A stretch of 64,000 bases of DNA from Thuidium tamariscinum (taxonomy: Eukaryota; Streptophyta; Bryopsida; Hypnales; Thuidiaceae): positions 496,001 to 560,000 of the forward strand of contig OX344753.2 in the NCBI GenBank assembly GCA_947034885.2, in the 5' to 3' direction. A model generated the notes under the pieces. That model worked only from the letters and a program-made list of their open reading frames with translations. It ran no database searches and had not been told where the DNA came from. The translations under genes and the position numbers were made by a program. Shown one piece after another: positions 1 through 64,000 of this stretch; positions within the stretch are counted from its first letter, which is position 1; every line of letters begins with the position of its first letter.

Positions 1-1775
1 ACCCCAGAATGGCAATGCCCTCGGAACCCTCGGACGAACTCGATTCCTCACTTCGTAGCCGAACACCCTCACTTCAAGAATCATTCACATTGATCATGTT
101 TATCACGGAGTGATACAGAGGCACAGTTCTAAACGTGAATTAAGAAATTTTATTTCAACCTCGCAATTTGAGCACTTCAAACTTCAGTGGCTCAAGGAGA
201 ACTACCTCAAACAACTCGTCCTTGCACACACCAGAAAGAATACAAAAACTAAACAGTAGATACTCTCGAGAATTCTTAGGCCAGGTGGTAATCTCCCTTC
301 CAAAGATTGCAAACCATGGTGCAATTCGAAGTTCAAAACCCTAAACCCGCGAACAAACAAAAAACATAACCAAGCTGATTTAACCTTGTATTAAAAAGAA
401 ATTGCGACTTCAGGGGAACTACGTTGAACACCTCGATGCACAGGGTTGGCATTCTTCCTCATTCACACCCCGGAAATAACTTAACATAAAATACTCTTGA
501 GAATTTACGCCATGTAGTGATCTCACTTTCACAAATTCCAAACCGTCCTGGCATTCATACTCCCAAATCCTAAATCCACGAACAAACTGAAACCACAATC
601 GAGTTGATTTAATCTACAGTAGTAATAACATATTGTTTTTCCAAATCTCTCACTCACTCTGAGCAACTACATCACAAACAACAAGAACATGAACGCAAAC
701 GCGATGACGAGACAAAGTTCACGACGAAGTTTAAGCTGTTCAAAGTATTACCCGATCCCTATCCTTGAGAAACCTCACGATCATGATTAGCACGGAGATC
801 CAGAAAGCGAATGAAGATGGAGCAAAAGAGCATCCCCAAGCTCAACTGCTACACCTATCCAGTTCCCCTAATGCACCAAACCTCACCAAACACAAACCCT
901 ACAGTAGGAGATTGCCCAGTCTGCGTAGCGTACCTGTCCAAGGGCAGCTTCACGGCAATTCCACCACAGCTCCGTCATCCATCAACGGTCGTCGGGGGCC
1001 TCCAGGCACGGCGACCAAGCCGTCAAAAAAAATTTGGAAAGTAAAGAGCTATAGTAGTTAGTTAAAAAACTCTAATTCTTTTGGGGGGTTGGATTGAATT
1101 GGTTTAGGGTTGGCTCTGGAGACCCAAGCAGAGAAAACATTGCACTCCAAGTCAGAAAGTTTCAGTGGCATAAACAGTAATAACGATAATAATGACAATA
1201 ACAACAGTAGCAATAATAGTAATAATAAATGTTGGCCTGGCGAATAGAGAGTAGATCGGCTATCCCTTGCTCGAAAAGCGAGACGCCACAACAGGGTCAG
1301 AGCCTCTCGCACCTAAACTGCTGTGTATCGATGACTCCATTCGCTACCTCAATCGGCCGTTCAATAACGCCATATTCTACTTCAACGACATATTCAACGA
1401 ACCGTGTCTAGTCTGAGCTTCATTTGCAAAACGCATCCTGCCGTTCCACGCCACTGGAACCTCTGACGCCAATGGTTTTCGACTCCATCACCGAACCGAG
1501 ACTTTGTTGCAGCACCAGCTTGTGCTGGCCTATTTTCAATTCGACCAAACTACGATACATTTGACAATCAAGCATAAGCATCGCACAACAAGGCCGTTGT
1601 GATGCACATCAATCAATCGATCAATCAAAAGCTGAAGGCTAAGGTTGTGGTCATTTCATTAACAGAGCCCAAAAATACAAACATGCCTCCAGGATCCAGG
1701 ACCCGGAGCATGCTACAGTCTCAAATCTCTACTTCAGGTTTTGTGCAAAGCAACCTATCTTCATCTTCTTCCACG
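1..1775. other. Region downstream of the SEC1 gene, no gene seen
   Basis: No reading frame here resembles a known protein; the short open frames are not supported by splice sites or family motifs. The stretch nearest the SEC1 stop codon probably holds its 3' untranslated region. A trinucleotide-rich microsatellite lies at 1171-1230. Confidence 0.5.
1171..1230. repeat. AAT/AAC-rich trinucleotide microsatellite
   Basis: An imperfect run of AAT, AAC and related triplets (units such as TAATAACGATAATAATGAC). It codes for poly-leucine on the opposite strand, which explains a spurious open frame there. Confidence 0.8.
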
Positions 1776-4700
1776 TCAGAAGTCATCGATATCTAATTTG
1801 CTCAAGTTTTTTATTTTCTGCAGCCAAAATGACACGAGTATGAGAGCCCAGCGAAAGACCTCTGCAAGATTCATACAGACAGCACGGCTGAAACAGGGAG
1901 CCACCACCTGACGGAAACGTTCCATGTTCAACAAGCGCTGGTCGGAAAATTCAAAGCGTAAACCTTACGAGCCATAACGCATTCCAGGAAAACACGTACC
2001 CGGATGAACTGGTGTGGATCACCAATATTTGTGGAACCAACTACAACCTCTCGTCTCAATTGCGGGGTCAGTTTATGCGCCACTCGTAACTGCAGATCAA
2101 GCCCCACAGGAGTGATGTTTAATCCCAAAGGCGGCATAAAACCACATGAACACAGATGTGCAGAATTCGAGGAGAAGACGTCCAGTGCTCACCTCAGATC
2201 GTGTCATCCCTCCTATGATAAACACAAATATGCGCCTCCCATTAATTTTGGGATCACTGCCGGCATGCCTCAGCACCGAGTCACTAATGTCACGCAACAC
2301 AAATAGTAGACTTAGAACAGATTAGAACGGAGACTTGCGTTACACGGCCATGGAATCGATGGCTTCAGCCGTATGAAACAAGAAATGGCAACACGAACTG
2401 GAGCTCTCTGTCAGGCATCACGGCAAGTGCAAACCTGGAGTACCCATCCTCAGACGATGCCCTGCCCTTTGAGGCCCAAGTGCTACCTCCACCTTTGCCA
2501 ACTGTGCGTCTGGACACTACAGGTTTCGAGGTGGGGTTTACAGGCGGGCGTGTCGAGAGCGAAGAAGAAGACTGGTGGCTACTGCCAGCGGGATCCTTCA
2601 GATATGGATACTCTTCCCTAGAAAGACTCCCCTTGTCAATTTCCTCCACCAAATCCTGAACACAGAGAAAAGGAACATCGCCACATGAAATGGGATAAAA
2701 AAGAGACCACGCCATCGAACCACTACACTCAATCCTCTTCTTTCCTTCACGATGCACACGAAGCATGCAGCACAACCCGAACCCAAGTCTCCACTGCAAC
2801 ACGAAACCATAAGCCAAGCCAGTTGCGCGCATACCTGCAGTAATGGATAGAACCTAGACAGCTGCCAACCTTCCTCATCCATTTCTTTTGCTTTTCTTGC
2901 AGGTCGTTTAGCCTGCCATCACAAAACGGTATACGGACTTCAGTTAGAAAAGGAAAGATTTCACACAAACGCATCAACCACAATTCGGGCGGTGATATGC
3001 GTCACCTTCCGGGCACCGAACTTCAAAGCAAACTTCTCCACTCCAGACGACGTTTGTTTCTTTGGCACTTGAATTCCCAAATACTCCAAGTTATTTACCG
3101 CACTCATCTCCTCGTCACTCAACTTAGACAGCTGCACAATGCGGCCAAAGGAGACGAGTCAGTAAAATCCTAAAAAGCGTACTCATGACAACGACGAGGA
3201 CTACTGGTAAACGGTAACGAAAACCTCAGTTTACAATTTATTTTGTAACGAGAACTCACTACATTCACATCAAATTCCTTGGACAAGGCCTTTTCCAGGG
3301 CTTCGGAGTGAGATAGGATTAGTCCAGCCAGAACGCTGTGCAAAATGAAATAGTAGAATGGCGTCGTCAATTCAGACCTTCTGCCAACTAGCACGCTTTG
3401 TTGCGTCTAGCTTGTCTGGATGGGTAGCTGCATATATCATTAGCAACCGCAGCTTGCATTCTGAGCTCATCTCCTGCGTTCACCCCAAGTCAGTCTCATC
3501 AATAACACGGCCGCTTCGCCAAAGCCACGAAATAGAGTCCTACACTAGGCTGATAAGACCAGCATGATCTCAGCATCCCTTCACGTAGAAAAACTCTCCG
3601 GAACCGACACCTCACGGTTGCCACCCTATATTGATTACTTGAAATACCAATGAAAAGATCATCTGAAGGAGCAGATGGTCTGGGGAATGTGAGCACCGGA
3701 TGGCTATTGAGTATGCCGATAAGTTCCTTAGTGGTGGCATCGCCGTAAACAAATTCTTGCTCCAGGTTGCCGATGTCCGTCAACCTGTCTTGCCTAATCT
3801 TGTTATTGAGCACGGTAGCAATCTACAATAGAAAAACAAGTTGGGTTCAATCGAATGGTTAGATGAAAGAACATGAAGTCCTACAGGCACGCAATACGCG
3901 ATCGATCCAGATTTCAACAATCAGACTCTTGCTTCAGGGTGTAGGGTGAAGGACGCAGGCCCATGGTTACATGAATATGAAGACTAAGCTTGTCAATCTG
4001 GTCTCGATACTGAGGAAGTGCCTGCACCAACTTCTGCATGTCCCTGGTAGACAACTCTTGCCCCTCCCTGTTGCAAGAGGAGAGTCGCTACTCAGTCGAG
4101 GACAGGAAATACAATAAATATAAAACTGAATAACCGGTAACTTAGACTGCATCATTCCAGTGCAAGAATTCCAGGGTCTGAAACTTGGTCATCAAAAAGT
4201 GACTACCGTTTCGCAAAACTAGCTAAGAAGGTCCAGATAAAACTTTCAAGCACATTTTCTCGATGTCGTGCCAGGCAAGGGGTGCACTGTACCTCGCACC
4301 CAGTTGCAGTTGAGCAGCCTTGTTTTTATTTGTAAACATTGCCATTTTATCCGACAGACGCAAGCTTGCCTGGTTCAGCATTGACCACGCATAGTTTATA
4401 AAAATTGACTACTTCAGATCCAGCCCACCCACCCAAAAAAACAAAGCACAGGAGAGAACCAGAATTACGCACATCGGCAATGAAAAGATCGCGCAGTTCC
4501 ACCCAAATCGGGTCGTGTTCCTCCAGCAGTACCTCTTTGCGCTCCTTTCTGCTTCCATTCATTATCTGCAAATTAACAAACCGAACATCAAACGACCACT
4601 TACCCTCCACTTCTCCACAGACTGCACCCAAAAATCAGCGACAAGCTCCAATACAGAGGAGGCAGCTACGAAAGCATTCGGCTCTCGACAGACAATCCTC

Positions 4701-7700
4701 TAGCACACACTGCACTTACAAAACAAACCACAAAAATGACCTGAACACTGCACTGTCCTATTCATCTGTCTCACAGTAAATGCACAAGGGGCCAGAACAA
4801 CTGAAAAAACAGAAGTTCCATACCTCATAAGAATATTTGTTGCCTTCCAAGTCCAAGAGGTCATGGCACATAGCATCGTACGACCACTCGTGTATTACTG
4901 CAGCCACCTGCAACAATCTTTCGGATGAAACTCTTAATCTTGCCAGACTGAACTTCTCGATAACTCGGACCACAAGGCTGTGTCCCTAAAGACTAACCTG
5001 CCGCTGGGAAGAACAAATATGCGTGCTTCGATTTCAGTGGAAGGACTAAACTCCAGGAATTCGAAAAAAGACACAGAATACACTACAAACTCAAAACAGG
5101 AGAAAGACATCTTAATCCATCCAACTCCTGAAAAGTCTACTTACGGGGTCGATGGACCTATCCACGATGATGAGGTCGCATGTCTCTGACTGGGGGAAGT
5201 TCAGAGGGGATGCCTTGTACTTCATCAGCTTATCCCAGAGCAAAGCGGCCACCTTGGTGGGTACAAGGTCACGAGCTGCTGTGGTCGTGGATGCATCCAT
5301 AACGGACCTAGGAGCACGGTATCGCACATAGGGGAACTCCTGAAACGACAACACGGAACCCATCAGCGAGGAAAAAAACAAGCTCAAAATCATCAAAATT
5401 ACACACTAATTGCCTATGACAGTGCCAAAGTCAAATTAACACAACGGCGTGCGAATACACGAATCTGCCAGCACCTTCAACGATGCAAATACAGTGGAAA
5501 GGCGAGTAGCAATAGTCTCAATGCAAGCGTCATAGTCCCTTGTGCCCTCGCTGTGTTCTCCAAATAACTGCTCCAAGGCGATATCGTTGTCGGTTGTAAA
5601 GCCCTGCAGCACGAAACACCTCGGGCATCACACTCCTCGAATCAGCAGGCTCTACAAAGCCGAGTACGGCATGCACAACCACCACCGGCCACCTGAGACA
5701 GTCCACAACTACAGCAGATGTGCCATGGCAAAGGCATGAATCACCCGGCACAGCAACCAGAACACAACCAGATAAAGCGATAGGACCATTACAAGTGCCG
5801 TAAAGAATACCTGCGTGTCTATGGCCAAGTACTCCAAATTCATCTGCAGTGGTGCACGCATACATCACGATAAGCGGCAACGAAAGAGCATGTCCCCGGA
5901 AACCACGCCAAACAAATCAAAGATTCAATGTGAAAAGAGAATCCAACGCCAAAATGCGAGTCGACTAGTCGAAACAAATGGAAACCCACGGGTACCAACC
6001 AGCTCACCTCTCTAAGCGCTCCAACTCGGGACAAAACAGATTGGTCGCCTTTGATTTGTTGAAGTAGGTTGCGATTTATGGGTGAGCTAAAAAACACGTA
6101 TGCTCTGGCAAACCCCGAAAAACAGTACTCGTTGGTCCCCCAATCCACATGAACAACACAGCAAGATGCCAACGCACGTCTTTTGCAGTCTCAAAATCAC
6201 ATACGGGTACAAACAATTCATCGGTGCCCGTGTCAACTGTACCAGCACCCACTCTCACAACGATCATGCAATTTGCTTCACGATCTCCGAAGACAGTCAC
6301 ATTCCAAAGGGCCCGTCGCATGCGTACCCTAAGCAATATATGTTGACATGGTCCCTACCGTAGCAGAACAGGGGAAAACATCTGCCAACGAAAACAGGTC
6401 GACGGATGATAACTCACTTCTTATAAAGAGGCGACTTCCCCGACATGTCTTGCATGAACTTTCGTACGCTGCACAAAGCAGTAATGAAAAGCTTTACATC
6501 GAAGGGGAAGCAAGACAACCCAAGTACCCAACTGATTCTACTGGAAGTCCTTGCGTGCATGTTTCCGACTCTTTTTTAAGTTAAGCTTCAATGAACTCAC
6601 AAATCTAATATCTGAATCTCCTTCACATACACGACTCTGTAAAACAGTTGTGCCGATGTGTGTGCACAAACCAGTGCCTGATCAGGCAAAGCAAACATCG
6701 GAGGGCTTTTCGTCACAGGCTTGTCAATAACCTCATATCACCTGTCATGTGATGGCTGAATGAAGTACACTGCCTCAAGAGCAGGTAGGGGTTGTCTGCG
6801 TTTATTCAAATCCTCGACCACTGCAAAAGAGGGACAGAAACACGGTTCACGTTTTGCTCCCCTCTGTCTATTTCACGGCATCATGGCCCCACACTTATAC
6901 GAGTAGTCTAAGAACTACAACATGAAAGCTCATTAATATAAAGTAGGCAGTACCGAAGACATACACGAGATTCCTTCGTCCGTGATGTCAGCCATCTTGC
7001 ATGAGCATGATATCACTTTAACTGTCACTTCGTCCATAATAAGCACCTGCACACACATTGTTCAACGCTTCTCACTCTGCTTTGCCAGCAACCGCTTCTT
7101 TCTCATTGCTGCAATTCGGAACCTAAAACTGCAAACTGAATATACACATCCGAGCGGATTGCAAACAGCCATGTAAGCTGCGAATCCGAGAGCCAAGGAA
7201 ACACCAGGGTGTAAAATCCCGATGGAGCACGGCATCCTTACTTGCATGACATGAAAAAATCTAGCTAAATTTGTACCTTCCATTCAGCTGATGCCTTGCC
7301 AGTCCTGGCTGCTTTCAGCATCTCTTGCAGGAGCCCTGCACATGCTGCAGGGTTAAGACTGGAGGATAATTGGGCGGCCGGGCGTTCGCTAACTTCAGCT
7401 ACATGGGGGCAACTGTAAATCAACGTGACGCGAACAACCGCCAATGTGCAATAGAAACGGATGCTCATAATTATCTACCCTCCTGCGCATACGTCTCCCA
7501 CGGTCGAGAAAGGAATGAAATAATACGGGCTTCCTTCCAGTCCTGGAAGAGACACGAAGCTTCTTCGACAATCCAGGCAGGCAAAATTCACACAAAACGA
7601 GAGGACAACAAGACAACCTCCTACAAGCATCGACTATCATCACTACGGACGCAGGATGTGTACATTTCCGTGTCAAGTTCAGACGACCCATGACCAAGCA

Positions 7701-8521
7701 TCAGCAGACAACCTCCGGAATGCTACGTCGGTATTGAGCTGGGACAGGAGGACAACTTCGCACAATTTCAACAGTACATTACATTACAAGATTCTGCACC
7801 CAGTGAAAAATTGCAGAACTCCACGCAGGCCGACGGAGGTAGGGTGTCTACGCGCTACCAGTTCGTCAGCAACTTTGTCTGAGATATCCGGATATACCAT
7901 TGATAGCCTCGACGAGTTTTAAGGACAAGGGGTGTACACTGAAAGACTCAACCGCAGCCCCCAAATTGCAGGCGGGCAGGGAGAGCAACCTACCGCGTGG
8001 AGATATTAACAGTTTAGCAGATACCGGGCTTCACTTAAGCCGGGGAACCTAGACTACGCCCCGGTGCCCTCCAGGGCCAACGGGAGCTCGAGGTGATTAA
8101 TGGGCGACAATCAATCGCCCAGTATTAAGGAATACCGTAGCAGAAAGCAGGCGGGCAATTGAAACAGTTGAAACCCCAAACACGCGCACATTACCACTAC
8201 TCTGCTTCGCAATTCTGGGCACCCTGCGACCGGGCTGCAGCCTGGAAAAGACCTCAAGGGGGCGGGAACGGAAGATCGTCTAGTGCAGGTAGGAAGGCAG
8301 GAATTGTATACAAGTTTCAGTATCACCCCAGCAAGAAGAGCAAAAACAATAAAACCACCGTCGCAAATTCGACCCAATATGATTTCCGTCTCGGACTTTT
8401 GAAAAAAGAGTACGCTAGCGTCCAAAGAGGAAGGATTCTCACTGTCTCGGGTGATTTGCCGGAAAAGACGATGGTCCGACCCATCGTGCGAGGAAGAACC
8501 GTGCGAGGAACCGGAATCCAT
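1776..8521 (-). CDS. KEU: SEC1/Munc18-family protein, KEULE-like (21 exons, 674 aa)
   Basis: Sec1/Munc18 proteins bind syntaxin-type SNAREs and guide vesicle fusion; plant KEULE acts at the plasma membrane and cell plate. I assembled 21 exons by GT-AG sites: 8443-8521, 7277-7335, 6965-7046, 6742-6820, 6418-6468, 6008-6104, 5811-5843, 5475-5603, 5145-5339, 4824-4907, 4473-4565, 4293-4369, 3971-4067, 3697-3822, 3378-3473, 3006-3131, 2835-2912, 2435-2655, 2193-2283, 2000-2089, 1776-1817. They sum to 2025 nt with no phase conflict. Family landmarks in order: [11 protein letters not shown] (about residue 47), [12 protein letters not shown] (75), [11 protein letters not shown] (118), FPYVRYRAP (205), [12 protein letters not shown] (257), [15 protein letters not shown] (272), [12 protein letters not shown] (306), WQLSRFYP (516), [10 protein letters not shown] (617). 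Length is close to Arabidopsis KEULE (666 aa). The start ATG gives a Ser/His-rich leader before [10 protein letters not shown], as in KEULE. No truncation or frameshift was seen. Intron 3132-3377 contains an open frame that I reject as an exon. Confidence 0.96.
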
Positions 8522-9828
8522 CGCCGCCCCACCCCGCCGCTGCCGCCAAGTGACCCCAAACGAACCGCCCGTCCGGATTCCACTTGAACGACGATCCCAC
8601 CCGGCTGGTGTGCCCTAAATTCCCGATGAACCACCCCGCGGGGGGGAGCTACACTAACTGCTCCAGCGGCACCAGCAGCAAGAAGAAGACCCAAACGACA
8701 CCGAATTGCCCACAGGACGCCGTTGCTTGTACTCCCTGAAACGCTTGCGCCGGCATTGCGCCTCTGCTAGATGCGGACTGAGCGAGTGACCCAGACACAC
8801 CTGCACGAGGGCCTGGCCTGGCTTGCCTCAAAACGGATCCGGAGAAAACGAACGCGGAGGCGAGGGCGGGCGCTCCCGGCCTGCCTGCCTGTCTGCCGTG
8901 AACGCGTCGAGGATCGGTTCCGTCGGCGTGGGCCAACAAGAGAAGTCTGCTGTCCGTCGTCGAAACAACTCGGAGAACGAGACTAATTAGCTTCCTATGC
9001 TATTGACTGCCAGCAGCAGTGTCAGTGTGGTGGTGATTAGGCCGGAGCAAGTGAAGAGGCAGTGTCTGAGCAGTAAAGTCTAAACCTACTGAATTGCCTG
9101 CGGTCTCAAAGGGGCCGAGACAGCGAGGTGTTCCCGAGTCCCGGTATAATGCGATGAAAAGGGACGAGACGAGACAAGATGGACTCCCCGCTCCGTCGGA
9201 CTCCTGCACAGACCTGTATGGGCTCGTGGGCTGGAGCAACGAGCTGCAGCAGCAGCCCCCCCTCACGGCCCGCTGTTTCTGGCCCACCTTTTGAAGTCGA
9301 ACTGGAAATTCTGCTTGGAGCTTGATCGTGAAAATTCCTGACCCTCAAGTACCGTAGCATAACTTACTGCACACCTCATTGAAAATTGCGGAACGGTTCT
9401 TCTGTTTGCAAAAGACAGAGCATGTCGTCTTGCAAGTGAGTGGATGCACGACAATCGTATTGACATTGATATGTGAGTCAATGGATTTATGGAATTTTTC
9501 GCAAACTATTTACATGTACTTGTAGATTTGAGTAGTGGGCCTTGTGCCAAACTAAAGTAAATGTTTTTTTTAATTTTTAATCCATTCAAACTTTGAAATT
9601 CAATAACTTTCTTGCTATAAGTCAGAATGCCATGAAACCAAGCCCATGCACCCCTCCTCGTCGAGAGCTTTTTGACGTTACCAAGCACGCAACTGGGGGA
9701 CGCACAGGCCAGGAGATCTCAAAGTGACAAACAAAACAAACTAAGGTATAGATAGTTTGGTCTCAGAAGTAGTCCAAAATGGGGCACATTGTAAAAAACT
9801 TGCATGACTATCACAATACTAAAGCCGT
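8522..9828. other. Upstream region of the SEC1 gene
   Basis: From 8522 to about 9300 the DNA is clearly more GC- and CpG-rich than the surroundings, as expected for the promoter and 5' untranslated region of the minus-strand SEC1 gene. Beyond about 9500 it turns AT-rich. No coding sequence is supported; the open frames here show no protein family features. Confidence 0.5.
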
Positions 9829-10816
9829 GGGGGGAATACTCTCACTACATTTGGGATAATTTTGGAGGGCTATTTACCTCCTCGGCAACATTAAAAATGC
9901 CCCTATCATTACCCAATGCAATAAAATTTCCTATATAATCATATGTATCATTACTTATAATATGTAGGTCAGTGCAATTTTACGAAACCTATATTTTTTG
10001 TAAGTAAAAATATTAAATAAAAAACTAATGGGAAAGTAAAAGAGACAAAGAAAAAATTCATAGAAAAAATAAAAGATTTAATTTTTAAACACCAATTAGC
10101 ACGAATGAATCAAACACAAAACATTAGATTTGAAAGCCGTACTCAACAATTATAAATCATATAAAGAATGTGATCAAAAACACAAAGCCAAAGTCAATGA
10201 AAGTACTAAATGTGCAAAGTACTCAAAATGTGCCTCAATATCAAAATATCGGCAAGAAGAAATGTCTATTAGTAAATGAAAAAAAAATGTTGTATTTAGA
10301 AACACACCCCGACCTACCACAACTATTTGGACTAGTAGCACCTGCCAATCAATATGCAAGAAATAAAAAAAATGAGAATAGTACTCAACTCCAATTACAC
10401 GAATTGAAGTTAATTGTTTAGTTTTGACAAGATGATTAAAAACCTATGCATTCTGAGAGTGCATACAATTAATAAATAAAAATCATCGAGTCTAATGCCA
10501 TCACTAGATTTAGAATTTCATCCTATAACTCTGATGTACAAGTACTATACTATAAGTTTGACATAGTACAAATAAACCCTACTAAATACAATTTCTTAGA
10601 TCCAATTCTTTTGCCCCTCAATTACATGTATCTAAAAATTAATGAACTATATCTTTTGGTTACCTACATTACTTGTAATGAACTTGACACTTTTCATGTC
10701 TTCTACTTTATATGTAATTTTTTTGTACGTACTTCTAAAATATTACCCAAAATGAATTAAATCCACCCTACATTCTACCGCACGTGGGTTGCTAAAACAT
10801 GGGAAGTGTCCCCTCC
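9829..10816. mobile_element. Non-autonomous element with short terminal inverted repeats, copy A
   Basis: The left end (GGGGGGAATACTC) and right end (GGGAAGTGTCCCCTCC) form an imperfect inverted repeat. The body matches the element at 58324-59417: the left part shares TATTTACCTCCT and an AATATGTAGG block, and the right part shares CTACTAAATACAA and the segment ending CGCACGTGGGTTGCTAAAAC. No coding capacity. Superfamily unknown. Confidence 0.6.
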
Positions 10817-12354
10817 ATGATTTAAGCTTATTTTAATTCTCTATGATGTATAAATTTGTGATGTGGATTTGGAAGAGGTAATCTTTGGAAAGCTATCTAT
10901 TAAATGTTACAGTAGTTTTGCAAGAGGATGCATGACTATTGGTATAGGGTGGATGGAAAAGTGGTAATCTACACCTCCTAGAATAGAATAGATGATGAAT
11001 GGGCCTACAATAAAGAATTAAATGTCAAAATGATTTAGTTAGCATCTTGCATTTTGTGTGATGAGTAATGAATGGATAAACTATTGAGATACTTTTATTT
11101 CATTGACAAAGAAAATTGATATGTCTCTTTATAGTTGAAAGTAAATGTTTTTATTTTTTGTGAAAATTTGAAATTATTGTGAATTTGTGAAGGGAAAGGG
11201 AAGAAAGTTCATATCAAATAGACATTCAAGACATGAACAATTTGTTTTTTTTCATTGACTCCTTCTATTTTAGTACACAACATCATAATGGTACAAGCCA
11301 AATTTCCATATCAGTCTTTGAGAAATAATTCAATAGATCATGGTCATGGGCTTAAGTTTACATTGTTATAAAAATTTTGATTTTCTAAATTTTTGGAACT
11401 CAAAATGGTATATTTGATACCAGACTATATAACTCTACAAAAAAAAAACTATGTCTAAACTGGTATAAAAATGAATTGATATATTTTGCAATTGGTTATT
11501 TTTGTCAATTAAGATATCATTATTTAAACAATAATCAAGACAACTATGACAGTTTCATTTTCTAATTTGGTCAAATTTTTATTATTCAAAAGTTCACTAT
11601 ATAGATTCCCCCATAGGCAAAAAAATGCCACAAAAGCAAGGCTTTGATATCAATAGATCCACTACATGGATAGGACTATAAAAAAATATTTTTGAATTTG
11701 AATTTAATTTCAAAAAATTTACCACTATATTCAATTTAGTTCAATATATATATATACTTGACAAATGAAGTTTGAGTGCGATTTACCTTAGTATCAAGAT
11801 AGACAAGAAGACAAGTTTTTTATTCAAGTGGGTGGTAGGATGTAAGACAAAGCATATGAGATATATGTAAAATAAAGTGAGTAGGAAATCAACTACTTAT
11901 AGTTAGTCAGAACTAGAAATTGTGCATAATTAAAGTAGAATTTCAAACTCATTTTGGCATAATAGAACAATTTTTTTCAAAAACCTTTGAACTAAAAAAG
12001 GTGGATAATCAAACCAATTTTCATCTTCAAAAATCCATTTGAGATTTCAAATTTCTTATCAAAAACTATGGACAAATTTTAAAGTGGAAATTCCAAATTT
12101 AAAAAAAAAATGTTCCTTCCTTTTCCTATTTAAAATTTGTTCATAAGTTTTGATTAGAAACTTTAAATATTGAACTAATTTTTCAAAACAAAAAATTGCC
12201 TTGATTTCCTACTTGTTACAATTCAATCATTTTTGAAAGAAGTCATTCTACTATGTCTAAATGAAGTTTATAATTTTACTAAGAGTATCCATGTTTAACG
12301 AATTGTTGAATGAAGAAACAAAATTTTGTTTTCAGCTACAATCAATACATTTTT
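10817..12354. other. AT-rich intergenic DNA, nothing recognised
   Basis: Very AT-rich sequence with homopolymer runs and no open frame of note. It is probably decayed repeat DNA; I could not tie it to another copy in the window. Confidence 0.4.
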
Positions 12355-13347
12355 GTTGATTGCTTCTGTCCACATTTTGTCTACATTTTGATTGTAGTGG
12401 CCATAACTTGATTTCTTAGAACCCTATTCCAATCCAACCCTAAGCATGTAAGAAGTTCATAAAAACATCTATAAGTTGGCTCTTTTACACCCTAGAATGC
12501 ACTACTGTATATATTCATCTTACACTATTCATGATGGACTCAAGCCCATTATAGGAGAGACTTCATACCAACAAATGAAATAGTAAAAATACTTGGCAAA
12601 AGGAATGATTTGAAAACCCTAAACCTTCACACAGTTCCATAAAAATTTCTGAAACACTAACCCTATAGCAGCAAAATGGAAAGAATAGAGCACTTGAAGC
12701 TTTTCAAAAACCAAAATGAAGTTGCATAGATTTTTGTTTTTGGGTTTGTCCTGAAACCTCCCAAAATTTTCCCTAGCCTTCAACACCTCTATGCCAAGTC
12801 TCCAAACTCCATTTAAAGAATTGCCTTGACAACTTCTAATCCAAAACCACCTCGCACATTACATGCACACATGCCTCTAAAAAGCAGTAGAACTCAAAAC
12901 GTACAACCACACCTTCGTTCAAGTAGCATAACTCAAAATGCACAACAACTATTCTAAAATCCTAAGTCTGTGGATCTAAAATCGCACCTTCAATTACTAA
13001 TTTGGAGATACTACTGTAATACTCCACATTTTCATCCTCTAATATAGTACTATACTATAACTTTGACATACAAATACTATTTTGTAACTCTAATGTAGTA
13101 CAAACAGACCCTACTAAATACAACTCCTTGGATTCAATTCTATTGCCCCTAAATTACACGTACCTAAAAGTTAATGAACCATATTTTTTGGCTACCAACA
13201 TTTCTTACAAAGGACTTGCCATTTTTATGTCTCCTACTTTATATGTAATGTTTTTAATAAATATTTATAAATATTATTCAAAATGATTTAAATCCACCCT
13301 ATATTCCGCCACACGTATGTTTCTAAAATGCGGGAAGTGACCCCCCC
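12355..13347. mobile_element. 5'-truncated copy B of the short-TIR element family
   Basis: The segment from GTCCACATTTTG through TGGCCATAACTTGA to the end CGGGAAGTGACCCCCCC parallels the right two thirds of the copy at 58324-59417 (GTCCACATTTTAATTG, GGCCATGATTGAA, CGGAAAGTGTCCTCC). The last 240 bp also match copy A. No left end is visible, so this copy is truncated or its left end has decayed. Confidence 0.5.
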
Positions 13348-16300
13348 AGGTTGTGGAAGGTTAAAGTTGCAAGTGTGTACTCAAATCTTTTACTATAGAC
13401 CTCTTACTATGTGATGTCATTTTTGGAAAATAAACATTCAAAATTCACTCAAAATTTTAAAAAAAATAGAAGATATAGAGTGAAAGACTTTCAAATTTGA
13501 CTACCTCGTTAGAAGTAAATTGTTGTGCAAACTATTTGGAGGTTAAGCCTAAAAAGATGCCACAAACACTATGTGCCCTATAGATGGTATTGAATTCTTC
13601 TATATAGGATAAAAGTGCTAGATAATTGTTTTCAAAATTTTGTATGAAAAGGGAGGTTTTGATCAATATTTTGACCTCTAACTATTGCTCTTGGATTCTC
13701 TTAAGCAAGTCATTCACTTGGTATCCTCCAAACCAATTTCCATGGTAACTTTGGTTTGCTAATTGTCTAATTTTAGAGTGACACATTAATTTTGACTTAT
13801 ACTATGATGTCATATACTATAATTTCTAATTTATGGTGACTATTTTAGATTTTTTTGAGTATATTTGATATTTGATATGAATATTCTTCATTTTTTTCTT
13901 AAGAAATTCACAGTAATTACAAAAAAATTCCCCCAAGGTTGAAAATTCAATGATTTGTAGTAGATGTATGAATTCATCTGTGCTTAAAAAAATTCAAAAA
14001 GTTTTCATTCATCCATAGTTGCAAAATGGCAGCAAACAGAGGGGAAGGGAGACCTGAACACGGGATAACCTAAACAGAATTGGAGAGAATATTCAGAGGG
14101 CAACGAGCCAACAACTCGCTAACATTCATCGATCACGTATTTACAGTACTCCATATTAGTGATCCCAGAACTAGTTTATAGAATTTAGTGTAATATGCTA
14201 CCTAGTTTAGGGGATTTAGTACAATTTGCTACCTTCAAGATAAATAAGCATCAACTTTGGCTATCTTGAGAGAAAGTGGCATTAAAAAAATTAGAAAAGA
14301 AAGGATTTTTACAAGTTGTAAAGGATAATGGGGGGTACTAATACCCATAATTAACTATAGAGATGCTAATTCCAATGTAGAGTGAGTAACAAATTGGCTA
14401 TCAAATTCTATTGGTTGTTGAAATCTTAGCTAAAATTTAATTTTTTCAAGGATTTTTTCCTATAGAGATTTAGCTACTGAAAAGTTTTAGTAGCAATGGA
14501 GCGAAATTTAGCCAGTTTTGGGAACGCTGCTCCATATACTGTCGGAATTGTAGCGCTTCTGATCGCGACGAAGACTGAAGCTCTGGGAGTACAAACGGGG
14601 GAAGGCTCGAACCCTAGTCAATCGTTGTCATCACTTCTCGCACGATTTAGATCTATTTAGATCTAAGGTTTGAAGTGATCGGTTTAATCTTTACTTCGGA
14701 TGCGGCTAAGGATACCCGAGGATGTCTTTCGCCGGGATTCTCGGGTCAGCAGGGGTACCTGGTTTCGCTGCAGGCCAGACACCATTTTTAGGGGCGAAGA
14801 GGATTCCTTGGACCGTGGATTTTAGAACTTCCAGTTCTGTTGCCACTAGACTCAATACCTCACGAGATCCTTGAATTCAAATAATCGAACTGTCTGCCTT
14901 TATCGACAACAGCTATCTTGTTCAGTCTCCTGAACAAGATAATCAAAACCCTAAAACAAAAACACCATTGCACAGTCCAAGCAAGGACTGCACTACTCAA
15001 CCTCGACTGTAGAAATCATAGGGTTGGCTGTTGAGGCTGACGCATGTGGTGTGTCGCCATGTCCTTTTGCTGCACCAGATTTACCTGTCCGCTCATTGAG
15101 TCGCCACTGCCAGGTAATCCGAACTTTCAGAGCACAATTCCTCACTGCAGCATGAAATCCTTTCTCTGCAGCATACTGATATTGTGAAGTTGCATATACT
15201 GAGAGTTGCGGGCGTTGTGGATCCTCTTCCTGCTTGGAGTTATACTCGATTAGGGTTTAGCAATTGAGAGGGAAGCGCGGACAGAATTGGAAGGTGGCTG
15301 AATAAGGAGAGCGATTCTTGCATGAAACCATGAGCCTAGATTGAAATCTAGGTTGCAATGGCTACGGATTCTATGGAGCTGCTTTGAGGGAGCTTTTCTT
15401 TCTGAAGTTCGGGTTTACCAATTTGGAGCTGAGAGCAGAGACAATTGTAAGGTAGTTCAAGAACTCTCAGAGATTGATTCATGTTTGGCTAGGGTGAATT
15501 TAGAGTACGGAACTTGTTGCACACATCGGGCATCGTACATGTCAAGCTGTTTAGGATGATTATGTCTCCACAGTTAGGGTTCGGCAGTTCGATGGGTAAA
15601 GCAGACACAGTAACAACGGGAGCGGCTTAAGTGTTTAATCTCCCACGATGCTTTGCTTCTAGATTGAAGCTCAGCTTTTGGGGTTGTTCATGCGGAGATG
15701 TTGTGGATTAGGGTTCTCATGTGTTGGAATTTTCAGTAGAATTTTGTGTCTGTACAGGTGACAGTATCTATTGCAGCGTTCTTGCTGGCAATAGAAGAGT
15801 GTGTACGGGATTAGAGAATCATGGCGATTGATACTTTCACATTCGAGGTTTCCCCGGACTATATTCCAGTCCCGTTTTCTGAAGTTCGAGTCATTTGAAG
15901 TTGTACATGTCGATGTCAAGCTGCTGCAGTTGTTCCTTCCTCCGCGCTTGGTGTCCTGAGAGTTCAAGGTTGAACAGTGCGAAGAATCGAACGAACACAG
16001 ATGCAAGGGAGCAGAAGGCCATAGCTTGTTTGACTGAAGCTTAGTAATATGGCTTCATACGTCGGTGGTGGTTGATGCAGAAAACTAGTGACTGTTTATT
16101 TCTCTCAGAACCCTGAGCGCTGAGTCATTTTGGAGGGGACTGCAGACAGCAATTTCCAGTTAGCAACGGGGAGCGGGAGATTTCAAGAGAGGGATTCACA
16201 CGTGGAACTTTTGTGTGTGTGGACTGAATTGAACTTCTAGCCAATAATTTGGAAGCGGCAGACATTGGAATTATTGGTGCTGAAGGCCGAGGAGGAGGTG

Positions 16301-16710
16301 TAAAGTCAGACAAGCAATGGAAGATATTTCCAGTCATACATGATACGATGTGTCTCTGCGGAACTCGAGTTTTGAAGCTTGCTGTGTTCATTGGACGTTG
16401 CTGATGTTGAGGTTGGGGTTGCTGAACGAAAGTAGAATTTCTCTTCTTGCGTGGAGGCTTAGCAATTTGAGGAAGAGAAGGAACTCAGTTGGAGGGAGCA
16501 GATTGATACTCATATGCTTCTTTTTCAACTCTTACCCAAGGTTTCAGACATTGCCCGAATATGGAGAAGAGGCCATTTTTCAATAGATTGAGGACGTACA
16601 CTTGAAAGCGGTCGGAAGACTTGAGGAGATGAGAAGTTAGTTTTCTATCTGTGGTGTTTCTCTGTCGTTGAGGCGGAACCGTTAGAAGTCTGCAGACACT
16701 GAGCCACAAA
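13348..16710. other. Intergenic DNA and upstream/leader region of the first PPR gene
   Basis: 13348 to about 14500 is AT-rich with no recognisable feature. From about 14520 to 16710 composition becomes mixed and gene-like, which fits the promoter and 5' leader of the PPR gene starting at 16711. Small open frames at 15341-15559 and 15671-16006 (minus) have no family resemblance and are not called. A perfect 12-bp stem with a 4-nt loop lies at 14914-14941. Confidence 0.4.
14914..14941. repeat. Perfect short inverted repeat (12-bp stem, 4-nt loop)
   Basis: TATCTTGTTCAG, loop TCTC, then the exact inverse. It lies about 1.8 kb before the first PPR start codon. Function unknown; it may be incidental. 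Confidence 0.6.
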
Positions 16711-19700
16711 ATGTCTGCACTAATGCACCTTTTATCTCATCATAGGCAGCAGACGAGAAGCTATTTGGTGCTTGGACCTGGTGCACGGGTGAGTGAGCGT
16801 TGACATCTGGCCATACACCTGTTCCACGGAAGTAGTTGGATGACTTGTGATTTGTCTACCGTGGTCATGCTAGCGACACATGTGTCCGATACATTTAGGT
16901 TGTGGGCAGCAGCGTATTTGATCAATGCGGTGGCACGCTTCCCCCAAACTGACAGGACGTGAACTCGGTTGGTTGGACGTTAAACATGAAATCTTAGAAC
17001 CGACGAGTACCTTGTGCTCAAACTGCTATCGATTGAACGTGTTTATTGACACTCTGTCGGGTATTTGTGTGACCAGGATGCCTGTGTGATCACACTGTCG
17101 AAGTCTCCATGGCATATACACCCATGTTTATTATTTGTCTCAGCCTCTGATGGAGGAAGGAGCAGCGGATCCATTAGGTGTTCGTCGTCATCAGTTTGGA
17201 GAAAACCCTCTGTGAGTGCCAATGCTTCAGGTACGTATAAGATGGCCGCTCTCATGGCCAGAAGTGGTGGGTTTCTTTTGTCTCTGAGAAGAATTGAATG
17301 ACACGTATGAAGTCCTTAACAATTGAATCAGGCGAAGTTCAGACAATCGAGCAAGATTGGGAGGAGTATTTTGCGGATCCTTTGCAGTGGTGGGACAACA
17401 GGTTATACAAGGTACCACTAGGAATTTTGCTAAGGTTGGTAATTAGTTGATGGCAGGAATTTGTGAGAAGCCATTGGGAAGGTAATTTATTGCTTGTACA
17501 AGGTCTTGGGCGCTTGGGTAAACAAGAAGCATATTACATTTGAGTGGGTTTTGAATTGAATAGGTTAAGTAGATCACTGCAATGTTTTATGGACGTATAA
17601 TTTCCTTGATAGTTCTTTCATATTGGATTGTGGTTTGTTGTGCATGTAGATGAATCCCAAATCACCCGACTATAAACACAAGGTGACAATGAAAGCTCTT
17701 TGGGTGGATGGTTGGTCAACTCCCGCATGGGTCAAGGCGATGCTCAAATTGTTGACTTTCAGCGAATTACCTTCTCATGGTGGTCATCATAGCAATGATT
17801 TTGAAGAGATTGTCCGACCAAATAGGTATCAGCGTGAGCATGAGTTGTCTCTGTTTGTGAGAATAAATTGGTGCAATTGACTTGGTGTAGATGATGCTTA
17901 TGCATTGAAGGTGGATGTCAACCCCTTCGTTTGTAATTTGCTTTGTTGGGTGTAGCTTGGAACTTGTGGTTTGGGTCGGTTTGAGGATTTGGGTTCTGCA
18001 GCATTTCTCTCTTTTTTTGCTTTTAGATACTCAATTGGTGCATTTCAAGTGCAATGACTTCGAGAAGTATTGTGCATGCAAGAGGTATGATGACTGGATA
18101 GTTGCATCCATGTGTTTTTAAATGGATTGAGCAAGATTTTTCACAGTTTGAAGAGTTTATTGATGGGTCAGGTTACCGGGGGGCAATTTTCGAAGGAGAA
18201 ACACTTTGCTCGCTAGTGCGAAAGCGTCAAGGCCAGCTGTTCAAGTTAGTGGTGGGAGTCCGCACATGCCAAGCGCAAGTACCACGGGGGAAGCAATTGA
18301 TCTTTTGAAGAGCCGACTACAACAGGGCATTGCAATAGACTCATACTCCTATGTTGAAATTCTGAAGCGGTGCTTGAAGCAGGAAGACCTCCCGGCAGTA
18401 AAGCAGGTTCATGAGTGCATCATTGAGAGTGGCATGCAGCAGAACATATATGTGGCAAACAACCTATTGAGTGGGTACATCAGATGTGGGAGACTGGAGG
18501 ATGCATGCAGAGTATTCGACGAACTTGTGCAGAAGAATGTTGTGAGTTGGAACGTCATGATTGGAGGCTATGCTCAGCACAGTTGTGGGAAAGACGCCAT
18601 GGAAGTTTTCCATCGCATGCGCAAGGAAGGTATGCAACCTAATGCAGTTACTTACTTGAGCATCCTGAAAGCCTGTGCGAGTCCATCGGCTTTAAAGTGG
18701 GTCGAGGAAGTTCATGCATATATCAGAGAGGGTGGTTTCGACTCAGATGTTCGTGTGGGGACCTCACTCCTTAAAATGTATGCAAAGTGTGGGAACATAG
18801 AGGAGGCAAGGAACACTTTTGATAGGTTGGCGAGTCGCAATGTGATTACCTGGAACGTTATGATTGGAGCATACGCCGAAAGTGGTGATGGTGAGAGAGC
18901 ATATCGACTTCTTCTCCAAATGAAAAGGGAAGGCTTCAAACCAACTGCAATCACTTATCTGAGTATCCTGAATGCCTGTGCAAGCGCGGGGGCTTTGGAG
19001 TGGGTAAGGGAGGTTCATAGCCTTGCCCGTGAAGCGGGATTTGAGTCAGATGTGCGTGTGGGCAACGCGCTGGTCCACATATATGCGAAGTGTGGCAGTG
19101 TCGCTGATGCGCGGTTCACGTTTGACAAAATGGCGGAAAGGAACGTGATTACTTGGAACACAATAATTGGTGGACTTGCACAACATGGACTTGGGTCTGA
19201 AGCATTTGAACTTTTTCTTCGAATGAAACGCGAAGGCTTGAATCCAACTGCAATCACTTATGTGAGCATCCTGAATGGATGTGCAAGCGCAGGGGCATTG
19301 GAGTGGGTTAGGGAGGTTCATAGCCACGCCTGTGAAGCCGGATTTGAGTTAGATATACGTGTGGCCACCGTGCTGGTGCGCATGTATGCTAAGTGTGGCA
19401 GTATGGATGGTGCGCGACTGGCTTTTGATAGAATGGCTGAACGGGATGTAATATCATGGAATGTGATGATTGGAGCATATGCAGATTGTGGTTATGGTGA
19501 GGAAGCTTATCGGCTTCTTCTGCAAATGAAACTGGAAGGTCTGAAACCAGACGCTTTTACATATGCGAATATCCTGAATGCATGTGCAAGCGCAGGGGCT
19601 TTGGAGTGGGTGAGGGAGGTTCATAGCCATGCCCATGAATCGGGATTTGAGTCAGATATGCGTGTGGGTAATGCGCTGGTCCACATGTATGCGAAGTGTG

Positions 19701-20674
19701 GCAGTATCGATGATGCTCGATTGGTTTTTGACAGAATGGCGGAACGGGACGTGATTAGCTGGAACGTGATGATTGGTGGACTTGCGCAACATGGATGTGG
19801 GTCTGAAGCTCTAGGCGTCTTCAGGAATATGACAGCAGCCGGTGTGAGGCCAGATGGGTACTCATTTGTGGCATTGTTATCGGCCTGTAGTCATGCTGGC
19901 CTTGTTGATGAAGGGCGTCGACTCTTCCTGGCTATGTCGCAAGATTATGGCATCGTTGCTAGTGTGGTGCATTGGAGCTGCATGGTGGATATTCTTGGGC
20001 GTGCTGGGCACCTGGAAGAAGCAAAGTTCGTGATTGATAATATGCCAGTTGAATCAGATGAAGCGACTTGGGGAGCTTTGCTCGGTGCTTGTAGATCTTA
20101 TGGAAATGTGGAGTTGGGTGAGCTTGCAGCTAGAGAGCGTTTCAAGTTGGTACCCAAGGATGCCTCTACGTATGTGGTCCTCTCCAACATCTATGCTGCA
20201 GCTGACAAGTGGGAGAAGGCATCATCGGTGCGTGCTGCGATGCTGGAGAGGGGTATACGCAAGGAACCTGGTCGTAGCTGGATCGAAATCGATAAGAAGA
20301 TTCATGCCTTCGTTGTAGGGGATACATCTCACCCAGAAACAAAGGGGATATATGCGGAGCTGAGCAGATTGACGGAGGAAATCAAGGCTGAAGGCTACCT
20401 TCCAGATACCCGGCTTGTGTTGCATGATGTTGATGAGAAGGATAAGGAGTTTTCACTTTGCTCTCATAGTGAGAAGTTGGCCATTGCATATGGACTTATT
20501 CACACCCGAAGTAGTGAGCCTGTTCGTGTGTACAAGAATCTTCGGGTGTGTTTAGATTGTCATACGGCAACCAAATTGATCTCAAAAGTGTCTAGAAGAG
20601 AGATTGTGGTTAGAGATGCAAATCGCTTTCATCACTTCCATGATGGCTTGTGTTCTTGTAAAGATTATTGGTGA
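16711..20674 (+). CDS. PDF-motif + PPR-E-DYW organellar RNA-editing factor (996 aa, 5 exons)
   Basis: Exons 16711-16788, 17077-17230, 17332-17411, 17650-17825 and 18172-20674 join in phase. Residues 1-40 (MSALMHLLSHHRQQTRS...) are basic and Ser-rich, like an organelle transit peptide. Residues about 84-140 (YFADPLQWWDNR, then NPKSPDYKHK and GWSTPAWVKAML) resemble the PDF motif of OSB single-strand DNA-binding proteins. From about residue 190, PLS-type PPR repeats lead into E motifs, a PG box (EPGRSWIEI) and a DYW deaminase domain with HSE (H928, E930), CxxC (C956, C959) and the terminal DYW. DYW PPR proteins bind organelle transcripts and deaminate C to U. Upstream frame continues through the last exon boundary, so the ATG at 16711 is the start. 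The five-exon structure is identical to the paralogue at 28112-33870, which supports the model. The PDF assignment is by eye. Confidence 0.92.
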
Positions 20675-23559
20675 CTTTTTTGGCAATTCCTTTTATTGTT
20701 AGAGTGAATCTTTAAAACCTTGGATGAGCTTTTGATGTATACATGGACTAAATTATTCCATTTATAGTTGTGTTATCTAATTTTGTGTTATGATTATTTT
20801 AAAAGATAATATCTTTCTTTTTGAGTTTTTACTTCTATTCAAAGTATATAGTGTATTGGGATTACATCATTCCTATTTTGGAGTCTTTCTTGTAGTCTTG
20901 TTGACGCTCCTTTCTAGCTTTACTCCCTTGGTTCAATTCCAAGGCAATTCCAAGACAATTTTTGCCAAGAAGTGTTGGAGAACTTCTTAGGAAAATCAAA
21001 GGACCTTATTCAACTAATCCTATTGTGATGCATAACTGCAATGTAAATTTGACCTATCTCTCATTGCATAACATTCAGTAGTAGCAGCCTGTCACACTAT
21101 CTCCCAGCGGATGAAATGGTGTGGAATATCCCACACCATTCCATCTAGCAGATGAAACGGTGCGGAGTATTTCACACCATTTAGTAACTAAAGTTGCAAA
21201 CTTAAAGAAATGTCAAATGAAATTAGGTGATGGGGACTTCACAAAGGGAAAGGCAGTCCTTCTATGGGCTACTGAATGTTATGCTATTTAAAGTAGAGGG
21301 GTGTATTTCTAATAATTTAAGCATTTTGGCCTATAGGATATTGGAAATTCATTGAGAAATTGAGTTTAATGTGTGTAATCATAAGGATGAGGACGAATGC
21401 ATCAATTAAAAAAAAAGATTCCTAGTAAGAGTATTTTATTTAATATAAATGTGGACTTTCCATTCAAACTCATTACAAATCTAATAGACTCACTTATTAT
21501 GGTTAGCTTTGGCATTCCTCCTTGAATAAGGAGGGAAGAGAGATGAATTGTTGAAAAGGCACAAACAAAAAATCACTTTCAATGAATAGTACATGCAAAT
21601 GTTGGCAACAATAGATCACCCTATAAAGCTACCATGGGATGGTTGTATAGGTACTTCTACCTTAGTTACTATGATATAATTTTTTCTTTTTGTTGGATAA
21701 GCCAAATTATCAAATTCTATCAATGTTGAATTTTTAAGTGAAGCATACTATCAATGATTGAAGCTAAAATTTGTCTTCATGTAGGACATTATCATAATGT
21801 TAGTAGTTGATTGTCTTGAGTTTTTGGTGATTGCATCTACAATTTAATTTGCTAATGCTCTCAAATAACTTTTCTTCAATGTTTGTTTGGCATTTTCTTT
21901 CAATTAAGAATTCAAATGTTTCAATCTAGAAACAAGGAATGGGTTGGTGGCAATCAACTTCTATAGTTATGCTCATTGAGATATGGAAAGTAGAGTAGAA
22001 ACAATGATTGTATAGTTAAACTTTAAAATCCTTTACACTAGGGTAAACGTTCACTACAATTGTTTGTAATTGTAGTCATGGTAGAATTTAGGCACAAGAT
22101 GAAAGCTTACCAAGGTGGGTCCTTACAAGAAAGACTTGGCCTATTTGGATGTCCCTTGTGCCCTAAACATGTGTTTTTTCCTCATTACTTTTGCATTGTA
22201 TATTCATTTGTATGAAATTTGACATAAAGGTATATACAATAGTTGTAGACATTGTGTATTTTTTTGAAATTTTTAAAAATCATTTTACTGTTTTAAAATT
22301 TCCCCCAATTGGATGTCTACTTTGGCCACTTTGAGGGTTTCTAGTACTATTTGCAATCCTAAATTGAAAATTGGAAGGTAAAAATTGGTATATAGATACT
22401 TCTACTGTAGTTAAAGAAGCTTGTGAAGAGATTTTCTAAAATAATAAAGTATTTACCTTCCACATGTGCTCAAAGTGCACTACTAAGGTATAGTTGTAGA
22501 GAACACAAAATATTTTTCTTGAAGATGGAAATGGGAAAGAATAAACACCTTCAAATTTAAAAAAATTAATTTTTGAATCTTTTTTTTGAATTTTTTTACT
22601 ATTTTCCAAAATCCAAATTCCAAAATATCTATTTTATTGCATTTTTCATTGTTCATATTTTAATACATTAAAAAAAAATGAGCAAAGTCCACCTTTCAAT
22701 TTTAATCTTCCAGTTTATACAGAAAAGATTGCTCAAGCACATATTGATACTCCATCTTGAATAGTGAATCCACAAAAACTTCAATATGATCCAAAGATAA
22801 AGATATTATTTAACATAGAGGTAGATCAAAGAGAGAAATTTGAAATTGAAGGTTCAACCTCTGGTGATTGTAGGTCTAGCAGTGATCTTTGAGTGGTTTT
22901 CATCTTTTACTGTATTTCACTATTGTCTTTCTAAATTGCCCTACAATTTATGCAATTTGTTATATGATATATATTATACAATCATTTAATTGTATATTCT
23001 AAATTTTAAATGCTATATCTAAGTGACCTACATATTTTAGCTTATTGTATCTTTTTATTTTGGATTCTTGGTGAGTATTTAATTTTTCTTTGTATGAATT
23101 TTTACAAGAAAAGATTTGTTTATAAATGATTCACAATTGCTTATAATCTATATTGGTTACAATATTATGCCATATCTATATATGTCTTTTTTTTGGTGGC
23201 ATTATACTATTACACTTTTTCATTCAATTTCTTTTAAACTACTTGATCTTTCCATTATAAATCTTAAATGACAAAATCTATGGTCATAGATTTCCTTCTA
23301 CTTTTACTAAAATTGTAAGCTATCATTTTATTAGATATTCTAGTTCTTTGACAATTTGTGGCCTTATATGCCCTTTTTAATTAAAAAAAATTAAATTTTT
23401 ATGACAAGGATATGGTAATAAGGTTTCTTATATTTCATAAATTAAGCTTTAATTAATCATTTTTGGCTCTCTAATCTTTTTTCTTTTTTCTTGTAGAAGA
23501 CTTTAAATGTCTGAAGATTACTTAATGGGTGAAAGCAAGAAAGACTGATTGTTTTTGGT
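20675..23559. other. AT-rich intergenic DNA
   Basis: Contains the 3' flank of the first PPR gene, a pair of small hairpins at 21110-21194, and otherwise AT-rich DNA without coding features. Confidence 0.4.
21110..21194. repeat. Tandem pair of small hairpins around GGTGTGG/CCACACC
   Basis: Two adjacent inverted repeats, GATGAAATGGTGTGG...CCCACACCATT (21110-21145) and a diverged second copy GATGAAACGGTGCGG...TTTCACACCATTT (21151 onward). They look like a duplicated hairpin about 41 bp apart. Confidence 0.55.
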
Positions 23560-24260
23560 AGCATATTCTACAATACTACTGATTTTTTGGGAGTATTGTA
23601 TAATTAGAAAAATAATTTTTTAAAAATTTAAAAAAAAATGTTCAATGTATGTACCTTTAAGAAGAAGGTACCCTAGGAAGGAAAAAAAATTTTAAATCTT
23701 TAAGTAGGAGAACTAAAAAAGTGCATAATTTCATCAAAATAGGTACTTTGACATTTTAATTTGTAAAAATTAGGATTTTTTTTTTTTAAATCCTAAAAAC
23801 TGTCAATTGGGGAGAACTTTATGATGAAGAGATTTCACTAAAAGAATGATCTCAAAACCATCTTGAATGTTCAAAAGTATGCGCACAAGGGAGGCTTGTT
23901 AGCACACATGTAGAGGAAAGAGAAAAATGATTTTTAAAATTTCCTTTGGTAGAAACATGCCTACCTAGTATAGAAATAGACCACAAAAATTTCAGCTTTA
24001 GATAATTAATTTTGGATACTCCCCAATACTAAAAAAATCCTAAATTGCAAAGTGTGACAAATTAGCTAAATTAAAATTTAATTATGAAATGATTTTTGAA
24101 TTTTTTTGAAAAATAAGAATCTTCATTTTTGTTACATTAGAAATATTTGATTAAAATTTCAAGTTAATTTGGTTCATGCTTTAAATGTTATGGTCAATGG
24201 AAACTTCAAAACTTCAAGTGTGACACAAAACAGTACTAGTGTTTCATAATTTCATCCTAA
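23560..24260. mobile_element. Diverged third copy of the GCAAGAAACACTTGT inverted-repeat element
   Basis: Shares the order of landmarks with the two copies at 57.3 and 58.1 kb: GGGAGTATT...TTAGAAAAATAATTT near the left, ACCTTTAAGAAGAAGG, GTAGGAGAACT...AAAGTGC, GACATTTTAATT, and ACAAAACAGTACTAGTGTTTC at the right end. The termini have decayed, so the inverted repeat is no longer clear. Confidence 0.5.
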
Positions 24261-24659
24261 TCATAATGCTTACATCACATAGCTATAGGTCTAAGCTTCC
24301 AAAATCCCATGGCTTTAGGTTAGACTTGGATTAAAAAAATTCAACTCTAAAATTTTTTGGACAAATTAAATACATGGTTTTAGATACCTTTCTTTATGGT
24401 AATAGGATTAAAAAAGTTTTTTTTCCCTAAAATCCCGGCTTCAAGCGCACTTTTTCTACTCCTTGCTTCCCTCTTGCCGTTCCCTACTCATATACCAACA
24501 TTCCTCAACCAATACACTCTAATAAAACAATATATTCTAGTGAAATCAATACAATATAGCATATAGGTTTTGGAAATGGCGGATGCTGTTGTAGAATATA
24601 TATGGAATTTTCAAGTTAACTATAGAATAGACTCTGAATATAGTGCCTTACTTTGACAA

Positions 24660-25500
24660 CCTATACAATGTTCACAATTTGTGGCCAAAAAAGGAATAGT
24701 TTTTATCATGCAAAGAGCAAAAGTAGTCTTAGATTTCATGGGAACTCTACATGGTCTAGGCTACATTGTCACAACGGATAGTTTTTTCACATCTGTACCA
24801 TTATTTTTGCAATTATTAAACCAACGGACCATGGCAACAAGGACTTTGACGTCAAATCGCAAATGTATGCCTAAGATAATATCGAACAAGAATATTATTA
24901 AGAAGAAGAAGATGGAGTGATGGATTTTTACATGTACATGTCATGACAAATTTGTTGTGTTGTTTGAAAAGATAGAGTTCCTATTTTGCTATTATCCACA
25001 CATGTTGAGGCACATTCACGAGATGAAGATAAGAAGATACTGTACATAAAAAGAGCAAAAGGAAAAAAAAGCCTATCCAAACAGACTTAATGCACTTATA
25101 ATATCAAAGAAATATGAGAGGTGTTGATGGTACTAATTAACTTTGAGAGTATTATAGCACCTTAGTAGGAAGCCACAAATGGTGGCACCATCTCTTTTAT
25201 TTTATTTTAGATATGACTATTGTGAACTCTTGAATCATTCATAGTCACTTGAATTTCAAATTGCTAACAAATCCTATGATCCATTTGTCATTTCAAATGA
25301 AATTGGCAAAAGAGTTGACTTTGAAATGGCTATGTAGAGTGACAAGTTTTTTGAGTTTTGTCCCCCATGTACATGCAACTTATGGAATACAGTGGTCTAT
25401 AGAAAAAATTAGAAGGTTGTGCAAACTTTGTAAGAAAAAAACTTTATATGTATGTCTAGGATGCAAACAAATTCACTTATGTGAATACCCTTACTACTAG
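24660..25500 (+). pseudogene. piggyBac-type transposase relic
   Basis: PiggyBac transposases cut and paste DNA at TTAA sites. Blocks typical of the family are scattered over three frames. First frame: LGYIVTTDSFFTSVPLFLQL and RTLTSNRKCMPK (24.75-24.87 kb). After a shift: LLSTHVEAHSRDEDKK (about 25.0 kb). Then MRGVDGTN and KWWHHLFYFILDMTIVNS (25.11-25.23 kb). Last: a C-terminal cysteine-rich segment CKLCKKKTLYVCLGCKQ ending LCEYPYY. Several frameshifts and stops break it, and the N-terminal half is absent, so it is inactive. I did not find flanking TTAA-bounded inverted repeats. Confidence 0.8.
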
Positions 25501-28111
25501 ACTAGTCATAGGTCTTAGCTATTGTAATCTCCAATTGAAAGATATTCCCTTTGTTCTACTAAAAACCTCCAAAAATCTTCCCCTTGAGAAATTAACTGTT
25601 TTTAAAGTCATAGTGCTAGCAATACATGCATTGAAGAACAATTAACCCATCTCTTAAATCTATACAAAATGTCTAATTTAGGTGCTATTGTTTAGACATC
25701 CAAAATCCATGTATAAAGTATGATTTTTGAACATAGTTTAGAAATGCTGCCACTTCTATTATTTTTAATTATTTAAAGGGTGGTAGCAACACTAAGATTC
25801 TAGAAACTTCTTCCATAACCTAAATATCAAAAAACAACAACACTAGTTGACTTTATAATCAAATTTACATAGGAACAAAGTAGTCACTAAATGCATTGTT
25901 AACACTAGTATTTGAAGGAGTAATTCATACAATGAGCTTTAAATGGGCAAGGCCAAGCTTACAAATCTCAAGGTTTGCTCCCACATTGTTTCACTTGCCC
26001 TCACAAGGTCATTCAACACAAAGAACTTGAAAAAAACCTGTTACTAAATGGTCAAAATTAAGAAACAGAGTTTTTCAGTAGAATAGAGATTCTACCTGAT
26101 TTGGAGCTTTTGAGTAGAATGGAGGGAGTATTAATTACTTTAATTCTCATTTGCTGAATTTGAAAGTATGCTTTGAACTCCAGCTACGGTGTTGGATTAA
26201 CTGCTAGATGCCTTCGAGCAAATTTGGGGCATTTAGATTGCAAATACCGTATGAATTTCAGAATTTGCAAAGCATTTCATGCCTGGAAAATAAAAAATTT
26301 CAGTGTTTTCCTAAGTGACCGAGCGAGGGGGTCGATTTACCCCGGTAAGGGTTATCATGAAACCCTAATCGCTCCTCAGTGCCCTGTTGCGGGAGGTGAA
26401 GGACTGTTCGCCGTAGCATTTTCAGCCGGTGGTTAGCGGTCATTTCTCTTACTAGTGAGGGAGTCACCTGCTGGCGAACGAACTGCGGCAACTGCTTCAT
26501 CAGGATGAAATGCATCGTACCTGGAAGACTCTAGACTTGTTCAACATTTACGACGTTCAAAACTTCCAAGCAGGTGCTTCACTACCACTGCTCTTCGCCT
26601 TCAATTCTTCCGCTGTTGGAATTAATTGAGAAAGAGAACACAGCGAGGAAGGATTCGAAGAAGACGGGAAATGCCTTGCAGAAGATGCTGACTGTGTGCT
26701 AAGTAGTGGACGTGTTTTCCAGACAAGCGCCTTGTGAAAATCTTAGTGCCATCTGCGCTGAGGAGAACTCGCTGGTATGGCTTCGTGACAGCTCGATACT
26801 GGGGACAGTGGATGCTCAGATGTAGGGGCAGAGTAAGTAGCCAACGCAGTCAGTGAATCTGTGGGAAATTTACTGAGCCATGAAAAAGGTACGTCAATTG
26901 GGCTTTTGCATTAGCGTTTGCAGTGTGATTGTCAGAGGCATTCAGCTTCGCTTCACCTTTACTGTGCAGGCAGACACTTCTTGGGTTGCTGAGGAGGTAC
27001 TTGAGTTACTCCAGCGTGACTCCATAATGACTTGTGCATTTTCTCCATTTTGTCTACAGTGCGGTTGGGAATCTGGAGAAACGTCATTCCAAATTCCGCA
27101 AGTTCTTGATTGTTGTCATAGATTCCGAACTTGCTTGCGGCAGGCGTCAGTGGAGCGGGATATGTCGCTTCTTCTTCTGCAGTACGATGTGCTCTTCGTG
27201 AAGGTACGTGACTTGGAAGAATTTTTCGGTCTCTTCAATGACAGCACCGTCCTCTTCATAGCGATGTGAGTCTCTTGTGTCTGAAATTCGACTTCAGCTC
27301 ATGAAGCGGAACAGTCGGAAGAGAATTTCAGACCTCAATGTGAGTTCGGCAATGTCCAAGGTCATTGTCATGTTCACGAGTAGATAGCAGTGTACATTTC
27401 AGGGTAACGAGCTCCCGTGGTCTCATTCTGTACTTCAGTGACCGTAGTAATTGGTTGTGTTCTGCACTCCAGCGGTTTCAAGAGGTGAGAGCAGTCATTG
27501 GTGCTCACCATGTCATCTTTTGTATTCTGGTTCCCCTCCTGTCGTTTTCCCAATTTGTTTGTGTTCTTTTCCACATGTGGATCACTATCAAGGAGCTTGT
27601 AGAAATGTGGACATGACTTTCATGTTCTCATCATGTGCACTGTATCGTATATGCAGGTCAATAAGAACATGACCTTCGAAGCGTGTGGATAGAATGCTAC
27701 GTGAATGTGCTTCATTCAGTCTTTAGGTGTGATCGTTTCTGTTCATCAGGCGGAGAGAATGCTGCAGCAAGAAATTGATTTGTACCAAAGAGTTGGGATG
27801 CGAGCTCTGAACTTCCCATATAAATAAAAGCTTTCAATTGAAGTAGAGTAGTGTTCTGCTTCCACATGTTAGCAATACTAGTCGCAGCCCGCTTTCTCCC
27901 ACGGTGTCCGGCCCGACGTTTAAGGGTTAATGTGTTCGGGTTTTCAGGATTGGAGGTAGTAGCAGATTTTTCGCGCATGTAGTTTCTTTTCAATTTGATG
28001 TGTTTCTGTCCACAGGTTCTATTCTGAGGTCCATTCTGGCGTTGTTCTTGTGTGATGTTCTTCTTAGTAACAGTTAGTATAAATTGATTTCTGTAGTGCA
28101 GGCAGATAGTG
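25501..28111. other. Intergenic DNA and upstream/leader region of the second PPR gene
   Basis: AT-rich to about 26.1 kb, then mixed composition up to the PPR start at 28112, as before the first paralogue. Open frames such as 26880-27269 have no family resemblance and probably lie in the transcribed leader. Confidence 0.4.
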
Positions 28112-31100
28112 ATGGGACTGCCACCTCAATTGGTGTCGTGGGATTTAGATTGCAGACAACAATTGCAGTGGAGGAGAGAACAGAGAAGCTTTTTGTCGGT
28201 GCGTGGACTAGGTAGTGCACAGGTGAGTGAATTAAGCGGTTGGATGACTTGTGACATGGGTTGGACGACTGTGGTCATGCCGACAACAAATGTGTCGAAA
28301 TATGAGGTCTTCTTTACAGCAATGTTTGATAAAGAGGTTTTCACATTTTTCCAAACGTAATCGGATATGAACATGGTTCACCGAACCCTAAACCCGGTAT
28401 TGATGGGAAGAGCGCTTTGAATGGTACGAAGTTGCTTAGTAACAGAGTGTTGACGTTTGTGTACCCAGGATATCTGTGCAATCTCAGTCTTCAGGTCTCC
28501 ATGGCCTATCTACCGTTCTTTATCCCTGCCCTTGTCCTCCCACATACGAGGCAGTGGACCAATCCGGTATTCACCATTTTCATCAGTTTGGAAGCGATCA
28601 CCTTCGAATTCCAATGCTTCAGGTATGTATCATATGCCCATCGTCGCAGAAAGAGTTTGCCTCTCCTGGTGAGAATGTGACTGACATGGGTAAAGCATGT
28701 TGGGGTGGATTCAGGTGAACTACAGTCGGTTGAAGAACTTTGGAAAGAGTATTTTGCGGATCCTACGCAGTGGTGGGACAACAGAGCTGACAAGGTATAA
28801 CTAGATAAAAGAAAGCGGATACAATACTGGGCTCAGCAAGTGACGGGACGTTTCTTGCTTGTACAAGGCCATGGGCACTTGTGGGCACTTCGTAAAGCAA
28901 CAAGTATGAAATTGCGTTGTTGAGTGGAGTGAACACTGCTCAGATCATTGCAGTGTCATCAACAAATATTCCTGGAATATTGATTGTTAGATGCAAAATG
29001 AATATGAGACAGTTTCTAGGATCTGATCATGGGTTGTGGTGCCTACAGAGGAATCCTAGATCACCTGACTTTAGGCATAAGGTGGCAAGGAAAGCACTTT
29101 GGATATATGGCTGGTCAACTCCACCATGGGTAAAGGCAATGCTCAAGTTGACAACTGAAGGGAGAATGCAACCTCCTGTTCATTATCGCTCCAAAGATTT
29201 TCAAGACACAACACAAGGAGACAGGTAACGTTAGGAATTGAGTTGGCTACCTTGTCTAGTGACTAGAGTAGGTGCATCTAGAAATATGATTTTGGGTGAG
29301 TTTAAGGATTTTTGTGTGTGCAATATGCTCTGTTCTTCCTTTTGGTTATTGGGTGCACTTCAAGTGGAATGATTTGCAATGAATTGCTGTGTATGTGAGA
29401 GATATTAAGAATTCAAATGGATGGATGCAAATTTGTGGATGTTGAAATATGTGAGTACTGGGCATTAGTGGTCTTGCACCCTTTCATTGTGTATCAGTGT
29501 TCTTTCGAAGGGATTTCTATTGAAGACTCTATTGATCAATCAGGCTATCTAAGGGCTACAATGAAAGAGGATGCATTGTGCCTAGTACTGCAAGAGAGTC
29601 GAGGCATATTGTAACGGGTGGTAGCGGTGGTATGTCCTTGAAAACTGCAAGAAGCACGACTGAAGCAATTGGTATTTTGAAGAATGGACTAGAACAAGGC
29701 ATGACCATCGACTCGTTTATGTATGTTGAAGTTTTGAGACGGTGCTTGAAGGAGAAAAACCTTAATGTTCATGTCGCGAAGCAGGTTCACGACTACATAC
29801 ACCAGAGTGGAATGGAGCAGAATACATATGTGGCAAACAACCTAGTGAGCGTGTATATTAGGTGTGGAGAATTGCAGGATGCACGTGGAGTGTTTGATAA
29901 ACTTGTGAACAAGAACGTGTTCAGTTGGACCATTATGATTGGAGGTTATGCAAAGCATAATCATGCTGAAAAAACAATGGAACTTTTCAATCAAATGTGC
30001 CAAAAAGGAGTCCAGCCAACTGCATTTACTTTCTCGAGCATCCTGAAGGCATGTGCCGATCCATCAGCTTTGCAGTGGGGCAAAAAAGTTCACGCGTATG
30101 TAAGACATGCTGGGCTTGAATCAGATGTGCGTGTGGGCACTGCGCTTGTCCGCATGTATGGAAAGTGTGGCAGTTTGGTTGATGCTCGGCTAGTGTTTGA
30201 CCGGATGGAGGATCGTGATGTGATCACGTGGAACGTGATGATTGGTGGACTTGCACAGCATGGGTGTGGGAGTGAAGCATATGGACTGCTTCTTCAAATG
30301 AAACAGAAAGGCCTCGAACCCAATGCATTCACTTATGCGAGCATTTTGAATCCATGTTCAAGCGCAGGGGCCTTGGAGTGGGTGAAGGAGGTTCACAAGC
30401 ATGTCCTCGAAGCGGGACTTGAGTCGGATTTGCGTGTGGGCAATGCGCTTGTCCACATGTATGGAAAGTGTGGTAGTTTGGTTGATGCTCGGCTAGTTTT
30501 TGACCGGATGGAGGATCGTGATGTGATCACGTGGAACGTGATGATTGGTGGACTTGCACAGCGTGGGTGTGGGAGTGAAGCATATGGACTGCTTCTCCAA
30601 ATGAAACAGGAAGGCCTCGAACCCGATGCAATCACCTATGCGAGCATTTTGAATCCATGTTCAAGCGCAGGGGCCTTGGAGTGGGTGAAGGAGGTTCACA
30701 AGCATGTCCTCGAAGCGGGACTTGAATCGGATTTGCGTGTGGGCAATGCACTTGTCCACATGTATGGAGAGTGTGGCAATTTGGTTGATGCTCGGCTAGT
30801 TTTTGATCGGATGGAGGATCGTGACGTATTCACGTGGACCGTGATGATTGGTGGACTTGCACAGCATGGGTGTGGGAGTGAAGCATATGGACTGCTTCTT
30901 CAAATGAAACAGGAAGGCCTCGAACCCAATGCATTCACCTATGCGAGCATTTTGAATCCATGTTCAAGCGCAGGGGCCTTGGAGTGGGTGAAGGAGGTTC
31001 ACAAGCATGTCCTCAAAGCGGGATTTGAGTCGGATTTGCGTGTGGGCAATGCACTTGTCCACATGTATGGAAAGTGTGGCAGTTTGGTTGATGCTCGGCT

Positions 31101-33870
31101 AGTTTTTGACCGGATGGAGGATCGTGATGTGATCACGTGGAACGTGATGATTGGTGGACTTGCACAGCGTGGGTGTGGGAATGAAGCATATGGACTGCTT
31201 CTTCAAATGAAACAGGAAGGCCTCGAACCCGATGCATTCACTTATGCGAGCATTTTGAATCCATGTTCAAGCGCAGGGGCCTTGGAGTGGGTGAAGGAGG
31301 TTCACAAGCATGTCCTCGAAGCGGGACTTGAATCGGATTTGCGTGTGGGCACCGCGCTTGTTCAAATGTATGGAGAGTGTGGCAGTTTGGTTGATGCTCG
31401 GCTAGTTTTTGACCGGATGGAGGATCGTCATGTGATTACGTGGAACGTGATGATTGGTGGACTTGCACAGCGTGGGTGTGGGAGTGAAGCATATGGACTG
31501 CTTCTTCAAATGAAACAGGAAGGCCTCGAACCCGATGCAATCACCTATGCGAGCATTTTGAATCCATGTTCAAGCGCAGGGGCCTTGGAGTGGGTGAAGG
31601 AGGTTCACAAGCATGTCCTCGAAGCGGGACTTGAGTCGGATTTGCGTGTGGGCAATGCGCTTATCCACATGTATGGAAAGTGTGGCAGTTTGGTTGATGC
31701 TCGGCTAGTGTTTGACCGGATGGAGGATCGTGACGTATTCACGTGGACCGTGATGATTGGTGGACTTGCACAGCATGGGTGTGGGAGTGAAGCATATGGA
31801 CTGCTTCTTCAAATGAAACAGGAAGGCCTCGAACCCAATGCATTCACTTATGCGAGCATTTTGAATCCATGTTCAAGCGCAGGGGCCTTGGAGTGGGTGA
31901 AGGAGGTTCACAAGCATGTCCTCGAAGCGGGACTTGAGTCGGATTTGCGTGTGGGCAATGCACTTGTCCACATGTATGGAGAGTGTGGCAGTTTGGTTGA
32001 TGCTCGGCTAGTTTTTGACCGGATGCAGGATCGTGATGTGATCACGTGGAACGTGATGATTGGTGGACTTGCACAGCATGGGTATGGGAGTGAAGCATAT
32101 GGACTGCTTCTCCAAATGAAACAGGAAGGCCTCGAACCCGATGCAATCACCTATGCGAGCATTTTGAATCCATGTTCAAGCGCAGGGGCCTTGGAGTGGG
32201 TGAAGGAGGTTCACAAGCATGTCCTCGAAGCGGGACTTGAGTCGGATTTGCGTGTGGGCAATGCGCTTGTCCGCATGTATGGAGAGTGTGGTAGTTTGGT
32301 TGATGCTCGGCTAGTTTTTGACCGGATGGAGGATCGTCATGTGATCACGTGGAACGTGATGATTGGTGGACTTGCACAGCGTGGGTGTGGGAGTGAAGCA
32401 TATGGACTGCTTCTCCAAATGAAACAGGAAGGCCTCGAACCCAATGCATTCACTTATGCGAGCATTTTGAATCCATGTTCAAGCGCAGGGGCCTTGGAGT
32501 GGGTGAAGGAGGTTCACAAGCATGTCCTCGAAGCGGGACTTGAATCGGATTTGCGTGTGGGCAATGCGCTTGTCCGCATGTATGGAAAGTGTGGCAGTTT
32601 GGTTGATGCTCGGCTAGTTTTTGACCGGATGGAGGATCGTGATGTGATCACGTGGAACGTGATGATTGGTGGACTTGCACAGCGTGGGTATGGGAGTGAA
32701 GCATATGGACTGCTTCTTCAAATGAAACAGGAAGGCCTCGAACCCAATGCATTCACTTATGCGAGCATTTTGAATCCATGTTCAAGCGCAGGGGCCTTGG
32801 AGTGGGTGAAGGAGGTTCACAAGCATGTCCTCGAAGCGGGACTTGAGTCGGATTTGCGTGTGGGCAATGCACTCGTCCACATGTATGGAGAGTGTGGTAG
32901 TTTGGTTGATGCTCGGCTAGTTTTTGACCGGATGGAGGATCGTGACGTATTCACGTGGAACGTGATGATCGGTGGACTTGCGGACCATGGATGTGGGCAC
33001 GAAGCTCTGGAAGTATTCAAGAATATGATCACAGACGGTGTGGAGCCTAATGTGATCTCCTTCGTTGCAGTGTTGTCGGCCTGTAGTCATGCTGGCCTTG
33101 TAGATGAGGGCCGTAGAGTGTTTCTCGCTATGACACAAGATGATGGCATCGAACCTACTATTGTGCTTTGTAACTGCATGGTGGATGTTCTTGGCCGAGC
33201 AGGACACTTGGAGGAAGCAAAGCTCTTCATTATGAACATGCCACTGGAACCAGATGGGGCAACTTGGGGAGCCTTGCTTGGTGCTTGCAGAACGTATGTC
33301 AATGTGGATTTGGGCAAACTTGCCGCTAATGAGCGTCTCAAGTTGGAACCGATGGATGCTTCTGCATACGTGCTTCTCTCGAATATTTATGCTGCAGCTG
33401 GCAAGTGGGAGGAGGTTTTGTGGGTGCGCACTATGATGCAGGAGAGAGGTATACGCAAGGAGCCAGGGCGTAGCTGGATTGAAGTTGATAACAAGGTCCA
33501 TGACTTCGTCGTAGGGGATACTTCTCACCCAGAAGCGAAGGAGATCTATGCGGAGCTGAGGAGATTGAGCGAGAAAATGAAGGCCGAAGGCTACATTCCT
33601 GATACCCGGCTAGTGTTGCGGAACATTGAGGAGGAGGAGAAAGAACTTGCTCTTTGCTCCCATAGTGAGAAGTTGGCTATTGCTTACGGACTCATGCGGA
33701 CACCCCTTGGGGAGCCAATTCGGGTGTTCAAGAACCTTCGAGTGTGTTCAGATTGCCACACAGCAACGAAGTTTATCTCAAAGGTGATTGAACGAGAGAT
33801 TGTTGTGAGGGATGCTAATCGCTTTCACCATTTCCAAAATGGTGTGTGTTCTTGTGGTGATTACTGGTGA
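28112..33870 (+). CDS. PDF-motif + PPR-E-DYW RNA-editing factor with an amplified PPR array (1615 aa, 5 exons)
   Basis: Exons 28112-28222, 28469-28622, 28715-28794, 29049-29224 and 29544-33870; the three internal exons have the same lengths and phases as in the paralogue at 16711-20674. The N-terminal 40 residues are Arg/Gln/Ser-rich, consistent with an organelle transit peptide. Next comes an OSB-like PDF motif (EYFADPTQWWDNR, NPRSPDFRHK, GWSTPPWVKAML). The long last exon encodes PLS-type PPR motifs, including nine nearly identical 101-aa triplets (30211-32937), then E motifs, the PG box and a DYW deaminase domain with HSE (H1547, E1549), CxxC (C1575, C1578) and terminal DYW. All catalytic residues are present, so it is probably active. 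At 1615 aa it is far longer than typical DYW proteins (roughly 600-1000 aa). The large single-exon PPR block is open throughout, so the repeats are not an obvious assembly artefact. Confidence 0.92.
30211..32937 (+). repeat. Nine tandem 303-bp PPR-triplet repeats inside the coding sequence
   Basis: Nine units of 303 bp (101 aa) follow head to tail with only scattered base differences. Each unit is one triplet: a 35-aa motif starting V(I/F)TW, a 35-aa motif starting A(F/I)TYASIL, and a 31-aa motif starting LRVG(N/T)ALV. The protein differences among units are few and recur at motif positions 2, 5 and the last residue. Flanking motifs on both sides are diverged, which marks the edges of the recent amplification. 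Confidence 0.95.
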
Positions 33871-35478
33871 CGAGGTTGGCAATCTTGACCAATTGTAGCC
33901 TATGTTGTTGTTTGGAGCTCTTCATTGAAATTTGTCATGATCTATAAATATGTTATAGTGTTGATCATTGATTGAAAACTTTTGCATTGGTTGGAAATAA
34001 CTCTAGGTTCATGTTTATAGAAGTTGTCACCTCTTGCATTTTCTTCGGCTATTCTTCTATGAAGAGTACAAAATCAAAGGTTGGCAAATTTAGCTATACA
34101 AATGATTGTAGCACTACCATTCACCATATGTCCTTTTGTTTGGCAACATCAAAATCTAAAGATTATTTATTGAAAAGACTATTCACATGGAAATATCAAT
34201 TGATTATTTTAAAATCCTTCCTTTGAAAAGAAGACCATGTAAGCTTTTATTCTTTTCCAATAGCGAATTCACTTTGGTTGCTTCAACTTTTGTACTTATA
34301 ATTAGGTAACTTGATTTTTGATCCTTGCCTTGTGTGAATTTTAGAAGTTGATCTCTATAAGGGAAAGTACATTTAACAAAAGTTGTCAAAAATCATCATG
34401 TTTAAGTGCATTGAGAGAAAATACAATTAGAAAAAGGTTCTTTTAAATTTATTTGTATGAAAGGGTTTTAGGTAGTTATTATAGGAATGTGAAAAATTCA
34501 GCCCATTTGATTGTGTAGATTGCATGTTGATATATAAAAGGGATTTTCTTGGACCTTGCTCAATAGGGTTTGAAATCTTTAATTTCTCATAGAATGAGAT
34601 TTTTGCACTACATATAGTTTTTTTTACCATTACCTAATATTTCATAGTACTTATATACATGCCAAGTTTTAGAAATTGATGAGTTTTTTTCACGTGTTCA
34701 AAGTTGTCCTTTTTGTCCAAGAAACTTCAAGCAACATAATTTTTAATTTGGGCACTTGATAGAAAAATATAGATGTATTTTAATGAAGTTCATGAAAGTC
34801 TATATTTTATTTCAAAATTTCACAAACATCCATTCTAAAATGATTTCTACAGTACCAACCTAAACTTCCTATAATCCCTTTCAGGGACAATGAACCTTTA
34901 GGGGTTAATATTGAAGCTAGGTGATTTAAATGTGTGATGAATATCAATGTCACTATAAATTCAAGAATAATAAACAATTTTTGATTTATGATGTACTTTT
35001 ACAATAATTTAGGATTGTTTCCATCGAATATTTTTTTCATCCATTTCTTGTTCTTCTATATATTTATTGGTTTGAATGGTCTTTAATTTGTTGCCATGCA
35101 TAGGTGTTCCATTTACACTTTAGTTTTGAAGCCATTTGTTGAGTGATTTTGTATGAGTTATAGGCTTTTCAATTGTGAGAAGTGATCCATTTTAGGAATA
35201 GTAATTAGTTTGCTACGTCAATAATTTATCCTATTAGTATGTGACACTAATTTACAAATGATGCTCTATTTGTAATATACTTAAATTAGTTTAGATTGAA
35301 ATCTTTAGTATATTCTATTAATTTTTGCAGAAAATAATTAGTGCTTAGCAAATCTATAACTTCTACAATCTATCATTGTTGAGGTAGTATCTAGCAAATT
35401 TATAACCATTAGTATTTTAGTTCTAAAGAATAAAAATAATAAGTTGGCAAATCTATAACCTATTCTATTCTTGCCAAG
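33871..35478. other. AT-rich intergenic DNA, nothing recognised
   Basis: 3' flank of the second PPR gene followed by AT-rich sequence without coding features. Confidence 0.4.
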
Positions 35479-36290
35479 ATGAAGGATCGACATCCTTCAA
35501 TCTTACTTGGGCCCTCTGAGGCCCCGGATGCTCTACTAGAGGACTTACTACCATTTGAGATTGCCCCTATGATGCTACCCCGAGTACTCTCTATTATAGT
35601 ACCTAGAAGGCTAAGGAAAATTTCAATTTTCTACCAATTTCTCAAATTCTTTAGGTCACAAGACAATGATCCCGCCGCCTATATTGAGAAATTGGAGGAG
35701 ATTTTAATCTCCCATTCGGTCACCAACCGAAGCTACTACTTTATATGGTTCTCCAACACCTTAATGGGGATTGTTTATTCTTGGTATCATTCCCATGAGG
35801 CCAGGACCTTTGTGACATGGAGACAACTACAAGCAACATTTCTTAGCAGCAAGCTCTAACTACACTTACCAATATCCGGTGGGGCCCAATGGAGGATATC
35901 ACGACTTACATCCATCGCTTCCAGATGGTGTGTACCTACTTTGTAGGACGACTACTTAATGATTGTATCATACAACATTATTTCATCGAAAAAGTAGATT
36001 CAACATCTATAAATTTGAGAAACCCTATCTTGAAGGCCAATCATTCTTGACGCCCCCATCCAAACTGCCTTGGAAATCGAGATTATTGACAAGGAGAATG
36101 ATTGTATAGTACGGAGGGTGGCTAACCCCATACCAGCTTTCATCCCAGTCTATCAACAAGAGGCCAGCCTCCTAACTTATAGGCACTTTATACCTAAAGA
36201 AGAACCATACCCCTTGGCTACTTGGGAACCCATTTTATTATTAACTACCCCTGTTAATCAGCTCTATATAGAAATGCGATAGGTCTCCAA
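35479..36290 (+). pseudogene. LTR-retrotransposon gag relic
   Basis: Retrotransposon gag proteins form the particle that packages element RNA. The first frame (35479-35859) contains WYHSHEARTFVTWRQLQATF, the WY...F.TW..L...F signature of Ty3/gypsy gag. A shifted frame continues with MEDITTYIHRFQMVC, the matching M.dI..Y..RF block, and another shift gives TALEIEIIDKENDC (about 36.06 kb). At least two frameshifts break it. No protease, reverse transcriptase or long terminal repeats were recognised nearby. Confidence 0.65.
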
Positions 36291-36741
36291 CAACATGACC
36301 CGAGTCGTATAGGAGCTAGCAGAGCAAATGGCCTACTTGGTGAAGGGCTAGAATTAACAAGCCCCTAACATCATATTCATTAAAATGAGAGTTTTCTATC
36401 GAAATGAGAGATTCGCAGATACTCAAATTTACAAAGTTAAGAATACCAATTATATTTAGGAATAAGAAAGTAGTGCAATAACACAGGAAACGAGATTATA
36501 GGCCTTAAGTTTAGTAATGATAGGCACAATCTCCTGAATAGAAAGTACTTTTTGTACAATGCAGTCATTGAAATTACAAGCATAGACTACAGATGCTTTG
36601 AATGTATACAAGTTTTTCTCTCAACAGAGAAATAGCACATCAATACTAGAAGCCCTAAATCTTATATTCCATACAAATGTCCCCACTGATTCTAATAAAA
36701 TCTTATACTATGTACAATTGATGCTTACCGTCACATTCTTG

Positions 36742-37110
36742 ATAGTCGAAGCATCTCATCTCCCCCGACTGTGTTGGGCTTGTCAGTAGAAGCTTCAGAA
36801 GACCAGCCATTGTTAGAAAAGAAGAAATTGGAGGAAAAGCTTCAATGCAATTCTTCGCAGAGAAACAGTAGACTCAAGAACATCTAGGTGCCACTCCGCA
36901 GTTCCCTAAGTGGCAATACGAAGCACAGAGGTTCCAATTGCCACTAATGGAACTGCTTAGAGTGGCATTTGGATGTTTTTGTTTCTACAATTTCTGTGCA
37001 AAGATCTACGTTGAAGCTCATCTTCCAATTTTCTCCCTTCCTAACAATGACCCATCTTCTAAAACTTCTACTGACAAGGCCATCCCAATCGAGGAAGATG
37101 AGATACTTTA
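36742..37110. repeat. Long imperfect palindrome built from an inverted coding fragment
   Basis: Left arm about 36742-36915 and right arm about 36936-37110 pair over roughly 170 bp with a loop of about 20 nt. Matching blocks include CATCTCATCT, CTTGTCAGTAGAAG, CATTGTTAG, AGCTTCAA, CAGAAA, TGCCACTC, GCAGTTCC and AGTGGCAAT, each read against the inverse of the other arm. The right arm keeps an open frame (VAFGCFCFYNF...IPIEEDEIL then stop), so the palindrome probably arose by inverted duplication of a gene fragment. A transcript would fold into a long hairpin of the kind that yields small RNAs. Confidence 0.8.
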
Positions 37111-37546
37111 ACTTCCTAGCTTGAAAATTTTTTTACGGTTTTGCATCAAATGATTTGAATACATTTTTCTAGTATATTTGTCATTTCACATGACTCTAAT
37201 GTCACTAACTATATCATCTACACTGTACTTATAACTCCCGGCTATACAATAGTAGTGCCTCAAAATTTAGTAGCCAGTCAATGACATTTGACTGTCTTCA
37301 TCTATATAATATTTTTCTATATACAAAACTTTACTCGTGCGATTTACTCTTCATCTTCGCCATGGCCATCAGAATTTCTGGACCACGGCTGTACCCTTTG
37401 GCTATCTCCCCCGCCTCCCGTATTTGTTCCCTCCGTTGCATCTTCAAGGACCGAAGCTCCCACGAATCCCATGATGGAGTGGAGCACTGATTGCATGACG
37501 GACCTTCATGTTTTCTCTTCATCCTCTCACTCTGGAACCTGGATAA

Positions 37547-38290
37547 TCATCGAGGAAGTCGGGGCTGACTGCGCGCGTAGTCAACGACCGGCTCACATCT
37601 CACATCAAGAACCGGCGACATAACTCCCGGAAGTTTGAGAGGATAATTTGCGTCTTCATACAGTTTCCTGGAGACCCCTTTGTCTAAGGGAGACTGATCC
37701 TTTGTTGACAGCGAAGGCTCCCTTGAACGAAGAGGCGAAGGGGAGGCCGATACCGGGAGCCGTGGCAGTCTGTCTGGGGGGCTGTCCACCACTCCATCTT
37801 CGATTGGTCTTGTCGAGAAGTCCATGGAGGAATTTAACGTGGGTGCCGAGCCGAGGAAGTTCCCAGTGCTGAGAATGACGTACTGCCTGTAGTCTAGGAT
37901 GGAGTCCTCGGACGCCCGGCAACGTCGATCGATACTTTCGCCTGGGTAGAATGAAGCGCTGACCCCCTGAAGCGAAAAGGGACAGAATCAAAACCAGAAG
38001 ATGAACAAGATGCACTGAACTCACGAAGGAATTCGCAGTGAAGGTCTCTGAAGAACACGCAGCAATATTTCCTCGCTCACACTCTTTAGCTCGACCCGAG
38101 CTAAAACGCAAGGACATTTCGACTAGAACAGAACATGCAAAAGCTACACATCAGCTCGATCCAAGCTGAACTTCATACCTCGCAAGGATTTTCTAACTAA
38201 AATTGTGAGATCCTCGTACGACGTCCATAAGCTTGCCATACTCACAATGACCCCTTTCGTCGCAAAGCATACGTCGTCCAATTCTTCCAT
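37547..38290 (-). CDS. Unrecognised 154-aa protein, two exons
   Basis: Exon 1 (38246-38290) reads MEELDDVCFATKGVI and ends at a GTGAGT donor; exon 2 (37547-37966) follows a TTCAG acceptor in phase 0 and reads GVSASFYPGES...DYRQYVILSTGNFLGSAP, then a Ser/Pro-rich low-complexity tail (DSPPDRLPRLPVSASPSPLR). I do not recognise a family. The intron carries two copies of the 21-bp palindrome (38085 and 38151), the same arrangement as in neighbouring genes, which supports it as part of the same unit. It lies just downstream of the phosphatase-like gene on the same strand. The model rests on splice sites and frame only. Confidence 0.5.
38085..38171. repeat. 21-bp palindrome, two copies (38085-38105, 38151-38171)
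   Basis: TTTAGCTCG, ACC, CGAGCTAAA and a weaker copy TCAGCTCGA...AAGCTGA. Both lie in the intron of the 154-aa gene. Confidence 0.85.
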
Positions 38291-38311
38291 TTTTATTTTC
38301 ACGGAAAACCT

Positions 38312-39356
38312 TCAGGCCCACGTCGCGATGGACGTGTAATTGCTGAAACCAAGGAAGTAAGTTGCGAGAAGGAAATTATCTTTCTCTCCATTCCCCCGAT
38401 GAATCCATGATTCCGCAAGCACTACATTCTCAAACTTGTTCATGATGTGCTTCCGAGGGTTGTCGTCCACTATCACAGTATTATCGATAGTGAACCCCCC
38501 CCGCCTGAAAAGCACGTCTAAATTTTTCAAGAACAAGTCCTTTTCAGTACCGGGTTCTTTAAAGGAGGTCAGCCTCCCAGAGCGATCCCTGCATTTAATT
38601 GTCTTGCACGCATCTTGACCGAGAACGAGGAAGGGCTTTTGCCCATCCCGAAAGAGGTAATCGCAAATATCCTCAATTGTGGATTTCTTCATTGAACTCC
38701 ATACTGAAACAAAAGCTATCTTTCCTAACTCCACAAGGAACGTGGAGCAGTTAGGCCGAACAAAGACGGCTTTTGGCCCCACAACCGCGGCCATGGTGGT
38801 TGAGTGCGGTTCTGATCGGTTGTTGAACTGCTTGATCGACCCCTTTGACTTCCAGTCTTCCGTGACACATAGAATGCCATTGAGATCCAGGACGACGTTT
38901 ATCCATTTCACAGCCCCCCCACACCTCAATGGCCGATGGACATCTTCCGTTGCCCCCCCGCGAGCTATTGGAGGGCCAGACGCCTGTTAGAAAACGGAGG
39001 AGAGCGCAGCCAGTTAACAGATGCTGAACTGGTATGTTGCGCTCAAGAAGATAAACCATTTAAAAAAAAGGGGGAACACTATATGACATGACCAATGAAG
39101 CGAACTCTACCTCTTGATAAGTCGAATTTGAGGGTTGGTTGATGTCATCTGCGATTGCGGAGGTACGCTCGAGGTAAGAAGGCTCTCCCTCTGATTTTCC
39201 CTTGTCACCTTCTGTCAAGCCCTCGACATGTACAATGCTTACTAGAGTAGCCGGTAGAGGAGATTCCGAGAGGGGGGGCACAAATGCATGCAACTCGTCA
39301 ACAATTACATGGCTTGCGGTACAAATGTTTGTGAACTGCCGTTTGTGAGAAATCAT
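38312..39356 (-). CDS. FCP1/NIF-like HAD-superfamily phosphatase (305 aa, two exons)
   Basis: Exons 39111-39356 and 38312-38983, phase 0. FCP1-like phosphatases of the HAD fold remove phosphate from serine or threonine on protein substrates. Motif I is VVLDLNGILC, where the usual DxDx(T/V) is DxNG; this DLNG form is known in some plant HAD proteins but lacks the second aspartate, so activity is uncertain. Motif II is VSVWSSM, and motif IV is VIVDDNPRKH with the paired aspartates. The C-terminus (WIHRGNGEKDNFLLATYFLGF) resembles the end of FCP1 homology domains. The first exon is low-complexity and acidic/Ser-rich. The start ATG at 39356 is the simplest choice; an exon further upstream (about 39370-39489) cannot be excluded. 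A 21-bp palindrome lies 150 bp upstream at 39509. Confidence 0.75.
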
Positions 39357-39508
39357 ATATTACATACTCAGAATCTGAGTGCCTATACACAAAATTGATT
39401 ACAAAATTTGTAGGCAATCCTACAGCTATTTTTTCCTCAGGACTGTTCAGCACTATGGAAAAATAAATACTGCCTTCAAAACTCTGCACCTATACCATTC
39501 CTATACAA

Positions 39509-39529
39509 TTTAGCTCGAATCGAGCTAAA
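39509..39529. repeat. 21-bp palindrome upstream of the phosphatase gene
   Basis: TTTAGCTCGA, A, TCGAGCTAAA: a perfect palindrome around one central base. It lies between the end of the ParB-like gene and the start of the phosphatase gene. Confidence 0.9.
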
Positions 39530-39694
39530 ACTACAAAGAAAGGAAAACTGAGTTGTCATTGGGCACAACCTGCTGGTGGATCTTCAGTGGGAAGGGAAGC
39601 GCTCCCGAGTTCCGCTTCGGAAGCATCCACGGCCAGGTTGTGCCCAACCACAACACTATCTGCCGCCGCGGAAGTTCCCTCTCGCTCGGCAATC

Positions 39695-39836
39695 TTGCGC
39701 GCGTCATGTAAGACATTCAGCTCCTTGTCGAATGAGGTCTCCGGAAACTCGTCATCCAGAGGGGGTTGCGCGCGTCATGTATGACATTCAGCTCCCTATC
39801 GACTGAGGTCTCCAGAAACTGCTCATCGAGAGGAGG
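39695..39836. repeat. 71-bp tandem duplication that shifts a reading frame
   Basis: Units 39695-39765 and 39766-39836, both starting TTGCGCGCGTCATGTA, differ at a few bases. The period of 71 is not a multiple of three, so the minus-strand gene running through it changes frame and stops at 39717. Confidence 0.85.
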
Positions 39837-42800
39837 AGGGAGAGGAGTTGCGACCGGAGATTCCATCGGGAGGGGTGGTGCGACATTGACGGCCACTTGA
39901 GGACTCGCCACATTACTGTCGTTTGATGTTGAGGGGCGCCCCGATATCTGTAGCTGCGCAGGTTCAGAGGTTGGAGAAATTGCTGCCAGCGGCACAATGC
40001 CAGCCTTGTCTAACAAGAAGGCCAGAATTTGGTTGCTCTTCTCTCGCTCCGCCCTGTCTCTCTCCCTCTCCAACCTATTCGCCTCTACTTGCTCCCGCAT
40101 GAACTGCGCATTTTGCTCTTGAATCTTCAAATTCGCTTCGTTCACCTTCGCTTGCTCCATGCGATCCTTCTCTAGCTGAATACGGTCCCTCTCTCGTTCT
40201 TCCCGTAGCTGCGCTACGGCGAGCTCCTGCTTCTTATGCTGAAGTGCATTCTGGGCATTCTGCGCATTCATCTGATCGATCTGCAACTTCTGCATCTGCT
40301 CCATCCGCTTCATGACGATTGCCATGTTGTCCCTCTTCCTCTTACGTTCTGGCTGACTAGCATCGGTAGGAGTCTTCGGCGTTTGAGCCGCTGGCGGTAG
40401 CATTGAAGACGCCACGGACCTGGGGACATCTGATCCTGGGCGACTCGTTGGAGTCGCTATTTCGTCGAGCCCCAATTCCTCAACATCGTCGTCGGGCTCG
40501 TCTTCCTCATCATCCGAGAACTCCTCAGAGTCATCGAAGACAGGAGCTGCCCTTCGCTTCTGTTTCATGCCAGGCGAGTCTTGATTGGATCGCAGTTTCC
40601 TCTTCGACGATGAAGGCTCGGACTGCGAACCGGGAGCAACGTCTTGCGACTTTTTTTGATAGCCGCTTTCCAGGAAGTCTGCCTTGTCCAATGTCATGGC
40701 CTTCAAGCAGAGCTCTTCCCAGTAAGGCGACTTTTCTAAGAACCCAGTAGCGTAAACGTGGACGCAACTCATCTGCAGCAAGAAGAGATTAATCGTTAGA
40801 TAACTCACGAATGACAGCAAGCACGTTTTAGCTCGACTTGAGCTAAATGACATAACAATGCACAAGTAAGCGAAGGCTATTACTGCATAGATAAGAAATA
40901 GACCCACCATGGCAGCGCAGGTGAACTTCCCGCTTGTGAATCCTGAGAAGACACACATCCCAGGGGTATAGAATTTGCGGATTAGCCACAAATAGAATTC
41001 CATGCGGAGTTCCAGATTGTTTAGCCGGTACTCAAGTTCACTGTACGCACGCGCTTTCATGTATCTATTCGTGTCGGGACACAAGAACTCCTCAGGAATT
41101 CTGACCTGCACAGGATTCGCGGGGTTCTGCAAGAACATTAGAAGAACCTTCTTTGGTGTCCTTGCCGCTGCCGCATCACCTAGCCGGTCATTTTTCCCAG
41201 CGTGGTAGTCGGCGTATTCAATGTTGTACTTGTCAAGAGCCTTGTTGGTTTCTACAAACCGTAAAACCTGCGCTTGTTCCTTTTTGTCTGCGCAAATGAA
41301 GAGCCAAGATGAAATCTCTCCGACCTTGGAACTCTTTTTGAACATTGAGCTCACGACTTCAACAAAATATGGACAGTCGACTGTCGACTTGTCCTTCTTG
41401 CTCATGCCTGGAAGCCAACGGAAGTCAACCACTCCGAGCCCGATTTGCTTTGGCGTCTCCTCCGACCACATACCTCTGGGCCACTCCGACGTCACGTTGT
41501 TGATTTCGTTGTACGTCCGGTAGTATCCATTCGCCGTTGGCTTGACAAATTTTGTCTTGTGCTCAAGAAACGCTTGGAAAAAAGAGAACGCTTCTGGCGA
41601 CAACTGAGTACAAGTCTTGTTCTTCGACCTCACCATCTTTGCCTCCACAAAGTACCTCTCCTCGGGCCTGTCGAGGAGAACATCCATAGTGGCCCTGGAA
41701 AACATGCGTTCGTTTTTTAAGGCCTTCCAGTTCTCAACGATAATTTCGTTGTTTGCGTTCATGAGGCCAAGCTTCGGCTTGATTTGGTGAAGCTCTTTTT
41801 TTACGAGATGCTTCCGCTTCCGCCTTTCCGCCCATTCCTTTGTGGTGTAGCAGCTATCCAGCACCGACGATATTGCCTTAATTGTCACTTTAGGATAACA
41901 ATGCTTTCTTTTGTCACCCGTCTGGTTTAAAATATGCTTTGCAAGCTTTCCCAGCTCAGGATAGCTTAGATTGCCAAGGAACTTGAAGAATTCCCGGGTG
42001 AGCATGCAGTTCTCTGGGTTCCAATCGGTCCTCGCATTAAACAGCTTCTCCGTATTCGGGTTAAAAAGCTCTCCGTGGGCGGCGGCTGTTATGACCTCCT
42101 TCCAGAGATTGTAAACATCATCAGGGGCGGTGATCAGCTTCAGCTCATTCGTCAGCTTCAGCTTCTCTTCTTTGTCCTTCACCTTGGACAGCTTGAGATT
42201 TTTGTTTACATCGATCATTGAAAATCGAACATAAACAGCTTTTTCGAATTCCTGATATCACAATCCGTCCACATTAGAGGTGTTCTCTACTTTAGCTCGA
42301 GTCGAGCTAAACCGCAAAAGAGTCACAATCATGTATAAAGAAAATCACATGCAAAAAAAGGCAGGCAATATCAATGTTCAGTGCTTACATTGAATTTATT
42401 TTTGTTGCGGAGATTATCCGCTGTTCGTCTAATCGCTGAGGCGGTCCCAACGGAGGAAGCCTCCTTCGGATTTTTTGGCCTATCCATGGCCTCCCACACG
42501 GATCGCGCTCCCAAAATATTCGTGGCCCACGACGACTGTGTTGCCACAAAGTGATTTGTTCGATTATAATACGCTGAAATGTTCCGGAGCTTCTCTTCAT
42601 CCGCTGACCACACGACAAAGCATTCCCATTTCCGAAAATGCTTCTTGGTCTCCTCATCGATGTTGTTAGCGTCGTTGACAATCCTTTCACTTGCTTCCAC
42701 ACTATGCTGCCCATTGATGATATAGAACTTGCCCTCTTCAATATCCTCCCATTTGGTTGGCTTTGCAGAGTGTCCCACAAGCATAACGCATAGGGTTTGA

Positions 42801-43840
42801 TTGTTAGATTTGTCCGGAATATTTAGAAGCCAAGTTACCATATCATCAACAATGCGTGTTTCCTTCGAACGAATGTTGAAGGTTGAAGGAGCAGCGATGA
42901 GCTTCGTGATTTCAATCTCTTTCTTCTCACCAACAGGGAAGACGTAAGCGTCTTCGCAAGTAGACTAGAACCGTTGGTACACCTCACTCACTTGCTTGTA
43001 ATCTTGCTTTCTTTCGGTCTTGCGGGAGTGAGGAACGTTTACCATTTCTTCCACATAGCTCCCTTCCGCAATTTCGGATTGCTCTATGGATTTGGTGGGT
43101 AGTACGACTTTGGACGTGGAGGGGCCGGCTTTCTTTCCCTGCTTTTGAGAGGGATTCCTTGGTTGCCTTTGAGAGGCACGCTTTGGTTTTCCAGACCCAG
43201 TCTCCACGACAGAGTTGCGTTTTGAACTCTCACTCCTTCCCGGATGCTCGGTGTTCATGGACACCGTGCGTGGCTTCTCCAACTGATTTTTGAGCTGGAT
43301 CTTCCCTTTCAGAGTGTTGAGATCACTGAACATGTATCGGAGCTTGGCACAAAGTTTTTTCCCATTGATTGGGGCTCCGTTCGCATTCTGCCATTCTTTA
43401 TTATCTAGTTTTTTTTCTAACTCCTTTATCTCATCTGCAAATGACGTTCGCTCTAGACTCTTCAAAAATGGAGTCAAGGTGAATGGTATGAGAACTGAGT
43501 CAAGGCAAATGGTGAAGTGATACTGGTCCTCCTTAGGAATATCTGGATCAGATGTCACACACTTGATCTTTATCGCGGGATGCGCATCTGCTTCCACGTC
43601 CTTCACTCGTTCATCAAATGACAGTTGCAGAAAAACAGCTGACTTCTTGAACTTGTATGAGAAGGCTATTTCTTCCTTGAAAGGAATCATGTGAAAACTC
43701 CAGCTTTCAACTTGGTCTGGGTCTTTGAATTCCCAGAACTCGCCCTCACAGAGCATCATGTCCTCCTCATCGATGTCGTCGGGGTTCTGCACGTCGCTTT
43801 TTCGAAAATACTGTTCAAGGCTAGCCACTTGTTCTTCCAT
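39717..43840 (-). CDS. ParB-like domain protein with methylase-like segment and coiled coil (large, multi-exon)
   Basis: Likely one gene with exons 42389-43840, 42191 (or 42218) to 40908, and 40772-39717. The first exon has a novel N-terminal part, an in-frame TAG at 42965-42967 (possibly the end of an 81-nt intron), then a ParB/sulfiredoxin-like domain with GKFYIINGQHSVEAS, matching the DGQHR-type signature. The second exon has RYFVEAKMVRS, VVDFRWLPGMS and ELRMEFYLWLIRKFYTPG-MCVFSGFTSG, which resembles the C-terminal SAM-binding part of DNA adenine/cytosine-N4 methylases (WLI.k.t.pGd.VlDpF.GsGt), though the usual DPF and DPPY residues are not conserved. The third exon is acidic, then a long Glu/Arg/Gln coiled coil (about 40040-40340), then a Pro-rich tail. 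Introns 42192-42388 and 40773-40907 each hold one 21-bp palindrome at mid-length. The ATG at 43840 follows a CAAAACAG acceptor, so a 5'-leader intron is likely. Function unknown; methylation activity is doubtful. Confidence 0.6.
40827..40847. repeat. 21-bp palindrome inside a 135-bp intron
   Basis: TTTAGCTCGA, C, TTGAGCTAAA (one mismatch between arms), mid-way in the intron 40773-40907 of the ParB-like gene. The intron is a multiple of three and has no stop, so it hides inside a long open frame. Confidence 0.88.
42291..42311. repeat. 21-bp palindrome inside the 42192-42388 intron
   Basis: TTTAGCTCGA, G, TCGAGCTAAA: a perfect palindrome at the centre of the intron between the ParB-like and methylase-like exons. 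Confidence 0.9.
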
Positions 43841-43888
43841 TCTGTTTTGGAAAGGATTATTAGATTAGAATGCTTGCTGAACTTGCAG

Positions 43889-44275
43889 TTTAGCTCGATT
43901 CGAGCTCAATCTCATAGGTGAGATTCAATGAAGAGATTATTTGTTCATTATACGTTCAACGCCGAAAGATTATTGTTTTTTTCAGTGGTTATTTTTTATT
44001 TGCTTGGAGTTCAGCTCGAATCGAGCTAAACTGCAGCCTCTGTAGTTCTAAGATCCGTATATTAATCTTTACAATGCTAAAGAACTGGAATTGGATCCTC
44101 ATACAAAAATAATAAATGAATAAAACAGTCATCTGAAGAGGAAGATATTAAAATTAATTTGCACTCAGTTATAAAAACAATTTGCAGTTCAACTCGTTTC
44201 GAGCTGAACTGCCACCAACTACTCTGAATCTATAGAAAGAAGCTGACTCTGCAATTCAGCTCGACTGGAGCTAAA
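43889..44275. repeat. Cluster of four 21-bp palindromes in the leader of the ParB-like gene
   Basis: Copies at 43889-43909, 44010-44030, 44188-44208 and 44255-44275, each a variant of TTYAGCTCGA, one base, and its inverse. They lie directly upstream (minus strand) of the splice acceptor before the first coding exon. A degenerate half-site follows at about 44803. Confidence 0.9.
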
Positions 44276-45660
44276 TTGCAAAAACTAAGGGATTAGGGTT
44301 TAGGGTTCTACTTATCATTGGGGCCGATACATATATTACAGAGCGTCATACTCTTTGTAGACTTCTAAAAACACTAGAAATTAGCGTTTTCATTTAGGGT
44401 TTAGGGTTTTAGACTACTCATTCAGATGATGCACATTATGGAATTAGATATGAATCAATGCAAAATTTTGTTTAGGGTTCAGGCATCTCCCCATGATATA
44501 CGCTGTACTTTCAATTACCAAAGTTGGAATTCAATTTAGGTTACAGAACTTCACTTACTCTGTAGGTCGAGGAATGCACTGTCGTCCCAACGTCCTTCCC
44601 AACCTTCCTATACGCACAAATACCTCGAAAATCTGCAAGGAATTCCACATTTTCAAGGTTCATTACAATAGCTAACAATTATGGATCACGTAGGAAAGCC
44701 AGAATTTCACTACATGCAGCTTCTGAATCTCAAAAGCACTGGCCAAGCACACAATACGGTCCAATGCACTCGAATTCGTATTCTTAACGCTACCAAATCA
44801 ACCGAATTGAGCTGAATTGCCAATCTAATCCCTCAAATTTGCATGTTACACCTCAGAAAATCACACAATAAAATCGTGATTCAAAACTCAGACACAATGC
44901 AGGCCTAATCAAGAGGAAAAAAACCCTCGCAACTCAAACAAGTTGAGCGGAAGCCCACCTCCGTTCTCTCACACACTGAAACCATAATTACTTTTGTAGA
45001 AACATGATGCAGGGCTAAGCAACAGAAATAAATCAAGAGAAATGAATCCACAACTCAAGACAAGCTTCTGTGTCTTCTTTAAATGAAGCTTAATAGAATA
45101 CATAGAAATGTACCCTAAAACCTAAACAAACAATACAAGCAAATTTTACAGAAAGACCTGATCAAAGAAAACACTAAACCTGCATTGAAGGTTATAAGGT
45201 TTAGCAAGACTCACTCACCGTCAATAAACGCAAATGCTGTCCCCACCGCAAATCGCAAGGCAACCAGAACTCTCGGACGGCAACCTCACACCTCGCATTG
45301 CGAACCCACACTGCGACCCTGAATCGGAACTGCGACTGTCAATCGCGACAGAACGAGAGGGGAAATCGATGGTGCCGTGGGAAACTCTCGGAAGTTGGTG
45401 AAGTGCTCCTCCCACAAGTTGAAGCAGTCCTCTCACACACAGGTGTAGCGCTTCTCTGAAACAAAGATGAAGCGCTCCTCACACGCGCGAATACGTCTTC
45501 CGAACACTACCGCTAAACCTCGCAGAACGATCTCGCAAGCATCAAGCGAAAGACTCGCCCAAAACACGGAAAAGCAACAAACAACACGGAAAAGCAGCAA
45601 AGAATACGGAAAGGCAACAAACGAAGAGTAACAAGAGCGCCAAACCCTAGCGGGTCGAGG
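44276..45660. promoter_or_regulatory. Upstream region of the ParB-like gene, with telo-box motifs
   Basis: Telomere-like TTTAGGG doublets occur at 44293-44305 and 44393-44412, with a single at 44469. Read on the minus strand they are AAACCCTAA telo-boxes, which are common in plant promoters and first introns. From about 45220 to 45660 the DNA is GC- and CpG-rich, the likely promoter or first non-coding exon of the minus-strand gene. The transcription start cannot be fixed from sequence. Confidence 0.4.
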
Positions 45661-46030
45661 AAGCCGCTTCCTGGGATACCCGGCTAAATCCAACCCGGTG
45701 TGGTTGATATCCGCTTCGTTTGATATCCGGGTATCACCTACCCGTGTGGATGGTACTGGAGTATGGTCCATACCCGTTGGAATTGAGGTTCGGGTATGAT
45801 CTTTTATGAAATGTGAGATGGAACCCAAAAAAGGTGATACCCGTTGCAATTGATACCCGGGAAAAGGATGCCCCTCTTTAAAATTGGAATCCGGGTATCA
45901 CCTTCTACGAAATGTGGAATGGAACCCGAAAAAGGTCATACCCCCTACAATTGATACCCGGGAAAAGCATATCCCTCTTAAAAATAGTATCTGGAAAAAA
46001 TGCATACCCGACTTAAATTGATATTCATCA
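45660..46030. repeat. Diverged repeats carrying the palindrome GATACCCGGG/ATACCCG
   Basis: Two clear units of about 105 bp (roughly 45784-45888 and 45889-45993) share CGGGTAT...GAAATGT...TGGAACCC...AAAAAGGT and ATTGATACCCGGGAAAAG. Further ATACCCG and CGGGTAT motifs extend on both sides, from 45678 to 46010. They lie just upstream of the GC-rich region of the ParB-like gene. Confidence 0.75.
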
Positions 46031-48962
46031 GGCCTACAGAAATTGATATCTAGTCTGTTGACACGTGTAGAACAAATATACTATATTCAATAAAAAACTA
46101 CAAAAGCTATCCAAAGTTACATATTCAACTAAAACCTAAAAATGTAATGGCAAACAAGAGAGGTTAAACACATTACAAGGATTACTTGCATATAAAATAA
46201 AATGGTAATTATTTTTTCACAGTTTCAAGAGTGCAGTGTCGGAATCTTCTACAATTCTTTACCTCAAAAGAGTTCCTTTGATTATTTTATTATCAATGAT
46301 TCTCACAATTCTAGGAATCATGAATTCCAAAAGGCCCCCCCCCACATCCTATAATCGATAGGATTTGGATTCTGCATATCTTATATGTACAAATTGTATT
46401 ATGGTAATTCTATCTTTTTTCTGTAATTCTACCAAAAAAATTTATTTGAAGTCCTTTATTGATTTCCATGAATTTGTTATGATTTAATGGTATAATACAG
46501 ATTTAGTGAAGAGCCTATTATTGTTGTATAAATCTTCCTCAAATGTTCTAATTCAAGAGAATATGAGTTCAAATACTTATTTCTTGTTAATAAAAAGAAA
46601 TCTTTGAAAAGAATTAACATTGTATTTCAAAGGTCTCCTACAATGACTATTTCTTATTCATTACATTTAACTAAACCTCTATGCCTTGTCCTACCACTAA
46701 GAATGCCTTCAAATTTACATAAGAAGATACTATGAAAATCTATTTAATCCTAATGCCAAAGTAAAATGAAAATATTTGATGTCCCATTTCAATTATTAAC
46801 AATTTCTGTGACTAAATAAATGTACAAATGTACTTCATTTTGCATAGTTAAATGTACTTCAAAATTAAATAATGTTCATTAATTATTATTTCATTTTCTT
46901 TCAAGGAAATGTAAGTACGTTTTTGAATTTTAAAATAAATCCTATAAATACATTTTACCTTATTTTGTCAAGGTCCTTTATTGTCTAATAACAAGTAGAG
47001 GCTACTAATTAATTATTATAAACAAATTAGTACTCATATGTTTGATTTCTTGTTAAATTTGGATTCTATGAGTCATTGCCTTACTTCCCTATTTCAATTG
47101 AAGTAAGCTGTCCTGTACATTAATTCTTCAATATTTTAGTCAAAATACTCTACAATTAACAAAAAATTTACCCAAATATGAAGTACAGAAGTATGTAATT
47201 CAAAACTTTACAAAATGAAATGAATTAATAATCTTTTCAAGAAATAAACATTAACACTTCTTTTCAATAATGTGCTTCGTTTACTAATACAAAATGATTG
47301 TGAATGCTATGAGGTTGCATTCTAAGGAGTGAAAGACAAGTGGCAAGGCCATCATAATGGCATCATTATACAGGCAATTATTTGATTTTGAATTTGACGA
47401 TTTCACCACTAGTAACTCATTAAATTTGATGAGTTCATGACTTGTACCTCATTAAATTTGATAGGTTGAGCACTTGTTCCTCATTAATTGGAATTGCATA
47501 TGTTGTATCATGAATTACATTTTAAATGCTATAATTGACAAGCATGTGAATGACGTTTCTTTAGCACATCAAAGTGCGCTTCTTCAATGCATTTCAGAAC
47601 ATGGATTTGTAAATTTAACAAGTTCAATCCCCTAAAAACTTTTGGCCCAACATTGTAGTAACTGCTTCTAGTATACGACTATTAAAATAATCATGAATTT
47701 CATTAATTTTCTTATTAAACAGTATGGAAATATACATACCTTCAACATGACAACTATTTATAGTTAGAAATAAGGACTGTTCAATCCCCTAAAAAAAATT
47801 TCAATAGTATCATTTATTTATCACATTATTTATTATTCACTGAATGCTATGTAGAATCCTAAATTATTCAAAATTAATGGAATGAAGAAAACTCTTTTTT
47901 TTCCTTTCTATTTCTAAGATAGGTTCAACTTTATAAATTTGTACGTGTTCTTAATCATAGTAACATTTCATCTTATCAATTGGATGGGTTTGTACAAGAT
48001 AAAAGAAATTGGAACATAAAAATTTAAATATACATTTTAAAGTAGTCTCCACTTAATTATATTAAAGCTTTCTAATTCAATATAGGAATTCACTATCTTC
48101 TTCTACTATAGAGACAATAATCATCAAGAAAATAGTTTTTCCATTAATAAATCCTAAAATCTCCTAACAATTAAGGTATGTATATTTTGGACGGTATGCT
48201 TCAACTTCACGTTGTTTAATTTTTCTTAACCACAGTTTCTCAAAACCATAATGGGATTTCGAACTTTTTTGAACAAATGAAGAATTATTGAGGAAGAAGG
48301 TGTCTGTAGTTCAATTTTTTGACGACTCCTTAATGACGCACAAGTTTAAAACTTCTACTTTCATTTTTTGGTTAGCCTTCACGTGAAATAGATTACACTT
48401 CAATGGTTTCATTTCTACAACATATAGCAAAAGACACCCAATTTGAAATATACAATGTAAAAATAGGGAGGAAGAAGGTGTCCATATTTCAATTTTCCAT
48501 TATCTCTTTAATGTCGCACAAGTTTACAACTTTTATATTTCTTTTGTACCACGTCTTCATGAGAAAAGATTGGACTTTGAAGGTTACCTTTGATTTCTAC
48601 AACATACAGTAGCACATTTTGTATTTGAAATATACATTGTAAAAGTAGAAAGCAATAACTGAAGGTGCCGCAGAGTTCAAGTTTTCCACAAATCTTCATT
48701 ATATTTAAAGAATTAAGAAGATTTTGTTAAGATGAATGTCTTCAAAAAATAGAATATTTTAGAGAGAAGACCAATACACGTTTATTTCCAAAGCAATGAA
48801 GAATTGATCATTGCATGAAGTGTACCCCTTTTTTTTAGTATCTCTTTTTTCATTCTTCGAAAAGAGAACTTGCTTTTAACATGCAGTTAATGACTTGTGA
48901 ACTAAAAAATAAACACAATAACCAAGTGGTGACTTCAACATTGAATATCTTTGGTGCTATTT
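46031..48962. other. AT-rich non-coding DNA in the middle of the candidate element
   Basis: No coding features. From about 48.38 kb, faint versions of the downstream satellite appear (motifs such as TTCACGTGAAAT). Confidence 0.4.
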
Positions 48963-50440
48963 ATTCCAACTTGTACCCATCTTCATTTTGCTTTCCTTTA
49001 CGTGAAATTCAAGAGAGAAGAGGCTTTGAATTCATTTGTGAAAAATGGCAATATTCTTTACTATCTTCAAATGCATAAGAAAGTCGGGTAGAAGAACCAT
49101 TCCAACTTCTACGTATTTTTTTGATCCATTGCCCACGTGAAATAGGCATGATTTGATGCTCGCTTGAATGTTGAGAAAATGACAGGATTTAATTAGACAT
49201 TTATCGGAATACAAATGGAATTGGCCATGCTCCCTTTCGGGAAACCAGAATTCCTCATGGATTCGAATGGTCTACGGCCATTCCAACTTGTATGTATTTC
49301 ATTGGTCCATTGCCCACGTGAAATACTTTCTTCAAGTATATAAAAAAATCAAGCAAAAGAACTGTGAATATTATTTAAAATTTACAACATTGAAGGTCCC
49401 ATTTATTCCAACTTGTACCCATTTTTTTTGGCTTTCCTTTACGTGAAATTTAAGAGAAAAGAGGCCTTGAATTCATTTGCAAAAAATGGCAGGATTGTGT
49501 ACTATCTTCAAATATAGAAGAAAATCACACAAAAGAACCAAAAACATTATATTAAACATACAACATTCAAGGTCCTACTTATTCCAACTTGTACCCATTT
49601 TCTTTTGGCTTTCCTTTACGTGAAATTTAAGAGAAAACAGGCCTTGAATTCGTTTCCAAAAAATGGCTGGATTTTTTACTATCTTCAAGTATAGAAGAAA
49701 ATCGGGCAAAAGAACCATGAACATTATATTAAACATACAACATTCAAGTTCCTACTTATTCCAACTGGTACCCAATTTTTTTTGGCTTTCCTTTACGTGA
49801 AATTTAAGGGAAAACAGGCCTTGAATTTGTTTCCAAAAAATGGCTGGATTTTTTACTATCTTCAAGTATAGAAGAAAATCACACAAAAGAACCAAAAACA
49901 TTATATTAAACATACAACATTCAAGTTCCTACTTATTCCAACTTGTACCCATTTTTTTTGGTTTTCTTTTACGTGAAATTTAAGAGAAAAGAGGCCTTGA
50001 ATTCGTTTGCAAAAAATGGCAGGATTTTGTACTATCTTCAAATATAGAAGAAAATCACACAACAAAACCAAAAACATTATATTAAACATACAACATTCAA
50101 GTTCCTACTTATTCCAACTTGTACCCATTTTCTTTTGGCTTTCCTTCACGTAAAATTTAAGGGAAAAGAGGCCTTGGATTCGTTTGCAAAAAATGGCAGG
50201 ATTTTTTACTATCTCCAAATATAGAAGAAAATCACACAAAAGAACCATGAACATTATATTAAACATACAACATTCAAGTTCCTACTTATTCCAACTTGTA
50301 CCCATTTTTTTTTGGCTTTCTTTTACGTGAAATTTAAGGGAAAACAGGCCTTGAATTTGTTTCCAAAAAATGGTTGGATTCTTTACTTTCTTCGAATACA
50401 TAAAAAAATCAATAACACAGAATCGTCAACATTGTAGAAC
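48963..50440. repeat. Satellite array, 176-177-bp monomer
   Basis: Six regular monomers begin at 49405, 49581, 49758, 49935, 50111 and 50288, anchored on ATTCCAACT(T/G)GTACCC. Each contains CTTTACGTGAAATTTAAG, a GGCCTTGAATTCGTTT-like block and ACTATCTTCAA. Three diverged monomers precede them at 48963, 49099 and 49280 with irregular spacing. No coding capacity. Confidence 0.93.
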
Positions 50441-53186
50441 ATTCATCCTTGGTGACATTGAAACTTGTAGAATACTTTTTTCTTCATGATTAGAAGACAA
50501 TACAAGTGTTGGTTTTTCTTTAAAATGCTGATAGAATGGAGGCTTCAAATGAAATGCTAAGAATCATACACATGGTTCACTTAATTTAGAGAACAAAAAG
50601 AGTACTAAATACTTTATATTTTTTGGTGAGTAACATATTTAGTTTGGAAGTTCAAGTTTTGTATGCATAATTACTTTTTTTTTGTTTTAGTCGTCATCAG
50701 TATGTTGGAAAAAGTGAACATCTGTATTTACAACTACTCTTTTATATTTGTCATAAATTTCTGAACATGGAAAAAATGGAAATCAATCATATAGTTAAAA
50801 TGTTTCCAACGGGATCGAACTTGCAATAAAATTTTATTCTTCTGGATGCAATCATATATAGATGAATTACTAGTTTGTACTAGGCATCATCTATGTTTCA
50901 CAATGATTTGGGATTTATTCATATGAATTCTAAGTCAAAGAAGAAGTTGTAATGAAAAATGTTTATTAATTAAATGTTGAAGGTTTTATTGACAAAACAA
51001 ACCAAAATGTAGAAATGAAGTTGTTTTACTAATTAAAGAATCTATAGTGAAGACAAATGTTAGAATTGCAAAGAAGTTTGTTGTTATTAATGTAAAAAAT
51101 ATTGGGATACTAAGGATAGAACTTAATAAAGCGGAAGTATTTACCTTCAAGCATTTTAATTATAATTTATCTCAATAATCATGTATCTTAATAAATAGTA
51201 ATGTATGTGTCGTAAAAACTGTACTAACCATTTGAATATCCCATTTTCTTTCTGTTGCCAAGTGGAATTTGCCAAAATAAGTAATAACCTTTTTATCTCT
51301 ATAAAAACTATACTAATCAACCGAATATCTTGTTTTCTATGAATGCCAAGTGAAATTAGAGAAACTAAGCTACAATGAACAATACATAGATTAAACTTCT
51401 ATGAATTCGTCAAGTGTAAACCATTTTCATGAGTGTATTACGTAGAGAACCTAAAATTTCAACCCTAAAAACTAATTGTGAACCTTGACCGTAAACTGTC
51501 TGCAAAAGTGAAAATATCACATAAAGAAAAGAAGCCGTATGCAAATCAACCGAACCCTTTCCCTATTGTAGATTACGAAAATATCATAAGGATCCATTGT
51601 ATTTAGTGTAAGATTCTTTTCGATTTATAGTTCGGATTTCGGAATACATTGGAGATTTTCTTCATAATAATGAAGTTAAAATTAGTAGGATTTGGTTTGG
51701 AATGACGTACCAAATGTCATGGTATCACAGCACTATAGCAGGCAAAAGTCAACGAATAAAATGAAGGGAATCTGTCGACGGCGAAAGAGTCCAAACATTT
51801 TGCAGGGACATTGACTGGAATGGTCATAAGAGTTCCTGAACTTTGGGGCGCCACTTATTCTAGTGTGCAGTGAAGGTGGCTTTTGGAGATTCCGGAACCA
51901 TTTCAAATTGTTTCCGCATCTTCGAAAGCGCCAAATGAGTTGGCGCTTTTTTTTTGCCGCGCAAGGAGCCGAGTGTACGTCGCAACAGCACTTGCAAACC
52001 TCTCTTTCACCCTTTCGTCCTCGGCTGCCTCGATGTTGGCGTGCACATCGGATCTTCTGTTTTGTTGTTGGCTTGCGTCGTTACAATTTCTATAGTGCAC
52101 TCTTTCTTGTCTGCGAAGTCGTTGTTTGCCTTTGTTGTCATCGGCAGTGCTAAGCCGCCACAACTCGTTCCCGGTTTGTAACCTTTGCTATCATCGAGAT
52201 TGGTATCCGCGCAAGTTATTTCCGGTTAGCATTTGCGCCTGTTCTAGCTTTGTTGTTTGGCAGTGGTATACATGTTCCTTGCTTTTGTTTCGTTGCTGAG
52301 AAGAGGGGTTCATTGCGTTTCTTAGACATCTGCGCATTAGATTCTGGATCGGTTCAGCGTTCGTCGAAGCTTTAGCCCATCATAGTTTCGTAATCGTCAG
52401 GGCCGTTCCATCTGCTTGAGAGTGTAGCACGAACGTTCTGTGATTTTCGGTTTACTATTTATAGTAAGTTTTTTTATTGAACTGCGTTTGGATTTGTTCC
52501 GTAAAACACGGAATACTAGGTCTAATCTTGCAAATCAGCTCGATTCGAGCTGAATCATTGCTAAAGTGATAGTCTGTATATGTTGAGTAAAATATATTCA
52601 GTAGAATGTAAGTCATTTGTGAATCCATAGAAATGGGAATGCATCCCTTCAGCTCAACTCAAGCTGAAGTGCTGCCTGGAATGAAAGTAACAACTTGACA
52701 GCGTCATATAATCATTTCAGTTCGAGTCGAGCTGAAGTACTGGGTCGAAAATTTAAGAAGGGCTTTGTTTTAGCAACAGCACTTTAGCTCGACTCGAGCT
52801 AAAATACATTCAGAAGTTTCAAAACTTCACAGGTTCCATTAATCCTAGTTTCCCCAGGATCTTTTAAAAAAAGACCCAGTTTACTTAGTCCTGAAATATG
52901 ACTGTACATAATAATATCTTATGTAATATTATAATTTTTACACAATGTAGATATCTGCTATAATAATTTTCTATGATAAAAATTGTACTGATTATTATTG
53001 CAATGATCTCAACATCTATATCTGGTATTTTTAGGAGAATGATAAAGGAATGTTTTTCAATATTTTGAAATTGCATTTCAGCTCGATTCGAGCTGATCGT
53101 ATGTTCAAGTGAGGCGTACTCGGTCAAAAAGAACCGTGTATACAGTGTTACTTACTCTCCTTCTCGATATGATTTGTTCAGGTACG
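50441..53186. promoter_or_regulatory. Upstream region and leader intron of the transposase-like gene
   Basis: AT-rich to about 51.7 kb, then a GC-richer zone (51.8-52.45 kb) that is the likely promoter and first non-coding exon. A probable leader intron ends with the acceptor TTTGTTCAG at 53181, six bases before the start ATG, and contains five 21-bp palindromes. Open frames at 51863-52181 have no family resemblance and are not called. Confidence 0.45.
52534..53097. repeat. Cluster of five 21-bp palindromes in the leader of the transposase-like gene
   Basis: Copies at 52534-52554, 52648-52668, 52716-52736, 52783-52803 and 53077-53097. The copy at 52783 is a perfect TTTAGCTCGA, C, TCGAGCTAAA palindrome; the others carry one or two changes. 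The layout mirrors the cluster in front of the divergent ParB-like gene. Confidence 0.92.
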
Positions 53187-56024
53187 ATGTCTACTACAGA
53201 CATGTCTTCGGAGATGGTGTTCTCTTCAGACGATGAGTTCCAGGATATTGAGGCGATGAATGTTGGTGTGCTTGAGTGTGAAGGTCTACCACGTCGACTG
53301 TGGAATACAAAGTGTGTGACTCTTTACAACGACAACGGCATCATTGTTGGAGAGGGTACCTACCATAGTGTCAACTCAGATCTAGTCCTTGGTGCCAATG
53401 GTCCTCTTGGAGACACCTATATTGCTGTCCACATCTCGAAGACACATTCTGAAGAAGACATTCCTCATGAACAAGTGTATACTCTTGTGGCGTGGCCCAT
53501 CAAACTAGTTCACTGCCGTGGAGCTAGTCTCCATGATCATGATGCTCGGGACAACTTCAATCGTATACAAGCTGCTCTTCTAAACCCGCCTATGCCAACA
53601 TCGGCACGCCCCTACGCAAGTGTAATCAGAAATCCAGCTCGTGAGACTGGTTTGAGAGCGAAAGAGCTACTTACGCAAGATTCCATAAACTTGGTGTCTA
53701 GCAGAGTCTGTTGTGCCAAGAATTGTGTACAGCCTTTTCCTAGGGAGAAAATTCGAGCCTTCCGTGAACGAATGTACCAACGTTCTACATTCAAGTTCAG
53801 AGCGCACCTTAAAACCGAAGTACACAGAAGCGTTCATCATGACTCGAACGGAAGGAAGATGGTTACTGTGGAAGGTGTCAATGTGTGCATGCGGGCATGG
53901 ATGCTTATCTCTGGGGTTCCGGAAGCAACATTTTATCGGTATCAAATGTATGCCAAGGATCAACGTGAAGCAAGAGATCACGCTAACACGGGGCTCATTA
54001 AGCGGAGGAAGCACACTGAACAAGCCTCAGCTACGTTGAAGTGCATTCTAGAGAAAGAAGTTGATCACATGCCACATAAAACGAGAACTTTGAAGTGTGG
54101 AGACAAGGTTGTGTCCATGATTCTCCCAGCTACATTTCAATGGAAGAACCAGATTCCGAAAATCAACGAGGTGAATGCTGCTTTTGGACTGAAAGGGGTC
54201 TCACCTTCTAGCTTGAGCAAGATTAGATCCACTAAATTTGTTGAGTTTGATGTGAAGAGGCCCGGAGATAATTTTGCTCGGTGTGGTACTTGTGACAAAT
54301 TGCAAGAGCTCAGGAAGAGTGCTTTGGCTGGCTTTGAGAGTGCTTTGAAATGGTCAAGAAGGCTTGACAAACATCTTGCCATTGCTCGTGCACATAGGGA
54401 GTTGTACTATGCAAACCGATATATGTCTCATACTTCCCCGCATGAATGCCTCACAATCATGCACGACAAGATGGACCATGCTAAGACTGCTTCTCCTGTC
54501 TTTTCTCACAAGAGTAAGGAGATCGATGGACTAGTGAAGTTGCCCCTTTCTGTCACTGGCATGATTGCCCACGGTCATGGAGATGTCCGTTATGCGCATT
54601 ATGGCTTGGATATCTTCCCTCATGATTCCAATTATACCATCGGTTCTATGGCCAAATTGTTGCGAGATTTGGAGATGGCGCCAAAGTCATCCTCGCGGTT
54701 GTTGTTTGAGGGTTCAGGCTCGGCTTCATTGTTTAAGAGTGTTCTGAAGGGTGCGGAAATTTGCCAAGCTTCTTTGTTGCCTGTACCGGAACTTTTAATT
54801 CCAGCGACGCCATTACCTCCTATTTTGAATGTGCAGATGGACAATGCCACAAGCGACAATAAGAATCGATATGTTTTTTGTTTTTGGTCTCTACTTGTGG
54901 CAAACAAGATCTTCAGAGAAGTATTTGTGAACTTCATGATTGTGGGTCACACCCATGACGACATTGATGCATTGTTTGGAAGGTGGAGTATGTTATTGAA
55001 GAAGGAAAACTTTCCAACAATCCCAATGCTTATGAAGTCGTTCATGGATGTTGAGTCCATTCCTACCATCCCTCACCTCATTGAAGAGGTGCCAGATTTC
55101 AAATTTTTTATTGCAGGGGCTTTTGTAGATGGAGATGAGATGCTTGTTGGACATACGAAGCCTCAACAAGTGAAATTCTACCTTGATTCTAATGGAGTTC
55201 CAGTTATGAAGTACAAGTTGTTGTGCACTGACATGGAATGGTTAGGAGAAGATGGTGGTGGTATCAAGTTGTGGAAGGAAGATTCTGAGGGGCGCAGTTT
55301 GTGGCCCCGTGGAGTTCCATTGCCAGTTCCTCCAAAGCCAATGAGAGGTTTGGAGGACATTGAGAAAGGCATTGCAGGGTTCGTGAAGTATTGGGAGAAC
55401 TTGTGCAATGCAGATGTTACTGGAGAGTGTCGAAGGCGTTATGAACATTTGGTTTACTATTGGCGTGATGTCAAGGATGCTCTACAAGAACCAATTACTG
55501 CTTCAGATGTTTTGAAGGACGGGTTTTGGCCGACTACTCGAATTCAAGCGAACCCTGTTGATCAGTTGGGAGATGATGGCAAGGATCGTGAAGAGTTTAG
55601 GGAGGATGAAGCGTACGTTGGACCTTTGAGGGGTCGTCCACAACCGTCATTTAGGATTGGTCGTGACCTCTTTGAAGGATATTTTGTTGCAGTTCGTCCC
55701 GCAGATGGTAATTCACAGCCAGTTTGGATTGCACGGGCCTTGTCTGATCCAAATAGTAACCCTGAAAAACCAAACTGCGTTCTCATTCAATATTTTCGCC
55801 CAACTTCTAGGAGCCAAGATGTTCAAGACTTTTACACTGGATGGGACACTGAACAAGGTTTACGTTGGAAGGTCGATGTTGCTGATCCACCAGTTTGGGA
55901 AGCTACAAATGCTGTGATGACGGCGTGGAAGTCTCAAATCAAGAAAGATACTCGCCAATGCTTGCTCAAGATTCCGGCTGCACAAATTGAAATTATCAAG
56001 CAAAGCCTTGCTTCATATGTTTGA
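53187..56024 (+). CDS. DUF7869-type transposase-like protein (945 aa)
   Basis: A single coding exon. The ATG at 53187 (MSTTDMSSEMVF) lies just after a splice acceptor; the upstream in-frame extension lacks an ATG. An acidic N-terminal region is followed by SRVCCAKNCVQPF, a Cys block typical of the family, and CMRAWMLISGVPEATFYRY. A CGTCDKLQELR zinc-like CxxC comes next. The putative RNase H-like catalytic core follows: MHDKMDHAKTASP (D427, D430), VQMDNATSDNKNRY (D552) and IVGHTHDDIDALFGRW (H588, H590, D591, D592, D594). These blocks match the domain called DUF7869, found in repeated genes of fungi, cnidarians and early plants and thought to be transposase-derived. The frame is fully open, so the gene is intact and perhaps recently active. 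It diverges from the ParB-like gene and shares its 21-bp palindromes. Confidence 0.85.
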   Translation: MSTTDMSSEMVFSSDDEFQDIEAMNVGVLECEGLPRRLWNTKCVTLYNDNGIIVGEGTYHSVNSDLVLGANGPLGDTYIAVHISKTHSEEDIPHEQVYTLVAWPIKLVHCRGASLHDHDARDNFNRIQAALLNPPMPTSARPYASVIRNPARETGLRAKELLTQDSINLVSSRVCCAKNCVQPFPREKIRAFRERMYQRSTFKFRAHLKTEVHRSVHHDSNGRKMVTVEGVNVCMRAWMLISGVPEATFYRYQMYAKDQREARDHANTGLIKRRKHTEQASATLKCILEKEVDHMPHKTRTLKCGDKVVSMILPATFQWKNQIPKINEVNAAFGLKGVSPSSLSKIRSTKFVEFDVKRPGDNFARCGTCDKLQELRKSALAGFESALKWSRRLDKHLAIARAHRELYYANRYMSHTSPHECLTIMHDKMDHAKTASPVFSHKSKEIDGLVKLPLSVTGMIAHGHGDVRYAHYGLDIFPHDSNYTIGSMAKLLRDLEMAPKSSSRLLFEGSGSASLFKSVLKGAEICQASLLPVPELLIPATPLPPILNVQMDNATSDNKNRYVFCFWSLLVANKIFREVFVNFMIVGHTHDDIDALFGRWSMLLKKENFPTIPMLMKSFMDVESIPTIPHLIEEVPDFKFFIAGAFVDGDEMLVGHTKPQQVKFYLDSNGVPVMKYKLLCTDMEWLGEDGGGIKLWKEDSEGRSLWPRGVPLPVPPKPMRGLEDIEKGIAGFVKYWENLCNADVTGECRRRYEHLVYYWRDVKDALQEPITASDVLKDGFWPTTRIQANPVDQLGDDGKDREEFREDEAYVGPLRGRPQPSFRIGRDLFEGYFVAVRPADGNSQPVWIARALSDPNSNPEKPNCVLIQYFRPTSRSQDVQDFYTGWDTEQGLRWKVDVADPPVWEATNAVMTAWKSQIKKDTRQCLLKIPAAQIEIIKQSLASYV

Positions 56025-56544
56025 TGTGTTTGAATGAGACCGACTTATAGGGTCTAGACATTAACTTCAAATAGAAGTCTATTTACAATTTTTGTATTCT
56101 TTGGAAGACATTGTATTACAAATGATTTGAGTATTGTTTGTATTACATTGTGTTTCAAATGGGAGTCATTTATATGTTGTAGTTTTAAACTTTGAATAGA
56201 AGTGCATTTAGTATTTGTATTTTTTGTTTGTAGGACATTGTATTACAAATGTTTTTTACATATTGCAATTGAATAAGTGGTGTTTGACTTATGCAATATG
56301 ATAGTTTGTTTTTAGATACTCTATTTGCATTATAATTTTGTTTTAATAAAATGATTGGACCTCTACATATTTTTTATATATATACTAATATATTTGCGTG
56401 TGTTATTTTCTTTTTGATTGTAATAGTTGTGTTCCTTTATTCTTAATAAAAAAATATTTGAAAATAAAAAATTTGTTGCGTGAATGGTAGAATACAATCT
56501 CAATCTAGCTCAATATCAGGATAGCACCCACGGCTTAATAAGAT
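56025..56544. other. 3' flank of the transposase-like gene
   Basis: AT-rich. A diverged direct repeat (about 56063-56130 and 56185-56250) shares AATAGAAGT, TTTGTATT and GGAAGACATTGTATTACAAATG-like blocks and probably lies in the 3' untranslated region. A right end of the candidate element may lie here but was not identified. Confidence 0.4.
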
Positions 56545-56622
56545 GGAGGTCAACAGGAATTGAACCCGCGCCTCCAATTACACAACAATCAGTCTCTTGT
56601 ACTGCCTCTCGCAATATACCCC
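56545..56622 (-). tRNA. tRNA-like sequence, possibly a degenerate pseudo-tRNA
   Basis: The minus strand reads as a 78-nt near-cloverleaf. The T arm is strong (GCGGG-TTCAATT-CCTGT, a B-box match). The anticodon arm TGATT-GTTGTGT-AATTG has U33 and would give anticodon UGU. A 3-bp D stem (TTG/CAA) encloses a GG-containing loop. The acceptor stem pairs only partly, and five bases separate the D and anticodon arms, so it is probably not functional. The 3' half also resembles plastid tRNA-His. Confidence 0.3.
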
Positions 56623-57272
56623 AACTTAATGCGGTGACTAACTAATGAAAATATTCACATATTAATTAGTATCGAACAACACAGCCTAGATACAAATTGC
56701 AGTTGGAGTCTGTGGCTTTAAAAGGTGGCACCAAATAGAGACTACAATTATATTTTTTCTTCTACTTGAAACTATCATTTTAATGGAAATTACAAGTCTT
56801 GATTTATGAAATGAAAGCCACGAATTTTAATTTAATACAATTATATATGATTTTCTGCTCATGTAAATGAATAGTTTTAATTTGGGAGGTTCTTGATCTC
56901 CCAAATTATTGAATATGATGTTCCCTCCTCAATTCTACAAATTTGGAGTTTAATTGACGAGAGTATGGTGCAACCACTATGGCCAAGCCAACCCCATACC
57001 ACCCTTCTATTCAATGCTTCAAGATGCTTCCCCTCGCCCCAACTTTGAGGTCCAGCACAGTCCTATCAACAATTCAACATCCAAATATTTGAACCCAAGT
57101 ACACAACAACAACTCCTCCAATTGATCCTCAACCTTTAGGTATCCTATGTGTAGGAAGGGTCACCCCTCGGGGAAGTGGTGGATAGGAAACAACATGATT
57201 TGTGAGTGTTCGATGACCATCATCCTACAATTCGTTATGCCACTTAGGATAAGGTTATTCCACTTGAGGGTG

Positions 57273-57993
57273 ATTGCAAGAAACACTTGTCCTATTTGTT
57301 GCATTTTACTACAATACTCGTGACTTTTTCTGGAGTACTTTAAAAGTAGAAAATTAATTTGAAATTTTTTTGAAAATTATGAATAATATATACACCTCTA
57401 AGATGAAGGTTTTCACCAAAGGAAATTGATAAAAAAATTCTCTAAGTAGAAGAACTTAAAAAGTGCCAAACCTCAAGAAAATACATACCTTCATGTTTTA
57501 ATTCGGGAAAATTAGTAAGAATAAGTAAATACAAAAAGTAAAAAGTTTCTATTTGCAACAACTCTATGGAGATGGTAATTCATCAAAAAAATCACTAAAA
57601 TAATACTTAATATGTTTAAAAATGCAACCAAAAGGAAGCTCACTTTATAGACTTCCTTACAACATAAAAATAATTTTTTTCAAAATCCCTTATGTGAAGA
57701 GCTGTAAGTCTATTAGACCATCTCGTCCAAATTTCATCTCAAAATCATTAAAAAAAGGTACTCCTTAGTGACTAAAAATCCCTAAACTACTAAGTGTAAC
57801 ATTCAATCACTAATACTATTTTGAAATCAAAATATTTTTGAAAACTATGAAAAAATTATAGAATGTGTATGGTACCTATGAGTATCTTCCCTATAAATCT
57901 TGAGTCATTTGGAGACAAAACATAGAAGTTATGGCCAAAAAACAAATCAGCACACTAGGTGTGACAGAAAATAGGACAAGTGTTTCTTGCAAT
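57273..57993. mobile_element. Inverted-repeat DNA element, copy 1 (about 720 bp)
   Basis: Perfect 25-bp terminal inverted repeats: ATTGCAAGAAACACTTGTCC plus TATTT at the left and its exact inverse ending at 57993. A few more outer bases also pair imperfectly. No coding capacity. Copy 2 lies about 110 bp downstream in the same orientation, and a diverged copy lies at 23.6 kb. Confidence 0.9.
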
Positions 57994-58102
57994 TGCCCTT
58001 GAGCTGCCCAAACATGACTACACTAGATAGGTCCAAGAGAACCAAAGGGGGGTTTAGTTCATCAAACCTTCCAAGGCATCCAACCCTCCCAATATGTACT
58101 AG

Positions 58103-59920
58103 GTGAATGCAAGAAATACTTGTACTATTTGTTGAGTTTGGCAGATTTTTTCAGGAGTACTTTAAAATTAGAAAAATAATTTAAATTTTTTTTAAAAATA
58201 TGACTAATGTAAAGACCTTTAAGATGAAGAAAACCACTAAAGGAAATTTGTTAAGAAAATCTCTAAGTATGAGAACTTGAAAAGTGCCAAACCTCAAGAA
58301 AATACATATTTTGATGTTTTAATCTCGGGGGGGATACTTCTTGTGTATTTGGAGGACCCACATGCGGTGGTGGGGTATTTTTTGGGGGATATTTACCTCC
58401 TAGAAAGCATTTAAAGGACCCCTATTATTACTTAAAGCAAAAAAATTACCCATATTATCATATCTATCATTACTTTTAATATGTAGGCCAAAGGAATATA
58501 TTAGAGGCTATTTTCTTTTCAAGGAAAAAAACTAACAAAAAAAATAATGAAAAAACAAGTGACTAACAAATACCTTATAGGAAAAAAATATTCAAGTTAT
58601 AACAATGCATGAATACAAATACAACACAAATATATGCATGAAAAGCAAGACATTAGGGTTGAAAAAGTATTGAAGAGATTTTAGGGACAAAATGTGTTAA
58701 AAAACACAGACATGAAGTTCATCTGTGAACTATGACCACAAATATATGCCTCATATAAAAAAATTACATCAGAAATACGCTGTCCTAATGCCCTCTATTG
58801 TCCACATTTTAATTGTAATGGCCATGATTGAACTTCCCTAAACACTATTCCAACCCTTAAACCCTAAGGACCTCACGAAAACGCCTGGAACCCTAACTGT
58901 AACGAGTTCACGCAAACGCCTCAAACTGAAACCCTAAAACATCAAATCCCTCTACGAAGAAGAAACGTGCGAACTACGAGTATCTTGGCACCCAGGAAGA
59001 AACGTGCGCACTGACATTTTCCTCTAGTTGTTACAGATATACTAGAAAGATATGATTTAAAGATATGACTTAAAGATATACCGTAGATGAGCTGTAGATA
59101 TACCACAGTACTTGATGAGCTATAGATACACTATAGTACCTGTATCTTGAGCTGTATCTGACTAGTACTATAAATATTAATTGAACCTACTAAATTTTTT
59201 TCCTAGGATCCCATTCTTTTACCCCTAATTTATAACTACCTAAAATCTAATGGACCATATTTTCCAGTTCCCTGTATTACTTATAAAGGACATGCCACTT
59301 TTAATGTCCTCTAATTTATATATAAATTTCTTATAAATTTTACCTAAGATTATTTAAATGTACCCTATATTCCGCCGCACGTAAGTTATTAAAAAACGGA
59401 AAGTGTCCTCCTCGGGGTTTAATTAGTAAAAAATAGAAAAAAAAAAAAAAATTTTAAATAAAAATCATCTATTTGCAAAAACTTTATAGAAATGGTTATT
59501 AATCAAAAAAATCACCAAAATCACTTTTTACATGTTTCCAAAAAAATGTAGAAGGAGGCTCACTTTGTGGACTTGTACACCATGTAAAAATAATTTTTTT
59601 TGAAATACCTCTACTAGAAAGCTACAAGTCTATTAGAAGACCATTAAATCCAAATTTGAGCTCAAAATCATTAAAAAAAAGGTACTCAATAGTACTAAAA
59701 AACTCCAAAATGGCATTTGTGACATTCAATTACTAGTACTATTTAAATAGTAAATCATTTTTAAAAATTATGAAAAAAATTACTTAAGGTGTATGATAGT
59801 CATCAGTACCTTTTCTAGAAAGTTCGAGTTATTTCAAGTTAAAATGAAAAAGTTATGGCCAAAAAACATATTAGCACCTGCCGTGTGCCACAAAATAGTA
59901 CAAGTGTTTCTTGCATTCAC
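58103..59920. mobile_element. Inverted-repeat DNA element, copy 2, interrupted by another element
   Basis: Terminal repeats GTGAATGCAAGAAATACTTG at the left and the inverse of GTGAATGCAAGAAACACTTG at the right. Without the insertion at 58324-59417 it is about 725 bp and collinear with copy 1. Confidence 0.9.
58324..59417. mobile_element. Short-TIR element, copy C, inserted in copy 2 of another element
   Basis: Left end CTCGGGGGGGATACTTC and right end CGGAAAGTGTCCTCCTCGGGG are imperfect inverse copies. The uninterrupted relative at about 57.50 kb (GTTTTAATTCGGGAAAATTAG) shows the insertion point. The target duplication is either TTTAAT (58318-58323 and 59418-59423) or TCGGGG, depending on where the element ends. 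The body contains no open frame. It is the best-preserved copy in the window. Confidence 0.85.
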
Positions 59921-60850
59921 TCTACTATGATCACTCGGCTCATGTAGATAGACTCAAAATGCTCCCTTTGTCGTCTAGACTATATAGGAAGTCATCTTGA
60001 TGCCTTTGACTTAGAACACTCAAGATGTTCGGTTGAAAAGTATAGACGCACCAACCAGCGCAAAAGTGACCAAATTCCGAAGTACTCTGTTGATCACCAC
60101 GACTTCTAAACTAGACATAGTCTGGAAGACTTTGCCAACCTTAGTAGTCATCCAAGGTAGGGCAAAAATTAATCCTCCTCCATTAGAAGACTTTGACGAG
60201 GTGAACTCCCTGAAATCTAGTTCACATAGTAGCATGCATCTATAATTCTATATTCGTCCCCTAGGTCCCTTAAAGTTTTTGACTTGTAGAGTATGTTGAA
60301 GGAGACTGCTAAGGAGGTTCGTTTTCACAAAAACCTCCCTACCTAGACTAAGATGGATGAAAATAAGTTCTAATTTGTTCAAACAGAAACTCTTTCTCAC
60401 CTAAGCAACCCTTAGTTATGGACTAGGTCCTAGAAGGGTACCAATCCTTCAACCTCCTACAACTCATGGGATGATTTGGCCTTTGCTAAGGCAAAAATAT
60501 CTTTTGGTCTATTAGTAAACATCGTCCCCACCTTGTGGTGCCAGTTGAAGGAAGGGACAACCATTCTTTGCACTATGAAACTAATAGGGCATGTTAGCCA
60601 GTTAATTAGAACCTCAGCTTGAAACCAAGATATTATCTTCTAGCCCTAAGCAGTCTAAGTTACTAGAGCGTAACCCTCCGATAGGATTGAAAAAAGTTAG
60701 GGAGAATTTTGACCTAGTAGAGATCAATGTGGAGGTGGTTGACTAAATCATCTCCAAAACACTAGTAGATGATTTAAGCAAGGACAACATCATGCTTGCT
60801 TTCACCATGGACAAGCTAGTGAAAGTCCTCAAGTTGGCATTTAGAGCTCT

Positions 60851-63462
60851 AAGTCTATTTTTCATAAATGTTTTGCAAATTTTAGTTATATTATTGAAAA
60901 AAATATATAAAAAAAGAATTAGGAGAATTTTAGTAGCAGTTTCTACTAAATAAATGAAGAAACATCTTAGAAGTTAAATTTTTTTTAAATCTAGTGATTT
61001 TCATCATTCTAAGTCTTAGAAGTGAATTTGAGAGAGTAGTTAGCAATTTTGAGAGATAAGAAGAAACAAGTGTGGAGCTTATATTTAGAATCTAGAATAA
61101 TCCTAGACATTACCCAATTTATTTTGAATTTTTCCGGGATTCCACATTGACTCCATGGGAAGTCAAAAATTCTTAAAAATTACATATGTTGTTGTAAAAT
61201 CTCATTAAAAAATAGATTAGGTTATGTGTGCTAAATAAGTGCTCAGCCCGGGGTACTCAGTCAAGTTTGAAGACCTTCCAACATTCCCAACTACCAAAAC
61301 TATGGACGACATCGAATTTCACGAGAATTTACAACTTGGTGATGGATTGATTAGCAAATGGTATCCGATTGGGGCAAATGAGGAGACTTTCCTAACAACC
61401 TTAGCATGATAGATTCACTAAAACGCGCAAACTTCAAAAGTTAGATTTTCAACTTTTAATTGAAATTATTGTAATTCCAATTTGCACTTATAAATGGCCT
61501 AAGAGTAAGGGGTCAGGGGTCCTTTAGGCTAATTGGAGTTTTCTAAAGACAATGGCAAAGATGGTTTTTATTTTGAGTTGTTCCCTAAAAGATAGAGAAG
61601 ATTAGCTCTAAGTTTGACTTTTCTAACCTTAATTGCGGTTAATTAGAAGTGATTTTGGAAATATCTTTTGGAAAAACAAAGATTGAATTTGGTCAAGATT
61701 TTTTGCTTGTGTAAAACCCAACTTTAGATTAAAGAAAGACAATTTTCAAAATAATTTTTGGTTAATTTGCAAAATATCTAGGTAGATTAGGGTTAATTTC
61801 AAAATATCTCGGGTTAAGATCTTGGATTTGATTTGGCCAAGATTTATTAGCTAAATGGAGAGAATTCTAGAATTTTTCACCATTAAACAAGTATTATTTT
61901 AAAATTACGTTTTGGATAGATTAAGAAAAAAATAACAAAGTGTTTTCACTAGCAACCTATCAAAGAGGGCCTGAAAACGAGTATATAAGGTCCCCCTTCA
62001 AGGTTGCCAGTACCCTTATTTCTTGCATACCAATACTTTATTCTCTTCTTCTTTATTGCTGCTTCCTACATGGTCAAAGCATTGCTTGAACGAAAGATCT
62101 TGGCTAAATTTAATCATTTTATTTTCTTGTTATTGAACTTTAAAGGCTTAGGGTCCTTTCAATTGATTCTTATCTACTTTGTTTTATATTAGAGGCTGGA
62201 CCTCAAATTCTTATTTGACTACTGCTTTGTGGAAACTTTAAGGTTTTAGTACCAAAATTCTATTATGTGTACTTCCTTTGCTTGTAAGATCTTGAAATAC
62301 TAAGACATTTTGGGAACTTAAAGTGAAATTTCGGTTAAATATTGTCATGTGTACCTTCTTTTGCAATTAAAATTCAATTCTAAAATACTACTTGATGTTC
62401 CTAAGTGAACACAATAAAGCTTTGACTTTATTTAAAATCACAATGCCTCTTGGAAATTGAACCTCAATTGCATGACTAGAAGGACCTTGTTTCCAATCTC
62501 TACTTCCTTTGAAGATTAATCACTTAGCCATTCTTGTACCAACCTTAATAATCTAAAGGTTATGGTCATCATTATAGGAAATGTAATCCATAAATCATAA
62601 CCAATTGGTTTATTATTTTATTCCTTTGTTTATCCAAAATTTCCAAATATTCCAAACACCTTAATAATATGAAAGGTCAATAAACAAAAATCAAATATAC
62701 CATCCCCAGTTATTAGTCTAATTGAGCAAGAGCTCGAACTAACTAGATGGAGAGCCTGAACTGGCTAAGTGGAGAGCTCTGAACTGATTAACCCTTGAAG
62801 GATGGACCAGTGGCCGCAGAAACCATGCATTTTGATACCGTGTGACATCACCTACTTTGAAAAAGCCAAATATATGCATTGGAAGTCAAAGAACTGTACA
62901 AGATCTTCCCTTTCTACCCCCAATATTGAGGATGAAAAGTTGCATTTCTGTCCTGGAAAGAAAGATTCCTTGTCATTCAGTGGACGTCAAACGTCCGCGG
63001 CGTCGTTCAAGGGTTAAGTAGATGGAGCCCAATTAGTTGGGTGGATGGAGCTCGAACTGACTAGTTGGGTGGACAAACCCTCGACCAATGGAGTCTTGAC
63101 GCGTGGTGCGGGAGAGGGAGCTACGAGCCACAAGAGTTGTGAGCCAGAAACTGCAACTGGAGATCGAACTAGGAGCTGCAACTGAGGACTAAGTTAGCTA
63201 CGAGCTGGGGTTGCTAACCAAGCTACAAACCAAGGTAAAACAACTTACATTGAATTGAAACACAAAAATTTGATTGTTAATCAAAATCATAGGTTGGCAG
63301 TGGAAGTCACAACCTTTTTTTTTCCACTAAAAATATAATTTTTAAGAGTTCCAACAATTCTTTACCACTTTCTTACAAAACCATCCGCCATAGCCATCTT
63401 CTCTCCCAACAAAATTCAAAACACAACACATCCAAAAATGAAGGGAGAACGAAGGAATTGAA
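60851..63462. other. AT-rich intergenic DNA, no gene recognised
   Basis: No coding features. A TATATAAGG box at about 61983 followed by a pyrimidine-rich stretch could belong to a retroelement terminal repeat, but no partner copy was found. From 62.7 to 63.2 kb there are degenerate short repeats of GAGCT and GAACT words. Confidence 0.35.
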
Positions 63463-63795
63463 CCCGGGGAAGACACTTCCCGTTTTTTAATAACCTACGT
63501 GCGGCGGAATATAGGGTACATTTAAATAATCTTTGATAAATTTTATAAGAAATTTACATATAAATTAGGGGACATTAAAAGTGGCATGTCTTTTATAAGT
63601 AATGTAGGGAACCGGAAAATACGGTCCATTAGAATTTAGGTAGATATAAATTAGGGGCAAAAGAATAAGATCATAGGAAAAAAATTTAGTAGGTTCAATT
63701 AATATTTATAGTACTAGTCAGATACAGCTCAAGATACAAGTACTATAGTGTATCTACAGCTCATCTACTGCATATCTTTAAGTCATATCTTTAAC
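63463..63795 (-). mobile_element. Right-end fragment of the short-TIR element, copy D (inverted)
   Basis: The inverse of this segment matches about 59065-59417 of copy C almost base for base (shared blocks include TTAATTGAACCTACTAAA, CCTATATTCCGCCGCACGTA and AAAAAACGG). Similarity stops at about 63795, so it is a partial copy. Confidence 0.85.
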
Positions 63796-64000
63796 CCCTA
63801 AGCAACGGTAGCGCCATTTTTAGGCATTCGGATGACTTTGCAGGGATAGCAGAAGATCGGAATAGTATTTTTTTCATCCACTTTTTTTTTAATGACCTTT
63901 CATGTTTAGTTGTAAAGAGTCTCCAATTGAGTTTTCAGTCTAACTACTATTTGTTTTCATGTAGTTGAGAAGTAATTAGAGAAAACGGATGGCAGAATTT

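Follow-up and report, generated by a model that had tools for sequence, protein, structure and literature searches.

What could be the role of a 21-bp palindrome that is repeated fourteen times within a single group of genes? This question is raised by a stretch of 64,000 nucleotides from the moss Thuidium tamariscinum (GCA_947034885.2, contig OX344753.2, positions 496,001 to 560,000), hereafter the window, in which an initial annotation had noticed the palindrome and taken it for a dedicated binding or processing site.

Location of the palindromes

All fourteen palindromes were found again when the sequence was re-read, the second of them starting at 38150 and not, as annotated, at 38151. With up to three mismatches to TTYAGCTCGANTCGAGCTRAA, all of these dyads fall within one element (36367–56922) and, as had been claimed, none occurs in the remaining roughly 49 kb of the window, while 20 first-order Markov resamples of the window contained a mean of 0.0 sites against the 14 real ones.

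The palindromes are non-coding sites, which are located in introns and 5' regions and outside the DUF7869 coding sequence. The copies at 38085..38105 and 38150..38170, the latter weak, probably share one intron, which is recognised by GT..AG only, and the copy at 39509..39529 lies outside long frames. The copy at 40827..40847 is within an intron of a long minus-strand gene, and that at 42291..42311 is within the intron after the exon labelled 'ParB-like'. The positions of both introns are common to a locus of another family, L035, where each contains two dyads, compared with one each in the window; across the 40827 intron, the frame is open by chance in the window and broken in the L035 counterpart. 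Four further palindromes (starting at 43889, 44010, 44188 and 44255; 43889..44275) stand upstream of a 299-codon frame, and five (52534, 52648, 52716, 52783 and 53077; 52534..53097) upstream of the DUF7869 gene. Across 30 loci with DUF7869 matches, the 1.5 kb preceding the match contain 150 sites and the 1.5 kb following it 24; four straddle the first bases of the match, no dyad was seen deeper inside the matches (86 kb), and two loci, L021 and L033, have no upstream dyad.

The element and its genes

The unit that bears the palindromes is a DNA transposon that has terminal inverted repeats (TIRs) and duplicates a target of uniform length. It measures 20,556 bp (36367..56922) and is flanked by the duplication CCCT; the left TIR, AACATCATATTCATTAAAATGAGAG, lies at 36367..36391 on the plus strand and the right TIR (reverse complement AACATCATATTCAATAATTTGGGAG) at 56898..56922 on the minus strand. 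The left end is supported by six other copies that start at the same base and one that starts a base earlier, and at the right end the exact terminal GAATATGATGTT is present in 14 of the 30 DUF7869 loci, the window's included. A 4-bp target duplication was found in all ten copies with both ends paired and intact TIRs, again counting that of the window, and L017, whose right TIR is eroded, has CAAC on both sides; the left ends of L056 and L057 come without a right end for comparison. In two other families the duplications are CAAT and CTAG, and the three elements that were delimited measure 17.7, 20.6 and 20.9 kb. A Helitron-like element, suggested by a hairpin at the right end, was dropped after the TIRs and the 4-bp duplications had been found.

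On the plus strand, the DUF7869 gene (stop-to-stop frame 53097..56021; PF25273, E 1.3e-40; at least 47 loci) probably encodes the transposase. A profile search of PDB sequences for its fold gave two unrelated matches only (E about 0.9), and the literature searched makes no mention of DUF7869. On the minus strand, the 'ParB-like' frame with the motif NGQHS (42374..42964) is the candidate for the protein that reads the palindromes. It is parted by a stop codon from the next upstream frame, the 299-codon N-terminal part of the same gene (42968..43864), while most relatives have a single frame; a long downstream frame of this gene (39720..42257) runs through the 40827 intron. The same strand also carries a frame for a NIF/FCP-type phosphatase (38315..38986; PF03031, E 2e-15), with relatives in L035, L036, L080 and L081. 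DUF7869 and NIF are the only Pfam families above cut-off among the element frames scanned, and no DNA-binding domain was recognised in the candidate reader.

Among the 47 listed DUF7869 loci, which are those scored out of 957 candidates, 37 have a divergently oriented 'ParB-like' gene 8–25 kb upstream, whereas random placement produced 0.75 such pairs on average. The proposal that the palindromes tie the DUF7869, phosphatase and 'ParB-like' genes into one system is borne out by these pairs and by the single TIR transposon that holds the genes. As for the label 'ParB-like', which is kept here as a name, membership in ParB was rejected on searches of Pfam, NCBIfam and PHROGs, on a profile comparison with PDB sequences and on a scan of the genome for PF02195: the protein has no ParB match in Pfam or in the PDB profile search, and PF02195 has no match in this genome, while it was found in 10 of 14 control genomes. 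Only a weak match to DUF6551 was obtained, for 3 of 13 'ParB-like' members (best E 0.011). On viral contigs, 31 stretches fit the pattern of the protein, none of which was confirmed as a relative.

Genome-wide distribution and gene-free copies

Throughout the 363-Mb genome, 1,354 places match the pattern with up to three mismatches, a count that also includes a related spelling (AGG), against 14 for the reversed pattern; further scans gave 1140 against 5 at two mismatches, and 145 against 0 and 413 against 0 at one. That the palindrome should cluster only beside the genes of the unit proved half right: it is enriched beside DUF7869 and 'ParB-like' genes, but it also occurs in gene-free MITEs. 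For the spelling of the window, termed AGC, 33 of the 51 listed exact sites have a listed 'ParB-like' gene no more than 20 kb away and 18 do not. Seventeen of the 18 sites with no listed gene nearby were fetched, in ten loci (L059–L068; C4:111208 was left out). TIRs bound six of these loci on both sides and L061 on one side, and are missing from L059, L063 and L067. The six are gene-free MITEs of 400–965 bp with the same type of ends and 2–11 dyads; matching 4-bp target duplications flank L060, L064, L066 and L068, and the flanks of L062 and L065 are unequal. With TIRs that show one difference from that of the window in the first 13 bases, no room for genes and, in four of the six, a target duplication, these MITEs are derivatives of this transposon type. 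For another spelling, TCT, 25 of the 50 listed sites lie away from any listed 'ParB-like' gene; ten TCT loci with no listed gene nearby (L069–L078) all lack the TIR of the TCT element and may belong to elements whose genes were outside the list.

Could the dyads simply serve the expression of the element? Arrays immediately upstream of both gene groups are consistent with plain transcriptional autoregulation, in which a factor of the element controls the two divergent groups via promoter and intron sites and has no role in silencing. However, sites are kept in MITEs that have no genes to regulate, up to 11 in one copy, and we regard this explanation as improbable.

The MITEs, which retain only TIRs and dyads, look like a minimal substrate, and this speaks for another possibility, that the transposase or an accessory protein binds the dyads, which would act directly in transposition. 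Subterminal repeats serve transposition in this way in En/Spm and Ac. However, in the window element 1.7 kb separate the left end from its nearest dyad and 3.8 kb the right end from its own, and several dyads are intronic. Moreover, the first 13 TIR bases are identical between the window element and the one AAC element whose ends were seen, while their dyads differ. A single TCT element has known ends, and there the dyad has changed and so has the TIR (4 of the first 13 bases); this joint change favours a direct role in transposition and makes it less convincing that ends and dyads are read by separate proteins. On the whole, such a role appears rather unlikely, although it deserves more weight than autoregulation.

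Geometry and spelling of the dyad

The geometry of the dyad is fixed, with a 10-bp arm, one free base and a second 10-bp arm. The window and the fetched loci together give 141 non-redundant AGC-type sites, in which the centre base is A, C, G or T in 31, 38, 33 and 39 cases (0.01 bit), while the arm positions carry about 1.0–2.0 bits; only the centre value is unbiased, because the sites were chosen with arms fixed and centre free. All 41 exact half-site pairs have a spacer of 1 when spacers from 0 to 12 are examined. The claim that the arms change in pairs needs qualification. At arm position 3 of the 141 sites, C/C occurs 66 times, T/T 43 times, mixed C/T 31 times and another combination once, and mixed pairs are rarer than the roughly 68 expected if the arms were independent; however, the outer three bases are unpaired at 38150, 43889, 44010, 44255, 52534 and 53077.

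The tendency of the arms to covary and the intronic position of several dyads would also suit sites acting in RNA, namely, intron hairpins in splicing or RNA processing. Processing looks less likely because the fixed, neutral centre of one base leaves no proper loop, and the dyads are also present in MITEs; we therefore consider RNA-level sites very improbable. Between the two functions named in the initial annotation, a DNA-binding site is the likelier one.

The spelling of the dyad differs between element lineages. Related elements have 21-bp dyads spelled AGG, AAC, AAGT, TCT, TCA or AGGTCGT, and the differences appear on both arms. For listed exact sites, the spelling fits the identity band of the nearest 'ParB-like' gene in 38 of 40 genes, bands being defined by identity to the 'ParB-like' gene of the window and not on a tree; one gene has both one AGC and one AGG site. 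This comparison used 147 of the 150 listed 'ParB-like' rows, which are those scored out of 432 candidates, with three rows left out as second pieces of genes already included, and its sites reach contig C5 for AGC, C7 for AGG and AAC and C10 for TCT, with C11, home of most element genes, outside it. DUF7869 identity falls with spelling as well, from 84–100% at AGC loci to 78–81% at AGG, 63% at AAC and 50% at TCT loci, and therefore the correlation cannot single out the reader protein. A host factor's site adopted by the element seems a far-fetched explanation, since the spelling differs among co-resident families and follows the element genes; among 50 listed exact AGG sites, one (C3:340051) lies more than 20 kb from both 'ParB-like' and DUF7869 genes, in a check that covered 29 of the 47 listed DUF7869 loci and a subset of the 'ParB-like' list.

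Proposed mechanism

We lean, at slightly better than even confidence, towards the reading that the element encodes a putative reader of the dyads, which would activate its own family or relieve it of silencing, in a VANC-like manner with unrelated proteins. The gene for this reader would most likely be the rapidly evolving one on the minus strand, with the NGQHS motif, rather than DUF7869, and the protein would bind each palindrome as a homodimer. The many intron and 5' sites could let it keep the chromatin of its own family open, by anti-silencing and transcriptional activation, with transposase then being produced and the termini of complete elements and of MITEs becoming usable. Protein and sites would change together, giving each lineage a private address, and such addresses may evolve via a short specificity block inside the fixed dyad. 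More tentatively, at somewhat below even confidence, land plants may have evolved sequence-specific anti-silencing a second time, independently, in this moss, with private palindromic addresses that are read by a dimer and borrowed by MITEs. If true, it would provide an independent case with a palindromic code alignable across many co-resident families, where co-change of reader protein and site is directly testable and many protein–site pairs are potentially orthogonal. The MITEs, which have ends and addresses and no genes, would form a natural control.

Comparison with known systems

No account of this element turned up in the accessible portions of the literature on Sola, on ParB and moss transposons or on palindromic motifs of mosses. 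Palindromes repeated in an element are known from ParB/parS, and the protein here has a GQH motif, but PF02195 has no match to it. Sola DNA transposons have TIRs and 4-bp target duplications, as does the present element, in which Pfam names only DUF7869. In En/Spm, the element protein TnpA recognises a short motif present in many copies and has links to transposition and demethylation. The proposed system would resemble it in this recognition of many sites by an element protein; however, those motifs are subterminal, whereas most dyads here lie inside the element, within introns and 5' regions.

VANDAL elements encode a MULE-type transposase and a VANC protein, whereas the genes of the present element are those for DUF7869, the NIF phosphatase and the NGQHS protein, and Pfam gives only DUF7869 and NIF among its scanned frames. 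The 4-bp target duplications and the site-carrying MITEs are further differences. The anti-silencing of Arabidopsis transposons by VANC (PMC5735166, PMC10398659) is the one sequence-specific system of this kind for plant transposons found in the available parts of the literature searched. According to the accessible text, VANC binds introns and other non-coding regions of VANDAL, and the motif varies between related elements (PMC5735166); those motifs are YAGTATTAY-like and in one orientation, whereas the sites here are palindromic, 21-bp dyads with a neutral centre. What the two systems share, as far as that text goes, is a short motif that is repeated in introns and non-coding DNA, enriched in its family and different where the proteins have diverged: here, the motif is dense in the non-coding DNA of its own family and rare elsewhere, and between families it varies, by correlation only, with the encoded protein.

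The palindromes and the transposon

The initial annotation had reported fourteen copies of a 21-bp palindrome in the window, confined to one gene group. All of the fourteen are present, although one coordinate was wrong by one, and with no more than three mismatches exactly 14 are found, all within one element as had been claimed (chance expectation at the same threshold: mean 0.0 in 20 Markov resamples). Each palindrome, termed a dyad here, consists of two 10-bp arms around a free centre base, and the different spellings of the arm are named by three of its letters, that is, AGC for the window. The AGC-type pattern occurs at 1,354 places in the 363-Mb genome (19 contigs) vs. 14 for the pattern read backwards; note that the former count, made at three mismatches, also includes the related AGG spelling.

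The unit holding the palindromes is a transposon of 20,556 bp. Its left end lies at 36367, where DNA comparison shows six other copies starting at the same base and one a base earlier, and its right end at 56922, with the exact terminal sequence found in 14 of 30 loci of the DUF7869 gene, the window's included. The ends are terminal inverted repeats (TIRs) beginning AACATCATATTCA, and they are flanked by the 4-bp duplication CCCT. Such duplications were also found in nine more copies (CATT, TTGA, AATA, GGTT, TCCA, ATAT, TAAA, TATT and AGAG), while an eleventh copy, L017, is flanked by CAAC with its right end eroded; two further left ends in this comparison lacked a pairable right end. The distance between the ends is much greater in some copies, presumably due to insertions. 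Two distant relatives follow the same plan: C1:2904330-2925250 (the AAC element; DUF7869 63% and phosphatase 36% identical, duplication CAAT) and C7:17709943-17727672 (the TCT element; 50 and 34%, TIR AAGGCCATATTCGTT..., duplication CTAG).

Some further repeats were observed in the window. An 84-bp inverted repeat is located close inside the left end (36744-37113), with a matching inverted pair in many other copies, and a short hairpin, TTTGGGAG...CTCCCAAA (56881-56905), overlaps the right TIR and is present, with changes, in the other copies having the same end. A unit of about 177 bp is repeated six times in tandem at 49375-50425, in the gene-free middle of the transposon. To the left of the transposon, 33900-35479 is part of a dispersed repeat with many copies, mostly of 80-87% identity, and the frames immediately right of it look gag-like in our reading. 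Two DYW-type PPR genes made of 303-bp units are located at 18206-20674 (four units, 67-70% identical to the reference unit) and 29578-33870 (ten tandem units, 75-83%). PPR genes of the DYW class identify the host as a plant, and their type suggests a moss.

Genes of the element

The transposon carries a DUF7869 gene on the plus strand (PF25273, E 1.3e-40), and a NIF-type phosphatase gene (PF03031, E 2e-15) as well as a long gene whose product has the motif NGQHS on the minus strand. The proposed tie between these three genes is borne out, since they lie in one transposon and the same plan recurs in both distant relatives. Among the matches listed, a divergent NGQHS gene is located 8-25 kb upstream in 37 of 47 DUF7869 loci, compared with a mean of 0.75 for random placement. 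DUF7869 is the conserved protein and, judging by the structure of the element, likely the transposase.

The NGQHS gene had been labelled ParB-like, and this label finds no support: PF02195 has no match in this genome, though it is present in 10 of 14 control genomes, and the sole trace in the NGQHS proteins is a weak DUF6551 match in 3 of 13 members. Its first part is a single open frame of 488-545 codons in 10 of 12 relatives compared, the exceptions being L035 (431 codons) and L046 (broken), and is interrupted by a stop codon in the window copy. The gene diverges faster than DUF7869: in two AGG elements, L035/L023 and L036/L034, its identity is 53-57%, vs. 80-81% for DUF7869. Contig C11 (17.5 Mb, about 5% of the genome) carries 69 of 147 NGQHS genes among the matches listed, and is a sink for these transposons, possibly a sex or heterochromatic chromosome.

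Form, placement and spelling of the dyads

Across 141 non-redundant sites of AGC type, information content is 1.3-2.0 bits at the arm positions (about 1 bit at position 3, C or T), values which are inflated because the sites were selected by pattern. The centre and outer bases were left free in the selection; the centre holds 0.01 bit, and a weak symmetry, CA...TG, extends outward at positions 12-13 from the centre. Among exact half-site pairs with spacers of 0-12, all 41 have spacer 1, and no everted or direct pairs of exact half-sites were found. Among the arm mismatches, C/T and A/G at CpG are common, as expected from the decay of methylated CpG, and so are C/T (position 3) and A/T (position 1). 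Judged from sequence, the neutral centre, the spacer of 1 and the symmetric arms look like those of a DNA site bound by a homodimer.

The dyads are located in introns and upstream of both gene groups. For example, the introns holding the dyads at 40827 and 42291 occur at the same position in a different family (L035), with two dyads in each. At the 30 DUF7869 loci, AGC/AGG-type sites number 150 within 1.5 kb upstream of the match and 24 within 1.5 kb after it; four straddle its first bases, and none was found deeper inside, over 86 kb. Two of these loci, L021 and L033, lack any such site in the upstream 1.5 kb.

Across related elements the 21-bp length is constant while the arm is altered, the change affecting both arms. 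The spelling TTYAGCTCGA of the window element is replaced by TTTAGGTCGA at L023-L033, L034, L035 and L036, TTYAGGTCGT at L022 (two sites), TTCAACTCGA at L038, TTCAAGTWG at L037 and L039, TTATCTTCGA or TTATCCTCGG at L040-L043, and TTATCATCGA and variants at L044 and L045. The TTCAAGT and TCT families have arms of 9 bp, because their two innermost arm bases frequently fail to pair. In the elements for which both gene groups were compared, dyads upstream of DUF7869 share their spelling with those of the other group (L023 with L035, L034 with L036). AGG families also contain mixed dyads, with AGC in one arm and AGG in the other. All spellings for which the genome was searched are plentiful: TCT 1,140 vs. 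5 for the control (two mismatches), AAC 145 vs. 0 and AGG 413 vs. 0 (one mismatch).

Among the matches listed, all on contigs other than C11, exact sites lie within 20 kb of an NGQHS gene in 33/51 (AGC), 38/50 (AGG), 46/50 (AAC) and 25/50 (TCT) cases, involving 40 such genes. Identity to the window's NGQHS gene is sorted by spelling among these matches: 70-100% for AGC, 51-58% for AGG, 41-49% for AAC and 35-38% for TCT. Two genes are exceptions: the first (55%) has a single site of each of the AGC and AGG spellings, and the second (36%) is situated between the two halves of an AGC element. The sorting leaves the choice of reader protein undecided, since DUF7869 identity sorts likewise.

Gene-free derivatives

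Ten loci, which account for 17 of the 18 AGC sites with no NGQHS gene nearby among the matches listed, were examined. Six are elements of 400-965 bp with 2-11 dyads and both TIRs of the window transposon's family, too short to hold its genes, that is, MITEs. Matching 4-bp duplications flank four of them (TAAT, TTAA, GAAG and ATTT) and the other two have no match; the remaining four loci have a single TIR (one) or none (three). With one MITE as query, matches of at least about 290 bp were obtained at 12 other loci, of which six lie outside the ten. The MITEs carry dyads without genes, and the sites are therefore retained in the absence of any gene to regulate. At L069, L070, L071 and L075, arrays of 6-7 TCT-type dyads (no more than three mismatches) show similar spacing; no TIR was found at these four loci, and the arrays are perhaps another non-autonomous derivative.

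Putative function and comparison with VANDAL transposons

The first 13 TIR bases are identical in the window and AAC elements while their dyads differ, and consequently the ends and the dyads may have different readers. The TCT element counts against separate readers, for both its dyads and its ends are changed, the TIR differing at 4 of the first 13 bases. The NGQHS protein, the faster of the two to diverge, is the candidate reader of the dyads, and the reader would most likely open the chromatin of its own transposon family; the many intron and 5' sites, plus those in MITEs, would fit such a protein.

No description of a DUF7869 transposon, nor any mention of DUF7869, was found in the literature searched, mostly outside subscription journals, and within that literature a DUF7869 transposon with palindromes appears undescribed. 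According to PMC5735166 and PMC10398659, VANC proteins open the chromatin of their own VANDAL family in Arabidopsis, binding introns as well as intergenic and terminal non-coding regions of VANDAL through motifs that vary between families. The likeness is that here too the sites are intronic and non-coding with a family-specific spelling. The differences are large: the motif is a palindrome here and directional in VANDAL, and the encoded proteins are other than those of VANDAL. The element is presumed to be VANC-like in operation, and not a member by descent.
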